Assembly: GCF_021730435.1 (NCBI RefSeq)
Contig: NZ_JABWGX010000031.1
Span: 1-54,092, forward strand
Direction: 5' to 3'
Length of the DNA: 54,092 nucleotides
Source of the DNA: Xanthobacter agilis
Lineage (GTDB): Bacteria > Pseudomonadota > Alphaproteobacteria > Rhizobiales > Xanthobacteraceae
How positions within the stretch are numbered: position 1 is the stretch's first letter; each line of letters starts with the position of its first letter. Positions 1-54,092 of this stretch are shown here, piece by piece. The notes below the pieces were generated by a model. That model was not told the DNA's origin. It saw only the letters and a list, made by a program, of their open reading frames with translations, and made no database searches. Both the position numbers and the translations under genes were made by a program.

Positions 1-81
1 CTTTGGGCGGCGCGCCGGTCGTTTCAGCGGATACGCGGGGCGGGCCGACGCGAGCCCCTCGTCGGAGGTGGGCGCGAACCG

Positions 82-1443
82 TCAGGCCTCCTGGGGAACG
101 GGCGCCGCCTCGGGCGCGCGACCGCCCTGAAGCCGGCCCTTCAGGAAAATCGCAAGGCCCGCCACCAGCGCCGGCGCCGCGGCGATGGCGAAGATGGTTT
201 CGAAGCCCCAGTTGAAGGACAGCAGCAGGCCGCCCAGCATGGAGCCCACCACCGAGCCCGAGCGGCCGATGCCATTGGCCCAGCTCACCCCGGAGGCGCG
301 GCTTGCGGTGGGGTAATAGGCCGCCGCGAGGGCATTGATGCCGATCTGCGAACCGGCGATGCAGAAGCCCGCGCCGAACACCGCCAGCGGCAGCAGGCCG
401 GGCACCCCCGCCGAAGCGCCGATGAGGGTGACGCACACTCCGCCGCCCACATAGGCGCCACCGAGCAGCGTATGGGGATTCATCCGGTCCATGAACAGGC
501 CCAGCATCACCCCGCCCAGCGTGCCGCCCAGTTGCAGCAGCATGGTGACAAGCGCCGCCTGCTGGATCGAGGCGCCCGAGCTGTTGATGAAGGTCGGCAG
601 CCAGTTGGTGAGGAGATAATAGACGAGCAGGCTCATGAAGAAGGTGAGCCACAGCAGAAGCGTGCCGCCAACAAGAGCACGCGAGAACAATTGGGTGACC
701 GGCAAGCCCTTGGCCTTCTGCGGGCCGATGAAGACGGCCCCGGCAAGGTCCACCGCAGGTGCGATGCGCGACAGGTAGCGGGCCGCCTTGACCGAGCGCG
801 GATCCTTCAACACCAGGAAGCGGATGGATTCCGGCAGCAACGCCCATAACGCCAGCGCGACCAGCAACGGCACCGCGCCGCCCACCAGCAGCACCGAGCG
901 CCAGCCGTGCTCCGCCACAAGCTGCGCGGCGAGCAGCCCGCCCATGGCCGAACCGAGGGTAAAGCCGCAGAACATCACCGTCACCAGGAAGGAACGCTTG
1001 CGTTGCGGACAGTATTCCGAGGTGAGCGTGATGGCGCTCGGCATCGCCGCGCCGAGCCCGAGGCCGGTGACGAAGCGCCACCAGGTCAGCTCGGTGATGG
1101 AGTGCGAGAACGCCGCCCCCAGCGAGGCGAGGCCGAAGAAGAAGACGGAGAACACCAGCAGCGGCTTGCGGCCGAGCCGATCGGCGAACGGGCCGATCAC
1201 CAGCGCCCCCAGCATGAGGCCGAACAGGCCGGCGCCGAACATGGGCCCGAGGGTGGCCGGCGTAAGCTGCCATTCGGCGCGGATGGCCGGAGCAATGAAC
1301 GCCGCCGCGGCGGTATCGAACCCGTCCACAGCGACGATGATGAAGCACAGGACGATAATCAGAAACTGAAAGCGCGAGATGGGGCTGTCGTCGATCAAGT
1401 GCTGGATATCGACGGTTCTTGAAGCAGATCTTTCTGTGGACAT
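82..1443 (-). CDS. benK: Aromatic acid:H+ symporter of the MFS (BenK/PcaK type)
   Basis: This is a 453-residue inner-membrane major facilitator with about 12 hydrophobic segments, close to the usual length of PcaK/BenK. Visible signatures are the acidic motif VDGFDTAA in the first membrane helix and GPFADRLGRKP in the loop between helices 2 and 3, both typical of the aromatic acid:H+ symporter family. It is the last gene of the minus-strand cat-ben series, 134 bp after benD, so benzoate uptake is the likely role. Related members carry 4-hydroxybenzoate or muconate, so the exact substrate is inferred from position. A hairpin lies between benD and this gene, so its expression may be uncoupled from the enzymes. 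Confidence 0.85.
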   Translation of the reverse strand: MSTERSASRTVDIQHLIDDSPISRFQFLIIVLCFIIVAVDGFDTAAAAFIAPAIRAEWQLTPATLGPMFGAGLFGLMLGALVIGPFADRLGRKPLLVFSVFFFGLASLGAAFSHSITELTWWRFVTGLGLGAAMPSAITLTSEYCPQRKRSFLVTVMFCGFTLGSAMGGLLAAQLVAEHGWRSVLLVGGAVPLLVALALWALLPESIRFLVLKDPRSVKAARYLSRIAPAVDLAGAVFIGPQKAKGLPVTQLFSRALVGGTLLLWLTFFMSLLVYYLLTNWLPTFINSSGASIQQAALVTMLLQLGGTLGGVMLGLFMDRMNPHTLLGGAYVGGGVCVTLIGASAGVPGLLPLAVFGAGFCIAGSQIGINALAAAYYPTASRASGVSWANGIGRSGSVVGSMLGGLLLSFNWGFETIFAIAAAPALVAGLAIFLKGRLQGGRAPEAAPVPQEA

Positions 1444-1493
1444 GGCCGTTTCCTCTCCGTGGGTGCAGGCTTGCTCTTCTGTCGGAGCACACG

Positions 1494-1530
1494 CCGATCC
1501 TCCCGCCCGGCGACGTGCCGGGCGGATCGG
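1494..1530 (-). terminator. Stem-loop between benD and benK
   Basis: The 9-bp arms CCGCCCGGC (1503-1511) and GCCGGGCGG (1517-1525) are perfectly complementary around a 5-nt loop. They are extended by CCGAT/ATCGG (1494-1498/1526-1530) across a small bulge. There is no clear U-run, so it may be an attenuating or mRNA-stabilising structure rather than a full terminator. Confidence 0.45.
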
Positions 1531-1577
1531 ACGGTTTTGTCACCGGTTGGCCACCGGCGGGCGGGGGCCGCCGGATC

Positions 1578-2363
1578 TCAGCCGAGGTCGCCGCCGCCGA
1601 CGGGCAGGGTGACACCGGTGATGTAGGAGGCCTCGTCGGACGCCAGGAACAGGATCGGCGCCGCCTGCTCGGCAAGCGTGCCGTAGCGCTTCATGAGGCT
1701 GGATGAAACGGTCTGGTCCACGATCTCCTGATACCAGGCCTCCTCCGCCACCGTGCGCTGCGCGCCATTGCGGGGGATGCGGCGCGCCGGCGCCTCGGTG
1801 CCGCCGGGGGCGGTCGCCACGATGCGGATGCCGCGCCCGGAATATTCGAACGCCAGCGACGCGGTGATGGCGTTCACCCCGCCCTTGGCCGCCGCATAGG
1901 GCAGCCGGTGGATGGAGCGCGTGGCGATGGACGACACATTCACGATCACCCCCCTCCCCTGCGCCAGCATCACCGGCAGCACGGCCCGACACCCCCACAG
2001 GGTGGGGTAAAGGGAGCGGTTGATCTCGGCGATGATCTCCGTTTCCGCATAATGCTCGTAGGGTTTGGCCCAGATGGTGCCGCCGACGTTGTTGACCAGG
2101 ATGTCGATGGCCCCGAAGCGGGCGGTCGCGGCCGCCGCGAGGGCCTGCGCGCCGGCGAAGGCTTCGAGGTCCACCGTCACCGCCTCCACCTCGGCGCCGA
2201 GCGCCGCGATCTGCGCGCGGGTCTCTTCCAGCAGGGGCGAGCGATCTGCGACCACGAGGCGGGCGCCCTCGGCGGCGAAACCCAGCGCCACCGCGCGGCC
2301 GATGCCCTGGGCGGCGCCCGTGACCAGCGCCACCCTGGCCGTGAAGCGGGAGGGCCGGGTCAT
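1578..2363 (-). CDS. benD: Benzoate cis-diol dehydrogenase (short-chain dehydrogenase)
   Basis: Oxidises 1,6-dihydroxycyclohexa-2,4-diene-1-carboxylate to catechol with loss of CO2, using NAD+. The 261-residue protein shows the classic SDR layout: TGAAQGIG cofactor loop near residue 14, NNVGG after the fourth strand, and the catalytic YAAAK. The start at 2363 is chosen because its ATG overlaps the benC stop as ATGA, which indicates translational coupling, and because MTRPSRFTARVALVTG begins directly with the Rossmann strand. It completes a contiguous benABCD set transcribed on the minus strand. Confidence 0.9.
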   Translation of the reverse strand: MTRPSRFTARVALVTGAAQGIGRAVALGFAAEGARLVVADRSPLLEETRAQIAALGAEVEAVTVDLEAFAGAQALAAAATARFGAIDILVNNVGGTIWAKPYEHYAETEIIAEINRSLYPTLWGCRAVLPVMLAQGRGVIVNVSSIATRSIHRLPYAAAKGGVNAITASLAFEYSGRGIRIVATAPGGTEAPARRIPRNGAQRTVAEEAWYQEIVDQTVSSSLMKRYGTLAEQAAPILFLASDEASYITGVTLPVGGGDLG

Positions 2364-3382
2364 GCCGCCTTGGCCTCCAGACCGGGAGAGAACCGCTCGT
2401 AATGGAATGCGGCGGGGGTGATGCCCAGCGCCTGCACATGGGCCCGCACCGCATCCACCATGGCGGGCGGCCCGCACAGATAGGCATCCACCGCGCCGCC
2501 CGCGAGATGCTCCGGCGCAAGATGGTGGGTCACATAGCCCTTGCGCGGATGGACGCTGGCCGGATCGGCGACGCAGGTCGCGAAGGTGAAATGGGGCAAC
2601 CGCGCCGCGACCTGTTCCAGCCGGTCCAGCAGCACCAGATCCGCGTCGGCGGTGACGCCGTAGATGAGGTGGGCGGGCACCGGGAGCCCGTCCCGCGCCA
2701 GCAGATCCAGCATGGCGAGGACCGGCGCCAGACCGGTGCCGCCGGCCAGGAACAGGAGCCGCCGCGTCACCGGCCGCAGGTAGAAGGAGCCCATGGGCGC
2801 GGTGAAGGTGAGGGCGTCGCCCACCCGCGCCCGCTCCGACAGCCAGGTGGACATGCGCCCGCCGGGGATGTTGCGCACCAGGAATTCCACGTGCCCCTCC
2901 CGCGGCAAAGCCGAGAAGGAATAGGCGCGCACCTCGCCAGTTCCCGGAACCGACAGGTTGGCATATTGCCCCGGCAGGAAGGCGGGCGCGCCGCCCGTAT
3001 CGAGCGCGATGGAAAAACCGATGGTGGAGGCCGACAGCCGCTCAAGCCGGGCGAGGCGCCCGGAAAAGCGGGAGACCCCGGCCTTGCACAGGGCCGAGCT
3101 GGCGGCGATCTTCACCACGCAGTCGCTTTTCGGGCGCATCTGGCAGGTGAGCACATGGCCCGCCGCTGCCTCGTCCGGCGTGAGCGCGTCCTCGATATAG
3201 TCGCCCGCGTCATAGGCACCGGATTCGCAATAGCTCTTGCAGGTGCCGCAGGCACCGTCCCGGCAGTCCAGCGGCACGTTGATGCCGGAGCGGTACGCCG
3301 CATCCGCCACCGTCTCCCCCTCGTCGCAGGAGACGAAGCGGGTCACCCCATCCTCGAAGCTCAGCGCAATCGTGTGGCTCAT
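2360..3382 (-). CDS. benC: Benzoate 1,2-dioxygenase electron-transfer component (reductase)
   Basis: This 340-residue one-polypeptide reductase passes electrons from NADH through FAD and a [2Fe-2S] centre to the BenAB oxygenase. The plant-type ferredoxin domain is N-terminal, with ligands C40, C45, C48 and C80 (CRDGACGTC then LTC). It is followed by an FAD domain containing RAYSFSALP and a nucleotide domain starting LFLAGGTGLAP, the expected BenC order. It lies 13 bp after benB and overlaps benD by 4 bp. Confidence 0.92.
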   Translation of the reverse strand: MSHTIALSFEDGVTRFVSCDEGETVADAAYRSGINVPLDCRDGACGTCKSYCESGAYDAGDYIEDALTPDEAAAGHVLTCQMRPKSDCVVKIAASSALCKAGVSRFSGRLARLERLSASTIGFSIALDTGGAPAFLPGQYANLSVPGTGEVRAYSFSALPREGHVEFLVRNIPGGRMSTWLSERARVGDALTFTAPMGSFYLRPVTRRLLFLAGGTGLAPVLAMLDLLARDGLPVPAHLIYGVTADADLVLLDRLEQVAARLPHFTFATCVADPASVHPRKGYVTHHLAPEHLAGGAVDAYLCGPPAMVDAVRAHVQALGITPAAFHYERFSPGLEAKAA

Positions 3383-3395
3383 CGCCGCCTCCCGC

Positions 3396-3887
3396 TCAGA
3401 TGTGATAGATGTCGACCACCTGGTGGATGTAGTCGTTCTTCAGAACCACCTTCTTATTTTTGATCCTGAAGTCGTTGCCGCTGGTGTCGAGCGTGTAGAA
3501 TGATGACCCGAAATAGGTGTCGGTCATCTTGTAGCGATAGCTCAAGGTGAACCAGTTGAAACGCAGGGCCACGGTAGCGGCGGTCTCGTCCAGGATCTCG
3601 ATGTTGGTGAGATTGTGCGAGGTGCGCGGCTCCGGCAGGCTGGTGGCGCTGGAACGCTCCGTCTTGATGCGGAACACCCGGTCCTCCAGGCCCTGGCGCT
3701 GGCCGTAATAGATAAGGGAAATGTCCTTCTGCGGGTCTTCGACCAAGGCGTCGTCGTCGTCCCAGGACGGCATCCAGAAGATGGCGTCGGGCGCATAGAG
3801 CAAGAGCCAGTTGTCCCAGTCCTTGTCGTCGAGATAGCGGGCTTCGCGATAAAGGAAGGCCTCCACGGCCTCGCGTGTCACGTTCAT
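3396..3887 (-). CDS. benB: Benzoate 1,2-dioxygenase small (beta) subunit
   Basis: This 163-residue protein belongs to the ring-hydroxylating dioxygenase beta family (NTF2-like fold), the structural partner of BenA in the hexameric oxygenase. Family features include YREARYLDDKDWDNWLLLY near the N-terminus and the C-terminal VVLKNDYIHQVVDIYHI. The start MNVTREAVEAF at 3887 gives the usual length; longer in-frame extensions run into low-complexity arginine/proline-rich translation. It sits 73 bp after benA. Confidence 0.92.
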   Translation of the reverse strand: MNVTREAVEAFLYREARYLDDKDWDNWLLLYAPDAIFWMPSWDDDDALVEDPQKDISLIYYGQRQGLEDRVFRIKTERSSATSLPEPRTSHNLTNIEILDETAATVALRFNWFTLSYRYKMTDTYFGSSFYTLDTSGNDFRIKNKKVVLKNDYIHQVVDIYHI

Positions 3888-3960
3888 CTGGTCCTCCCGG
3901 CGGTGGCGCATTCTGCGTGCGGCGACCGTCTGTGCTGCGCAGGTTCGGTTCGGGTGCGGA

Positions 3961-5349
3961 TCAGGCGTCCGCGTCGGGGCTCTCCCGCCGCGCGGCGCGG
4001 GCGAGCGTGTCCTTCCAATACTGGTGCTGGAGCATGAACAGGCCCTCATCCTCGGTCTTGGCGCCGGAGAGCAGGGGCTTGAGGCCGATGGCGGCGGCAC
4101 CCGCGTCGGCGCCCTCGATCCAGTGCGCGGCGCCGCGCGACAGGTCGTTCCAGGCGGCGGCCGTCGCCATGAACCCCATCTGACACGAGCGGAACTCTTC
4201 CAGATCGTCGGGGGTGGCCATGCCGGACGCGTTGAAGAAGTCCTCATACTGGCGGATGCGCCGGGCGCGCGCCTCCGCGCTCTCGCCCTTGGGGGCGATG
4301 CAGTAGATGGTGACCTCGGTCTTATCCACGCTGATCGGCCGGAAGGTCCTGATCTGCGAGGAGAACTGGTCCATCAGATAGACGTTGGGATAAAGGCACA
4401 GGTTGCGCGAGCGGCTGATCATCCAATCCGCCATGGCTTCGCCGAATTTGTCGGTCAGCTCCGCCCGGCGCTCGTACAGCGGACGGTCTTCGGGATTGGC
4501 CCAGCGGGTCCACAGCAACAAATGGCCGTGATCGAAGGAGTAGAAGCCGCCGCCCTGCTTGGCCCAACTGCCGGCATCCATGGCGCGGACCACGTCCACC
4601 CCCGCGGCGGCGGCCGCCGCCGCCTTGCGGTGGTTGGTGGTGGCCGCATAGTTCCAATGCACCGAGGTGACGTGATAGCCGTCGGCGCCGTTCTCCGCCT
4701 GGACCTTCCAATTGCCGTCGAACACATAAGTGGAGGCGCCGCGCAGCACTTCGAGGCCCTGCGGCGACTGGTCCACGATCATGTCGATAATCTTCGCCGC
4801 CTCGCCCAGGTGCGCTTTGAGCGGCTTGACGTCCCCCTTCAGCGCGCCGAACAGGAAGCCGCGATAATTCTCGAACCGCGCCACCCGGACGAGATCATGG
4901 GAGCCGTTGGCGTTGAAGCCGTCCGGATAGCCGGCGCCGTCCGGCTCCTTGGTCTTCAAGAGCTTGCCGGTGTTGGAGAAGGTCCAGCCGTGGAACGGAC
5001 AGGTGTAGGTGGACTTGTTGCCCTTGCGGTGACGGCACAGCATGGCGCCGCGATGGGAGCAGGCATTGACGAGCGCATGGAGCTCGCCCTTGCGGTCGCG
5101 GGTGATGACGATGGGCTGACGGCCGATGAAGGTGGTGTAATAATCGTTCGGGTTGGGGATCTGGCTTTCGTGGGCAAGATAGACCCAATTGCCTTCGAAG
5201 ATGTGTTCCATCTCCAGCTCGAAAATGTCCGGGTCCGTGAAGATGTCGCGCCGGCAGCGGTAGAGCCCCTGGGCGGGATCTTCCACCACGGCGGCCTCGA
5301 TGCGTTCGGCGAGCGCCGCCTCGTCGGTGATGGGGGCGTGAGCGTTCAT
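3961..5349 (-). CDS. benA: Benzoate 1,2-dioxygenase large (alpha) subunit
   Basis: This is the catalytic subunit of the Rieske non-haem iron oxygenase that dihydroxylates benzoate at C1/C2. The 462-residue protein has the Rieske motif C97-S-H99 and C117-P-F-H120, and mononuclear iron ligands in [12 protein letters not shown] (H226, H231). The start [13 protein letters not shown] at 5349 matches the family N-terminus; upstream frame is unrelated. The length and the neighbouring BenB, BenC and BenD genes make benzoate the best substrate call. Anthranilate or toluate dioxygenases are close relatives and cannot be excluded from sequence alone. Confidence 0.92.
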
Positions 5350-5437
5350 GGCGTGTCCTCCCTCCGCCGCGGCACGCCGCCGTTGGCAGGCGGCGACCTC
5401 GGGGATGTTTTGTGGTTGTTGAAGACGGGCGGGCGCC

Positions 5438-6379
5438 TCAGGCGGCGGCGCGCGGGCGGCTGACCTCGGTGCCCACCACCCCCTCGGCATCGAGGGCGAT
5501 GGAGAAATCGAAGTCGATGGCCGCGAACGGCTTGTTGAGGCCGCGCGCATGGATCTCCACCGCGTCGCTCACCCGCTTCACCGCCGGAATCAGCCCCTCG
5601 CGGGTGCCGAAGGCGAAGTCGGTGTGCAGATATTCATCGCCCTCGATGTTGATCTGTGTGGTGAGCTTGCGGAAGCCGGGCGCGGTCACGAAGAAATGGA
5701 TGTGGGCCGGGCGCTCCGCATGGCGGCCGAGGCTCTCCATCAACAGGCGGCTCTGGGAGCCGGGCGGGCAGCCATATCCGGCGGGCATGATGGTGCGGAA
5801 GGAATAGGTGCCGTCAGCCAAGGTCTCGATACGGCGGCGCAGGTTGAAGGCCGGCTGGCTGGGATCGAAATGGGAGTAATTGCCCATGGTGTTGGCGTGC
5901 CACACGTCCACGATGGCGCCTTCGACCGGCCGGCCGTCCGGTCCGCTCACCCGGCCCTGCACGAACAGCACCTCGCCGTCGTCGGAGCCGTCGTCGAGCC
6001 GCGCGCTACCCTTAGCCAGCGGCGCGCCGGCCACATAGAGCGGCCCTTCGATGGTGCGCTGGGTGCCGCTGTCGAGGCCGGCCCGGCGCTCCTTCTCGTC
6101 GAGGCGAAGGTCGAGATAGTGCTCCACCGCGATGCCCGGTACGATGAGGCCCAGCTCGTTGCTCTGGCCCGCCTTGGCAAGGTAGGTGACGCCCGCCCAG
6201 AACTCGTCCTGGGTGATGTCGAGATCATCGATGGCCACCATGAGGTCGGCGGTGAGGCGGCGCACGATCTCCTTGAGGCGGGGATTGCCGCCCGGCGCGT
6301 CATGGCCCGCGGCGCGATCCGCGAGGGCGGCGATGATGGTCCGGTCGATAATGTTCTTCTGGCTGTCGTTCTTGGACAT
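5438..6379 (-). CDS. catA: Catechol 1,2-dioxygenase (intradiol)
   Basis: Cleaves catechol to cis,cis-muconate with a non-haem Fe(III). The 313-residue protein has the N-terminal helical linker domain (to about residue 110) and the intradiol beta-sandwich with all four iron ligands: Y168 (GNYSHF), Y202 (PAGYG), H226 and H228 (PAHIHFF). It is 44 bp after catC and upstream of benA, so ring-cleavage and ring-activation genes are probably co-transcribed. Nothing suggests a chlorocatechol-type enzyme, but substrate breadth is not readable here. Confidence 0.95.
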
Positions 6380-6423
6380 TTGGCGTTTCCTCCGAAGCAG
6401 TCAAATACGTGTTCAGACGTGGG

Positions 6424-6714
6424 TCAGGTGTCGTCCTCCCGGATGGATGAGGGATGGCGGCACAGCGGAGCCACCGCGATTTCCATGAACGGAAACAGCG
6501 GCAGGGTGGACAGGACGTCGTGCAGCTCTTGGGGGCTGCTCACGTCAAAGATGGAGATGTTCGAGTATTGGCCGGCGATGCGCCAAAGATGCCGCCAGAC
6601 GCCGGCGCGCTGCAGCTCCTGGGCGCGCGCCCGCTCGGTGGCCTTGAGCGCGTCCGCTTCCGCCAACGGCAGGTCGCGGGGCAGCTTCACGTCCATGCGC
6701 ACATGAAACAGCAT
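6424..6714 (-). CDS. catC: Muconolactone delta-isomerase
   Basis: Converts muconolactone to 3-oxoadipate enol-lactone. The 96-residue length and the sequence (MLFHVRMDVKLPRDLP at the start, SNISIFDV and LPLFPFMEIAVAPLCRHPS towards the end) match the small decameric CatC family. It begins 3 bp after catB and is followed by catA, the common catBCA order. Confidence 0.96.
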   Translation of the reverse strand: MLFHVRMDVKLPRDLPLAEADALKATERARAQELQRAGVWRHLWRIAGQYSNISIFDVSSPQELHDVLSTLPLFPFMEIAVAPLCRHPSSIREDDT

Positions 6715-6717
6715 GGC

Positions 6718-7902
6718 TCAGGCTCCCGCTGGAGTGACGGCGCGCACGAGGGTGCGCCGCGCCCCGTCGCGCCGGAAGTGCTGCACGCGCGCCTCGTCGA
6801 GGGCGATGCCCAGGCCCGGCCCGCGCGGCACGGTCAATTCGAAATCCGAATAGTCCAGGGGCTCGGCCAGGATGTCCTCGGTGATGAGGAGGGGGCCGAA
6901 CAATTCGGTGCCGAAGGCCAGGTGCGGAAAGGCCGCGAACAGATGGGCGGCGGCCAGGGTGGACACCGCGCCTTCCAGCATGGTGCCGCCATAGAGCCCG
7001 ATGCCCGCCGCGTCCGCGATGGCGCCCACCCGGCCGGCGGCGAGCAGGCCGCCGGCCTGCTCGATCTTCACCGCGAACACATCGGCGGCGCGCGCCTGGG
7101 CGAGATCGAAGGCGCTGGCCGGCCCCTGCAACAATTCGTCCGCCATCACCGGCACGAGGCCGCGGGCGGTGAGGCGGGCGAGCGCCGCCGCCGAAGACAC
7201 CGGCTGCTCCACCAGGTCGCACCCGGCCTCCGCGAGGGCCTTGAGGCCATAGGCCGCCTCGCTCTCGCTCCACGCCATGTTGACATCCACCCTGACGCTG
7301 GCGCGATCGCCCAGCGCCGCCTTGATGGCGCCGACGTGGGCCACATCCCGGCGTACCGGATGACGGCCGATCTTGAGCTTGAAGATGCGGTGGCGCCGGC
7401 GCTGGAGCATCTCCTGCGCCTCGGCGATGTCGCGGGCGGTGTCACCGGACGCCAGCGTCCAGGCGACGGGCAGGCGGTCCCGCATCCGTCCGCCGAGCAG
7501 CTCCGACAGCGGCAGGCCGCAGCGCTTGCCCTGGGCGTCGAACAGCGCCGTCTCCACCGCCGATTTCGCGAAATGATTGCCCTTCACCACCTTGCCGATG
7601 GTGGCCATGGTGGCCTGGATGCGGGTGGGGTCGCAGCCGGCGAGGACCGGCGCCATATAGGTGTCGATCGTCAGCTTCATACCCTCGGGGCTCTCCGGCC
7701 CGTAGGCGAGCCCGGCGATGGTGGTCCCCTCCCCGAGGCCCACGATGCCGTCCGACATATGGAGCCGGACCAGCATCAAGGTCTGCCCCTCCATGGTCGC
7801 AACCGAGAGCCGGTGCGGGCGAATGGTCGGCAGATCGACGAGAAAGGTCTCGACTCTGTCGATCTTTGGCGCTTGCTTGGAAAGGGTCGCATGTATCGTC
7901 AT
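6718..7902 (-). CDS. catB: Muconate cycloisomerase
   Basis: Lactonises cis,cis-muconate to muconolactone using Mn2+. The 394-residue protein is an enolase-superfamily member: catalytic lysine in FKLKIG, and metal ligands in VDVNMAW, VEQPV and MADE. The start at 7902 (MTIHATLSKQ) is preferred over an upstream in-frame ATG at 7983, because the latter would lie beyond the CatR operator and inside the divergent regulator. It is the first gene of the minus-strand operon, so muconate-responsive control by the divergent LysR protein is likely. Confidence 0.93.
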   Translation of the reverse strand: MTIHATLSKQAPKIDRVETFLVDLPTIRPHRLSVATMEGQTLMLVRLHMSDGIVGLGEGTTIAGLAYGPESPEGMKLTIDTYMAPVLAGCDPTRIQATMATIGKVVKGNHFAKSAVETALFDAQGKRCGLPLSELLGGRMRDRLPVAWTLASGDTARDIAEAQEMLQRRRHRIFKLKIGRHPVRRDVAHVGAIKAALGDRASVRVDVNMAWSESEAAYGLKALAEAGCDLVEQPVSSAAALARLTARGLVPVMADELLQGPASAFDLAQARAADVFAVKIEQAGGLLAAGRVGAIADAAGIGLYGGTMLEGAVSTLAAAHLFAAFPHLAFGTELFGPLLITEDILAEPLDYSDFELTVPRGPGLGIALDEARVQHFRRDGARRTLVRAVTPAGA

Positions 7903-7958
7903 GCGATTTTGATACGCGCCGAAAAGGCGGAAATCCAAAACCGAGTTGGTCAAATAAA

Positions 7959-7973
7959 ATACCCAGAGGGTAT
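7959..7973. promoter_or_regulatory. CatR/BenM-type operator ATAC-N7-GTAT
   Basis: ATACCCAGAGGGTAT is a perfect inverted repeat matching the ATAC-N7-GTAT recognition site known for CatM and BenM. It lies in the 73-bp gap between catB and the LysR gene and ends 2 bp before the regulator's ATG, a position suited to autorepression as well as catB activation. A second, half-conserved ATAC at 7912-7915 nearer catB could be part of a weaker activation site. Confidence 0.8.
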
Positions 7974-7975
7974 AG

Positions 7976-8908
7976 ATGGACATCCGCCATCTTCGTTATT
8001 TCGTCGCCGTCGCCCAGGCGCGCAGCTTCAGCCGCGGCGCCGAGCGGCTCCACATCGCCCAGCCGCCCCTGAGCCGGCAGATCCAGGCGCTGGAAGAGGA
8101 ACTGGGCGTACAGCTCATCGATCGCTCGGAGCGGCCGCTGAAGCTGACCGAGGCGGGCCGCTTCTTCTACGAGCAGGCGCTGCAGATGATCGGCCGCATG
8201 GACCAGATCCGGCAGGCGACGCGCCAGCTCGGCCGCTCCGGGCGCGGCATCTTCGTCATCGGCTGCGTGGCCTCCACCCTCTATGGCGGCATGCCGGACC
8301 TCGCCCGGCGCATCCGCCGCCTGTGGCCGGACCTCGAGATCGAGCTGGAGGAGATGATCTCCTCCCAGCAGGTATCGGCGCTGAAGGAAGGCCGCATCGA
8401 CGTGGGATTCGGGCGGGTGCGGGTGGCCGACCCCGCCATCGAGCGCATCACGCTGCGCGAGGAACGCCTTGTGCTCGCCCTGCCCCTCGACCACCCCAAG
8501 GTCGGCGGGCGCACCGCTCTACCGCTGGCAACGCTGGAGGAGGAACGCTTGATCCTCTACCCGTCCGAGCCGCGGCCGAGTTTTGCCGACGAGGTGCTGG
8601 CGCTGCTGGGTGACCGCAACGTGCGGCCCGGCGCCATCCAGGAAGTGCGCGAATTGCAGATGGCCCTTGGCCTGGTGGCGGCCGACGCCGGCGTCTCCAT
8701 CGTGCCCGCGGCCGCCCAGCGCCTGCGCAGCTATGATGTGGCCTACCGCCACTTCGACGACCCGCGGATGGTCTCGCCCATCATCATGAGCTACCGCGCC
8801 CATGACACGTCCGGGCGCATCGACGCCATCAAGCAGTTGATCCGCGAGATGTACGCCGACCGTCCGGACTGGCTTCAGTTGTCCGAGAACCGCCTGTTGC
8901 CGCCATGA
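7976..8908 (+). CDS. catR: LysR-type regulator of catechol/benzoate genes (CatR/BenM/CatM type)
   Basis: This 310-residue LysR protein begins MDIRHLRYFVAVAQ, with the winged helix-turn-helix to about residue 60 (AERLHIAQPPLSRQIQALE). The effector domain resembles CatM/BenM, whose inducer is cis,cis-muconate, with benzoate in BenM. It is divergent from catB over a matching operator. Whether benzoate is a co-inducer is not decidable by reading. The ben genes lie downstream in the same operon, so one regulator could govern both. Confidence 0.88.
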   Translation: MDIRHLRYFVAVAQARSFSRGAERLHIAQPPLSRQIQALEEELGVQLIDRSERPLKLTEAGRFFYEQALQMIGRMDQIRQATRQLGRSGRGIFVIGCVASTLYGGMPDLARRIRRLWPDLEIELEEMISSQQVSALKEGRIDVGFGRVRVADPAIERITLREERLVLALPLDHPKVGGRTALPLATLEEERLILYPSEPRPSFADEVLALLGDRNVRPGAIQEVRELQMALGLVAADAGVSIVPAAAQRLRSYDVAYRHFDDPRMVSPIIMSYRAHDTSGRIDAIKQLIREMYADRPDWLQLSENRLLPP

Positions 8909-8931
8909 GGGGCCACGGCGGCGGACCGGTC

Positions 8932-9729
8932 TCAGCCCAGGGCGTCGAGGAGCGCGGCGGTGAATGCCGCCGGCGCCTCGATGTTGGACAGGTGCGCCGT
9001 GTCGAGCTCCACGATGCGCGCGCCGGGAATGGCGTCAGCGAGAAAGCGGCCCTGCTCCGGCGGGGTCGCCGGATCGTGCGCGCCGGCGATGACCACGGTC
9101 GGCACGCGGATGAGCGGGGCCGTGAGGCGCAGATCCATGTCGCGGATGGCGGCGCAGCACGCGGCATAGCCTTCCACCGGAGTGGCCAGCAGCATGTCGC
9201 GCACCGAGGCCACCTGGTCCGGCACCCGCGCCACGAACTCCGGCGTGAACCAGCGGGCGATCGCCGCATCCGCCAGGGCCGCCATGCCGCCGGCCCGCAC
9301 CGCGCCGATGCGACTCTCCCAGCCCGAAGGCGGACCCATATGGGCGGCGGTGTTGGCGAGCACCAGCCGGTCCAGCCGCTCCGGCGCGCGGGCGCCCAGC
9401 CACTGGCCGACCATGCCGCCCTTGGAGAGGCCGCAGAAGCCCACTCGGTCGAGCCCCAGGGCATCGAGCAGCTCCACCACGTCGCGGCCGAGCCGGTCCA
9501 TGCCGTAGGCGCCGGCGGGGGCGTCCGAGCGGCCGTGGCCACGGCTATCGTAGCGCAGCACCCGGAAGCGCTGGGTGAGCGCGGGCATCTGCGGCGCCCA
9601 CATCTCGAAGCTGGTGCCAAGCGAGTTGGAAAGCAGCAGAACCGGCGCTTCCGCCGGTCCGTCGAAACGGTAGGCGAGGCGGCAGCCATCGCCGAGGGTC
9701 ACGATATCGAAAGCGTCCGTTTCGGTCAT
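8932..9729 (-). CDS. pcaD: 3-oxoadipate enol-lactonase
   Basis: Hydrolyses 3-oxoadipate enol-lactone to 3-oxoadipate. The 265-residue alpha/beta-hydrolase has the nucleophile elbow G-L-S102-K-G-G, an acid in AGAHDPATP and the catalytic His in DTAHLSNIE, as in PcaD/CatD. Its start MTETDAFDIV lies 1 bp after the pcaF stop. It is convergent with catR, whose stop is 23 bp away. It could equally be called catD. Confidence 0.9.
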   Translation of the reverse strand: MTETDAFDIVTLGDGCRLAYRFDGPAEAPVLLLSNSLGTSFEMWAPQMPALTQRFRVLRYDSRGHGRSDAPAGAYGMDRLGRDVVELLDALGLDRVGFCGLSKGGMVGQWLGARAPERLDRLVLANTAAHMGPPSGWESRIGAVRAGGMAALADAAIARWFTPEFVARVPDQVASVRDMLLATPVEGYAACCAAIRDMDLRLTAPLIRVPTVVIAGAHDPATPPEQGRFLADAIPGARIVELDTAHLSNIEAPAAFTAALLDALG

Positions 9730-9730
9730 G

Positions 9731-10939
9731 TCACACCCGCTCCAGCGCCACCGCCACCCCCTGCCCCACGCCCACGCACAAGGTGACGAGGGCATAGCGC
9801 GCACCCGTCTGCTGGAGGGTGCGCGCGGCGGTGAGCGCGATGCGCGCGCCACTCATACCCAACGGATGGCCGAGCGCAATGCCCCCGCCATGCCGGTTCA
9901 CCCGCTCCTCGGACGGATCGACCCCGAGCTGGCGCAACACCGCGATCACCTGGGAGGCGAACGCCTCGTTGATCTCGATGACGCCGAAATCGTCCATCTT
10001 CAGGCCGGTGCGCGCCATGAGCCGCTGCGTGGCCGGGACCGGCCCGACGCCCATGACGCGCGGCTCCACCCCGGCCGAGGCCATGGCCACGATGCGGGCC
10101 AGGGGCGCGAGGCCCTGCGCGCGGGCCTCGTCCTCGGACGCGACGAAAAGAGCCGCCGCCCCGTCGTTCACGCCCGAGGCGTTGCCGGCGGTGACCGTGC
10201 CGCCCTCCTTGCGGAACGGCGTCTTCAGCTTGGAAAGCCCCTCCAGCGTGGTGTCGGCTCGGGGGTGTTCGTCCACAGCGAACGGGACGGACCGGCCCTT
10301 GGCGTCCTTGGCCTCGACCGGCACGATCTCGCCGGAGAAGAAGCCGGCCGCCTGGGCGGCGGCGCAGCGCCGCTGGCTCTGGAGGGCGTAGGCGTCCTGC
10401 TCGGCGCGGCTCACCTGGAACAGCGCGGCCACGTTCTCGCCGGTCTCCGGCATGGACTCGACGCCGTATTGCGCCTTCATCAGCGGGTTGACGAAGCGCC
10501 AGCCGATGGTCGTGTCCTCGATCTGGGCGGCGCGGGCGAAGGCGCTCTCCGCCTTGCCCATGACCAGGGGCGCGCGGGTCATGCTCTCCACCCCGCCGGC
10601 GATGACGAGGTCGGCCTCCCCAAGGCGCACCGCGCGGGCCGCCTGGCCCACCGCCTCCAGGCCCGAGGCGCACAGGCGATTGACGGTGACCCCCGGCACG
10701 GAGGCGGGAAGGCCGGCGAGCAAGAGCGCCATGCGGGCGACGTCGCGATTGTCCTCCCCCGCCTGGTTGGCGCAGCCGAGGATCACCTCGTCCACCGCTT
10801 CCGGATCGAGCTGCGGGTTGCGGGCGAGAAGCGCCTTGATCGGCACCGCGGCGAGGTCATCGGCGCGGGTAAAGGCCAGCGCGCCGCCGAAGCGGCCGAT
10901 GGGGGTGCGAACGGCGTCGCAGATGAAGGCTTCAGTCAT
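9731..10939 (-). CDS. pcaF: 3-oxoadipyl-CoA thiolase
   Basis: Splits 3-oxoadipyl-CoA to succinyl-CoA and acetyl-CoA. The 402-residue thiolase has nucleophile C90 (VNRLCASGLEAV), the GHPLG histidine motif and the second active-site Cys in LCVGVGQG. N-terminal MTEAFICDAVRTPIGRFGGAL is typical of PcaF/PaaJ. The start at 10939 is the first with family identity; the upstream continuation is out-of-family translation overlapping catJ. It sits between the CoA-transferase genes and pcaD. Confidence 0.93.
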   Translation of the reverse strand: MTEAFICDAVRTPIGRFGGALAFTRADDLAAVPIKALLARNPQLDPEAVDEVILGCANQAGEDNRDVARMALLLAGLPASVPGVTVNRLCASGLEAVGQAARAVRLGEADLVIAGGVESMTRAPLVMGKAESAFARAAQIEDTTIGWRFVNPLMKAQYGVESMPETGENVAALFQVSRAEQDAYALQSQRRCAAAQAAGFFSGEIVPVEAKDAKGRSVPFAVDEHPRADTTLEGLSKLKTPFRKEGGTVTAGNASGVNDGAAALFVASEDEARAQGLAPLARIVAMASAGVEPRVMGVGPVPATQRLMARTGLKMDDFGVIEINEAFASQVIAVLRQLGVDPSEERVNRHGGGIALGHPLGMSGARIALTAARTLQQTGARYALVTLCVGVGQGVAVALERV

Positions 10940-10956
10940 TTGGGCGTTTCCAGGGT

Positions 10957-11727
10957 TCAGGCTTGTCCATGGGCGGCGCGGGTGCGCGCCTGGAGGGCGC
11001 GCAGCACCTCCAGTTCCTCCACCGTGGGCGCCGGGGTTTCGTCCAGCGTGGGCGCGAACTTGAGCGCCCAACCGGTGTTTTCGACCACGCTCTGCCGCGT
11101 GACGCCGGGGTGAAGGCTCACCACGGTGAGCTCGCGTGTCTCGGGGTCCGGACGCAGGATGGCGAGATCGGTGATCACCTGGGTCGGTCCCTTGGTGGTG
11201 ACGCCGAGCCGCTCGCGGTCGCCCTTGCCCCGGCCATGGCCGATGGAGGTGACGAAATCGAGCTTGTCCACGAAGCCGCGCTTGGTCTGCTTCAGGATGA
11301 TGAACACCTCGCCGCAATTGGTGGCGATCTCGGGGGCGCCGCCGCCGCCGGGCAGGCGGGTGGTGGGCTTGTCGTAGGGGCCGACCACGGTGGTGTTGAG
11401 ATTGGCATAGGCGTCGATCTGCGCCGCGCCGAGGAAGCCCACTGTGATGCGCCCGCCCTGGAGCCAGTAAGCGAACATTTCCGGCACCGAGACGGTGGCG
11501 AGCGCGGTCTCGCACAATTCGCCGTCGCCGATGGAGAGCGGCAGCACGCTGGGCCGGGTGGCGATGGTGCCGCTCTCATAGATCAGCGTGATGCCGGGGG
11601 CGTGGGTGAGCCGGGCGAGATTGCAGGCGGCCGAGGGCGCGCCGATGCCCACGAAGCAGACGTCGGCATTGGACAAAAGCCGCGCGGCGGTCACCGTCAT
11701 GATCTCGGTGGAGGTGTAGTGGCTCAT
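10957..11727 (-). CDS. catJ: 3-oxoadipate CoA-transferase, beta subunit (glutaconate CoA-transferase type)
   Basis: This 256-residue subunit contributes the catalytic glutamate, visible as YESGT near residue 50. Together with the alpha subunit it moves CoA from succinyl-CoA to 3-oxoadipate. Sequence style (IGAPSAACNLARLTHAP, LPGGGGAPEIATN) is that of the CatJ/GctB branch rather than the shorter classical PcaJ. It lies 3 bp after catI and 17 bp before pcaF, so a catI-catJ-pcaF-pcaD operon is expected. Confidence 0.88.
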   Translation of the reverse strand: MSHYTSTEIMTVTAARLLSNADVCFVGIGAPSAACNLARLTHAPGITLIYESGTIATRPSVLPLSIGDGELCETALATVSVPEMFAYWLQGGRITVGFLGAAQIDAYANLNTTVVGPYDKPTTRLPGGGGAPEIATNCGEVFIILKQTKRGFVDKLDFVTSIGHGRGKGDRERLGVTTKGPTQVITDLAILRPDPETRELTVVSLHPGVTRQSVVENTGWALKFAPTLDETPAPTVEELEVLRALQARTRAAHGQA

Positions 11728-11730
11728 GGG

Positions 11731-12597
11731 TCAGGCCGCCTTGTTCGCGGTGGCGGCGCGGGCATGGGGCGCGAACGCCTCCGGCCCCTTGCGCATCACA
11801 TGCTCTTCCATCCAGGCGGCAAACGCCGCGCGGTCGCGCGAGATGGCGTCCCAGCCGATGTAGAAGGCGTTGTTGCGCGGGTAATAGCCATGGGCATAGG
11901 AGGGGAACGCCCCGCCCGGCACCTCGACCACCGCCGTGATCGCCCAGCCGGGGATGATGCAGGCATTGGCATGGGTGGCGCCGCGCAGGTCGTCCACCAT
12001 CTCCTCGACCGTGACCAGGGACCGCTTGGCGGCAAGCACCGCCTCCTTCTGCACGCCGATGATGCCTTCGATCAGCACATTGCCCTCGCGGTCCGCCTTC
12101 TGGGCGTGAATCACCGCCGCGTCGGGCCGCACCGACGGGACCGTCGCGAGCACCTCGCCCGTATAAGGACAGGTGACGGACTTGATGGCCGGGTTCACCC
12201 GCGCCAGCTCGGCGCCGCGATAGCCGCGCAGCACCGCGAACGGCAGGTTCGCGGCCCCCGCCGCATAGGCCGCCGCCATGGCCGCATGGCTGTGCTCCTC
12301 GATTTCGATGGGGCGCGGCCAGCCCTGCTCCACCGCCTCCCGGATGCGATGGGCCGAGCCCACGCCCGGATTGCCGCCCCAGGAAAAGGTGAGCTTCGCC
12401 GCCATGCCGCAGCCGATCATCTGATCGTAGAGAATGTCCGGCGTCATGCGGATCAGACCGAGATCGCGGCGCCTCTGGCGGATCACCTCATGGCCCGCGG
12501 CATAAGGGATGAGATGGGTGAAGCCCTCGAACGCGACGCTGTCGCCGTCGCGGACGACCTCCTCGCAGGCGTCGGCAAGGGAGAGAAACCGGGCCAT
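11731..12597 (-). CDS. catI: 3-oxoadipate CoA-transferase, alpha subunit (glutaconate CoA-transferase type)
   Basis: Partner of the beta subunit in 3-oxoadipate activation. It is 288 residues, longer than classical PcaI (about 230), with GDSVAFEGFTHLIPYAAGHE near the N-terminus and NPGVGSAHRIREAVE in the middle, as in CatI. It is the first gene of the minus-strand operon and faces the IclR regulator across a 70-bp region with a palindromic operator. Confidence 0.88.
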   Translation of the reverse strand: MARFLSLADACEEVVRDGDSVAFEGFTHLIPYAAGHEVIRQRRRDLGLIRMTPDILYDQMIGCGMAAKLTFSWGGNPGVGSAHRIREAVEQGWPRPIEIEEHSHAAMAAAYAAGAANLPFAVLRGYRGAELARVNPAIKSVTCPYTGEVLATVPSVRPDAAVIHAQKADREGNVLIEGIIGVQKEAVLAAKRSLVTVEEMVDDLRGATHANACIIPGWAITAVVEVPGGAFPSYAHGYYPRNNAFYIGWDAISRDRAAFAAWMEEHVMRKGPEAFAPHARAATANKAA

Positions 12598-12620
12598 CGC
12601 AGATTCCTGATTGACCGATA

Positions 12621-12639
12621 ATCGTACATTATGTACGAT
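12621..12639. promoter_or_regulatory. Palindromic operator between catI and pcaR
   Basis: Perfect 8-bp arms ATCGTACA and TGTACGAT flank TTA. The site is central in the 70-bp divergent region and AT-rich against its surroundings. It is the obvious binding site for the IclR-family protein encoded next to it. Confidence 0.75.
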
Positions 12640-12667
12640 ATTCGATAGTCAACGTTAGGCGAGCGCG

Positions 12668-13504
12668 ATGGTCAAGAGAAAAGACGCAGGCGAAGGTGCC
12701 CCCGCGCCCATGCCCGCCCCATCCGCGGCCCTTGACCGCTTCGCGGGCGACCCGGACTTCATGCTGTCCCTCGCCCGCGGGCTCTTGGTGCTGCGGGCGT
12801 TCGAGAAGGAGGCGAAGCTCACCATCGGGCGCGCGGCGGCCCTCACCGGGCTCCCTCGACCGGCGGCGCGGCGCTGCCTCTACACCCTGGAACAGCTCGG
12901 CTATCTGGCGGCGCGGGACGGCGAATGGCAGTTGCGCCCGCTGCTGCTGTCGCTGGCGCGCGCCTATCTCACCTCGACCCGCTTCGCGGAGGCCGCGCAG
13001 CCGCGCCTCGACCAGCTGCGGGATGAAGTGGGCGAATCCTGCTCGATCGGCGTTTTCGACGAGGGCGAGGTGGTCTACATCGCCCGCTCCGAGACGCAGC
13101 GCATCATTTCCATCGCGCTCTCGGTGGGCAGCCGCCTGCCGGCCTATTGCACCTCCATGGGCCGGGTGCTGCTGGCCGCCTTGGAGCCGGCGGCACGCGC
13201 GGCCTATTGCGCGGCCGCGCCGTTTCCGGTGCGCACGCCGTTCACCCTGACAACCGCCGACGCCATCGCGGCGGAGCTGAAACGGGTGGACGAGGCCGGC
13301 TATGCGGTGATCGACCAGGAAATGGAGATCGGCCTGCGATCCATCGCCGTGCCGGTTCGCGACCGGACGGGCAAGGTGGTGGCGGCCCTGAACGTGGGGG
13401 TCGCCTCCAGCCGGACGGCGCCGGAGGACCTCATCGCCCGCATCCTGCCGCGCCTTCAGTCCGCCGCCGAAGAGATGCGCGAACTGGCCGGCCTCGGCCT
13501 ATAG
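12668..13504 (+). CDS. pcaR: IclR-family regulator of the 3-oxoadipate branch (PcaR-like)
   Basis: This 278-residue protein has an N-terminal winged HTH (LTIGRAAALTGLPRPAARRCLYTLEQLGYL, about residues 55-85) and a C-terminal IclR effector domain (RLPAYCTSMGRVLLAAL, AGYAVIDQEMEIGLRSIAVPV). The phrase FMLSLARGLLVLRAF before the HTH is typical of PcaR. In Pseudomonas, PcaR activates pca genes with 3-oxoadipate. Divergence from catI-catJ-pcaF-pcaD supports the same role here. Confidence 0.82.
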   Translation: MVKRKDAGEGAPAPMPAPSAALDRFAGDPDFMLSLARGLLVLRAFEKEAKLTIGRAAALTGLPRPAARRCLYTLEQLGYLAARDGEWQLRPLLLSLARAYLTSTRFAEAAQPRLDQLRDEVGESCSIGVFDEGEVVYIARSETQRIISIALSVGSRLPAYCTSMGRVLLAALEPAARAAYCAAAPFPVRTPFTLTTADAIAAELKRVDEAGYAVIDQEMEIGLRSIAVPVRDRTGKVVAALNVGVASSRTAPEDLIARILPRLQSAAEEMRELAGLGL

Positions 13505-13671
13505 CCCTGCACCGGCCGCGCCCGTGGCGTGCATGGCTCACGCGTGCGCACGCCCCATGCGCATGCGCACAATACCATCGGCCCCGGTCTTTGACCGGCG
13601 CCAAGTCAGCCCGCGCGAACGCCGCGCGGGCTTGACCAAAGGCCCTCGGGGCAAGCCCCCGGACGCCCCCA

Positions 13672-15753
13672 TCACAGCGGGCCGAGCGCCGTCACCTCCC
13701 GGCGGAAGGGCAGCGCGTCGCCGGGATCGGGCATGTCCAGCTCGCGGGCATAACGGTGGCCGGCATAGGTGGCCCAGGCGATGGGCGCGGGCGCGGCGGC
13801 GTCGCCGAGCACCTTCACCGATGAGATGCCGGCATCGGCCCAATCCGCGCGGCGCTGCAGAAGGTCTTGAAAAAGCAGGTCGTCTGAGATCCGGGACGCG
13901 ACCATCACCACGCCATCGCAGGCCAGCGGCCGGCGCCCATCGGTATAGACGCAACGGGTCTCCACCGTGTCCGCCGCGATCGCGGCGATGCCGGTGTTGA
14001 GGCGGATCTCGACGCCCAGCCCCGCCAGACGCACATGGATCGCGCCCTGCTCCAGCGTGTTGCGCGTCCAGTCGGAGACATAAGCCGACGGCGTCACCAG
14101 GACGACCTTCGCCCCGGCCTTGGCCATGACCTCGGCCATGACGCCGCCCATGTAATAATGATCGTCGTCATAGACCACGACGGTCCGGCCCCTAAAGTCC
14201 TGCGGAAAAGCGCCCGCCATCACGTCGTCGGGGGTCCATAGGGGCATCGCCGGATCGATCGGCATCGGCACCACATGCTGGCGCGCGACCCCATCGCGGC
14301 GCCAGTGCGCGCCGGTGGCGATGGCGATATGCTGGAAGCCGAACGCCAGGATGTCGTCCACCGTCAGGCGGCTGTCGAAATAGGTCTCGACATTGGAACG
14401 CTGCGAAATCTGATACTGGCGGTAGTCCACCACGCGCCCCCAGGCGGCGAGGCCGGGCAGCAGCCGCTCGCGCGCAACGCGCCCGCCCAGCACGGTGCCG
14501 GCCTCGGCCAGGGCCACGTCATAGCCGCGTAGCGCCAGCGCCCGCGTCGCCTCGAGCCCGGCCGGGCCGGCACCCACCACCAGCACGGTCGTGCTCTCGC
14601 CCTTGGGGTTCATCCGCTCGGGATGCCAGCCCTTGCGCCACTCCTCCATAAAGGTCGGATTCTGGGTGCAGCGGCTGATGGACATGGTCATGTCGCCGGT
14701 GATGCAGATGTTGCAGCCGATGCACTCGCGGATGTCCTCGATCCGGCCTTCCTCCACCTTCCTGGGAAGAAACGGATCGGCGATGGAGGGACGGGCGCAG
14801 CCGATGAAGTCAAGGATGCCCTGCCGGATCATGCGCGCCATGACATCGGGCGAGGTGAAGCGCCCGACCCCCACCACCGGCCGGGACGACAGCTCGCGGA
14901 TGCCCTTGACCAGCACCTCCTGCGCCGCCTCCTCCTTGAACCGGGAGGGGCCGGAGCAATCCTCCCAGGCGCCGTGCGCCAGGTCCCAGAGGTCGGGCAG
15001 ATCGGCGTTCATGGCCACATATTCGCGAACCTCGGCATTGGAGAAGCCGAGCGTGCCGATGGTCTCATCGAGGCTCACGCGCATGGTGAGCGCCATGGTG
15101 TCGCCAACCGCGTCCCGGATGTCGGCCACCACCTCTTGCGCGAAGCGCGAGCGGTTCTCCAGGCTGCCGCCATATTCGTCGGTGCGCTGGTTGGTGGCGC
15201 GCGACAGGAAATGCTGGAAGATGCCGAAGCCGTGCGCGCCATAAAGACAGATCAGGTCGAAGCCGGCGATCTTCGAGCGTTTCGCCGCATTCACGAACCA
15301 GCGGCGCAGGTTGCGGATGTCGGTCTTGTCCAGGGCGCGGGCCTGCACCGGATCGTTGGTGAAGGTGCGGATGGGCAGGGCGGACGGCGCCAGCGGCACC
15401 TCCTTGGTGTAGAAATTCGGGCCGTTGATGCCGGAATAGGCAAGCTGGATGCCGGCCAGCGCGCCATGGGTCTTCATCGCGTCCGACATCCGGCGCAGGG
15501 CCGGAATGTCCTGGTCTTCCCACAGGCGCAGCTCGATGAAGGGGGTGATTTCCGAGCTGTGGTGCATCTCGGTCTGCTCGGTGAAGATGACCCCCCACCC
15601 CCCTTCCGACTTGATCCCCCGCATGGCGGCGGCGGCCGACGGATCGCGATAGCCTCCCCCATTGCAGTGGGGCACCTGGTAGAAGCGGTTCTTCGCCGTC
15701 AGCGGCCCGATCTGCCGGGGCTCGAAGAGGATATCGTATCTCGCGTCGCGCAT
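13672..15753 (-). CDS. Iron-sulfur flavoprotein amine dehydrogenase, trimethylamine/histamine dehydrogenase family (copy 1)
   Basis: The 693-residue protein has the trimethylamine dehydrogenase layout: an N-terminal FMN TIM barrel (to about 340), a [4Fe-4S] site C344/C347/C350/C362, then an ADP-binding domain starting VLVVGAGPAGLEATRAL. C30 in FYQVPHC aligns exactly with the cysteine that covalently binds FMN. Catalytic Tyr/His are present (Y171-G-A-H174). Compared with trimethylamine dehydrogenase, the aromatic bowl is changed: Q60 for Tyr60, D354 for Trp355, with the Trp in LWDL kept, and A105 for Trp105. As I recall, Gln/Trp/Asp is the bowl of histamine dehydrogenase. Expected reaction: oxidative deamination of an unidentified amine. 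Last gene of a five-gene minus-strand run. Confidence 0.72.
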   Translation of the reverse strand: MRDARYDILFEPRQIGPLTAKNRFYQVPHCNGGGYRDPSAAAAMRGIKSEGGWGVIFTEQTEMHHSSEITPFIELRLWEDQDIPALRRMSDAMKTHGALAGIQLAYSGINGPNFYTKEVPLAPSALPIRTFTNDPVQARALDKTDIRNLRRWFVNAAKRSKIAGFDLICLYGAHGFGIFQHFLSRATNQRTDEYGGSLENRSRFAQEVVADIRDAVGDTMALTMRVSLDETIGTLGFSNAEVREYVAMNADLPDLWDLAHGAWEDCSGPSRFKEEAAQEVLVKGIRELSSRPVVGVGRFTSPDVMARMIRQGILDFIGCARPSIADPFLPRKVEEGRIEDIRECIGCNICITGDMTMSISRCTQNPTFMEEWRKGWHPERMNPKGESTTVLVVGAGPAGLEATRALALRGYDVALAEAGTVLGGRVARERLLPGLAAWGRVVDYRQYQISQRSNVETYFDSRLTVDDILAFGFQHIAIATGAHWRRDGVARQHVVPMPIDPAMPLWTPDDVMAGAFPQDFRGRTVVVYDDDHYYMGGVMAEVMAKAGAKVVLVTPSAYVSDWTRNTLEQGAIHVRLAGLGVEIRLNTGIAAIAADTVETRCVYTDGRRPLACDGVVMVASRISDDLLFQDLLQRRADWADAGISSVKVLGDAAAPAPIAWATYAGHRYARELDMPDPGDALPFRREVTALGPL

Positions 15754-15860
15754 CGAAGCTGTTCCTGGCGCCCTCTGCCGGGCGGCGCTGGGTGAAAAGG
15801 GAGGCTCCGCGCCGCCACCGTCGGCGGCATCAGGACAGCGGGCCCCGAAAGGCGGCGGCC

Positions 15861-17357
15861 TCAGCTCTTGTACTTGATCCAGGTGGTCTTCAACGCCGTG
15901 TACTTGTCCAGCGCATGCAGCGACAGGTCACGGCCGAAGCCCGATTGCTTCATCCCGCCGAACGGCGTCTGAGCCGAGAGCGCATCCACCGTATTGACCG
16001 AAACCGTGCCGGCATGGAGCCGCTCGGAAACCCTCAAGGCGCGGCTGAGGTTGTCGGTCCAGACCGAGGCGGCAAGGCCGTAGATGGAGTCATTGGCCAT
16101 GCGGATGGCCTCTTCCTCCGTATCGAAGGCGACCACCGAGAGCACGGGGCCGAAAATCTCGTCCCGCGCCAAGGGGTCATCGGGCCGGACCTCGTCGAAG
16201 ATGGTCGGCGCAACGAAGCACCCCTTGCCGTCGATATGCACCCGCGCGCCGCCGGTGACGAGGTTGGCGCTGGCCTTGCCCGCCGCGATGAAACGCATGA
16301 TGCCCTGGGTCTGCTTCTCATCGACGATGGCGCCCATCTTCGAGGCGGGATCGAGGGGATCGCCCGGCTGGGTGGCGTTCGCGCGCGCGATCAGCTTTTC
16401 CACCAGCGCATCCTTGATGGAGCGCTCCACATATAGCCGCGAATTGGCCGAGCACACCTCGCCTTGATTGAAGAAAATGCCGAACGCGGCCATGTCCGCC
16501 GCCGCATCGAGATCGGCGCAGTCGGCGAAAATTAGGTTCGGGCTCTTGCCCCCGGTCTCGGGCCACACCTGCTTCAGGTTCGACTGCCCGGAATACTGCA
16601 TGAACAGCTTGCCCACCTGCGTGGAGCCGGTGAAGGCCAGGCAGTCCACGTCCATATGCAGGCCAAGCGCCTTGCCCGCCGTCGCGCCGAAGCCGGGGAC
16701 GACATTGAACACGCCGTCGGGAACGCCCGCTTCCGCCGCCAGTTCCGCCAGGCGCAGCGCCGAGAGCGGGGATTGCTCGGCCGGCTTCAGCACCACCGAA
16801 TTGCCCGCCGCCAGGGCCGCCGCGCTTTTCCAGGTGGCCATGTCGAGGGGAAAATTCCACGGCACCACCGCCCCCACCACGCCCAGCGGCACCCGGCGCA
16901 CAAGCGCCAGATCGCCGGCCGCCGTGGGCGCCACCTCGCCATAGAGCTTGTCGATGGCCTCGGCATACCACTGGAAGAAATGGGCCGATCCCGGCACGTC
17001 GATGGTGGCTGCGTCATGGACGAGCTTGCCCATGTCGAGGCTGTCGGTGAGGGCCAGCTCTTCGAGATGGGCCCGGATCAGCTCGGCGAGGCGCAGCAGC
17101 ACCGCCTTGCGCTCTCCCGGCGCCCGGCGGGACCAGCGCCCGTCCTCGAACGCCCGGCGCCCGGCCGCAACCGCGCGGTCCACGTCGGCTGCGTCGCACG
17201 CGGCGACCTGCGCCAGCACCTGCCCGGTGGCGGGGTTGATGCTGTCGAAGGTCTCACCCGACACGGCATCGACGAACCGGCCGTCGATGAAGGCCTGCCG
17301 GCGGAAGCTGATGCGCGCCGCGCGCGCCTTCCAATCCTCGTAAGTGTCGTTCCGCAT
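15861..17357 (-). CDS. Aldehyde dehydrogenase, PuuC-like
   Basis: This 498-residue NAD(P)+ aldehyde dehydrogenase has all core residues: N168 (PWNFP), E267 (ETGGKSPN) and nucleophile C302 (NQGEVCSANSR). Segments such as PGSAHFFQWYAEAIDKLYGEVAPT and the C-terminal SLHALDKYTALKTTWIKY follow PuuC, the gamma-glutamyl-gamma-aminobutyraldehyde dehydrogenase of putrescine catabolism. Sitting 107 bp upstream of an amine dehydrogenase gene and co-directional, it probably oxidises the aldehyde made by that enzyme to the acid. The substrate itself cannot be read. Confidence 0.85.
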   Translation of the reverse strand: MRNDTYEDWKARAARISFRRQAFIDGRFVDAVSGETFDSINPATGQVLAQVAACDAADVDRAVAAGRRAFEDGRWSRRAPGERKAVLLRLAELIRAHLEELALTDSLDMGKLVHDAATIDVPGSAHFFQWYAEAIDKLYGEVAPTAAGDLALVRRVPLGVVGAVVPWNFPLDMATWKSAAALAAGNSVVLKPAEQSPLSALRLAELAAEAGVPDGVFNVVPGFGATAGKALGLHMDVDCLAFTGSTQVGKLFMQYSGQSNLKQVWPETGGKSPNLIFADCADLDAAADMAAFGIFFNQGEVCSANSRLYVERSIKDALVEKLIARANATQPGDPLDPASKMGAIVDEKQTQGIMRFIAAGKASANLVTGGARVHIDGKGCFVAPTIFDEVRPDDPLARDEIFGPVLSVVAFDTEEEAIRMANDSIYGLAASVWTDNLSRALRVSERLHAGTVSVNTVDALSAQTPFGGMKQSGFGRDLSLHALDKYTALKTTWIKYKS

Positions 17358-17375
17358 GGCCTGCCTCTTCCTGTC

Positions 17376-18050
17376 TCACGCGTCTCCGGGAACGCCGTAG
17401 GACGGCGCCTCCCGCGGGTCGAGGGCGCGCTGGATATAGGCGCCCAACTGCGGCTTGTAGATGCTCCAGGCGGTGGCGACCGCCGCCACCGGACACTCTT
17501 GCGTCCAGTCGCAGCGCAGATCGGCGACCGGCCAACTGAGCTGGTCCACGATCTTGAGCCCCGCCGAATGGACCGGCCCCGCCTCCCCGCCGGCGGCAAG
17601 GCCCGCCCGCAGCGCGGCGACGAGCCGGTCGCCCAGATGGCCGGAGCTGCTCAAGAACTCTTCGACCATGGCCTGCGGGACGCCGTCATGGGCGAGCAGG
17701 TTTCCGCCCGCGGCCACGTTCTCGGCCTGAGCCGAGGTCCAGATGCCGAGGGCGTTGGCACCGGAATGAACGGCGCTCATCCCGTTCCGATCCACCGCCA
17801 GCACCTGCCGGTAGTCCATGAACCGGCTGCGCCGGCGCAGCTCGCCGATCGCCTCCGCCGCGCTCATGCCGCCCTCCATGAGATCGAGCGTGAGCGGGCC
17901 CAGCGCCGGGTCCGTCACGTTCTGGGAGGCCACCGCCCCCACCCCCGCGCGGGCATGAGAGCACCGCGCGGCGACCGCCGGCGAAGACGATGAGATGACC
18001 ATGCCGAACATGCCGGTCTGCGGGCAACGCGCCACCAGGGAAAAGGTCAT
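17376..18050 (-). CDS. DUF1028 family protein (Ntn-hydrolase-like)
   Basis: This 224-residue protein spans the DUF1028 domain: MTFSLVARCPQTGMFGMVISSSSPAVAARC at the N-terminus, GVGAVASQNVTDP and the Gly-rich AAGGNLLAHDGV. The family is structurally assigned to N-terminal-nucleophile hydrolases but lacks an established general reaction. It lies 4 bp after the Rid gene and 18 bp before the aldehyde dehydrogenase, so it is translated as part of the operon and may hydrolyse an amide or N-acyl intermediate. That role is inference. Confidence 0.8.
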   Translation of the reverse strand: MTFSLVARCPQTGMFGMVISSSSPAVAARCSHARAGVGAVASQNVTDPALGPLTLDLMEGGMSAAEAIGELRRRSRFMDYRQVLAVDRNGMSAVHSGANALGIWTSAQAENVAAGGNLLAHDGVPQAMVEEFLSSSGHLGDRLVAALRAGLAAGGEAGPVHSAGLKIVDQLSWPVADLRCDWTQECPVAAVATAWSIYKPQLGAYIQRALDPREAPSYGVPGDA

Positions 18051-18054
18051 CGGA

Positions 18055-18471
18055 TCACTCCGGAATGACCGCGGTGCCGTCGATCTCCACCAGCCACTCG
18101 GGCCGGGCCAGGGCGCTCACCACGAGCCCGGTGGAGACCGGATGCACGCCCTTGATGTATTCGCCCATGGTGCGATAGATGGCCTCGCGGTGACGCACGT
18201 CGGTGATGTAGACGACCACCTTGACCAGGTGCTCCATGCTGCCGCCGGCCTCCTCGATCAGCTGCTTCATGTTCCGCATGACCTTGTGGGTCTGCTCCAC
18301 CGGATCGTGGCTGTCGATATTGACCGCGTCGTCGAGATTCTGCGGGCACTGGCCGCGCAGCCACACGATCCTGCCGCCCTGCGTCACCACCGCCTGAGCC
18401 AGATCGTTGTCGAGCTTCTGCTCGGGGTAGGTGTCCTTGGTGTTGAACTTGCGAATGCGGGTGTGCGCCAT
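18055..18471 (-). CDS. Rid (YjgF/YER057c/UK114) family protein
   Basis: This 138-residue Rid-fold protein has QAVVTQGGRIVWLRGQ, the EQTHKVMRNMKQLIEEAGGSMEHLVKVVVYITD stretch and terminal LVEIDGTAVIP. RidA itself hydrolyses reactive enamines/imines, and the pyrimidine-pathway member RutC acts on aminoacrylate. The catalytic-arginine region here (VSALARPEWLVEI) differs from canonical RidA in spacing, so it belongs to another Rid subgroup. The start at 18471 is chosen for the GGAG 7 nt upstream; an in-frame ATG at 18483 is possible. Operon context suggests quenching or hydrolysis of an imine from amine oxidation. Confidence 0.82.
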   Translation of the reverse strand: MAHTRIRKFNTKDTYPEQKLDNDLAQAVVTQGGRIVWLRGQCPQNLDDAVNIDSHDPVEQTHKVMRNMKQLIEEAGGSMEHLVKVVVYITDVRHREAIYRTMGEYIKGVHPVSTGLVVSALARPEWLVEIDGTAVIPE

Positions 18472-18522
18472 TGCGCTCTCCATGGGATCTCGGGTTGAAG
18501 CCGCCGGAACGGACCGATTCAC

Positions 18523-19809
18523 TCAGACGGTTTCAGGACGCCGCTGGGCGGCATCGCGGTAGGCGGCATAACTGCGCTGGATCACGATCTGGTCGGCCAG
18601 ATACTTGGCATCGTGCCACACGCCCCAGATGAAGCTTGAGCCGCGCCGCGACTGCCAGGGCAGCCCCAGGAAATAGATGCCCGGCTCGGTGGAAACGCCG
18701 CGCTGATGCTTCGGCTTCCCGCTCTCGTCGCACGCATCGACCTTCATCCAGCCATAGTCGAGCGCGAAGCCCGTCGCCCAAATGATGGTGGTGATCCCCG
18801 CCTGCGCGAGGTCGAGGGCGAGGATGGGATCGGTCACGCAATCCGCATCCGGCACCCGCGTGCGCGCCTCCGGCTCCACCGGCAGGTCGAGGCCGTTGCG
18901 GGCGATATAGGCGTCGGCCTCGTCCAGCAGCGAGCGATAATTCTCATCCCCCTGCGCCAGATTTGCGGCAAGATCGGGCGCGAAGGTCAGCGCGCCGCCC
19001 ACCCAGCCCTGCGTCCGCCCGACCAGGGTCATGCCCTGCGCGGCGAGGCGCCGGAAGTCGATGGTATGGCCGCCCTGGGCGCCGCTCACCGCGATCGTCA
19101 CATGCTCCTTGCCGGGTTCCTGGGCGGCGGCGTCCCACTTGCCGAGCACGCCGAGCCACCACACGAAATCGCGGCCGCGATAGCTCCGGGGCGGACGGTC
19201 GTGCGGCCCGACCGAAAGATAGACGCGCCGGCCGGACGCCAGGAGTTCTTCCGCGATCTGGACGCCCGAGGAGCCGGCCCCCACCACCAGCACCGCGCCG
19301 GCCGCGAGCTGCGCCGGATTGCGGTAGTCGACGGAGTGCATCTGCGCCACCCCCGTCTCGGCGGGAACAAGCGCGGGGATGATGGGGCGCTGGAAGGGGC
19401 CGGTCGCGGCCACGATGCGATCGGCCTCGATCACGCCGGCCGAGGTTTCGACACGGAAACCGGGGCGTCCGGCATTCCGCTCCACCTTCAGGACTTCGAC
19501 GCCGCAGCGCACCGGCGCCGCGATCTTCTCGGCATAGGCGACGAAATAATCAGCGACCGCTTCCTTGGCCACGAAGTCGTCCGGACCCGACATGGGGTCC
19601 ACATCGGAAAACGAGAGATCGGGGAACCGATCGTGCCACGCCGGCCCGTTGGCAACCAGCGAATCCCAGCGCTCGGAGCGCCAGCGCTCGGCGATGCGGG
19701 AGCGCTCCAGGACCAGATGGGGCACGCCGCTCCGCCTCAAATGCGCGCTCATGGCCAATCCGGCCTGCCCCGCGCCGACGATCAGCGTATCCGTCTTTTC
19801 AACCGACAT
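18523..19809 (-). CDS. Flavoprotein monooxygenase, CzcO/FMO-like
   Basis: This 428-residue FAD protein has two Rossmann fingerprints, VGAGQAGLAMSAHL near residue 11 and VGAGSSGVQIAEEL near 178. ATGFALDYGWM matches the ATG motif of FMO/CzcO-type proteins. Members are annotated as monooxygenases of amines, ketones or siderophore precursors, but most are untested. It is the first gene of the minus-strand FMO-Rid-DUF1028-ALDH-amine dehydrogenase series and has an AT-rich upstream region with an inverted repeat. N-hydroxylation of an amine substrate is one option; plain dehydrogenase activity is another. Confidence 0.75.
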   Translation of the reverse strand: MSVEKTDTLIVGAGQAGLAMSAHLRRSGVPHLVLERSRIAERWRSERWDSLVANGPAWHDRFPDLSFSDVDPMSGPDDFVAKEAVADYFVAYAEKIAAPVRCGVEVLKVERNAGRPGFRVETSAGVIEADRIVAATGPFQRPIIPALVPAETGVAQMHSVDYRNPAQLAAGAVLVVGAGSSGVQIAEELLASGRRVYLSVGPHDRPPRSYRGRDFVWWLGVLGKWDAAAQEPGKEHVTIAVSGAQGGHTIDFRRLAAQGMTLVGRTQGWVGGALTFAPDLAANLAQGDENYRSLLDEADAYIARNGLDLPVEPEARTRVPDADCVTDPILALDLAQAGITTIIWATGFALDYGWMKVDACDESGKPKHQRGVSTEPGIYFLGLPWQSRRGSSFIWGVWHDAKYLADQIVIQRSYAAYRDAAQRRPETV

Positions 19810-19886
19810 TTCTCATACCTCGCTCGTCCTCAAGGACTTCCAGCGGGAACCCCAAGGCTTCATGGTCAATCTATCGACCGCCCTGG

Positions 19887-19903
19887 ATCATAAAAAATAT
19901 GAT
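19887..19903. promoter_or_regulatory. Inverted repeat upstream of the FMO operon
   Basis: ATCATA-AAAAA-TATGAT, perfect 6-bp arms, is 78 bp upstream of the flavoprotein start within the AT-rich part of the 266-bp gap between the two minus-strand genes. This looks like an operator or promoter element for the operon. The rest of the gap (19810-20075) shows no gene. Confidence 0.45.
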
Positions 19904-20075
19904 TTTCTTTGGCAGTGCTTCGGATGATCCTAAACATGCCGTTTTGAATTCATGTCTTCTGCCGTTGAGCGGACAAGCGCCAAGGCTCCGCGGGAGCGCC
20001 ACGGTGGCAACACTCATGTTCGACACGCCCCTTGCGCATGGCGTGACATCATCGGCCCAGCTTCAGGCCGGCGCG

Positions 20076-22175
20076 TCAGTGCGCCACCCAGGGCAAAGGC
20101 CCGTCCGCAAGGCCCGCCACCTCGCGGCGGAAGGGCAGATCGTCGAGGCCGCGGGGCGGGGCATCCAGCTCCTCGGCGAAGCGGCGACCGGCCCACACGG
20201 CGGCGGCGATGGTGCCCGGCGCCAGGGCGTCACCCACACGCGTCACCGACAGGAGGCCGGCATCCGCCCATTCCGCCCGGCGCGCCTCCAGATCCTCGGC
20301 CAGCCCCTTGCGCGGCAGGCGCGCCGTGACCAGGACGATGGAGGCACAGGCGCGCCGCTCCGTGCGCCCGGAATAGACGCAGGCGAGCTCGATCTCGCCC
20401 CGCTCCACCCGCGTCGGCAGACGATGGGGCACGATGGAAACACCCACCTCCAAGAGCCGCGCCTGCACGAAGTGCTGCTCCATGGTCAGCTTCATCCAGG
20501 TGGAGGCTTCCCCGTTGGGGGTGACGAGCGCCACCTCGCGGCCCTCGCGCGCCAGCAGTTCGGCCAGCACGCCGCCCATGTAATAATGGTCGTCGTCGAA
20601 GACGATCACCGGGCCGGCGGCGGGGCGACGGCCCGCCATCAGGTCATCGGGGGTGAGCACCTCCACCCCTTCGGCCAGGGGCAGGGGCCTCAGGAGGCGG
20701 CGGCCGATGCCGTCGGCCCGCCACGTCGCGCCGGTGGCCACCGCCACATGGGCGAAACCGAAGCCCAGCACGTCGTCCGCCGTCAGCCGGCTTTCGCGAT
20801 AGACCTCCACATTGGCCATGGGGTCGATCTGGCCGACCCGGTAATCCACCACCCGCCCCCAGGCGGACAGGCCCGGCAGTCGCCGCTCGGCCACCAGCCG
20901 CCCGCCGAGGTCGCGGGTGGCCTCGGCCAGCGCCACCTCGTAGCCGCGACGCCCCAGCATCATGGCCGCTTCGAGGCCGGCGGGACCGGTACCCACCACC
21001 AGCACCTTGGCGTCGCTTTCCTTCGCCCGGATGCGCTCGGGATGCCAGCCGCGCCGCCATTCCTCGCCCATGGAGGGGTTCTGCGTGCAGCGGATGGGGG
21101 TGGTGGTGTGGTCGCCCGAGACGCACATGTTGCAGCCGATGCACTCGCGGATGTCCTCCATGCGCCCCTCCTCCACCTTTTTCGGCAGGAACGGGTCGGC
21201 GATGGAGGGGCGGGCCGCGCCCACGAGGTCCAGGATGCCCTGGCGGATCATGCGCACCATGGTGTCGGGCGAGGTGAAGCGCCCCACCCCCACCACCGGC
21301 TTGGTGGTGAGCTTCTTCACCCCGGTGACGAACGGCTCCTGATAGCCCTCATCGGCGAAGCGGGAGGTCTGGCTGTCGTTGTCCCAGCTCGAAAGGGTGA
21401 GGTCCCACAGGTCCGGCACCTCGGCCAGGTGGGAGATGATGTCCCGCGCCTCCGCCGCATGGAGCCCCTCGGGGCCGATCAGCTCATCCACGGAGATGCG
21501 GCAGGCCACCCCCATGGTGTCGCCGACCGCGTCCTTGGTGTCCTCGATCAGTTCCTTCAGCAGCCGGCAGCGGTTCTCCAGGCTCCCGCCATATTCGTCG
21601 GTGCGGGTGTTGTGACGGCGCGAGAGAAAGAACATGGCGCCGCCGAACAGCTTGCCCGCATAGACATAGGTGATGTCGTAGCCGGCGGCCTTCGCCCGGA
21701 GCGCGGCGGCGCGGTGCCAGTGGCGCAGGTTGCGGATATCGGTCTTGTCCATGGCGCGGGCCTGGACCGGGTCGTCATAGATGGAGAACACCGGCAAATC
21801 GGCGGGACCGAACGGGATCTCGCGCGAATAGAGGTTCGGCGCGTTCATGCCGTTGTGCGCAAGCTGGAGGCCGGCGAGCGCCCCGTGGGCGTGAACGGCG
21901 TCCGCCATGCGCGCCAGCGCCGGCACGTCCTGGTCGGACCAGTTGCGCAGCTCGATGAAGGGAGAGATGTCGCCGGTTGGGTGGATTTCCACCTGCTCGG
22001 TGCACACCACGCCCCAGCCGCCTTCGGCCTTGATGGCGCGCATGGTGGCGAGCGCGGTGGGGTCGCGATAGCCCATGCCGTTGCAATGGGGCACCTGGTA
22101 GAAACGGTTCCGGGTGGTGACGGGGCCGATCTTCACGGGCTCGAACAAGATGTCGTAACGGGGATCGCGGGGCAC
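20076..22175 (-). CDS. Iron-sulfur flavoprotein, trimethylamine/histamine dehydrogenase family (copy 2)
   Basis: A second, clearly homologous copy of the amine dehydrogenase (699 residues). FMN-linking C31 (FYQVPHC), [4Fe-4S] cysteines in ECIGCNMC...RC, Q61, E75, A106 and the Asp of CVSGD match copy 1. However, the Tyr/His pair becomes Y172-A-G-K175, so the histidine is replaced by lysine. The start is taken as GTG at 22175, because GAGGAG lies 7 nt upstream and the protein then begins MPRDPRYDILFEP like copy 1; an upstream ATG at 22196 is the alternative. It diverges from the M20 gene over a shared operator. It may act on a different amine or form a pair with copy 1. Confidence 0.7.
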   Translation of the reverse strand: MPRDPRYDILFEPVKIGPVTTRNRFYQVPHCNGMGYRDPTALATMRAIKAEGGWGVVCTEQVEIHPTGDISPFIELRNWSDQDVPALARMADAVHAHGALAGLQLAHNGMNAPNLYSREIPFGPADLPVFSIYDDPVQARAMDKTDIRNLRHWHRAAALRAKAAGYDITYVYAGKLFGGAMFFLSRRHNTRTDEYGGSLENRCRLLKELIEDTKDAVGDTMGVACRISVDELIGPEGLHAAEARDIISHLAEVPDLWDLTLSSWDNDSQTSRFADEGYQEPFVTGVKKLTTKPVVGVGRFTSPDTMVRMIRQGILDLVGAARPSIADPFLPKKVEEGRMEDIRECIGCNMCVSGDHTTTPIRCTQNPSMGEEWRRGWHPERIRAKESDAKVLVVGTGPAGLEAAMMLGRRGYEVALAEATRDLGGRLVAERRLPGLSAWGRVVDYRVGQIDPMANVEVYRESRLTADDVLGFGFAHVAVATGATWRADGIGRRLLRPLPLAEGVEVLTPDDLMAGRRPAAGPVIVFDDDHYYMGGVLAELLAREGREVALVTPNGEASTWMKLTMEQHFVQARLLEVGVSIVPHRLPTRVERGEIELACVYSGRTERRACASIVLVTARLPRKGLAEDLEARRAEWADAGLLSVTRVGDALAPGTIAAAVWAGRRFAEELDAPPRGLDDLPFRREVAGLADGPLPWVAH

Positions 22176-22265
22176 GCGGCGGCTCCTCGGCAGCATTCTG
22201 GCGGGTCTGCCGAAAGCTATCGATGGTTCCAGCGCATCGAAATTCGCTTTTTTCTAAGCTCTGGT

Positions 22266-22278
22266 TCGGGACTTCCGA
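22266..22278. promoter_or_regulatory. Candidate LysR-type operator, site 1 (TCGG-N5-CCGA)
   Basis: TCGGGACTTCCGA is an inverted repeat of T-N11-A form in the 201-bp divergent region between amine dehydrogenase copy 2 and the M20 hydrolase. The surrounding 20 bp are nearly identical to site 2 at 23550-23564. Confidence 0.55.
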
Positions 22279-22376
22279 GCCCGATGCCGGCCTTCCCTCT
22301 GCTATGGAGTGCGAACGCGGGGCGGATGTGCGCCCCTTTTCGACGCGCATCGCCGCAAGCGTCCCCGGAGCCCCGG

Positions 22377-23531
22377 ATGTCCGCCCGATCCCTTGACCTT
22401 CTCGACCGGCTGGTCGCCTTCCCCACCGTGTCTTCGGCCTCCAACCGGGAGCTGATCGCCTTCGTGGAGGCATTCCTGGCCGCGCGCGGCATCGAGGCGA
22501 TGCTGGTGCCCAATGCCGACGGCACCAAGGCCAATCTGTTCGCCACCATCGGCCCCAGGGACACCGGCGGCGTCATGCTCTCCGGCCACACCGACGTCGT
22601 TCCGGTGGAAGGCCAGGCTTGGAGTGGCGATCCGTTCCGGTTGCGCGAGGTGGGCGGGCGCCTGCTGGGGCGCGGCACCACGGACATGAAGGGCTTCCTC
22701 GCCTGCGCGCTCGCCGCCGCCGACCGCGCGGCACGCATGGAGCTGGCGCTGCCGCTGCACCTCGCCTTGTCCTATGACGAGGAGATCGGCTGCATCGGCG
22801 TGCGCGGCCTCATCGATGCGCTGGCGCTGGCGCCGTTCCGGCCGCAGATGGCCATCATCGGCGAACCCACCGCCATGGCGGTCGCCACCGGCCACAAGGG
22901 CAAGACGGCATTGCGCGCCCTGTGCTGCGGCCGCGAGGCCCATTCCGCCCTCGCGCCCACCGCCCTCAACGCCATCCACCTCGCCGCCGCCTTCGTGGAC
23001 AAGATCCGCGCCCGGCAGGCGCTGTATGCCCGCGGCGGCGCGCGCGACGCGGCCTACGACGTGCCCTACAGCACCTTCCATGTGGGCCGCATCGCCGGCG
23101 GCACGGCGCTGAACATCGTGCCCAATGCCTGCACGCTGGAGCTGGAATTTCGCAACCTCGCCGAGGACGATCCGGCGACCCTGCTGGCCGAGCTGGAGGC
23201 GGACGCTGAGGCGGTCGCCCTGCCCTGGACCGCCGCCTTCCCCGAGGCGGCGGTGAAGCTGGAGGCCACCAACAGCTATCCGGGCCTCGCCACCGCCGAT
23301 GATGCGCCGGTGGTGGACTTCACCCGATCCCTCACCGGCTCCAACGCACGCATGAAGCTCGCCTTCGGCACCGAGGGCGGACTGTTCCAAAGCCGCCTGT
23401 CCATTCCCACCGTGGTCTGCGGACCCGGCTCCATGGACCAGGGCCATAAGCCCGACGAATGGGTGGCGAGGGACCAGATCGCCGCCTGCGACCACTTCAT
23501 GGATGCGTTGCTGGCCCGCCTGTCCGCCTGA
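22377..23531 (+). CDS. M20 metallohydrolase, ArgE (acetylornithine deacetylase)-like
   Basis: This 384-residue dinuclear zinc amidohydrolase has H71 and D73 (SGHTDVVPVEG), bridging D103 (GRGTTDMKG), catalytic E135-E136 (YDEEIG), E163 (IGEPT) and the C-terminal His in DQGHKPDEW. ArgE relatives remove N-acetyl or N-formyl groups from amino acids. It is far from any arginine gene and surrounded by amine-catabolic enzymes, so deacylation of a pathway intermediate is more likely than ornithine synthesis. The start MSARSLDLLDRLVAFPTVSS matches the family N-terminus. An open frame continues far upstream but is antisense to copy 2. Confidence 0.82.
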   Translation: MSARSLDLLDRLVAFPTVSSASNRELIAFVEAFLAARGIEAMLVPNADGTKANLFATIGPRDTGGVMLSGHTDVVPVEGQAWSGDPFRLREVGGRLLGRGTTDMKGFLACALAAADRAARMELALPLHLALSYDEEIGCIGVRGLIDALALAPFRPQMAIIGEPTAMAVATGHKGKTALRALCCGREAHSALAPTALNAIHLAAAFVDKIRARQALYARGGARDAAYDVPYSTFHVGRIAGGTALNIVPNACTLELEFRNLAEDDPATLLAELEADAEAVALPWTAAFPEAAVKLEATNSYPGLATADDAPVVDFTRSLTGSNARMKLAFGTEGGLFQSRLSIPTVVCGPGSMDQGHKPDEWVARDQIAACDHFMDALLARLSA

Positions 23532-23549
23532 GGGCCTGCGGCCCGCTGG

Positions 23550-23564
23550 TTCGGGCTTTCCGAA
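23550..23564. promoter_or_regulatory. Candidate LysR-type operator, site 2 (TTCGG-N5-CCGAA)
   Basis: Perfect 5-bp arms TTCGG and CCGAA around GCTTT, 111 bp upstream of the HpaB-like gene and 18 bp after the M20 stop. It shares CTGGTTCGGG and TTCCGA with site 1, at a similar distance from the downstream ATG (about 100 bp). Confidence 0.55.
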
Positions 23565-23674
23565 GCAATGGACCGGAAACCCTTATTTTCCTCGGCCCCG
23601 CCGCCGCGACAGGATCGCCTCCACGGGCGGCGCGGCGGCGTCCGCCCGCCTCTCTTCCTGGCAAAGGTCCGGCC

Positions 23675-25195
23675 ATGATCCGCACGGGCGCGCAATATCT
23701 CGAGTCGATCCGCGACGGGCGCGAGGTCTACATCAACGGCGAGCGGGTCCGGGACGTGCCCACCCACCCCATGTTCAAGCCTTTGGTGGACATTCGCGCC
23801 CGCATCTACGACATGCAGTGGGAAGCGCGAACCCGCGACGTGATGACCTTCACCCAGGACGGGGAGGTCAACGGCATCGGCAACAAGCTGCCCATCACCC
23901 AGGAAGATTGGTGGGACAAGCGCCGCGCCACCGATTGCGTGCTGCGCGAGATCGGCGGCGTCGTCACCCGCGTGGGCGACGAGACCGTCGGCGAGATGTG
24001 GTCGCTGTTCGACGGGCAGGACGTGCTCAACGAGGTGGATCCCCGCTTCTCCGAGAACATCCGCAATCATATCGACAAGGTGCTGCACCACGACCCGTTC
24101 CATGTCTCGGCCAACACCGACCCCAAGGGCGACCGCTCCAAGCCGCCGCAGGCGCAGGACCCGGACATGCTGCTGCATGTGGTCAAGGAGACCGACGCCG
24201 GCCTCGTGGTGCGCGGCGCCAAATACGAGACGGCGGCGGCCTATGCCAACCAAGCCTTCACCAAGCCCACCATCGCCGATTGGGGCGACAGCACCTATTC
24301 CGATTATGCGGTGGGCTTCATCTGCGACCTGGGCTCGCCCGGCATCAAGTTCATCTGCCGCACCGGGTTCGCCGGGCAAAGGCCGGCCGCGGACTATCCG
24401 CTTTCCAGCCGGTTCGATGAGGTGGAAGCGCTCGTCATCTTCGACGACGTGCTGATCCCCTGGGAGAACGTGCTGTTCTACCGCCATACGCGGGCGGCCA
24501 TGTTCATCCGCGCGACGCTGCACCGCTATTCGGCCTTCGCCTTCGTGCAGCGCAGCCTTGCCTTCGCCGACATGCTGATCGGCGCCGCGCTGTTCAACGT
24601 GCGCCAGACCGGGCTCGACACGCAGCAGGCGGTGCGGGAGAAGCTGGCCCAGCTCGCGGTCTACCGGGAGGGGATCAACGCCCATCTCACGGCGGCCATC
24701 ACCTTGTCGGAGCGCTCGCCCAGCGGGCTCGCCATGCCGAACCAGTCGCTGCTGTATGCCGGCCGGGTGCTCGCCTGCTCCCAGCTCCACGAGGCGATGC
24801 ACATCGCCCGCGAGCTATGCGGCGGGCAGGTCTGCACCACCCCGGACGCGGCGTCTTTCGCCCATCCCGACACCAGGCCGTGGCTCGACAAATTCTATAC
24901 GATCAACGCCGAGTGGATGGCCGATGACCGCCGCAAGCTGCTGGCGTTTGCCCGCGACCTCCTGAACTCCGATTATGCGGGGCACCGTCTCGCGTTCCAA
25001 TTGTTCGCCCAGTCCCCCCCTTATGCGCACCTCGCCGCCGTCTACCGGAACTTCGACTGGGACGGTCCGCTGGAGTTCGTGAAACGCTCCGCCGGGCTCT
25101 CCGACACCGTGCTGAGCCCGGCCACCCGCGCCACCGCGGACCGCCCGCTCGCGCGCGGGGGTGACACCGGAACGACGCCGCGCGCAGCCGAGTGA
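23675..25195 (+). CDS. HpaB-like flavin-dependent aromatic hydroxylase (oxygenase component)
   Basis: This 506-residue protein covers the 4-hydroxyphenylacetate 3-monooxygenase oxygenase fold (acyl-CoA-dehydrogenase-like): RTGAQYLESIRDGREVYINGERV at the start and a C-terminal helical bundle with ARELCGGQV. These two-component enzymes use FADH2 from a separate reductase (HpaC); no such gene lies in the window. Family members hydroxylate phenols and also N-heterocycles such as pyrrole-2-carboxylate. With neighbouring amine-oxidising and amide-cleaving genes, a hydroxylation that prepares a ring for opening is plausible but unproven. The ATG at 23675 is the first giving the family N-terminus. 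Confidence 0.78.
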   Translation: MIRTGAQYLESIRDGREVYINGERVRDVPTHPMFKPLVDIRARIYDMQWEARTRDVMTFTQDGEVNGIGNKLPITQEDWWDKRRATDCVLREIGGVVTRVGDETVGEMWSLFDGQDVLNEVDPRFSENIRNHIDKVLHHDPFHVSANTDPKGDRSKPPQAQDPDMLLHVVKETDAGLVVRGAKYETAAAYANQAFTKPTIADWGDSTYSDYAVGFICDLGSPGIKFICRTGFAGQRPAADYPLSSRFDEVEALVIFDDVLIPWENVLFYRHTRAAMFIRATLHRYSAFAFVQRSLAFADMLIGAALFNVRQTGLDTQQAVREKLAQLAVYREGINAHLTAAITLSERSPSGLAMPNQSLLYAGRVLACSQLHEAMHIARELCGGQVCTTPDAASFAHPDTRPWLDKFYTINAEWMADDRRKLLAFARDLLNSDYAGHRLAFQLFAQSPPYAHLAAVYRNFDWDGPLEFVKRSAGLSDTVLSPATRATADRPLARGGDTGTTPRAAE

Positions 25196-25198
25196 AAG

Positions 25199-25215
25199 GC
25201 CTCCCCTGGGGAGGC
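25199..25215 (+). terminator. Hairpin after the HpaB-like gene
   Basis: GCCTCCC and GGGAGGC form a 7-bp stem with a 3-nt loop, starting 3 nt after the stop codon at 25193-25195. No U-run follows, so termination efficiency is uncertain. Confidence 0.5.
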
Positions 25216-25314
25216 GTCTTGAAACCCTGTCCGCCGCAAGCCCCCCCGGTGACGCCCGGCCTCCGCGCCTTCGACACATCTCCCCCTCAAGCCGGCATGG
25301 GGCAGGTGTAGAGT

Positions 25315-25333
25315 TGTGTCAAATATAGACACA
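25315..25333. promoter_or_regulatory. Inverted repeat upstream of the second LysR gene
   Basis: TGTGTC and GACACA, perfect arms around AAATATA, 48 bp before the LysR ATG. The AT-rich centre and position suggest an autoregulatory operator or a promoter site. It differs from the TCGG-N5-CCGA sites. Confidence 0.5.
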
Positions 25334-25381
25334 CGCCGGGATTGCTCGCGCCGGGCCCCGGAAACGGGGTAGGGAACGGCC

Positions 25382-26332
25382 ATGCGCTATACGTTGAGGC
25401 AGTTGGAGTATTTCATCGCGGCCGGCGAGACCGGCTCGATCACGCTCGCCTCGGAGCGGATCAGCATTTCCCAGCCCTCGATTTCCACCGCCATCAGCCA
25501 CCTGGAGCAGGAACTGGGCGTCCAGCTGTTCGTGCGCCACCATGCGCAGGGCCTCTCGCTCACCCCCGCCGGCCGCAAGCTGCTGGCCGAGGCCAAGCAC
25601 CTGATCGAGCAGGCCGAGGGGCTCTATGCGGTGGCCTCGGAGGCAACCGACCAGGTGCGCGGGCAATTGTCCGTGGGCTGCATGGTCACGCTGGCGCCCA
25701 TGATCATGCCGGAACTGTCCCATGGCTTCATGTCGGCATTTCCCGCCACCCAGATCCGCCATGTGGAGGCCAACCAGGAATGGCTGTTGGAGGGGCTGCG
25801 GCGGGCCGAGATCGACATCGCGGTCACCTACGACCTCCAGATTCCCGACGGCATCGCCTTCACCCCCCTCGCCAGCCTGGCGCCGCACGTCCTGGTCAGC
25901 GAGGCCCATCCGTTCGCCCGCCTGTCCGCGGTCAGCCTCCAGGATCTGGTCGAGGAACCGCTGATCCTGCTCGACCTGCCCATCAGCCGCGAGTATTTCC
26001 TCGCGCTCTTCCTCAAGGAGGGCTTGCAGCCGAAGATCCACTCGCGCTCCGCCTACCAGGAGGTGGTGCGCACCATGGTGGCCAACGGCTATGGCTACAC
26101 CCTCTTCAACGTGCGCCCGCGCTCCGATTTCGCCCTCGACGGGCGGCGGGTGGTGCGGGTGCGCCTGTCGGGCGAGCACCGGCCGATGGTGGTCGGCACC
26201 GCCACCGTCGCGCAGTTCAAGAAGTCCCGCCTGCTCCAGGCGTTCGAGACCCATTGCCGCTCGTTCATCTCCGATGCCTACATCCCGGGCATGGTGCCGC
26301 CGGCCCTCGACCGGCGGGTGCGCAAGCCCTGA
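25382..26332 (+). CDS. LysR-family transcriptional regulator
   Basis: This 316-residue LysR protein begins MRYTLRQLEYFIAAGETGSIT, with the HTH LASERISISQPSISTAISHLEQELG (residues about 20-44) and a periplasmic-binding-like effector domain. It lies between the HpaB-like gene and the ABC transporter, so it is the best candidate to control the amine/heterocycle cluster and to bind the T-N11-A sites at 22266 and 23550. The inducer is unknown. Not a CatR type: the effector domain is distinct from the regulator at 7976. Confidence 0.88.
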   Translation: MRYTLRQLEYFIAAGETGSITLASERISISQPSISTAISHLEQELGVQLFVRHHAQGLSLTPAGRKLLAEAKHLIEQAEGLYAVASEATDQVRGQLSVGCMVTLAPMIMPELSHGFMSAFPATQIRHVEANQEWLLEGLRRAEIDIAVTYDLQIPDGIAFTPLASLAPHVLVSEAHPFARLSAVSLQDLVEEPLILLDLPISREYFLALFLKEGLQPKIHSRSAYQEVVRTMVANGYGYTLFNVRPRSDFALDGRRVVRVRLSGEHRPMVVGTATVAQFKKSRLLQAFETHCRSFISDAYIPGMVPPALDRRVRKP

Positions 26333-26374
26333 TCCCCCGCGCCGGAAGCCGCTGATCCGCGATGCGCGCATGGT

Positions 26375-26423
26375 CCTCGCCTTGGCCGAAGCCTGGGCTT
26401 TTCCTACTTAGGCCAAGGCGAGG
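26375..26423. terminator. Long stem-loop after the LysR gene
   Basis: CCTCGCCTTGGCC (26375-26387) and GGCCAAGGCGAGG (26411-26423) are perfectly complementary over 13 bp around a 23-nt loop, beginning 43 nt after the LysR stop. It probably separates LysR transcription from the ABC operon. The remaining bases to 26627 contain a T-rich patch (26442-26448) that could hold the ABC promoter, and no gene. Confidence 0.55.
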
Positions 26424-26627
26424 CAAAACCCCCGAAAAGACTATTTTTGCCAAAGAAGGGTGCGTGTTTAGCTCGTCGGCGGAGTTGATCTCCGGGGTTT
26501 TACGCAGGTCGCGAGGGCGCTTTCCAGCCTCTTTTGTGCCTCCACGACGTCCCGGCGATCAGCGCGTTCCACCCCGGCCCGGACCGCCCGCGCGACCCGG
26601 CCGCGACCCGCGACGGAACCCAAAGCA

Positions 26628-27611
26628 ATGATCAAGAAGACCTTCCAGACCGCCACCCTGCTCGCCGGCCTCGCCGCCGGCCTTGTGTTCGCCGGCCCCG
26701 CCGAAGCGGCCAAGATCCGCCTCGGCATGACCACCTGGGTGGGCTACGGCCCGCTCTACCTCGCGCGTGACCTCGGCTATTTCAAGGACGCCGGCCTCGA
26801 CGTGGAGCTGAAGACCATCGAGGACGCGGCCATCTACATGGCGGCGGTCGCCTCCGGCGATCTCGACGGCATGGCCTCCACCGTGGACGAGGTGATGAAA
26901 TGGCGCTCGCCCGACTTCTGCTTCAAGTCGGTGTTGGCGCTCGACGACAGCCACGGCGGCGACGGCCTGCTCACCGCCAAGGGAGTCAAGTCGCTGAAGG
27001 ACCTCAAGGGCAAGGAAGTGGCGCTGAACGAGGGCTCGGTGTCCGAGTTCTGGTTTAACATCCTTCTGGACAAGGACGGCATGACGGAGAAGGACGTCAC
27101 CATCACCAACATGACCTCCGACGACGCGGCCGCGGCCTTTATCGCCGGCCGCGTGCCCGCCGCCGTGACCTGGGAGCCGAACCTGACCACCGTCCGCAAG
27201 TCCGGCAACGGCCAGGTGCTGATCGATTCCACCGCGACCCCCGGCGCCATCGTGGACACGGTCGGCCTCAAGTGCGATTTCATCGCCGCCAACAAGGCCG
27301 AGATCGCCGCCTTCGTGAAGGCCTATTACAAGGCCATCGACTACATGAAGGCCAATCCGGAAAAGGCTTACGCGATCATGGCCAAGGGCGTCGGCGGCTA
27401 CCTCGCCGATCCCAAGGACTTCGCCGACGCGGCCAAGGGCGTGAACTTCTACGACAAGGCCCGCAACGTGGAGTTCTTCGGCAATCCGCAGCAGGGCGAG
27501 GCGGCCAACCTCATCCAGCTCGCCAACATGATCTGGGGCGGCAAGGGGCTGATGAAGATGAAAGTGGACTACGACACCCTCGTCGATCCCGCCTTCGCCA
27601 CCGCCCAGTGA
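26628..27611 (+). CDS. ABC transporter periplasmic substrate-binding protein (NMT1/TauA/SsuA family)
   Basis: This 327-residue exported protein has a signal peptide (MIKKTFQTATLLAGLAAGL, cleavage likely after the AEA near residue 27), then KIRLGMTTWVGYGPLYLARDLGYFKDAGLDVEL, the standard start of nitrate/sulfonate/taurine/thiamine-precursor binding proteins. Family members also bind aromatic and heterocyclic compounds. The ligand is not readable. Co-location with the amine/heterocycle genes and the LysR gene suggests it captures the pathway substrate. It is followed by two stem-loops before the permease gene, which usually permits higher binding-protein expression. Confidence 0.88.
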   Translation: MIKKTFQTATLLAGLAAGLVFAGPAEAAKIRLGMTTWVGYGPLYLARDLGYFKDAGLDVELKTIEDAAIYMAAVASGDLDGMASTVDEVMKWRSPDFCFKSVLALDDSHGGDGLLTAKGVKSLKDLKGKEVALNEGSVSEFWFNILLDKDGMTEKDVTITNMTSDDAAAAFIAGRVPAAVTWEPNLTTVRKSGNGQVLIDSTATPGAIVDTVGLKCDFIAANKAEIAAFVKAYYKAIDYMKANPEKAYAIMAKGVGGYLADPKDFADAAKGVNFYDKARNVEFFGNPQQGEAANLIQLANMIWGGKGLMKMKVDYDTLVDPAFATAQ

Positions 27612-27615
27612 CCGC

Positions 27616-27661
27616 ACCGGCCAAGGCCGGTCGCCGCCGGCGCCCCTCCGGGACCGGCGGC
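27616..27661 (+). other. Two stem-loops between binding protein and permease genes
   Basis: ACCGGCC-AA-GGCCGGT (27616-27631), whose 2-nt gap would force the inner pairs open, and GCCGCCGG (27633-27640) pairing with CCGGCGGC (27654-27661). Together they fill most of the 70-nt gap. Such structures commonly protect the upstream binding-protein mRNA or attenuate the downstream permease. Confidence 0.45.
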
Positions 27662-27681
27662 AGGCCCGCAGGAGACATGAC

Positions 27682-28488
27682 ATGAGTTCCCGACGCGCAC
27701 CCTGGACCCGGATGACCACGCCCTTCAGGGATATCTCCCGCCGGGCCGTGATCTCCGCCGGGATTATCGTATGGGTCATGGTGGTGGCGGCGTGGTGGAT
27801 CATCTCCCACACCAACGTGGTCCCCGCCATGTTCCTGCCCTCCCCGGAGAAGGTGGGTGCCGCGGGGGTGCGGCTTTTGTCCGACGGCAGCCTCATCGTC
27901 CACACCCTGGCGAGCCTTGAGGTGGTGATGCTGGGGTTCGCCATCTCCTCCATCGTCGCGATCCCGGTCGGGCTGTGGATGGGCAGCTACCGCGCGGTGC
28001 AGGCGGTGCTGGAGCCGCTCGTCAACTTCGTGCGCTACCTGCCGGTGACGGCGTTCGTGCCGCTGCTCATCCTGTGGATCGGCATCGGCATCCAGCAGCG
28101 GGTGAGCGTCATCATCCTTGGCACCTTCTTCCAGCAGGTGGTGATGATCGCCGACAGCGCCCGCGCGGTGCCGCGCGATCTCGTGAACGCCGCCTACACG
28201 CTCGGCACGAAGCGTTCCAAGGTCGTGTGGCATGTGATCTTCCCCGCCGCGCTGCCGGAGATCCTCGACACCCTGCGCGTCACCCTGGGATGGGCGTGGT
28301 CCTATCTGGTGGTGGCGGAACTCGTGGCCGCCTCCTCGGGGCTGGGCTACATCACCATCAAGGCCATGCGCGGCTTTCAGGTGGACGTGATCTTCATGGC
28401 CATCGCCACCATCGGCGTGCTGGGGCTGCTCTCCGATCTCTTCTTCCGCTTCCTTCGCGCGCGGGTCGCGCCATGGGCACATCGATGA
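27682..28488 (+). CDS. ABC transporter permease (TauC/SsuC family)
   Basis: This 268-residue membrane protein has about six hydrophobic segments and the inner-membrane-component signature LGTKRSKVVWHVIFPAALPEILDTLRV (EAA loop, residues about 174-200), which contacts the ATPase. The start MSSRRAPWTRM at 27682 follows a GCAGGAGACATGAC ribosome-binding region. An in-operon pair with the ATPase gene, overlapping by ATGA. Confidence 0.88.
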   Translation: MSSRRAPWTRMTTPFRDISRRAVISAGIIVWVMVVAAWWIISHTNVVPAMFLPSPEKVGAAGVRLLSDGSLIVHTLASLEVVMLGFAISSIVAIPVGLWMGSYRAVQAVLEPLVNFVRYLPVTAFVPLLILWIGIGIQQRVSVIILGTFFQQVVMIADSARAVPRDLVNAAYTLGTKRSKVVWHVIFPAALPEILDTLRVTLGWAWSYLVVAELVAASSGLGYITIKAMRGFQVDVIFMAIATIGVLGLLSDLFFRFLRARVAPWAHR

Positions 28489-29333
28489 CCGAACTTTCCG
28501 CCTCTTCCCCCGTGGAGCCGGCGCCGATCGCGCTTTTCCCCCGCCAGCATCGCCCGCTGGGCACGCCCGCGCGGCTCGCCATCGAGCATGTCACGCTCCG
28601 CTACGGTGGTCCGGACGGCACGCTGGCCGTCGACGATGTGTCCATCGACGTGGAGCAGAACGAGTTCTGCGTCATCGTCGGCCCGTCCGGCTGCGGCAAG
28701 TCGAGCCTGCTCTACCTTGCCGCCGGCCTCACCGAGCTGACGTCCGGAGACATCCGGGTGGACGGGCATCTGGTGAGCGAGCCGGGCCCCGACCGGGGCA
28801 TGGTGTTCCAGGGCTACACCCTGTTTCCCTGGCTCACCGTGCGGCAGAATGTGGAGTATGGCCCCAAGCGCAAGGGCATCGGCAAGGCCGAGCGGCGCGC
28901 GATCGCCGAGCGGTTCCTGGCCGAGGTGGGCCTCGGCCAGTTCGCGGACGTGTTTCCCTCCCAGCTCTCCGGCGGCATGAAGCAGCGGGTGGCGCTGGCC
29001 CGCGCACTCGCCAACGATCCGAGCGTGCTGTTCATGGACGAGCCGTTCGGCGCGCTCGACAGCCAGACCCGCGGCACCATGCAGAAGCTGCTGCTGCGGG
29101 TGTGGGAGCACACTCAGAAGACCGTGCTGTTCGTGACCCACGACATCGACGAGGCGATCCTGCTGGGTGACCGGGTGGTGGTGATGACCGCGCGGCCCGG
29201 CCGCATCAAGGCGGAAATCAAGGTGGATTTCGCCCGCCCGCGCGCGATGGATCTGGTGCTCGAACCGGAGTTCATCGCGCTCAAGCGTCACATCCTCGGC
29301 CTGCTCCATGATGAGATCGACGAGGAGCATTGA
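28485..29333 (+). CDS. ABC transporter ATP-binding protein (TauB/SsuB family)
   Basis: This 282-residue nucleotide-binding subunit has Walker [11 protein letters not shown]-loop [11 protein letters not shown], signature LSGGMKQR, Walker [13 protein letters not shown] and switch His in VTHDIDEA. The start is set at 28485, where ATG overlaps the permease stop as ATGA; ATG at 28473 is in frame and possible. It completes a binding protein-permease-ATPase importer of the nitrate/sulfonate/taurine class. No sulfonate-cleaving enzyme is nearby, which argues against a sulfur-scavenging role. Confidence 0.9.
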
Positions 29334-29341
29334 CCCCATCG

Positions 29342-29363
29342 CCCCGGCCGGCGCCGGCCGGGG
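29342..29363 (+). terminator. GC-rich palindrome after the ABC operon
   Basis: A perfect 22-bp palindrome with arms CCCCGGCCGGC/GCCGGCCGGGG begins 9 nt after the ATPase stop. It would form a very stable stem in RNA (minus the innermost pairs). There is no U-run; a transcript 3' end or protein-binding palindrome are both possible. Confidence 0.45.
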
Positions 29364-29542
29364 GCGCAACTGAGGCGCGCATGCGGGGCGCGGCGATTAG
29401 CGCCGCCGCATAATCCGCCGGAAACTCGGGCTGTCCCTGCGCGGAGATCGCGAAGGCCAGATACCAGAGCCCCGCATTCGGGCAGAAATCGGAGTGCGCG
29501 ATGCGGCGCGCGCCGGGCGGAACCTCCACCACCTGATCTTGA

Positions 29543-29758
29543 TGGCAGGCCTCGATCCGCAGGCTGTCCGGCCGCGTGGCCGGCGCGCCGGGCGCCCACG
29601 ATCAGGCCCTGATGCGCATCCTGCCGCGCCTCACCTTTCGCCGCAGCCACTTCCTGCTCGCCCATCCCGATACGGTCCATGTGCGGCGCATCGCGGTGCT
29701 GCGAGCCTTCATCACCCAGCGCTTTCGCGAGGAACGTCGGCGCTTCATCGTCGACTGA
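29543..29758 (+). pseudogene. 3' remnant of a LysR-type regulator gene
   Basis: The frame ending at 29758 encodes about 71 residues with no credible start. It ends in LPRLTFRRSHFLLAHPDTVHVRRIAVLRAFI and a basic tail, which looks like the C-terminal strand-helix of LysR effector domains (WLVTHPDLR...VRAFLDFI pattern). Stops at 29534 and 29540 close the frame upstream, and no HTH-coding sequence is found before it. I read it as a decayed fragment at the left edge of the monooxygenase island. The 29364-29542 stretch before it has no recognisable gene on either strand. Confidence 0.4.
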
Positions 29759-29954
29759 CCGCCGACGACCCGGCGGCGCCCCACGGCTTTGACGCCGCTA
29801 CCGGCCAAGACAGATGGAGCACGCCCCGCGCGGAGATGCGGCCGCATCGGGGTTTCATGCGGACGCCTCCCGCCCCCTTCAAGCGATCACGGCTCCAGCT
29901 CTCGCAAATAAAAATTCCACACTCAACATTCGGCCCCTCCCCGAACTCCGCCAC

Positions 29955-30045
29955 GACCGGAACCTATTCATATTTACATACGCGAAACATAGTCAGATAC
30001 ACGACATATTACATTTAAATATAATCTTTTAATTTACATAATGCG
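29955..30045. other. AT-rich patch upstream of the monooxygenase operon
   Basis: This stretch, including TACATTTAAATATAATC and several TATT/TTTA runs, is strikingly AT-rich in an otherwise very GC-rich window. It lies about 230-315 bp upstream of the sigma-54 promoter. It may be a bend/IHF-type region or foreign DNA marking the island. The whole 29759-30354 interval contains no gene I can support. Confidence 0.5.
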
Positions 30046-30057
30046 CGCCTCACCAAA

Positions 30058-30097
30058 TGATGAAGCGTTTCATGAAATCGAATGGGATTTTTCATCA
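30058..30097. promoter_or_regulatory. Possible enhancer (upstream activating sequence) for the sigma-54 activator
   Basis: TGATGAA (30058-30064) and TTCATCA (30091-30097) are perfect 7-bp inverted copies. A further near-copy TTTCATGA lies at 30068-30075, giving two possible dyads. Position about 170-210 bp upstream of the -24 element fits XylR/DmpR-type enhancers. The sequence was found by dyad symmetry only, not by match to a known consensus. Confidence 0.35.
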
Positions 30098-30268
30098 CCA
30101 CGCAGACTATTCGCCTGCCTCCGAAAATCCCCGCCGCATGTGCAGTGCAACCATCACTGTCGCGCAGCGGGAAAAACGCCTGGCGCGGCGATAATTTTTT
30201 GTTGTTTCAATAGGATAAGTCTTCAGCAACAATGCTGCAAAGCAAGATCCGCCAGCGCCGGATGGCCG

Positions 30269-30284
30269 TGGCATTCATCTTGCT
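30269..30284 (+). promoter_or_regulatory. Sigma-54 (-24/-12) promoter of the tmo operon
   Basis: TGGCAT-TCATC-TTGCT matches the TGGCAC-N5-TTGCW consensus, with GG (30270-30271) and GC (30282-30283) separated by exactly 10 bp. Transcription would start near 30294-30296, about 60 nt before the first ATG. It pairs logically with the sigma-54 activator gene downstream of the operon. Confidence 0.85.
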
Positions 30285-30354
30285 CATCGAAAGGGGCGAC
30301 GACGGCTCCAGCCAGATCGGCGCCGAAAAAAACGATAAGCCCGAGGAACACGCC

Positions 30355-31854
30355 ATGGCATTACTCGATCGCTCCGAGTGGTACGATCTTGCTCGCTCGA
30401 CCAATTGGACACCCACATTCGTCACCGACGAGGACCTCTTTCCCGATGTCATGACCGGGGCCCAAGGTGTGCCCGCCGAGAAATGGGAAGTCTATGACGA
30501 GCCCTACAAAACCTCGTTTCCCGAGTATGTCAGCATCCAGCGGGAGAAGGACGCGGGCGCTTATTCCGTCAAGGCGGCGCTCCAGCGCAGCCGCATCTTC
30601 GATGATGCCGATCCCGGCTGGCGCTCGATCCTGAAGTCCCATTACGGCGCCATCGCGCTGGGCGAATACGCCGCCATGAGCGCCGAGGCCCGCATGGCCC
30701 GTTTCGGCCGCGCGCCAGGAATGCGCAACATGGCCACCTTCGGCATGATGGACGAGAACCGTCACGCCCAGTTGCAACTCTTCTTCCCGCACGAATACTG
30801 CCCGAAGGATCGCCAGTTCGACTGGGGCCACAAGGCCTACCACACCAATGAGTGGGCCGCGATCGCGGCGCGGCACGCCTTCGACGACCTGTTCATGGCG
30901 CGCAGCGCCACCGATATCGCGGTGATGCTCACCTTCGCCTTCGAGACCGGCTTCACCAACATGCAATTCCTGGGGCTCGCGGCCGACGCGGCCGAGGCCG
31001 GCGACTATACCTTCTCAAGTCTGATCTCGAGCATCCAGACCGATGAATCGCGCCACGCCCAGATCGGCGGCCCGGCGCTGCAGGTGCTGATCGCCAACGG
31101 CCGCAAGGCCGAAGCGCAAAAGCTCGTGGATGTCGCCATCGGGCGGGCCTGGCGCATCTTCTGCATCCTCACCGGCCCCTCCATGGACTACAATACGCCC
31201 CTGGCGCACCGCAAGCAATCGTTCAAGGAGTTCATGCAGGAATGGATCGTCGGCCAGTTCGAGCGTGCGCTCATCGACCTCGGCCTTGATCTTCCCTGGT
31301 ATTGGGACAAGATGATCGCAGAGTTCGACTATCAGCACCACGCCTATCAGATGGGCCTGTGGTTCTGGCGGCCGACCCTGTGGTGGAATCCGGCTGCCGG
31401 GGTAACGCCCGACTGCCGCGACTGGCTTGAGGAAAAGTACCCCGGCTGGAACGATACCTTCGGAAAGGCCTGGGACGTCATCATCGACAATCTCGCCGCC
31501 GGCCATCCGGAGCGCACGTTCCCGCAAACGCTGCCGATCGTGTGCAACATGAGCCAGATCCCGATCTGCGCCGTGCCCGGCAACCGTTGGAACGTGAAAG
31601 ACTATCCCCTCGATTACGAGGGCCGGCTCTACCATTTCAACTCCGAGATCGACCGCTGGATCTTCGAGCAGGAACCGCAGCGCTACCGCGGGCATATGAC
31701 GGTGGTGGATCGTTTCCTCGCCGGGCAGATCCAGCCCGCCGATCTCTCCGGAGCGCTCGCGTACATGGGGCTGCAACCCGGCGAGAGCGGCGATGACGCC
31801 CACGGCTATGCCTGGGTCGAGGCCTATCGCAACCGCCGCATGGCCGCGGAATAA
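30355..31854 (+). CDS. tmoA: Toluene/benzene monooxygenase hydroxylase alpha subunit
   Basis: This is the catalytic subunit of a soluble diiron multicomponent monooxygenase, 499 residues. All diiron ligands are at the numbers known for toluene 4-monooxygenase: E104, E134, H137, E197, E231, H234 (DENRHAQ, ETGFTN, DESRHAQ). T201 is also present. Pocket residues I100, G103, A107, Q141, F196 and F205 match TmoA, but position 180 is Phe instead of Ile. The sequence follows TmoA far more closely than the alkene monooxygenase XamoA of Xanthobacter Py2. GAGGAA 7 nt upstream sets the start. Product regiochemistry is not predictable. Confidence 0.92.
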   Translation: MALLDRSEWYDLARSTNWTPTFVTDEDLFPDVMTGAQGVPAEKWEVYDEPYKTSFPEYVSIQREKDAGAYSVKAALQRSRIFDDADPGWRSILKSHYGAIALGEYAAMSAEARMARFGRAPGMRNMATFGMMDENRHAQLQLFFPHEYCPKDRQFDWGHKAYHTNEWAAIAARHAFDDLFMARSATDIAVMLTFAFETGFTNMQFLGLAADAAEAGDYTFSSLISSIQTDESRHAQIGGPALQVLIANGRKAEAQKLVDVAIGRAWRIFCILTGPSMDYNTPLAHRKQSFKEFMQEWIVGQFERALIDLGLDLPWYWDKMIAEFDYQHHAYQMGLWFWRPTLWWNPAAGVTPDCRDWLEEKYPGWNDTFGKAWDVIIDNLAAGHPERTFPQTLPIVCNMSQIPICAVPGNRWNVKDYPLDYEGRLYHFNSEIDRWIFEQEPQRYRGHMTVVDRFLAGQIQPADLSGALAYMGLQPGESGDDAHGYAWVEAYRNRRMAAE

Positions 31855-31965
31855 ATCCACCGCGTGAACCGTCGATGGCGGGCGCTGCGGGCGCCGCGGC
31901 AGCATGGCCGCGGTGCCATCGCGGGCGCACGCCACCGTTCGCCTGTCCCCACAAGGAGCCCTGTC

Positions 31966-32226
31966 ATGGCCCTGTTTCCCATCATTTCGAATTTCCAGCA
32001 CGATTTCGTTCTGTTGCTCGTCCCGGTCGACACGGAGAACACCATGGATGAGGTGGCCGCGACCGCCGCGCAGCATTCGGTGGGCGTGCGCGTCGCGCCC
32101 CAGGCCGACAAGGTGGTGCGCGTCCGCCGGCAGGGCGCGAGCGACTTCTTCCCGCGCGACATGCGCCTTGGCGGAAGCGACATCAGGCCCATGGAAACCC
32201 TCGAATTCATCTTCTGTGATGCGTGA
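31966..32226 (+). CDS. tmoB: Toluene monooxygenase hydroxylase gamma subunit
   Basis: This 86-residue small subunit of the (alpha-beta-gamma)2 hydroxylase begins MALFPIISNFQHDFVLLLV, with RVAPQADKVVRVRRQG and FFPRDM in the middle, aligning along its length with TmoB (84 residues). AAGGAG lies 8 nt before the ATG. It has no catalytic residues of its own and is needed for hydroxylase assembly. It is 111 bp after tmoA, the largest gap in the operon. Confidence 0.9.
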   Translation: MALFPIISNFQHDFVLLLVPVDTENTMDEVAATAAQHSVGVRVAPQADKVVRVRRQGASDFFPRDMRLGGSDIRPMETLEFIFCDA

Positions 32227-32232
32227 TAGATC

Positions 32233-32568
32233 ATGAATTTCAAGCTTGCATGCACCCTCGACGACCTCTGGGAAGGCGACATGACCGAAGTGGAGGTGGA
32301 CGGGCAGGTGATCCTGCTGGTCTGGCCCGAGGGCGGGCAAATCCGCGCCTTCCAGGGCATGTGTCCCCACCAGGACATCCCGCTGTCGGAAGGGCGCCTA
32401 GAGGGCGGCATCGTCATGTGCCGCGCCCACCAATGGACCTTCGACACCACGACCGGACACGGTGTGAACCCCAAAGACTGCCACCTCGCCCAATATCCGG
32501 TGAAGCTGGAAGGGGAATCCATCCTCGTCTCGACCGAGGGCGTCAGCCCCCTGTTCGCCCATACATAA
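32233..32568 (+). CDS. tmoC: Rieske-type ferredoxin of the toluene monooxygenase
   Basis: This 111-residue [2Fe-2S] Rieske ferredoxin carries electrons from the reductase to the hydroxylase. Ligands are C44-P-H46 and C63-R-A-H66, spaced as in TmoC. It starts 6 bp after the tmoB stop. The conserved Trp in HQWTF next to the second ligand pair is the family pattern. Confidence 0.93.
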   Translation: MNFKLACTLDDLWEGDMTEVEVDGQVILLVWPEGGQIRAFQGMCPHQDIPLSEGRLEGGIVMCRAHQWTFDTTTGHGVNPKDCHLAQYPVKLEGESILVSTEGVSPLFAHT

Positions 32569-32588
32569 AACACTGGGAGGAAACGCAC

Positions 32589-32903
32589 ATGACCACAGGA
32601 ACCGTGGCCGATGGCTATCGCAACAACCGGGTCGGGCCGATCCTGCGCGCCGGCCCGCTCACCGCCGGCATCATCGAGGCGGCGGAAGAGGACAATCCCG
32701 GCAAGACCATCCGCGTGGATGACAAGATCGCCTACGTTCGCATCGATACCGAGGGCGAGATGATCCTGCGCCGGACGACCCTCGAACGCACCCTTGGGCG
32801 GGCGTTCCGGATGCAGGAACTGGAGGTCAGCCTCGGCTCGTTCGCCGGGCGGATCGAGATGACCGAAGACATGGTGCGTTTCTACTATGAAAAAACTCTG
32901 TGA
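32589..32903 (+). CDS. tmoD: Effector (coupling) protein of the toluene monooxygenase
   Basis: This 104-residue cofactor-free protein binds the hydroxylase and tunes O2 activation and regiochemistry. NRVGPILRAGPLTAGIIEAAEEDNP and AYVRIDTEGEMILRR align with TmoD (103 residues). GGGAGG lies about 11 nt before the ATG. The order tmoABCDEF with effector in fourth place is the classic one. Confidence 0.92.
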   Translation: MTTGTVADGYRNNRVGPILRAGPLTAGIIEAAEEDNPGKTIRVDDKIAYVRIDTEGEMILRRTTLERTLGRAFRMQELEVSLGSFAGRIEMTEDMVRFYYEKTL

Positions 32904-32918
32904 TTTCCGGGGGGAAAG

Positions 32919-33920
32919 ATGAACCAGCCAGCCATCGCGCAGCCGCTCAAGACCTGGAGCCACCTCGCGGCCCGGCGCCGCAAGCCCAGCGAATACGAGA
33001 TCGTTTCCACCAATCTCCACTATACCACCGACCGGCCCGACGCCCCGTTCGAGCTTGACCCCGATTTCCCGCCGGCGCAGTGGTTCAAGACCCACCGCAA
33101 CGCCTCGCCCCTGAAGCATGCCGACTGGAACGCCTTCCGCGATCCGGACGAGATGGTGTACCGCACCTACAACATGCTCCAGGACGGGCAGGAGAACTAT
33201 GTCTTCGGTCTGCTCGACCAATTCTCCGAGCGCGGGCACGATGCGATGCTGGAACGCGCCTGGGTACGGCATCTCGCCCACATCTATACGCCGGCGCGTT
33301 ACCTCTTCCACGCGCTGCAGATGGGGTCGGCCTATCTGTGCCAGATGGCTCCGGCCTCCACCATTTCCAACGCGGCCACCTATCAGACCGCGGATTCCCT
33401 GCGCTGGCTGACCCACACCGCCTATCGCACGGCGGAGCTCGCCAAGCGGTTCGAGGGGCAAGGGTTCGAGGGGCAAGGGTTCGGCACCGGCGAGCGTGCT
33501 GTCTGGGAGACGGATCCGGCGTGGCAGGGGTTGCGTGAACTGGTGGAGAGGGGGCTAGCGACCTACGATTGGGGCGAGCACTTCGTCGCCATGAATCTGG
33601 TGGCCCGGCCGGCGGTGGAAGAGGCGGTGCTGCGTGGTCTCGGCCAGGCCGCCCGCCACAATGGCGACACCCTGCTCGCCCTCCTGTGCGATGCCCAGCT
33701 GGTGGACGCCGACCGCCACCGCCGTTGGACCGGCGCCCTGGTCAAGATGATGCTGGACAGCGCGGGCAACCGCCCGGTTCTGGAGGGCTGGCTTGCGAAG
33801 TGGGCGCCGCTCGGCGATGCCGCCATGGAGGCCTACAGCGCGCACCTGCCCGATGCCCGCGACGCCGGCGGGCTCGCTCGCGACGCCGCCGGCGCCTATC
33901 GCCAAAGCATCGGCCTCTGA
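32919..33920 (+). CDS. tmoE: Toluene monooxygenase hydroxylase beta subunit
   Basis: This 333-residue diiron-fold subunit without metal ligands pairs with the alpha subunit. Typical stretches are KPSEYEIVSTNLHYTTDR, GQENYVFGLLDQFSERGHD and YLCQMAPASTISNAATYQ. An exact in-frame 15-bp duplication (33450-33479) encodes FEGQG twice in a surface-type loop after the DSLRWLTHTAYRTAELAKR helix, which suggests a recent slippage event that leaves the gene intact. Confidence 0.9.
   Translation: MNQPAIAQPLKTWSHLAARRRKPSEYEIVSTNLHYTTDRPDAPFELDPDFPPAQWFKTHRNASPLKHADWNAFRDPDEMVYRTYNMLQDGQENYVFGLLDQFSERGHDAMLERAWVRHLAHIYTPARYLFHALQMGSAYLCQMAPASTISNAATYQTADSLRWLTHTAYRTAELAKRFEGQGFEGQGFGTGERAVWETDPAWQGLRELVERGLATYDWGEHFVAMNLVARPAVEEAVLRGLGQAARHNGDTLLALLCDAQLVDADRHRRWTGALVKMMLDSAGNRPVLEGWLAKWAPLGDAAMEAYSAHLPDARDAGGLARDAAGAYRQSIGL
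33450..33479 (+). repeat. Exact 15-bp tandem duplication inside tmoE
   Basis: TTCGAGGGGCAAGGG occurs at 33450-33464 and 33465-33479, followed by a partial TTCGG. It adds five residues in frame. The perfect identity implies a young event or ongoing length variation. Confidence 0.9.
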
Positions 33921-33935
33921 GGCGGCGGCACCATC

Positions 33936-34937
33936 ATGACCCATCGGATCACCATTGAGGGCGGAGGCGTCTTTGACGTCTCCGCCGAAGAAAGCACGCT
34001 GCTGCGCGGCGCGCTGCGCGCGGGGGTCGGCTTCCCCTACGATTGCAGCGTCGGCGGCTGCGGGAGCTGCCGCTTCGAGCTCATCTCGGGCGAGATGGAA
34101 ACCTTGTGGACGACGGCACCGGGCCTGTCCGAGCGGGACCGCCGGCGCGGAAAGCGCCTCGCCTGCCAGTCCCGCCCGCTCGGGGATTGCACCATCAAGC
34201 TGCGTCCAGACGACGAATACCGCCCGCCGATCCCACCGCGCCGCGTGAGCGCCATATTGCGCGAGCGACGCGCCGTAACCGCCGACATGGCCGAATTTGT
34301 TTTCCGCACCGACCGGCCGGCGGATTTCGTCGCCGGCCAATACGCCTTGCTCCAGCCGCCGGGAGCGGCGGGCATGCGCGCCTACTCCATGTCGAATCTG
34401 CCCAATGCCGAAGGCGAGTGGCGCTTCGTCATTCGCCGCGTGCCGGGGGGGCGGGGTAGCAACGCCATGTTCGACAACGTCCAGGTCGGCGACGCCGTCA
34501 CCCTTGACGGACCCTACGGCCACGCGCATTTCCGCGCAGACGTGCCCCGCGACGTCGTGTGCATCGCGGGAGGCTCCGGCATCGGTCCCATCGTATCGGT
34601 GGCCCGCGCCGCGGCGCAGGACAGCGGGCCACGGCGGCTATTCGTGTTCGAAGGCGCACGCACCCGCGCGGATCTCTGCTTCCCCGTTCTCGCGGACGAC
34701 GCGCGGGACAAGGTCACCGCCTACATGCCGGTGCTGTCCGCCGAGGCGGAAGCGAGCGATTGGGACGGGGCTCGCGGTTTTGTCCACGAGGAGGTTGAAC
34801 GCGCGGTGGGCGAGCAGGTCGAAAGCTGCGAATTTTATTTCGCCGGCCCGCCGCCGATGATCGAGGCACTGCAAAAGCTCCTGATCGTCCAGTGGGGAGT
34901 GCCGATCGCGCGCATCCATTTCGACCGGTTCTTCTGA
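33936..34937 (+). CDS. tmoF: NADH reductase of the toluene monooxygenase
   Basis: This 333-residue reductase has an N-terminal plant-type [2Fe-2S] domain (C37, C42, C45, C77), an FAD domain with RAYSMSN and a nucleotide domain starting CIAGGSGIGPIVS. It supplies electrons from NADH to TmoC. It starts 15 bp after tmoE. With it, all six components of the enzyme are encoded here without truncation. Confidence 0.92.
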   Translation: MTHRITIEGGGVFDVSAEESTLLRGALRAGVGFPYDCSVGGCGSCRFELISGEMETLWTTAPGLSERDRRRGKRLACQSRPLGDCTIKLRPDDEYRPPIPPRRVSAILRERRAVTADMAEFVFRTDRPADFVAGQYALLQPPGAAGMRAYSMSNLPNAEGEWRFVIRRVPGGRGSNAMFDNVQVGDAVTLDGPYGHAHFRADVPRDVVCIAGGSGIGPIVSVARAAAQDSGPRRLFVFEGARTRADLCFPVLADDARDKVTAYMPVLSAEAEASDWDGARGFVHEEVERAVGEQVESCEFYFAGPPPMIEALQKLLIVQWGVPIARIHFDRFF

Positions 34938-34950
34938 TGATCTGCACGCA

Positions 34951-34979
34951 GGAGCGTCGCCACCGACAGGCGGCGCTCC
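34951..34979 (+). terminator. Stem-loop at the end of the tmo operon
   Basis: GGAGCGTCGCC (34951-34961) pairs with GGCGGCGCTCC (34969-34979) over 11 positions, including one G-U pair, around a 7-nt loop, 13 nt after the tmoF stop. No U-run follows, so partial read-through into the regulator gene is possible. Confidence 0.6.
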
Positions 34980-35051
34980 TCGCCCGGCGCGCCCGGCGAA
35001 ACGAGGTGAAGCATCGCGAGCACCAATAAGAGCTGCGCTGAAAGGCGCGTC

Positions 35052-36848
35052 ATGAGAAACGATGGAAGCGCGCGCATGAAACGGCGTATAAATCGGCGAG
35101 CCAGCTCACCGATGGGGTCCCGCATGTCCACCCTGGAGCCCCCGACGAAGGTAGACGCCGAACGCGCCGACATTCCGGTCCCCGAGATCCATGATCTCGC
35201 GAACCGGCTGCGCTTTGCACCGCAGCAGGGGCGGATCTGGCTCGACGACCAGCGCATGATGCTGATGCACGTCAGCTCCCTCGGCGCCCTGCGCCAGGAG
35301 TTGATTGAAAGCCTCGGCAAGGAGACGGCGCGCGGCCTGATCACCCGCATCGGCTACCAGGCCGGTGCCAGCGACGCCAAGATGGCCAAGAAGCTGCGCT
35401 CGGGATCCAACACCCTCGACAGCTTCCTCGCCGGGCCGCAACTCGTATCGCTCGAAGGGATCGTCCACTGCGAGCCCGTCTCGCTCGACATCGACGTGGG
35501 CAACGGCCGCTATTATGGCGACTTCTACCTGCTCGACAGCGCCGAGGCCGAAGCCCACCTCGCGAGCTACGGCCTTGGCGAGGAGCCGGTCTGCTGGATG
35601 CTGGTGGGCTATGCCTGCGGCTACACCAGCACCTTCATGGGTCGCCCGATCCTGTGGCGCGAGCTGGAATGCAAGTGCACCGGCCACACCAAATGCCGCG
35701 TGGTGGGCCGCCCCGCCGAGGAGTGGGGCGAGGACGCTCATGACGACCTCAGGTTCCTGCAAATCGGCGATTTCGTGAAGTTCAATCCCACCCCCGGCGA
35801 GAGGCTGCCGGCCACCGCCCGCCTCGCCGCGCTCGATCAGGTAAGTGCGGAGAACGATTTCGGGATGGTCGGCATTTCGAGCGGCTTCAGCACCGTCTGC
35901 CATCTGGTGAAGAAAGTCGCGCCGACCGAAGCCACCGTGCTTTTCCTTGGCGAGAGCGGCGTCGGCAAGGAGATCTTTTCGCACAACCTCCACCGCCTCA
36001 GCACCCGCACCGGCGGGCCGTTCGTCGCGGTCAACTGCGCCTCGATTCCCGAACAGCTCATCGAATCCGAACTCTTCGGCGTGGAGCGCGGCGCCTTCAC
36101 CGGCGCCACGGTGTCCCGGCCGGGCCGGTTCGAACGCGCGCACGGCGGCAGCCTCTTCCTCGATGAAATCGGCACCTTGAGTTACACCGCCCAGGGCAAG
36201 CTGCTGCGGGCGCTACAGGAGGGAGAGATCGAGCGCGTCGGCGATTCCCGCGTGCGCAAAGTGGACGTGCGGGTGATCGCGGCCACCAATGTCAACCTGC
36301 GGGATGCGGTCAAGGAAGGCACCTTCCGCGAAGACCTGTTCTACCGGCTCAACGTCTTTCCGATCCGCGTCCCGCCGCTGCGCGACCGGCGCGACGACAT
36401 CCCCTTGCTGATGAACTGGTTCATGCGACGCTCTTGCACCAAGCATCGCAAGACCATCACCGGCTTCCGCGAGCGGGCGGTGGATGCGCTCATCAATTAC
36501 CGCTGGCCCGGCAACGTGCGGGAGATGGAAAACCTCGTCGAGCGCGCCGTCATCCTCGCCGACGAAGGCGGGGCGCTCGACCTGTGCCACCTCTTCACCA
36601 CCGGCGAGGAAGTCACCGATACCACCTTCACCGTGCAGAGGAACGGTGCCCTGCTGCAAGCCTCGGAGATGGCGGACCTGGAGTTCGGCCAACGCGAAGG
36701 CCCCCTGCGCCCGCTCGCCGATACCGAAGCCCGCATGTTGCGCATGGCGCTCGCGGAAGCGAAGGGCAATCTTTCCCTGGCCGCGCGCCTGTTGAGCATC
36801 AGCCGGCCGACCCTCGCCTACAGGCTCAAGAAATACAACATCACCTGA
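35052..36848 (+). CDS. Sigma-54-dependent aromatic-responsive activator (XylR/DmpR/TbuT family)
   Basis: Up to 598 residues: XylR_N/V4R aromatic sensor domain (about 45-225), linker, AAA+ domain with Walker A GESGVGKE (300-307), GAFTGA loop (347-352) and Walker B GGSLFLDE, then a Fis-type HTH at the C-terminus ([23 protein letters not shown]). The sensor zinc ligands known from MopR are present as C181, E204, C207 and C215. The residues aligned with its phenol-binding His and Trp are V132 and L160. It should activate the tmo promoter at 30269 in response to a non-phenolic aromatic. Starts at 35076 and 35126 are also in frame; the last fits DmpR length best. Confidence 0.88.
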
Positions 36849-36855
36849 CGAAAGA

Positions 36856-37320
36856 TCAGGCCCGCCGGCGTTGGCCGCGCGTCGGCCGTTCGCCCCAGCC
36901 GCCGGAACCCTTGTGGGCCGTATAGTTGTCGAGGATGACGTGGACCAGTCTGCCGGGCGGGATGTCGCGCTGGCGGGCGTTGAGGAAGCGGATGAAGTCC
37001 TGATGCCGATGGCGCTGCATGTTCCGTCCGAACACCGCGCCGGTCAGGAGATCAAGCGCGGCGAATAGCGTGGGGGACCCATGGCTCTCGTCGTCATGGG
37101 TCAGAGTGGCGCAGCGGCCCTTCTTTAGCTGCAGGCGCGGCTGGTCCAGTGAGGCGCCTCATGGGGCGGCGGCTTCAATGTCATTCGGCCATGATGGCGT
37201 GGGTGCCGATGCCGTTGGCGCTCAGGAGGACGATCCGGGCGCGCCGGACCCTGCTGCCGCGGAGTGTTGCAATCCGCAGCCAGGGCGACGCGTCGCCGCC
37301 GGTCAGCCGCATCGAGAATA
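36856..37320 (-). pseudogene. Decayed IS630-family transposase
   Basis: On the minus strand an N-terminal piece (37183-37320) reads RLTGGDASPWLRI...RRARIVLLSANGIGTHAIMAE and then stops. This resembles the IS630 HTH region but ends prematurely. A C-terminal piece in another frame (about 37150-36856) reads LKKGRCATLTHDDESHG, LFAALDLLTGAVFG, RHRHQDFIRFLNARQ and VHVILDNYTAHK, the DDE catalytic half of IS630 transposases. The middle of the gene is missing. It is a deletion remnant, marking the right edge of the monooxygenase region. I found no clear terminal inverted repeats. Confidence 0.75.
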
Positions 37321-37362
37321 AAATGATCCCGTGGCGCATGCGCCAGACCAGCACAGGCCGGC

Positions 37363-37423
37363 CAGGAAGCGGCCGGTGGGGCTTTCCTGGGGAACCCCGT
37401 ACGGGGCGGGGCCGCTTCCTGGC
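37363..37423. repeat. Large inverted repeat downstream of cobQ
   Basis: CCAGGAAGCGGCC (37363-37375) and GGCCGCTTCCTGG (37411-37423) are perfectly complementary over 13 bp. The 35-nt loop contains its own palindrome CCCCGTACGGGG. It lies about 90-150 nt after the cobQ stop and could terminate the cobO-cobQ operon. A separate 14-bp palindrome TGGCGCATGCGCCA occupies 37333-37346. No gene is seen in 37321-37515. Confidence 0.6.
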
Positions 37424-37515
37424 GGACCTGCCGCTCAGCGCATCCTGCTCCTGCTGACGCCGCGCGGAAGAATGAGGACGATGTCCGGCGGCAAGCAGAG
37501 GGACGCACGCCCCCA

Positions 37516-38970
37516 TCAGCCGACCTGACGCGCCGCTGACAATAGCCCCGGAACATCGAGGTGCGCCTCCAGATGCCGGGCCAGCGCGTCAAGGGTCGCC
37601 TCCACGGTCGCGTCATAGGAGAAGGCGGACGTCGCCCCGAGGCGGGCGAGGATGGACGCGCGAAAGGCGTCGTCGCGGAACATGCCGTGCAGATAGCTGC
37701 CGATCACGCGGCCATCGGCGCTCACCGCGCCTTCCGGCGCGCCGGCCACCCGCGCGAACGGACGCGCGCGGTCCGGCCCCTCGGTCCGGCCGATGTGGAT
37801 CTCGTAGCCGCGGAACGGCGTGCCCGAAACGGCATCCACCGCGTCCACCTCGGCGAGGCGCTTGTCCGGCGTCATCACGGTCGTAACGTCGAGCAGGCCG
37901 AGGCCGGGGTCGGCGCCCGCCGGCCCCTCGATCCCGTCCGGATCGGCGACCATGCGCCCCAGCATCTGGTATCCGCCGCAGATGCCCAGCACCCGCCCGC
38001 CGCGCCGGTGATGGGCCAAAAGATCCACATCCCAGCCCTGCGCGCGCAGAAAGGCGAGGTCGCCGCGCGTGGACTTCGTTCCCGGCACGATCACCAGATC
38101 CGCATCGCCCGGAATAGCCCGGCCAGGCGCGAGCATGGTCAGCCGCACGGCGGGCTCCTGCGCCAGGGGATCGAGATCGTCGAAATTGGCGATGCGCGAG
38201 AGGCACAGGCAGACGATGTGCAGCGCGCCGGCGTGCCGTGACGCGGCAAGATCCAGCGCATCCTCGGCCGGCAGCCTTCCGGCCTCGGCGAACCAGGGGC
38301 ACACGCCAAAGCCCCGCCAGCCGGTCATCGCCGTGATGGCCGCATAGCCATCGTCGAACAAGCGGGGATCGCCGCGGAACTTATTGACGATGAAGCCCGC
38401 CACCAGAGCCGCGTCGTCCGGGGCGATCACCGCCTTCGTGCCGACGATCTGCGCGATGACGCCGCCACGGTCGATGTCGCCGGCAAGGATGACCGGCGTT
38501 CCGGCCGCCCGCGCGAACCCCATGTTGGCGATGTCGCCCTTGCGCAGGTTGATTTCCGCCGGGCTGCCGGCGCCCTCGACGATGACGAGATCATGAGCCG
38601 CTGACAGGCGCCGGAAGCTTTCCAGAACCTTTTCCAAGAGCTGCGGCTTGAGCTTGAAATAATCGCGCGCCCGCGCCGTCGCATGGCGCCGGCCCTGCAC
38701 GATGATCTGGGCGCCCATATCGGTCTCGGGCTTGAGCAGCACCGGGTTCATGTCGGTGTGGGGGGAAAGGCCGCAGGCCAGCGCCTGCAGCGCCTGGGCG
38801 CGACCGATCTCGCCGCCGTCGGCGGTGACGGCGGCGTTGTTGGACATGTTCTGCGGCTTGAAGGGCGCCACGCTGAGGCCACGCCGCCGCGCTGCCCGGC
38901 AAAGGCCCGCCACCAGAAGGGACTTGCCGACATTGCTGCCGGTGCCCTGGATCATCACCGCCCGTGCCAT
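37516..38970 (-). CDS. cobQ: Adenosylcobyric acid synthase (glutamine-hydrolysing)
   Basis: Amidates four side-chain carboxyls of adenosylcobyrinic acid diamide. The 484-residue protein has the N-terminal ATP-binding BioD-like domain ([28 protein letters not shown]) and a C-terminal class I glutaminase domain with nucleophile Cys in [11 protein letters not shown] and His in SYLHGMF. It is the third gene of the minus-strand cobO operon, beginning 3 bp after the DUF1289 gene. Confidence 0.95.
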
Positions 38971-38973
38971 CGC

Positions 38974-39861
38974 TCAAGCCAGGTGGAACAGGGCCGAAAG
39001 GACATAGCCTTTGGGCAGGGCCAAGCTCGGCGGAGCGTCGAAGCCCATGCGCACCAGCTCCGGCAGAAGATGGGTGTGGGGGCCATCTGGCGAGCGGCCG
39101 CCGGGCGGTGGGATCACCGCATCCACCTCCGCCCGGATGCAAGGCGTCTCCACCACACGCACCGGGCTTTCCGCGAGAATGTCCGCGGCGATAAGGTCAA
39201 GGTGCCCGGGCCAGGGCGCACCGCAATGGGGGGCGAGGCGCGCGGCGAGCGCCTGCGCGCAACGGATGGAGACGCGCGCGGCGCGCCGGCCGAGGCCGAG
39301 ATCGAAGCGCGCTCCGCCGGCATCGCGCGGAAGCAACGCGCCGGTGTCGGGGCCGAGAGCCGTCAACGCCGAAGGACCGTCCGGCCCCAGCCGCCCCGCC
39401 GGAACCGCCAGCGCCAAGAGGGGCGCGGCTCCCGCGCGGAAAAGCTCGAACGCGGTGAGATGCGCCGGCGCCTCGAGCCGGATCGCCGCGCGCCGCGTGC
39501 GCAGGGTCAGCACCAGCCCGTCCCGCAGCGCCTGGAACTCCTCGTCCGGCGCGCGCATCACCTCGGCCACCGCGCCGTGAATGCCCACCACAAAGACGCC
39601 CGCCGCATCGCGGAACAAGCGCTCCATGCGGTCCAAAAGGTCGCCTTCCCGCCACGCGAGCCGCCGCAGAGGAAGGCCAAGGGCCGCGGCGCGCGCGGGA
39701 AGCTCGGCCCAGATGCGGGCGCGGATGGCCGCGTCGGCGCTGCCCCAAAGGGCGATCTCGTCGCCGGTGCGGGCGCAGCCGGCGCACAAACCGTTGGCCG
39801 GGTCGATGGCGCAGGCGCCGATGCAGGGGCTGGCCGGACGGGGACGCGCCGCGACATTCAT
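38974..39861 (-). CDS. DUF1289-domain protein with uncharacterised C-terminal region
   Basis: This 295-residue protein has an N-terminal DUF1289 cysteine motif C13-x3-C17-x8-C26-x2-C29 (CIGACAIDPANGLCAGC), likely a metal or Fe-S site. It is fused to about 240 residues I cannot assign, which contain a conserved-looking PPGGRSPDGPHTHLLPELV near the C-terminus. The start overlaps the cobO stop by one base (TGATG) and the stop is 3 bp before cobQ, so it is tightly embedded in a cobalamin operon. A role in cobalt/corrin handling or redox is inference; stand-alone DUF1289 proteins are about 60-100 residues. Confidence 0.75.
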   Translation of the reverse strand: MNVAARPRPASPCIGACAIDPANGLCAGCARTGDEIALWGSADAAIRARIWAELPARAAALGLPLRRLAWREGDLLDRMERLFRDAAGVFVVGIHGAVAEVMRAPDEEFQALRDGLVLTLRTRRAAIRLEAPAHLTAFELFRAGAAPLLALAVPAGRLGPDGPSALTALGPDTGALLPRDAGGARFDLGLGRRAARVSIRCAQALAARLAPHCGAPWPGHLDLIAADILAESPVRVVETPCIRAEVDAVIPPPGGRSPDGPHTHLLPELVRMGFDAPPSLALPKGYVLSALFHLA

Positions 39862-40469
39862 CAGAACTCGACCCCCATCTGCGCCTTCACGCCATTGCGG
39901 AACGGATGCTTCACCAGCGTCATTTCGGTCACCAGATCGGCGGCGGCGATCAGTTCCGGCCGCGCGTTGCGGCCGGTGAGGCAGACATGGGTCATCGGCG
40001 GCTTGCGTGTGAGCAGAAAATCCAGCACCTCCTGGAGGTCGAGATAGTCGTAGCGCAAGGCGATGTTGATCTCGTCCAGGAGGACGAAGCGAATCGCGGG
40101 ATCGAGAATCTGCTCCCTGGCGATGCGCCATCCATTGGCAGCGGCCGCCACGTCGCGCGCGCGATCCTGCGTCTCCCAGGTGAAGCCTTCGCCCGAGACG
40201 AAGAAGCGGCAGGCCTCGGGAAAGTGCGCCTGAAGCAGCATCTTCTCCCCCGTTTCCCAATTGCCTTTGATGAACTGCACCACCGCGCACGGCATGCCAT
40301 GGGCGATGCAGCGCATGACCATGCCGAATCCGGATGACGATTTGCCTTTTCCGGCTCCGGTGTGGACAATGATGAGACCTTTTTCTTCGGTCTTCGCCTT
40401 CATCATTTCGTCCCGCGCGGACTTGATGGTCTTCATCTTTGCATTGTGGCGCGCGGCGCGCTCATCCAT
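39861..40469 (-). CDS. cobO: Cob(I)yrinic acid a,c-diamide adenosyltransferase
   Basis: Transfers the adenosyl group of ATP to the corrin cobalt. The 202-residue CobA/CobO-type protein has the P-loop HTGAGKGKSSSGFG (about residues 36-49) and LLDEINIALRYDYLDL. The start MDERAARHNAKM at 40469 matches the family; upstream in-frame translation is antisense to the riboswitch. First gene of the cobO-DUF1289-cobQ operon, divergent from cobW. No second riboswitch is visible on its strand. Confidence 0.95.
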   Translation of the reverse strand: MDERAARHNAKMKTIKSARDEMMKAKTEEKGLIIVHTGAGKGKSSSGFGMVMRCIAHGMPCAVVQFIKGNWETGEKMLLQAHFPEACRFFVSGEGFTWETQDRARDVAAAANGWRIAREQILDPAIRFVLLDEINIALRYDYLDLQEVLDFLLTRKPPMTHVCLTGRNARPELIAAADLVTEMTLVKHPFRNGVKAQMGVEF

Positions 40470-40521
40470 TCGGCAGTCCTTCGCGCTTGACAGGGTCCAT
40501 CGTTCGGGCACATTCACTCTG

Positions 40522-40737
40522 AACTGGTGTCTGTGTAAACAGATGAAAAGGGAATGTGCCAAGCCCGCTCCGCAGTCGGGCCCAAGCGCAGCCGCCCCCG
40601 CGACCGTGACCGGAAAGGTCGCCCGAAGCCACTGGTGTTCGCACTGGGAAGGTCGGGCAACCACCGGGGAAGCCCGAAACGGCGGAATGCCGCCTCGAGC
40701 CTCCCCGATATCCGCAAGCCGGGAGACCTGCCAGTCC
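40522..40737 (+). ncRNA. Cobalamin riboswitch (B12 element)
   Basis: On the plus strand, conserved blocks occur in order: GGTG and AAAAGGGAA (40526-40554), GCAGCCGCCCCCGCGACCGT (the core B12 box, near 40578-40597), GCCACTG and CTGGGAAGG, and the terminal AAGCCGGGAGACCTGCC (40716-40732). It precedes cobW by about 105 nt and should repress the cobW-N-G-H-I-J operon when adenosylcobalamin is abundant. The intergenic region of 373 bp holds nothing else but the cobO promoter. Confidence 0.92.
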
Positions 40738-40842
40738 AACCGACGAAGCCGGCGGGGTGCCCGGTGTCGGGAGGGCTGCGCACGCGCGTCCACCCGCCAT
40801 CAAGCCTCCATCGGCACCACCAGGAATGGGGGCCAAGGGTCC

Positions 40843-41913
40843 ATGGCGACGCGCGAAACCGCGACTCTCGAGAAGGTGCCCGTCACCGTCATCACGGGCT
40901 TTCTGGGCTCGGGAAAGACCACGTTCATCACCCATCTGCTGCGCCATGCCGGGGGCCGCCGGCTCGCGGTGCTGGTCAACGAGTTCGGCGACGTGGGCAT
41001 CGACGGCGAGATCATCAAGGGGTGCGCGATCGCGGGATGCCCGGCCGAAAACATCATCGAGCTGACCAACGGCTGCATCTGCTGCACCATCGCCGATGCC
41101 TTCATCCCCACCATCGAGGCCTTGATGGCGCTCGATCCGCGCCCCGACCACATCCTGATCGAGACCAGCGGCCTCGCCCTTCCCAAGCCGCTGGTGAAGG
41201 CGTTCGACTGGCCGGACATCCGCTCGCGCATCACCGTCGACGGCGTCATCGCCCTGGCCGACGCGGAGGCGGTGGCGGCCGGCCGCTTCGCCCCCGACGC
41301 GGCGGCGGTGGACCGCCAGCGCGCGGCCGACCCCGGCATCGACCACGAAACCCCGCTCAGCGAGGTGTTCGAGGATCAGATCGCCTGCGCCGACATCGTC
41401 CTGCTCACCAAGGCCGACCTTGCCGGCCCGGAGGCCATCGCGAAGGCGCGGGCCATCATCCTTGCCGAAGCCCCCCGCGCGCTACCCATCGTCGAGGTGG
41501 TGGACGGCGCGGTGGACCCGCGCGTGATCCTCGGCCTCGGCGCCGCGGCGGAAAACGACCTCGACGCCCGCCCAAGCCACCACGACACCGCGACCGACCA
41601 CGATCACGATGAGTTCGAGAGCGTGGTCATCGACCTTCCCGAGCAGGACGACCCGGCGCTGCTCGCCGCCCGGATCGTCGACCTGGCCAAGGCGCAGAAC
41701 ATCCTGCGGGTGAAGGGCTATGCGGCGGTGGCGGGCAAGCCCATGCGGCTCCTGGTGCAGGCGGTCGGCGCGCGGGTGCGCCACCAGTACGACCGCCCGT
41801 GGCGGGCCGGGGAGCCGCGCCAGGGGCGGCTCGTGGTCATCGCCGAGCATGACGACATCGATGCGCAGGCCATCCGCGCCGCGCTGGTGCCCCCGGCGAA
41901 GGCCGCAGAATAG
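40843..41913 (+). CDS. cobW: CobW GTPase metallochaperone
   Basis: This 356-residue G3E-family GTPase has P-loop GFLGSGKT (19-26), metal-binding C78-I-C80-C81 and a His/Asp-rich stretch HDTATDHDHDE before the CobW C-terminal domain. It is proposed to deliver Co2+ to the CobNST chelatase. Placement directly upstream of cobN (3 bp gap) and behind a B12 riboswitch supports cobalt rather than zinc. The start at 40843 is the first ATG giving the family N-terminus. Confidence 0.95.
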   Translation: MATRETATLEKVPVTVITGFLGSGKTTFITHLLRHAGGRRLAVLVNEFGDVGIDGEIIKGCAIAGCPAENIIELTNGCICCTIADAFIPTIEALMALDPRPDHILIETSGLALPKPLVKAFDWPDIRSRITVDGVIALADAEAVAAGRFAPDAAAVDRQRAADPGIDHETPLSEVFEDQIACADIVLLTKADLAGPEAIAKARAIILAEAPRALPIVEVVDGAVDPRVILGLGAAAENDLDARPSHHDTATDHDHDEFESVVIDLPEQDDPALLAARIVDLAKAQNILRVKGYAAVAGKPMRLLVQAVGARVRHQYDRPWRAGEPRQGRLVVIAEHDDIDAQAIRAALVPPAKAAE

Positions 41914-41916
41914 GCG

Positions 41917-44900
41917 ATGCACGTCGTCTTCCGCGAAAGCCATGGCATCGAAGAGACCGAGACGCCCGCCGACCTCGGCCAGAGCCCGGCGGATCTGGTG
42001 GCGCTGTCGTTCTCGGATTCCGACCTCGGCATGTTCGCGGCCGGCTGGCGTCGCGGCGGCGGGCGCGATGGCGGCATGCCCTCGCTGCGCCTCGCGAACA
42101 TCGCCGCCTTGCGGCATCCGCTGTCGGTCGACACCTATGTGGAACGCACCCTCGCCGGCGCCAGGGGCATCCTGATCCGCCTCATCGGCGGCGTTTCCTA
42201 TTGGCCCTACGGGCTGGGCCAGATCGAGGCGCTGGCGCGCGCCAGGGGCATCGCCCTCGCGGTCCTGCCGGGGGATGGGCGCCCCGACCCGCGGCTGGAC
42301 GCGGTCTCCACCATGCCGCACTCCACGCTGAGGCGGCTGGCGGAGCTGTGCGACACCGGCGGCGCCGTGGCGGCGCAGGCGGCATTGGCGCAGATGGCCT
42401 TGGCGGCCGGCCTCTATGCCGCCCCGGTGCCGGGCTCCAAGGCCCTGCCGCCATTCGGGATCTGGACCCCGGAAGGTGGCGTGCGCGAGGCCGCCGCCGC
42501 GCCCGATCCGGGCGGCACCGGGCCGCTGGTGCTCGTGGTGTTCTACCGGGCTTATCTGGCGGCGGCCGACACCGAACCGGTGGAGGTGCTGCTCACGGCG
42601 TTGCGCCAGCGCGGCTTCCGCGCGCTGGGCCTGTTCGCCCCGTCCCTCAAGAATCCCGAGGCCAGCCTCTGGCTGGCCCGACAGGCGGCCGGCCTGCGGC
42701 CCGCGGCGATCGTCAACGCCACCGCCTTCTCGGGCCGGCAGGAAGGGGGCGCCTCGCCGCTCGACGCGGCCGGCGTGCCGGTGTTCCAGGTGGCATTGGC
42801 CACCTCCACGCGCGCCGGCTGGGAGAAGGCCGAGCGTGGGCTGTCACCGGCGGACCTTGCCATGCATGTGGTGCTGCCGGAGGTGGACGGGCGGATCTTC
42901 GCAGGCGTCGCCTCCTTCAAGGCGCCGGCGGAACGTGATCCGGACCTCCAATTCGCACGCGCCGTCCACGCCCCGCATGCCGGGCGCATCGCCGCCATCG
43001 CCGACCGGGTCGCCGCCTGGCACCGCCTCGCGACGCAGCCCCCCGGCGCCCGGCGCCTCGCCCTGGTGCTGTCGACCTATCCGGGCCGGGCGTGGAACAT
43101 GGCCCATGCCGTGGGCCTTGATCCGCTGGCCTCGGCGGAAGCGATCCTGTCTGACCTTTCGGCGGCGGGGCATGCGGTGGAAAACGGCCCGCCGCTCACA
43201 ACGGCCCTGCGCGAGGCGCGCATCGTCTGGCCCATGGCCGCGTACAAGGCGGCCCTGACGCGCCTGCCCGAGGACCTGCGGCACGCCCTTCAGAGGGCAT
43301 GGGGCGCCCCGGAAGCCGACGCACAGGCCACCGCCGAGGGGTTCGCCTTCGCCGCCGTCCGCCGCGGACGGGCGATCGTGGCGCTGCAACCGGAGCGCGG
43401 CGTGGCGGAGCAACGCGACGGCGACTATCACGACCTCTCCCGGGTGCCGCGCCATGCCTATGTGGCGTTCTATCTGTGGCTGCGCGGAGAGGTGGACGGG
43501 CTCGTCCACATCGGCGCCCATGGCACGCTGGAATGGCTCCCCGGCAAGGCGGTGGCCCTGTCCGAGCGCTGCTGGCCGGAGGTGCTGGTGGGCGATCTGC
43601 CGGTCGTCTATCCCTTCATCGTCAACGATCCGGGCGAGGCGGCCCAGGCCAAGCGTCGCATCGGCGCGCTGACGCTGGGGCACATCCCGCCGCCGCTGCG
43701 CCCTTCGGGCACGCCGCTGCGCCTCGCGCGGCTGGAAGCGCTGCTGGACGAGTTCTCCAATGCCGACGGGCTCGATCCCAAGCGGCGCGCCCGGCTCGTG
43801 CGCGACATCCGCGAGGAGGCCGGCGCGCTCGGCGTGGAGCGCGACCTCGGCATCGACGCGCGCTTGAGCCCGGCGGAAGCGGTGACCCGGATCGACCGTT
43901 TCGTCTGCGATGTGAAGGAGAGCCAGTTCGGCGACGGCCTCCACGTCTGGGGACGGGCACCCGAGGTCGCGACCGCGTTTGACGCGCACGCCTGCGCGGC
44001 CGCCGAGCGGCAGGCGCTGCTCGATGCCCTCGACGGGCGCCGCATCGAGCCCGGCCCCGCCGGCTCGCCGTATCGCGGACGGGCGGATGTCCTGCCCACG
44101 GGGCGGAACCTGTTCACCACCGATCCGCGCGCGGTACCCACCCGCGCCGCTTATGCCCAAGGGGCACGCCTCGCCGAAGAATTGGTGCGCCGCCACCTGC
44201 AGGACGACGGCGAGTGGCCGCGCGCGCTCGTCCTTGACCTGTGGGGTTCGGCCACCATGCGCACGGCCGGCGAGGAATTCGCCATGGCGCTGGCGCTCAT
44301 GGGCGTGCGCCCGCTCTGGGATACGGGATCCGAGCGGGTGTGCGGCATCGACATCCTGCCCCTCGCCGCGCTCGACCGGCCGCGCATCGACGTAACGCTG
44401 CGCATCTCCGGCCTGTTCCGCGATGTGTTCCCGACCCTCTCGGCGCTGTTCCAGCAGGCGGTGCGGGCGCTGTCCCGGCGCGAGGGGGAAGCGGAGTGGA
44501 ACCCCTATGCGGGCCGCGAGGCGCCCCGGGTTTACGGTCCCGCCCCCGGTGCCTTCGGACTGGGCATGGCGGCGACCCTGGAGGACTATTCGCAAGCCGG
44601 GCTCCGCGCGGCGGGAGAGGCTTGGCTTGCGGCAAGCGCGTTCGCCCACGACGGCGAGACCACGCGGCCGGACGCCGCCGGGCTCCGCGCGCGGGTGGCC
44701 CAGGCCGACGCCTTCGTGCACCTGCAGGATCTCCCCGAGACCGATCTTCTGCTGGCGGAGGACTATGCCGGCCATGAGGCCGGCTTCGCGGCGGCGCAGG
44801 CGGTGGCGGGCGGCACCGCCGCGCTCTACCACCTCGACGCCACCGACCCCACCCGTCCGCGAGCACGGACGCTGACGGAGGAGATCGCGCGGGTGGTGCG

Positions 44901-45207
44901 GGCGCGCGCCACCCATCCGGGCTGGATCGCCGGCATGCGACGACACGGCTTCCGCGGCGCGGCGGAGATTGCCGCGACGCTTGAGAACATGGCCGCCTTC
45001 GCCCACCTCACCCGCGACGTGCCGGGCCATTTGTTCGATCTCTATTGGGACGCCACCCTGGGCGACCCCGAGGTGGCCGCTTTCCTGTGCACCGCCAACC
45101 CGGAGGCGCTCGCGGCCATGCGCGCGCGCTTCGCCGCCCTTCACGCCGCCGGTCTTTGGACCTCCCGGCGCAACTCCGTCGTCGTCGCCCTCGGGAACGC
45201 GCCATGA
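41917..45207 (+). CDS. cobN: Cobaltochelatase subunit CobN
   Basis: This is the large subunit of the aerobic ATP-dependent chelatase inserting Co2+ into hydrogenobyrinic acid a,c-diamide. The 1096-residue protein has characteristic blocks around GLVHIGAHGTLEWLPGKAVALSE, VYPFIVNDPGEAAQAKRR and LWGSATMRTAGEEFAMALALMG. It is somewhat shorter than CobN of Pseudomonas denitrificans. The partner genes cobS and cobT are not in the window, as is usual for these bacteria. The stop TGA (45205-45207) overlaps the first ATG of the repeat chain that leads to cobG. Confidence 0.95.
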   Translation: MHVVFRESHGIEETETPADLGQSPADLVALSFSDSDLGMFAAGWRRGGGRDGGMPSLRLANIAALRHPLSVDTYVERTLAGARGILIRLIGGVSYWPYGLGQIEALARARGIALAVLPGDGRPDPRLDAVSTMPHSTLRRLAELCDTGGAVAAQAALAQMALAAGLYAAPVPGSKALPPFGIWTPEGGVREAAAAPDPGGTGPLVLVVFYRAYLAAADTEPVEVLLTALRQRGFRALGLFAPSLKNPEASLWLARQAAGLRPAAIVNATAFSGRQEGGASPLDAAGVPVFQVALATSTRAGWEKAERGLSPADLAMHVVLPEVDGRIFAGVASFKAPAERDPDLQFARAVHAPHAGRIAAIADRVAAWHRLATQPPGARRLALVLSTYPGRAWNMAHAVGLDPLASAEAILSDLSAAGHAVENGPPLTTALREARIVWPMAAYKAALTRLPEDLRHALQRAWGAPEADAQATAEGFAFAAVRRGRAIVALQPERGVAEQRDGDYHDLSRVPRHAYVAFYLWLRGEVDGLVHIGAHGTLEWLPGKAVALSERCWPEVLVGDLPVVYPFIVNDPGEAAQAKRRIGALTLGHIPPPLRPSGTPLRLARLEALLDEFSNADGLDPKRRARLVRDIREEAGALGVERDLGIDARLSPAEAVTRIDRFVCDVKESQFGDGLHVWGRAPEVATAFDAHACAAAERQALLDALDGRRIEPGPAGSPYRGRADVLPTGRNLFTTDPRAVPTRAAYAQGARLAEELVRRHLQDDGEWPRALVLDLWGSATMRTAGEEFAMALALMGVRPLWDTGSERVCGIDILPLAALDRPRIDVTLRISGLFRDVFPTLSALFQQAVRALSRREGEAEWNPYAGREAPRVYGPAPGAFGLGMAATLEDYSQAGLRAAGEAWLAASAFAHDGETTRPDAAGLRARVAQADAFVHLQDLPETDLLLAEDYAGHEAGFAAAQAVAGGTAALYHLDATDPTRPRARTLTEEIARVVRARATHPGWIAGMRRHGFRGAAEIAATLENMAAFAHLTRDVPGHLFDLYWDATLGDPEVAAFLCTANPEALAAMRARFAALHAAGLWTSRRNSVVVALGNAP

Positions 45208-45273
45208 GGGTAGAACCATGAGGGTGGAACCATGAGGGTGGAACCATGAGGGTGGAACCATGAGGGTGGAACC
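45204..45273 (+). repeat. Five 14-bp tandem repeats encoding a chain of overlapping MRVEP minigenes
   Basis: Units start at 45204, 45218, 45232, 45246 and 45260. The first is ATGAGGGTAGAACC and the other four ATGAGGGTGGAACC. Each unit plus the next four bases reads ATG AGG GTR GAA CCA TGA, that is Met-Arg-Val-Glu-Pro-stop. Every stop overlaps the next start as ATGA, from the cobN stop to the cobG start at 45274. Each unit also carries AGGGTGG 4 nt before the next ATG, which could act as a weak ribosome-binding site. The repeats fill the entire cobN-cobG gap. Confidence 0.95.
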
Positions 45274-46476
45274 ATGAGCGCGCCCACCATCAAGGGATGG
45301 TGCCCAGGGGCTCACCGGCCCATGATGTCCGGCGACGGGCTGGTGGTGCGCGTGCGCCCGCCTTTGGGCGAGATGACACCCCGTCAGGCGCGCGGCCTCG
45401 CCGATCTGGCCGCGGCCCATGGCCATGGCGTCGTCGAGCTGACCAACCGGGCGAACCTGCAACTGCGCGGCGTCGCGGAGGCCGACCATCCCGCCCTGAT
45501 CCAAGGGCTGGCCGCGCTCGACCTGCTCGATGCCGACAGCGCGGCGGAGCGCCGGCGCAACATCGTGACCGATCCGTTCCGCCCCCTCGGCGTGGACGAT
45601 GTCCAGACCCGCTGTGCGGCCGCCCTCACGCGCGGGCTCGCCAGCCGGGATCTCGCGCCGCTGCCTTCAAAGTTCGGTTTCGTGGTCGATGCCGGCCCCG
45701 AACGACGGCTGGCCGGCATCAGCGGCGACGTGCGGATCGAGGCGGCTGGCGCGCACCTGCTGGTCCGCGCGGACGGACGGGCGACCGGGCGGATGGTGGC
45801 GAACGCCGCCGCCGCCGTCCGCCTCGCGCTGGAGCTCGCCCGCTGGTTTCTCGCCTCCGGCGGGGTGGGGCCCGATGGGCGCGGCCGCATGCGCCGGCAC
45901 CTTGCAGCCGGCGCCACCCTTCCGCCCGAACTTTCCGGCGACACGCACCCCCAGGCCGACCGCCCGGCCCCTCGGCCCGGCCCGATCGGCACCGGCATCG
46001 GCCTTGCCGCCGCCTTCGGCCTCATCCGGGCGCAGAGCCTGCATCGGCTTGCCGACAGCGGCGCGCGGGTGCTGCGCATCACCCCCTTCCGCATGGTGTT
46101 CCTGCCCGATGTCCAAGACCTCTCCGTCCACGACCCCTCCGTCCACGACCTCCCTCCCATGATCGGCGCGTCGGACCTGATTTTCGACGGCGACGATCCG
46201 CGACTGCGCGTGATCGCCTGTTCCGGGGCGCCCGCCTGCCCGCAGGCCAGCGTCGCCACCCGCGATCTGGCGCTCAAGCTCGCCGCGCGCCTGCCGGAGA
46301 AGGGCCAACTCCACATTTCGGGATGCGCCAAGGGGTGTGCCCATCCGGCGCGGTCCGAGCTGACGCTGGTGGGGCGCGCGGGCGCCTTCGACCTCGTTCG
46401 CGATGGTGCCCCCTGGGACGAGCCGCTGCGTCGCGGGGCCAGCCCGCACCAGATCCTGACCTTGTTCGGCGGGTGA
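45274..46476 (+). CDS. cobG: Precorrin-3B synthase (monooxygenase)
   Basis: This O2-dependent enzyme makes precorrin-3B from precorrin-3A. The 400-residue sulfite/nitrite-reductase-fold protein has [4Fe-4S]/sirohaem-type cysteines in CSGAPAC and SGCAKGC and N-terminal KGWCPGAHRPMMSGDGLVVRVRP. Its presence shows the aerobic route. The start ATG is the terminal ATGA of the MRVEP chain. A 15-bp in-frame duplication (46122-46151) gives SVHDPSVHDL in a linker. Confidence 0.93.
   Translation: MSAPTIKGWCPGAHRPMMSGDGLVVRVRPPLGEMTPRQARGLADLAAAHGHGVVELTNRANLQLRGVAEADHPALIQGLAALDLLDADSAAERRRNIVTDPFRPLGVDDVQTRCAAALTRGLASRDLAPLPSKFGFVVDAGPERRLAGISGDVRIEAAGAHLLVRADGRATGRMVANAAAAVRLALELARWFLASGGVGPDGRGRMRRHLAAGATLPPELSGDTHPQADRPAPRPGPIGTGIGLAAAFGLIRAQSLHRLADSGARVLRITPFRMVFLPDVQDLSVHDPSVHDLPPMIGASDLIFDGDDPRLRVIACSGAPACPQASVATRDLALKLAARLPEKGQLHISGCAKGCAHPARSELTLVGRAGAFDLVRDGAPWDEPLRRGASPHQILTLFGG
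46122..46151 (+). repeat. 15-bp tandem duplication inside cobG
   Basis: CTCCGTCCACGACC plus C or T occurs at 46122-46136 and 46137-46151, encoding SVHDP/SVHDL in frame. Only the last base differs. It is like the duplication in tmoE: a short direct repeat in a linker that leaves the gene functional in appearance. Confidence 0.85.
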
Positions 46477-46480
46477 AGCG

Positions 46481-47110
46481 ATGCCCTACCATTACCAGAC
46501 CGATGGCGCGGCCATCTATGCCCAGTCCTTCGCCACCATCCGGGCCGAGGCTGATCTCGCGCGGTTCACGCCCGACGAGGAGCGAGTGGCGGTGCGCATG
46601 ATCCATGCCGCCGGCCTGGTGGGGCTGGAAGCGCATCTGCGCTTCTCGCTGGGGCTGGTGGCAACCGCGCGCGCGGCGCTGGAGGCCGGGGCGCCGATCC
46701 TGTGCGATGCGCGCATGGTCAGCGAGGGCATCACCCGCGCCCGCCTGCCGGCCGGCAATGCCGTGATCGCAACGCTGCACGAGCCGGAGGTGCCGGCCCT
46801 CGCCGCGCGGCACAAGACCACGCGCTCGGCCGCGGCGCTGGAGCTGTGGCGGCCTTGGCTCAAGGGTTCCGTGGTGGCCATCGGCAATGCGCCCACGGCG
46901 CTGTTCCACCTGCTGGAGATGCTGGAGGACGCCACCTGTCCACGCCCGGCGGCGATCATCGGCTGCCCGGTGGGCTTCGTCGGCGCGCGGGAATCCAAGG
47001 ACGCCCTGTGGGCGGCCCAACCGGCGCCCTGCCTGATGGTGGAAGGGCGCCTCGGCGGCAGCGCCATCACGGTGGCCGCCGTCAACGCCATCGCGAGCAG
47101 CGCCGAATGA
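46481..47110 (+). CDS. cobH: Precorrin-8X methylmutase
   Basis: Moves the C-11 methyl group to C-12, giving hydrogenobyrinic acid. The 209-residue CobH/CbiC protein has the catalytic histidine in MIHAAGLVGLE (about residue 43) and IIGCPVGFVGARESKDAL at the C-terminal end. It starts 4 bp after cobG and overlaps cobI by ATGA. Confidence 0.95.
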   Translation: MPYHYQTDGAAIYAQSFATIRAEADLARFTPDEERVAVRMIHAAGLVGLEAHLRFSLGLVATARAALEAGAPILCDARMVSEGITRARLPAGNAVIATLHEPEVPALAARHKTTRSAAALELWRPWLKGSVVAIGNAPTALFHLLEMLEDATCPRPAAIIGCPVGFVGARESKDALWAAQPAPCLMVEGRLGGSAITVAAVNAIASSAE

Positions 47111-47835
47111 GCGTCGGAACCATCTATGGCGTCGGGCTCGGGCCGGGCGATCCGGAACTGATGAGCGTGCGCGCCGACCGGCTGGTGCGGGCCGCGCGGC
47201 ATGTCGCTTATTTCCGCAAGGCCGGTCTCGCCGGCCGGGCGCGCGCCATCGTCGAGGGCATGCTGCGCCCCGATGCGCGGGAGCATCCGATGGAATATCC
47301 CGTCACCACCGAGATCGCGCTCACGGACCCGCGCTACAATGAAACCCTCTCGGCCTTCTACGCCTCAGCCACCGCGCATCTGCGCACCCTGGCGGAGGCC
47401 GGCGAGGATGTCGTCGTATTGTGCGAAGGCGACCCCTTTTTCTACGGCTCCTTCATGCACCTGCAGGTGCGCCTCAAGGCCCATGTGCCGGTGGAGGTGG
47501 TGCCGGCGGTAACCGGCATGTCGGCGGCGTGGACCGCGACCGGCCAGCCGGTGACCTGGGGCGACGATGCCCTCACCGTGCTGGCCGGAACCCTGCCCGA
47601 GGCCGATCTCGCCCGGCGCATGGCACAGGCCGATGCCCTGGTGGTCATGAAGATCGGTCGCAACCTCGGCCGTGTCCGTCGGGCCTTGGAGACCGCCGGC
47701 AAGGCGGAACGCGCCCTGCTCGTGGAATATGCCAGCATGGGGGATCAGCGCGTGACCCCCCTCGCACAGGTGGAAGCGACCGCGGTGCCCTATTTCTCCA
47801 TCGTCATCGTGCACGGACAGGGGCGGCGGCCATGA
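47107..47835 (+). CDS. cobI: Precorrin-2 C20-methyltransferase
   Basis: This 242-residue SAM-dependent tetrapyrrole methylase has GVGLGPGDPELMSVRA at the N-terminus, CEGDPFFYGSFMHL and VVPAVTGMSA as expected for CobI/CbiL. The start is fixed by the ATGA overlap with cobH. It ends in an ATGA overlap with cobJ. Confidence 0.94.
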   Translation: MSVGTIYGVGLGPGDPELMSVRADRLVRAARHVAYFRKAGLAGRARAIVEGMLRPDAREHPMEYPVTTEIALTDPRYNETLSAFYASATAHLRTLAEAGEDVVVLCEGDPFFYGSFMHLQVRLKAHVPVEVVPAVTGMSAAWTATGQPVTWGDDALTVLAGTLPEADLARRMAQADALVVMKIGRNLGRVRRALETAGKAERALLVEYASMGDQRVTPLAQVEATAVPYFSIVIVHGQGRRP

Positions 47836-48602
47836 GCGCGAAGGGCACGAAAGCCGGCTGGCTCGCCGTCGCCGGGCTGGGTCCGGGCGATGCACAGCTC
47901 GTCACATCGCAAGCCGAGGCGGCGATCGCCGAGGCCACGGACGTGGTGGGCTACGGCCCTTATGTGCGCCGCATCGCGCCACGCGCGGGGCTCCGCCGGC
48001 ACGAGAGCGACAATCGCGAAGAGATCGAGCGCGCCCGCCACGCCCTGACCCTGGCGGCCGAGGGCCGGCGCGTGGTGGTGGTCAGCTCGGGCGATCCCGG
48101 CGTGTTCGCCATGGCTTCGGCGGTGTTCGAGGCGGTGGAGCACGGCGATCCGCGCTGGCGGGAGCTGGACATTCGCGTGCTGCCGGGCATCACCGCCATG
48201 CTGGCCGCCGCCGCCCGCGCCGGCGCCCCGCTGGGCCACGATTTCTGCGCCATCAACCTGTCGGACAACCTGAAACCGTGGACGCTGATCGAGCGGCGCC
48301 TGCGGCTGGCGGTAGAGGCCGATTTCGCGATCGCCCTCTACAATCCGCGCTCGGTGGCCCGGCCCGAGGGATTCGCGCGGGCGCTCGACCTGTTGCACGC
48401 GGCCTGCGCGCCGGGTCGCATCCTGATCTTCGCCCGCGCCGTCTCCACGCCGGACGAGGACATCCGCGTCGTCTGCCTGGCGCAGGCACGGCCGGAGATG
48501 GCCGACATGCGCACCGTGGTGCTGGTGGGCTCCTCGGCGACCCGGATCATCGCGCGCCAGGGCGCGCCGTTCATCTACACGCCGAGAGCGGTGCCCGCAT
48601 GA
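47832..48602 (+). CDS. cobJ: Precorrin-3B C17-methyltransferase
   Basis: This 256-residue SAM methylase performs ring contraction. Motifs AGLGPGDAQLVT, VVSSGDPGVFAMASAVFE, LPGITAMLAAAARAGAPLGHDFCAINLSD and ALYNPRS are CobJ/CbiH. The start is the ATGA overlap with cobI. Its last 28 bases overlap the 3' end of the antisense cobK gene. Confidence 0.94.
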   Translation: MSAKGTKAGWLAVAGLGPGDAQLVTSQAEAAIAEATDVVGYGPYVRRIAPRAGLRRHESDNREEIERARHALTLAAEGRRVVVVSSGDPGVFAMASAVFEAVEHGDPRWRELDIRVLPGITAMLAAAARAGAPLGHDFCAINLSDNLKPWTLIERRLRLAVEADFAIALYNPRSVARPEGFARALDLLHAACAPGRILIFARAVSTPDEDIRVVCLAQARPEMADMRTVVLVGSSATRIIARQGAPFIYTPRAVPA

Positions 48603-49330
48603 GCGACCCAGTCGAGCACTGCCTCCACGCTCTCCACCTCCGCCCGTGGCGCCTGCGCGGGTCGGTCGATCATGATGACCGGCAGGCCCAGCGCCCGTGC
48701 CGCCGCGATCTTGGCGTAGGCGCCCGTGCCGCCGGAATTCTTCGAGACCACCAGCGAGATATCGTGGCCTTCCATCAAGCAACGGTCCGCCTGCGCGCTG
48801 AAGGGGCCGCGATCGACCACCACATGATGATCGGGGAACGGAAACGCCTCCTTCGGGGCCTCCACCAGGCGCAGCAGGTAGAAGTGCTGGGGATTGGGCG
48901 CGAACTCCGCCAGGTGCATCCGGCCCACGGCCAGCATCACGCGCGCCGCGGGCCGCTCCAGCGCGGCGACGGCGCCGGCGATGTCGCAAACGCGGATCCA
49001 GCGGTCGCCGGGCACCGGCGCCCACGGCGCGCGGGTGAGGGCCACCAGCGGCACGCCCGTTTGGGCGCAGGCCGCGATCGCGTTGGCGCTCATCCGCGCG
49101 GCGAAGGGATGGGTGGCGTCGATCACATGGGTGACGCGGTGCGCGCGCAGATAGGCCGCAAGCCCCTCGACGCCGCCAAAGCCCCCGACCCTTTGCGGCA
49201 AGGGCTGGGGCGGCAGGCGCTCCACCCGTCCGGCGAACGACACCGTGCCCGAAAGCCCCGCCTGCACCACCGACCGGGCCAGTGCCGCCGCCTCGGTCGT
49301 CCCGGCCAGAATCAGGAGGTTGGGGGACAT
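48575..49330 (-). CDS. cobK: Precorrin-6A reductase
   Basis: This NADPH-dependent reductase makes precorrin-6B (dihydro-precorrin-6). The 251-residue CobK/CbiJ protein has LILAGTTEAAALAR, VIDATHPFAARMS and VSKNSGGTGAYAKI. It lies on the opposite strand inside the cob operon. The start at 49330 has AAGGAG 8 nt upstream, located within the cobL reading frame. Its ATG shares the CATG with the cobL ATG, so it cannot be read from the operon transcript and needs its own promoter inside cobL. Confidence 0.93.
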   Translation of the reverse strand: MSPNLLILAGTTEAAALARSVVQAGLSGTVSFAGRVERLPPQPLPQRVGGFGGVEGLAAYLRAHRVTHVIDATHPFAARMSANAIAACAQTGVPLVALTRAPWAPVPGDRWIRVCDIAGAVAALERPAARVMLAVGRMHLAEFAPNPQHFYLLRLVEAPKEAFPFPDHHVVVDRGPFSAQADRCLMEGHDISLVVSKNSGGTGAYAKIAAARALGLPVIMIDRPAQAPRAEVESVEAVLDWVAHAGTALGV

Positions 49331-50528
49331 GGCTGAGGCTCCTTGGCTGACGATCATCGGGCTCGGGGAAGATGGACTTCAAGGCCTGTCCCCCGCAAGC
49401 CGGGCCGCGCTCGAATCCGCCGCGATCATCATGGGGCCCCCGCGCCACCTGGCACTCGTTCCCGATCTCGGGGGCGAGCGGATCGTCTGGCCGACCCCCT
49501 TCGCCGAGGGGCTTGCACGTCTGCGCGAATTGCGTGGGCGGCGGGTGGCGGTGCTGGCCTCGGGTGATCCGTTCTGGTTCGGCGCCGGCAGCGTGATCGC
49601 CCGCGCGTTCGCGCCCGGCGAGTGGCGCGCCCTACCGAGCCCCTCCACCTTCACCCTTGCCGCCGCCCGGCTCGGCTGGGCGCTGGAGCGCACCGCCTGC
49701 GTCGGCCTGCATGCCGCCCCGATGGCGCAGCTGCGGCCCCACCTTGCGCCGGGGCAGCGGCTTCTCGTGCTGCTGCGCGACGGCGCGGCGGTGGTGCAGC
49801 TGGGCGCCTATCTGTCCCAGCTGGGTTTCGGCGACAGCCGCCTGTGGATCATGGAGGCGCTGGGCGGCCCGCGCGAGCGCATCACCGAGGCGCGGGCGAA
49901 TGGGCTGCCGCCGGCCGTGTTCACCCATCCCGTCTGCGCCGCCGTCGAGACCGCGGGCGCGGGCGCAGCGTTGCCATGCGCCGCAGGCCTCGACGACGAT
50001 CTGTTCGAAAACGACGGCCAGCTCACCAAGCGCCCGGTGCGCGCGCTGACCCTTTCCGCGCTGGCGCCCCGGCCGGGCGAATTGCTGTGGGACATCGGCG
50101 GCGGCTCCGGCTCGGTGGCCATCGCGTGGCTGCTGAGCGATGCGCGCACCCGCGCCGTCTCCATCGAGGCCCGCCCCGACCGCGCGCGGCGCATCCGCGC
50201 CAATGCCGAACGCCTCGGCGCGGACCGGCTCGAAGTGGTGGAAGGGACGGCGCCCGAGGCGCTCGCGGGCCTACCGGCCCCGCAGGCAGTATTCATCGGC
50301 GGGGGCCTGAGCGCGGGGCTGCTGGAGGATCTCGCGGCGCGGCTCGTCCCCGGCACGCGGCTGGTGGCGCATGCCGTGACGCTGGAATCGGAAGCGCTGC
50401 TGGTGACGGCGCGGGCGCGCTTCGGCGGCGATCTGCTGCGCATCGAGCTGGCGCAGGCAACCCCACTCGGCACCCGGCTCGGGTGGAAGGCGTCCTATCC
50501 GATCGTGCAATGGCGGAGCGTTCTATGA
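49329..50528 (+). CDS. cobL: Precorrin-6Y C5,15-methyltransferase (decarboxylating), CbiE-CbiT fusion
   Basis: This 399-residue bifunctional enzyme has an N-terminal tetrapyrrole methylase (Cbi[26 protein letters not shown]) and a C-terminal class I methyltransferase (Cbi[17 protein letters not shown] at about 255-270). AGGAGG lies 9 nt before the ATG at 49329, inside the cobK coding strand complement. It methylates C-5 and C-15 and removes the C-12 acetate carboxyl. The stop overlaps the start of a short ORF leading to cobM. Confidence 0.94.
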
Positions 50529-50581
50529 TGCGCGCAAGCCACCTCGGCCGGCAGCGAAATACAATGGGAGATGGCCGATGA
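50525..50581 (+). CDS. 18-residue bridging ORF between cobL and cobM
   Basis: [18 protein letters not shown] begins with an ATG overlapping the cobL TGA (ATGA at 50525-50528) and ends with a TGA overlapping the cobM ATG (ATGA at 50578-50581). It exactly fills the 49-bp gap. AATGGGAGATGG just before the cobM start can also serve as its ribosome-binding site. The peptide shows no motif; a translational relay between the two genes is the simplest reading. Confidence 0.45.
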
Positions 50582-51372
50582 CGGTGCATTTCATCGGCGC
50601 CGGCCCCGGCGCGCCGGATCTGCTGACGCTGCGCGGACGCGACCTGATCGCCGCCTGCCCGGTCTGTCTTTATGCCGGGTCGATCGTGCCCGAGGCGGTG
50701 CTCGCTTATTGTCCGCCGGGCGCGCGCATCGTCAACACCGCGCCGCTGGACCTTAAGGCCATCATCGCCGAAATCGCGCGCGCCCATGGCGCCGGGCAGG
50801 ATGTGGCGCGACTGCATTCCGGCGATCTCTCCGTGTGGTCCGCCATGGGCGAGCAGATCCGCCGCATCGAAGCGCTGGGCATCGCCTACACCGTCACGCC
50901 GGGCGTGCCCGCCTTCGCGGCCGCCGCGGCGGCCCTCGGCGCCGAGCTGACCCTGCCGGGCATCGCCCAATCGGTGGTGTTGACCCGCACGCCGGGGCGC
51001 GCCTCCGCCATGCCGCCGGGCGAGACGCTGGCCGCCTTCGGCGCCACCGGGGCCACGCTCGCCATCCATCTGTCGATCCAAAACCTCGATCAGGTGGTGG
51101 CGGACCTGATGCCGCCCTATGGCGCCGATTGCCCGGTGGCGGTGGTCTACCGGGCCAGTTGGCCGGACCAGCGGATCGTGCGCGCCACCCTTTCCACCAT
51201 CGCGGCGCGCATCGGCGCCGGCATGTCGCGCACCGCCCTCATCCTGGTCGGGCCGGCGCTCGCCGGCGAGGGGTTCGGCGAAAGCCGCCTCTACGCCGCC
51301 GATTATGACCGCCGCTACCGCCCGCAATCGGCCGCCAGCCCGTGGGCGCACTGGACGCCCGGCGATGAATGA
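50578..51372 (+). CDS. cobM: Precorrin-4 C11-methyltransferase
   Basis: This 264-residue SAM methylase has [55 protein letters not shown] and [16 protein letters not shown], the CobM/CbiF pattern. The start is supported by GGGAG upstream and the ATGA overlap with the bridging ORF. It overlaps cobB by 8 bp. Confidence 0.95.
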
Positions 51373-52696
51373 GCCCTTGCCTCCCCTCCTGCCGCCGGGC
51401 CTTTTGATCTCGGCGCCCGCCTCCGGCAGCGGCAAGACCACTGTCGTGCTCGGGCTGCTGCGCGCGCTCGCACAGGACGGGCGAACCGTGCAACCGTTCA
51501 AATCCGGGCCCGATTACATCGATCCGGCCTTTCACCACGCCGCCTGCGGCCGCGCCTCGTTCAACCTCGACACCTGGGCGATGGGAGAGACGCTGTTCTC
51601 AGCGGTGGCCGCGACAGCGCGCGGTGCGGATCTGTGTATCGGTGAAGGCTCCATGGGCCTCCACGACGGGGTGGCGACGCGCGGCCGCCTGGGCTTCGGC
51701 TCCAGCGCCGAAACGGCGCGGGCCATGGGCTGGCCGGTGATCCTGGTGCTCGACGTGAGCGGACAGGCCCAATCCGCCGCCGCCACGGCGCTCGGCTTTG
51801 CCACCTATGCACCCGACCTGCCGTTCGCCGGAGTGATCTTGAACCGCGTCGCCAGCGCCCGGCACGAACGGCTGGTGCGGCTCGGCATGGACCGCGCCGG
51901 CCTTGCCGTGCTCGGCACGCTGCCCCGGCGCGGCGACCTGACGCTGCCCGAGCGCCACCTTGGCTTGATCCAGGCCGCCGAGCATCCCGACCTCGAGGCG
52001 GCCATCGTGGGTTATGCCGCTTTCCTGCGCGCCCATGTGGACGTTGCCGCCGTGGCCGCGGCGGCCCGTGGAAACCGGCCGCTTGCGTCCGGCCTCCTGC
52101 CGCGCCCGCCGGCGCAGCGCATCGCCCTGGCCTCCGACACGGCCTTCTCCTTCGCCTACCCGCACCTTCTGGAAGGCTGGCGCGCGGCGGGAGCGCAGAT
52201 CCTGCCGTTCTCGCCGCTGGCGGACGAGCCACCCGATCCCACCGCCGATCTCGTCTGGCTTCCGGGCGGCTATCCCGAGCTCCATGCCGGGCGGCTGGCT
52301 GCGGCCGAACGCTTCATGGCCGGGCTTCGCGCCCATACCGAGACCCGCCCGGTCCATGGGGAGTGCGGCGGATACATGGTTCTCGGCACCGCGCTCATCG
52401 ACAAGGCGGGTGTGCGCCACCCCATGGCGGGCCTGCTAGGCATGGTGACATCCTATGAAACCCGCAAGCTCCATCTGGGTTATCGCCGGGCCGTTCTCGA
52501 AGCGGCGATGCCCGGCCACGTCGCGGGCACGGCGCTGCGCGGCCACGAATTCCATTACTCCACCATCCTCGAACAGCCCGATCCGCCGCTGGCCCGCGTG
52601 GCCGACGCCGACGGCCATGAGGTGCCCGAGACCGGATCACGCCGCGGCCATGCGACCGGCACCTTTTTCCACCTGATCGCCGAGGATGTCCCGTGA
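51365..52696 (+). CDS. cobB: Hydrogenobyrinic acid a,c-diamide synthase (glutamine-hydrolysing)
   Basis: Amidates the a and c carboxyls before cobalt insertion. The 443-residue protein has ATP-binding [20 protein letters not shown] and [12 protein letters not shown], and a C-terminal glutaminase domain with nucleophile Cys in [10 protein letters not shown]. The ATG at 51365 lies in the cobM 3' end (8-bp overlap). It ends in a GTGA overlap with cobA. In an aerobic pathway the substrate is hydrogenobyrinic acid rather than cobyrinic acid. Confidence 0.94.
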
Positions 52697-53427
52697 GCGG
52701 CTTTGTCAGCTTCGTCGGTGCCGGGCCGGGCGATCCCGAGCTTCTCACCCTAAAGGCCGTCGATCGTCTCAAACAGGCGGATGCGGTGCTGTTCGACGAC
52801 CTTTCCGCCGGGCCGATCCTCGCCTTCGCGCGGCCGGGCGCCGATCTCGTGGGCGTGGGCAAGCGGGCCGGCCGCCCCTCGCCGCGCCAACACCATGTCA
52901 GCCGGCTGCTGGTGGATTATGCGCGGGCGGGCGGGCGCGTGGTGCGTCTGAAATCGGGAGATGGCGGCCTGTTCGGACGGCTGGAGGAAGAGCTGCTGGC
53001 GCTGCGCGAGGCGGCGATTGCCTACGAGATCGTGCCCGGCGTCCCCTCGCCTCTCGCGGCGGCCGCGGCCTGCGGCATCCCGCTGACGCGGCGGCTCACC
53101 GCGCGGCGGGTGCAGTTCGTGACCGGACACGATGCGCAAGGCCGGCTGCCGCCCGATCTCGACCTGGCCGCCCTCGCCGATCCGAGGGCCTGCACCGTGG
53201 TCTTCATGGGCCAGCGCACCTTCCCGGCCCTCGCCGCTGCCTTGCTCGAACGCGGATTGCCCGGCGCCACGCCCGCCCTCCTCGCCGAGGCGGTGGGCAC
53301 GCCCGCGCAGGCGCTTTCCCGGTCCACCGTGGCGCTCCTGGCCGAGCGGCTCGCGGCGGCGATCAGCAGCCGACCGGCGCTGATCGTCTACGGACCCCTG
53401 GCCGAACTGGGAGTAGGCTTTGACTGA
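52693..53427 (+). CDS. cobA: Uroporphyrinogen-III C-methyltransferase
   Basis: Makes precorrin-2 from uroporphyrinogen III, the branch-point step. The 244-residue SAM methylase has FVGAGPGDPELLTLKAVDRL, LKSGDGGLFGR and VTGHDAQGRLP. It uses a GTG start overlapping the cobB stop as GTGA. It lacks the CysG dehydrogenase/chelatase domains, so it is the cobalamin-dedicated form. Confidence 0.94.
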   Translation: MSGFVSFVGAGPGDPELLTLKAVDRLKQADAVLFDDLSAGPILAFARPGADLVGVGKRAGRPSPRQHHVSRLLVDYARAGGRVVRLKSGDGGLFGRLEEELLALREAAIAYEIVPGVPSPLAAAAACGIPLTRRLTARRVQFVTGHDAQGRLPPDLDLAALADPRACTVVFMGQRTFPALAAALLERGLPGATPALLAEAVGTPAQALSRSTVALLAERLAAAISSRPALIVYGPLAELGVGFD

Positions 53428-54092
53428 CCTCTGGCTGATCGGGATCGGCACCGGCAATCCCGCCCATGTGACCCTGGAGGCCCGGCAGGCGCTGCGCGAT
53501 GCGGCGCTTGTCCTGGTGCCCCGCAAAGGACCGGACAAGGCCGACCTTGCCGACCTGCGCCACGCCATCCTGAACGCCTGCGGCAGCCGCGCGCCGGTGG
53601 CGGAATTCGACATGCCGGTACGGGACGAAGGCCGGCCCTATCTGGAGCGCGTCCGCCACTGGCACGACGAGATCGCCGCGCTCTGGACGCGGGCCATCGC
53701 CACGGCGCGACCACAGGGCCCGGTGGCGCTGCTGGTCTGGGGCGATCCCGGCCTTTACGACAGCACGCTGCGCATCGCCGCCCGGCTTGATCCACGCCCG
53801 CGGGTGCGGGTCGTTCCCGGCATCTCGGCCCTGCAAGCGCTCACCGCCGCCCATGCCATCCCCTTCAACGCCGTGAACGGGGCGGTGACGGTGACCACCG
53901 GTCGACGCCTCAGGGATTTCGGCTGGCCGGAGGGGACCGACACCGTGGTGGTGATGCTGGACGGCGAATTGAGCTTCCAGAGGCTGGACCCGGCGGGCAT
54001 CGAGATCTGGTGGGGCGCCTTCCTCGGCCTGCCGAACCAGCTGCTGGAAGCCGGACCGCTCGCACAGGCCGGCCCGCGCATCGTCGCCGCGC
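53420..54092 (+). CDS. cobF: Precorrin-6A synthase (deacetylating), 3' end outside the window
   Basis: 224 codons are visible. (M)TDLWLIGIGTGNPAHVTLEARQALRDAALVLVPRKG at the start, LLVWGDPGLYDSTLRI, VVPGISALQALTAAHAIPFN and WWGAFLGLPNQLL match CobF, which methylates C-1 and removes the acetyl group. It probably starts with TTG at 53420, overlapping cobA by 8 bp; no ATG or GTG fits the conserved N-terminus. The reading frame is open to the window edge, so its end lies beyond it. Confidence 0.9.
   Translation, partial: MTDLWLIGIGTGNPAHVTLEARQALRDAALVLVPRKGPDKADLADLRHAILNACGSRAPVAEFDMPVRDEGRPYLERVRHWHDEIAALWTRAIATARPQGPVALLVWGDPGLYDSTLRIAARLDPRPRVRVVPGISALQALTAAHAIPFNAVNGAVTVTTGRRLRDFGWPEGTDTVVVMLDGELSFQRLDPAGIEIWWGAFLGLPNQLLEAGPLAQAGPRIVAA

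Follow-up and report, generated by a model that had tools for sequence, protein, structure and literature searches.

The window, the whole 54,092-nucleotide stretch of Xanthobacter agilis DNA analyzed here (order Rhizobiales in GTDB), carries a gene cluster that continues past position 25195 with a LysR gene and an NMT1-type ABC importer (Table 1). Open reading frame analysis of the window showed complete frames with high GC3 for ten named gene products, the importer being represented by its binding protein. All ten scored over the cut-offs of their Pfam families: Oxidored_FMN (twice), Aldedh, DUF1028, Ribonuc_L-PSP (Rid), Pyr_redox_3 (the CzcO-like protein), Peptidase_M20, HpaB_N plus HpaB, LysR, and NMT1. 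The named genes were intact, and they were contiguous, as a preliminary description of this DNA had stated.

Table 1. Features of the cluster, with positions in the window
Feature	Position	Strand	Basis
Whole cluster	13672-29333		
HADH-A, histamine dehydrogenase type (FMN, 4Fe-4S)	13672-15753	-	1408 bits to 6de6; site residues
Aldehyde dehydrogenase (ALDH), HinD role	15861-17357	-	Aldedh 558 bits; PuuC 624 bits
DUF1028 protein, HinH by homology	17376-18050	-	52% to P. putida 31303 orthologue; solved relative 2imh
Rid protein, HinL by homology, enamine/imine deaminase type	18055-18471	-	53% to P. putida 31303 orthologue
CzcO-like flavoprotein, HinF, imidazoleacetate monooxygenase by homology	18523-19809	-	70% to P. 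putida 31303 orthologue
Operator-like site TTCGG-N5-CCTAA	19919-19933	.	110 bases before HinF
HADH-B, histamine-dehydrogenase-type flavoprotein, Lys182 for triad His	20076-22196	-	946 bits to 3k30, 902 to 6de6
Operator-like site TTCGG-N5-CCGAG	22265-22279	.	between HADH-B and M20
M20 amidohydrolase, HinG, N-formylaspartate deformylase by homology	22377-23531	+	48% to P. putida 31303 orthologue
Operator-like palindrome TTCGG-N5-CCGAA	23550-23564	.	125 bases before HpaB
HpaB-like oxygenase component, proposed alternative imidazoleacetate hydroxylase	23675-25195	+	Pfam HpaB_N + HpaB; neighbourhoods; residues
LysR regulator, probably HinK type	25382-26332	+	226 bits to 3fzv and 6m5f; next best 98 bits
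NMT1-type ABC importer	26628-29333	+	binding protein 26628-27611 (Pfam), permease 27712-28488, ATPase 28485-29333 (ORF and tblastn with relatives)

Both flavoproteins had been proposed to be of the histamine dehydrogenase type, and bit scores to solved structures together with site residues, rather than a tree, placed them with these enzymes. The Gln and Asp reported for their active sites, with the Trp kept, were found in HADH-A (Gln60, Trp263, and Asp354) and in HADH-B (Gln68, Trp271, and Asp362). HADH-A aligned without gaps across 692 residues with the histamine dehydrogenase of Rhizobium sp. 4-9 (6de6) and kept 18 of the 19 site positions tabulated for that enzyme (taken from excerpts of PMC10180351), the exception being Thr262, which is Ala. 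Gln60, Ile69, Phe72, Glu74, Asn110, Tyr171, His174, Phe176, Trp263, Asp265, and Asp354 were all retained, as were Cys30 and the 4Fe-4S motif. This strong homology to a proven histamine dehydrogenase points to histamine deamination to imidazole acetaldehyde as the probable reaction of HADH-A.

HADH-B resembled 6de6 and the Nocardioides simplex enzyme (3k30) in the Gln, Ile, Phe, Glu, Asn, Tyr, Phe, Trp, and second Asp of the site, but differed from them at 8 of 19 site positions. Its Tyr-His-Asp triad was broken: Tyr179 was kept and Asp274 occupied the 3k30 position, but Lys182 replaced the His, a substitution that the preliminary description had overlooked. The Lys was present throughout the HADH-B clade (at least 70% identity; the window and six of six other genomes), whereas relatives at 63–66% identity had the triad His in four of four cases. 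That HADH-B, too, acts on histamine is less certain from its residues.

The gene set had been thought to match no described pathway. However, a Hin pathway of histamine catabolism has already been described (excerpts of PMC8231116 and PMC6467879), and four genes of the cluster match the hinFLHG operon: the homologues of hinF, hinL, hinH, and hinG lie in that order, in one row, in Pseudomonas putida 31303 (identities in Table 1). Judging from this four-gene match, the ring oxygenase of the cluster is probably HinF, assigned EC 1.14.13.5 in the consulted portion of PMC6467879, rather than the HpaB-like protein. The proposed route from amine to aldehyde to acid, followed by ring hydroxylation and N-formylaspartate cleavage, stands as the best reading, but the ring hydroxylation formerly given to the HpaB-like protein fits the CzcO-like HinF. 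Assignment of the CzcO-like gene as a Nit1C-type MSMEG_0569 protein was rejected, as the TIGR04046 scores of both the window and P. putida 31303 HinF (368–378 bits) were below the cut-off of 498.

PuuC, the best NCBIfam model for the aldehyde dehydrogenase, scored under its cut-off of 850, and the protein shared 66% identity with an ALDH encoded close to hinF in P. putida 31303; by homology it would correspond to HinD and convert imidazole acetaldehyde to imidazoleacetate. For the M20 protein, acetylornithine deacetylase models scored over cut-off. Thr2 of the DUF1028 protein, possibly an N-terminal nucleophile, was present in 66 of 66 relatives. A search of the open-licence PMC literature found no paper on DUF1028 and, among the matches listed, none about an imidazoleacetate monooxygenase by title. 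Two of the papers listed there dealt with hin genes, and the single match for histamine dehydrogenase together with Rid and other terms concerned nicotine.

The Hin-type pathway itself being known, the new part of the cluster is the HpaB-like oxygenase. It resembles the HpaB/HpaC 4-hydroxyphenylacetate 3-monooxygenases (2yyg and 6qyh) in sequence family, in the flavin reductase gene that lies nearby at 15 of 20 other loci, and in keeping Arg100 of TtHpaB. It differs from them in missing the cut-offs of both 4-HPA equivalog models (TIGR02309, 226.5 against 480.2; TIGR02310, 153.3 against 885.2), in its hin-type neighbours, and in two residues, Tyr104 being replaced by Glu103 and His142 by Ser145 invariantly in 28 of 28 HpaB-like sequences. 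According to excerpts of PMC10537072, Tyr104 and His142 bind phenol in TtHpaB.

Among 249 genomes from the order, 35 had HpaB relatives (counting the window and one place at 43% in G027), mostly beside Rid and DUF1028 and often with M20 and flavin reductase, in place of HinF. By genome, 25 had HpaB only, 23 HinF only, and 10 both; the HinF count comprises 33 places of at least 563 bits, from 67 genomes matching at E 1e-60, and leaves out four at 50–53% identity (G154, G171, G194, and G216) and paralogues near 40%. In 20 loci outside the window (tblastn, E 1e-8), half of the 40 places known besides it, with places near contig ends passed over, HpaB neighboured Rid in 17, DUF1028 in 17, flavin reductase in 15, M20 in 12, and HinF in none; HinF does adjoin HpaB in two further places (G228 and G420). 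Rid and DUF1028 both accompanied HinF at 20 of 36 loci examined. A hin-type DUF1028 gene occurred in 33/33 HinF genomes and 34/35 HpaB genomes. Neither oxygenase lay within 12 kb in 17 of 63 DUF1028 places, a total that includes two G024 fragments and weak places at 40–47%, and 12 of 33 HinF places had no DUF1028 within that distance.

Several genomes carry related arrangements. In G010 (locus L202), HADH-B, M20, HpaB, flavin reductase, Rid, DUF1028, LysR, the NMT1-type ABC importer, and HADH-A lie on one strand; HinF is absent from this stretch, and the genome has only a 41% paralogue. G037 (L215) has HpaB, Rid, DUF1028, LysR, M20, and HADH-A together, and an aspartase gene adjoins an HpaB cluster without HinF in Aminobacter. 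A search for genomes conserving the block had been suggested earlier; since full or partial versions recur, though not everywhere, the cluster is more than a chance association. Of the 58 genomes carrying HinF or HpaB, 27 had an HADH-like protein at least 56% identical to HADH-B, versus 3 of the 191 lacking both; the Fisher p-values for these counts and for those on HinF, HpaB, and DUF1028 ignore the relatedness of the genomes. An HADH gene within 16 kb accompanied HpaB in just 7 of 35 genomes and HinF in 9 of 33, and many clusters may therefore begin with a different compound. The window has no flavin reductase gene beside HpaB. Nine reductase domains are encoded elsewhere in the same genome; compared with the L098 flavin reductase, seven matched at 31–38% and two gave no match, so that no partner reductase can be named for HpaB.

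The LysR regulator best matched 3fzv and 6m5f, which we take to be HinK of P. aeruginosa, and it is probably of the HinK type. The three operator-like sites listed in Table 1 belong to a motif found after the fact: a similar site lies 100 bases before HpaB in L202 (gene placed by tblastn), but of seven other loci with a LysR match of at least 66%, two had no motif match and two had matches inside genes only. The NMT1-type importer recurs beside HinF-only clusters, HpaB-only clusters, and HADH-B relatives, and either oxygenase can be accompanied by binding proteins from the same NMT1- and Liv-type families.

Together, these results indicate that the block is most likely the histamine-degrading pathway known from Pseudomonas, with a different first enzyme and a second ring oxygenase of another family. 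We consider it quite likely that a histamine-catabolic regulon comprising HADH-A and HADH-B, ALDH, HinFLHG-type enzymes, LysR, and the importer, with HpaB as a candidate second hydroxylase, explains the block. The importer would bring in histamine or a close relative, HADH-A and perhaps HADH-B would produce imidazole acetaldehyde, and ALDH would yield imidazoleacetate, whose ring HinF would hydroxylate, as its homology to the Pseudomonas enzyme predicts. HinL, HinH, and HinG (Rid, DUF1028, and M20) would, by homology, then carry out ring opening and yield aspartate and formate, probably in that general course, while LysR may act on the TTCGG-N5-CCGAA sites before HinF, HADH-B/M20, and HpaB. 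Residues and neighbours tip the balance slightly toward the HpaB-like protein being an alternative, two-component, FADH2-dependent imidazoleacetate hydroxylase that replaces HinF in other bacteria; here, its reduced flavin would have to come from a reductase whose gene lies outside the cluster, elsewhere in the genome. We give an even chance to a broader scenario, in which an HpaB branch left phenols, became such a hydroxylase, and displaced HinF in the histamine pathway of numerous proteobacteria, Hyphomicrobiales-type and others, as well as on a Bacillus plasmid, while the window keeps both under one regulator together with the Lys-bearing dehydrogenase paralogue. Among the matches listed from the open-licence PMC literature, we found no paper describing an HpaB-type enzyme that acts on imidazoleacetate. 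Why both oxygenases coexist in a single cluster is left unexplained by this reading.

In a possible but rather doubtful alternative, the lower enzymes are common to two parallel routes, HADH-A and HinF serving histamine, and HADH-B and HpaB a related imidazole or azole amine such as a methylated histamine. The clade-wide Lys of HADH-B, the conserved residues peculiar to the HpaB-like protein, and the proximity of HADH-B to HpaB in the window, L202, and L203 are consistent with such a division. However, the pairings are not always kept elsewhere: HADH-B accompanies HinF in L204, where HpaB is lacking, and adjoins HinF in L039, and at L202 and L215 HADH-A accompanies HpaB in the absence of HinF. 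The operator-like sites are also common to both sets, and the same importer family accompanies all of these arrangements.

It is highly improbable that the substrate of the HpaB-like protein is a phenol or an aryl acid, such as one derived from tyramine, and that the protein lies near benzoate genes by chance. Although it belongs to the Pfam HpaB family and aromatic-acid genes adjoin the block, we rejected a phenolic role on the basis of the missed 4-HPA cut-offs, the changed Tyr104 and His142 positions, and the frequent Rid and DUF1028 neighbours. Action of the flavoproteins on other amines (agmatine, putrescine, or a nicotine-type intermediate), with the block not serving histamine, also seems very unlikely: a relative oxidizes 6-hydroxypseudooxynicotine (excerpts of PMC5500553), and agmatine was also assayed with the Rhizobium enzyme (excerpts of PMC10180351), but the HADH-A site match and the linkage to hinFLHG homologues argue for histamine.

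The preferred histamine reading offers a likely function for DUF1028, Rid, M20, and CzcO-like genes left vague by annotation in many bacteria, sets histamine dehydrogenases, which are used to measure histamine in food, into a full pathway, and would be a clear example of one flavin monooxygenase being exchanged for an unrelated one at a single step. Brevibacterium has putative histamine catabolism genes that are alike in including HinA, D, F, G, H, I, and L homologues, with a histamine oxidase or HinC homologue proposed for the first step (excerpts of PMC6467879). The cluster shares HinF, HinL, HinH, HinG, HinD, and probably HinK homologues with the Hin pathway of P. putida U and P. aeruginosa (hinABCD, hinFLHG, hinIJ, and hinK), the orthologues compared being those of P. 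putida 31303, not strain U. Unlike that pathway, it has all genes in one block, an additional HpaB, an ABC importer apparently in place of the permease HinA, and a histamine dehydrogenase instead of the aminotransferase HinC at the first step. Gene calling in the window block yielded no HinC. Another contig of the same genome carries a 50% homologue of the P. putida 31303 aminotransferase (L155) presumed to be HinC, and the initial deamination may therefore also proceed by a second route.

The Hin pathway of Pseudomonas, already described, answers the preliminary description's claim that no known pathway had such a gene set. According to the available parts of two papers, HinC, HinD and HinFLHG turn histamine into aspartate and HinK is a LysR regulator responsive to imidazoleacetate (PMC8231116), while HinF is an FAD monooxygenase (EC 1.14.13.5), HinL an enamine deaminase, and HinG (EC 3.5.1.8) and HinH are amidases (PMC6467879). 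Pseudomonas putida 31303 has a four-gene row matching the CzcO-like (70%), Rid (53%), DUF1028 (52%) and M20 (48%) proteins of the window, and gene order, protein families and the published descriptions suggest that the row corresponds to hinF, L, H and G of strain U. Thr was at position 2 in all 66 DUF1028 relatives. This residue would suit an N-terminal nucleophile hydrolase, a fold that presumably applies to DUF1028. The window LysR protein matched the structures 3fzv and 6m5f, which we take to be HinK, with 226 bits (next best, 98). The block quite probably encodes a Hin-type route for histamine breakdown in which a histamine dehydrogenase catalyses the first step.

HADH-A, one of two histamine-dehydrogenase-type flavoproteins, resembled Rhizobium histamine dehydrogenase (6de6), aligning gap-free over 692 residues (1408 bits) and keeping 18 of the 19 site and tunnel positions taken from the available part of PMC10180351 (among them Gln60, Ile69, Phe72, Glu74, Asn110, Tyr171, His174, Phe176, Trp263, Asp265 and Asp354; the sole change was Thr262 to Ala). 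Lower-ranked structures were 3k30 (818 bits), 6l6j (642), trimethylamine dehydrogenase (515) and others at 168 or less. Thirteen tabulated positions were identical, where covered, in 12 of 13 distinct HADH-A-like proteins; the other had Asn at 265. HADH-B best matched 3k30 (946 bits) and 6de6 (902 bits), differed at 8 of the 19 positions and, unlike these histamine dehydrogenases, has Lys182 in place of the triad His, since YGAHGF is replaced by YAGKLF; its Asp274 aligns with the triad Asp of 3k30. The Lys was kept in all six other genomes with a relative of at least 70% (G010, G085, G087, G068, G247 and G155), and all four relatives at 63-66% had His. HADH-B may act on histamine or on a close analogue.

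All genes named in the preliminary description were found intact, as judged from open frames and Pfam families.

Genes and putative operators of the block
Feature	Position in window	Strand
HADH-A	15753-13672	minus
ALDH	17357-15861	minus
DUF1028	18050-17376	minus
Rid	18471-18055	minus
CzcO-like (HinF)	19809-18523	minus
HADH-B	22196-20076	minus
M20	22377-23531	plus
HpaB-like	23675-25195	plus
LysR	25382-26332	plus
NMT1-type ABC	26628-29333	plus
Putative operator	110 bases before HinF	
Putative operator	between HADH-B and M20	
Putative operator	125 bases before HpaB	

The 180 bases that separate HADH-B from M20 would serve as a divergent promoter region. The near-palindrome TTCGG-N5-CCKAR, a motif found after the fact, had three sites in the 54-kb window, each ahead of block genes; shuffled windows gave a mean of 0.70 matches, and 3 of 100 attained the observed four strand-matches. 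Across seven further loci whose LysR was at least 66% identical, this post hoc motif gave eight hits versus about 1.5 expected, five upstream of hin-type genes (HpaB in L099 and L202; HADH-A, Rid and NMT1/M20 in L204) and three intragenic (L204, L098 and L018); two of the seven, L172 and L034, had none. A palindrome unlike the TTCGG-N5-CCGAA sites, TGTCAAATATAGACA (25317-25331), is located some 50 bases upstream of the LysR gene and is possibly its autoregulatory site. An inverted repeat in the gap that separates LysR from the importer genes (26375-26423; 17 bases, 94% complementary, 15-base loop) may be a terminator or operator.

The search for genomes conserving the block, proposed in the preliminary description, found HinF neighbourhoods recurring in the host's order, the phylum and plasmids, with varying composition. 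Among 36 HinF loci of the order, 20 had both Rid and DUF1028 nearby, seven had HADH-A (L014, L015, L017, L020, L025, L028 and L040) and L039 had HADH-B; ALDH, M20, LysR and the NMT1 importer accompanied them in varying number. HinF, Rid, DUF1028 and M20 occurred together in 14 of 20 loci of the phylum sample. HADH adjoins hin-type genes on plasmids of Haematobacter, Parasedimentitalea and Pseudohalocynthiibacter, the last with aspartate ammonia-lyase (the last Hin step) next to HinF, and lies about 11 kb from them in Ideonella. The NMT1 importer also adjoins HADH-B relatives in G247, G155 and G087. In the plasmid collection, 474 Klebsiella records matched HinF at E ≤1e-60, and none was among the matches listed (40 of 714 plasmid records); since at least 244 of the 474 were under 60% identity, the Klebsiella match may be a paralogue.

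HinF and the HpaB-like protein are the two candidate ring oxygenases. TtHpaB binds and activates its phenolic substrate with Arg100, Tyr104 and His142 (available part of PMC10537072); hin-type HpaB shares the Arg and differs in having Glu103 and Ser145 for Tyr104 and His142 in 28 of 28 sequences, which, as a sequence-based prediction, makes a phenol an unlikely substrate. An imidazole acid fits the neighbouring genes. Among 249 genomes of the order, HinF occurred in 33 and HpaB in 35 (besides the window's own, 33 matches had 64-83% identity and one had 43%): both in 10, HinF only in 23, HpaB only in 25. The hin-type DUF1028 was present in 33/33 HinF and 34/35 HpaB genomes, and 3 of 60 DUF1028 genomes had neither oxygenase. 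Within 12 kb of 63 DUF1028 places, 19 had HinF only, 25 HpaB only, two both and 17 neither. This is the pattern expected for two unrelated enzymes swapped at one step.

Neighbours in 20 HpaB-fetched loci, drawn from 40 places known besides the window, were Rid (17), DUF1028 (17), flavin reductase (Pfam Flavin_Reduct; 15), M20 (12), HADH (2) and HinF (0); HinF adjoins HpaB in G228 and G420, outside these 20, and on two plasmids. L202 (G010) carries HADH-B, M20, HpaB, reductase, Rid, DUF1028, LysR, NMT1-ABC and HADH-A on a single strand, with no HinF or ALDH in the stretch. L215 (G037) groups HpaB, Rid, DUF1028, LysR, M20 and HADH-A, and the HinF of G037 is on a different contig. Eight genomes (G036, G037, G038, G079, G113, G114, G068 and G247) had HinF and HpaB at separate loci, HinF having no DUF1028 within 12 kb. 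A Bacillus badius plasmid carries reductase, HpaB, Rid and DUF1028 and, beyond intervening genes, amino acid permease, aminotransferase and ALDH; an Aminobacter plasmid has aspartase and HutD with HpaB. HpaB and HinF clusters share NMT1-type (L202 and L014) and Liv-type (L105-L107 and L018, L020) binding proteins, and Pot-type ones at family level only. No flavin reductase gene lies beside HpaB in the window, and nine such domains occur elsewhere in its genome (66 contigs, 4.8 Mb). On balance, we slightly favour HpaB as an alternative imidazoleacetate hydroxylase.

The block is flanked by a benzoate-catechol-oxoadipate cluster and, on the other side, a multicomponent Phenol_Hydrox-family monooxygenase. 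The former (1578-12597, minus; 12710-13504, plus) scored above cut-off for benzoate dioxygenase large subunit, catechol 1,2-dioxygenase, muconate cycloisomerase and PcaF thiolase, and is followed by an IclR regulator. The latter (30232-36848, plus) comprises a pair of Phenol_Hydrox-family subunits separated by small proteins, a 333-aa ferredoxin-reductase-like protein and an XylR_N/V4R sigma-54 activator; it resembles monooxygenases that act on toluene, phenol or alkenes. CobQ (37516-38970, minus) and CobN (41917-45207, plus) scored above cut-offs and appear to belong to a cluster for cobalamin synthesis that extends to the window's end.
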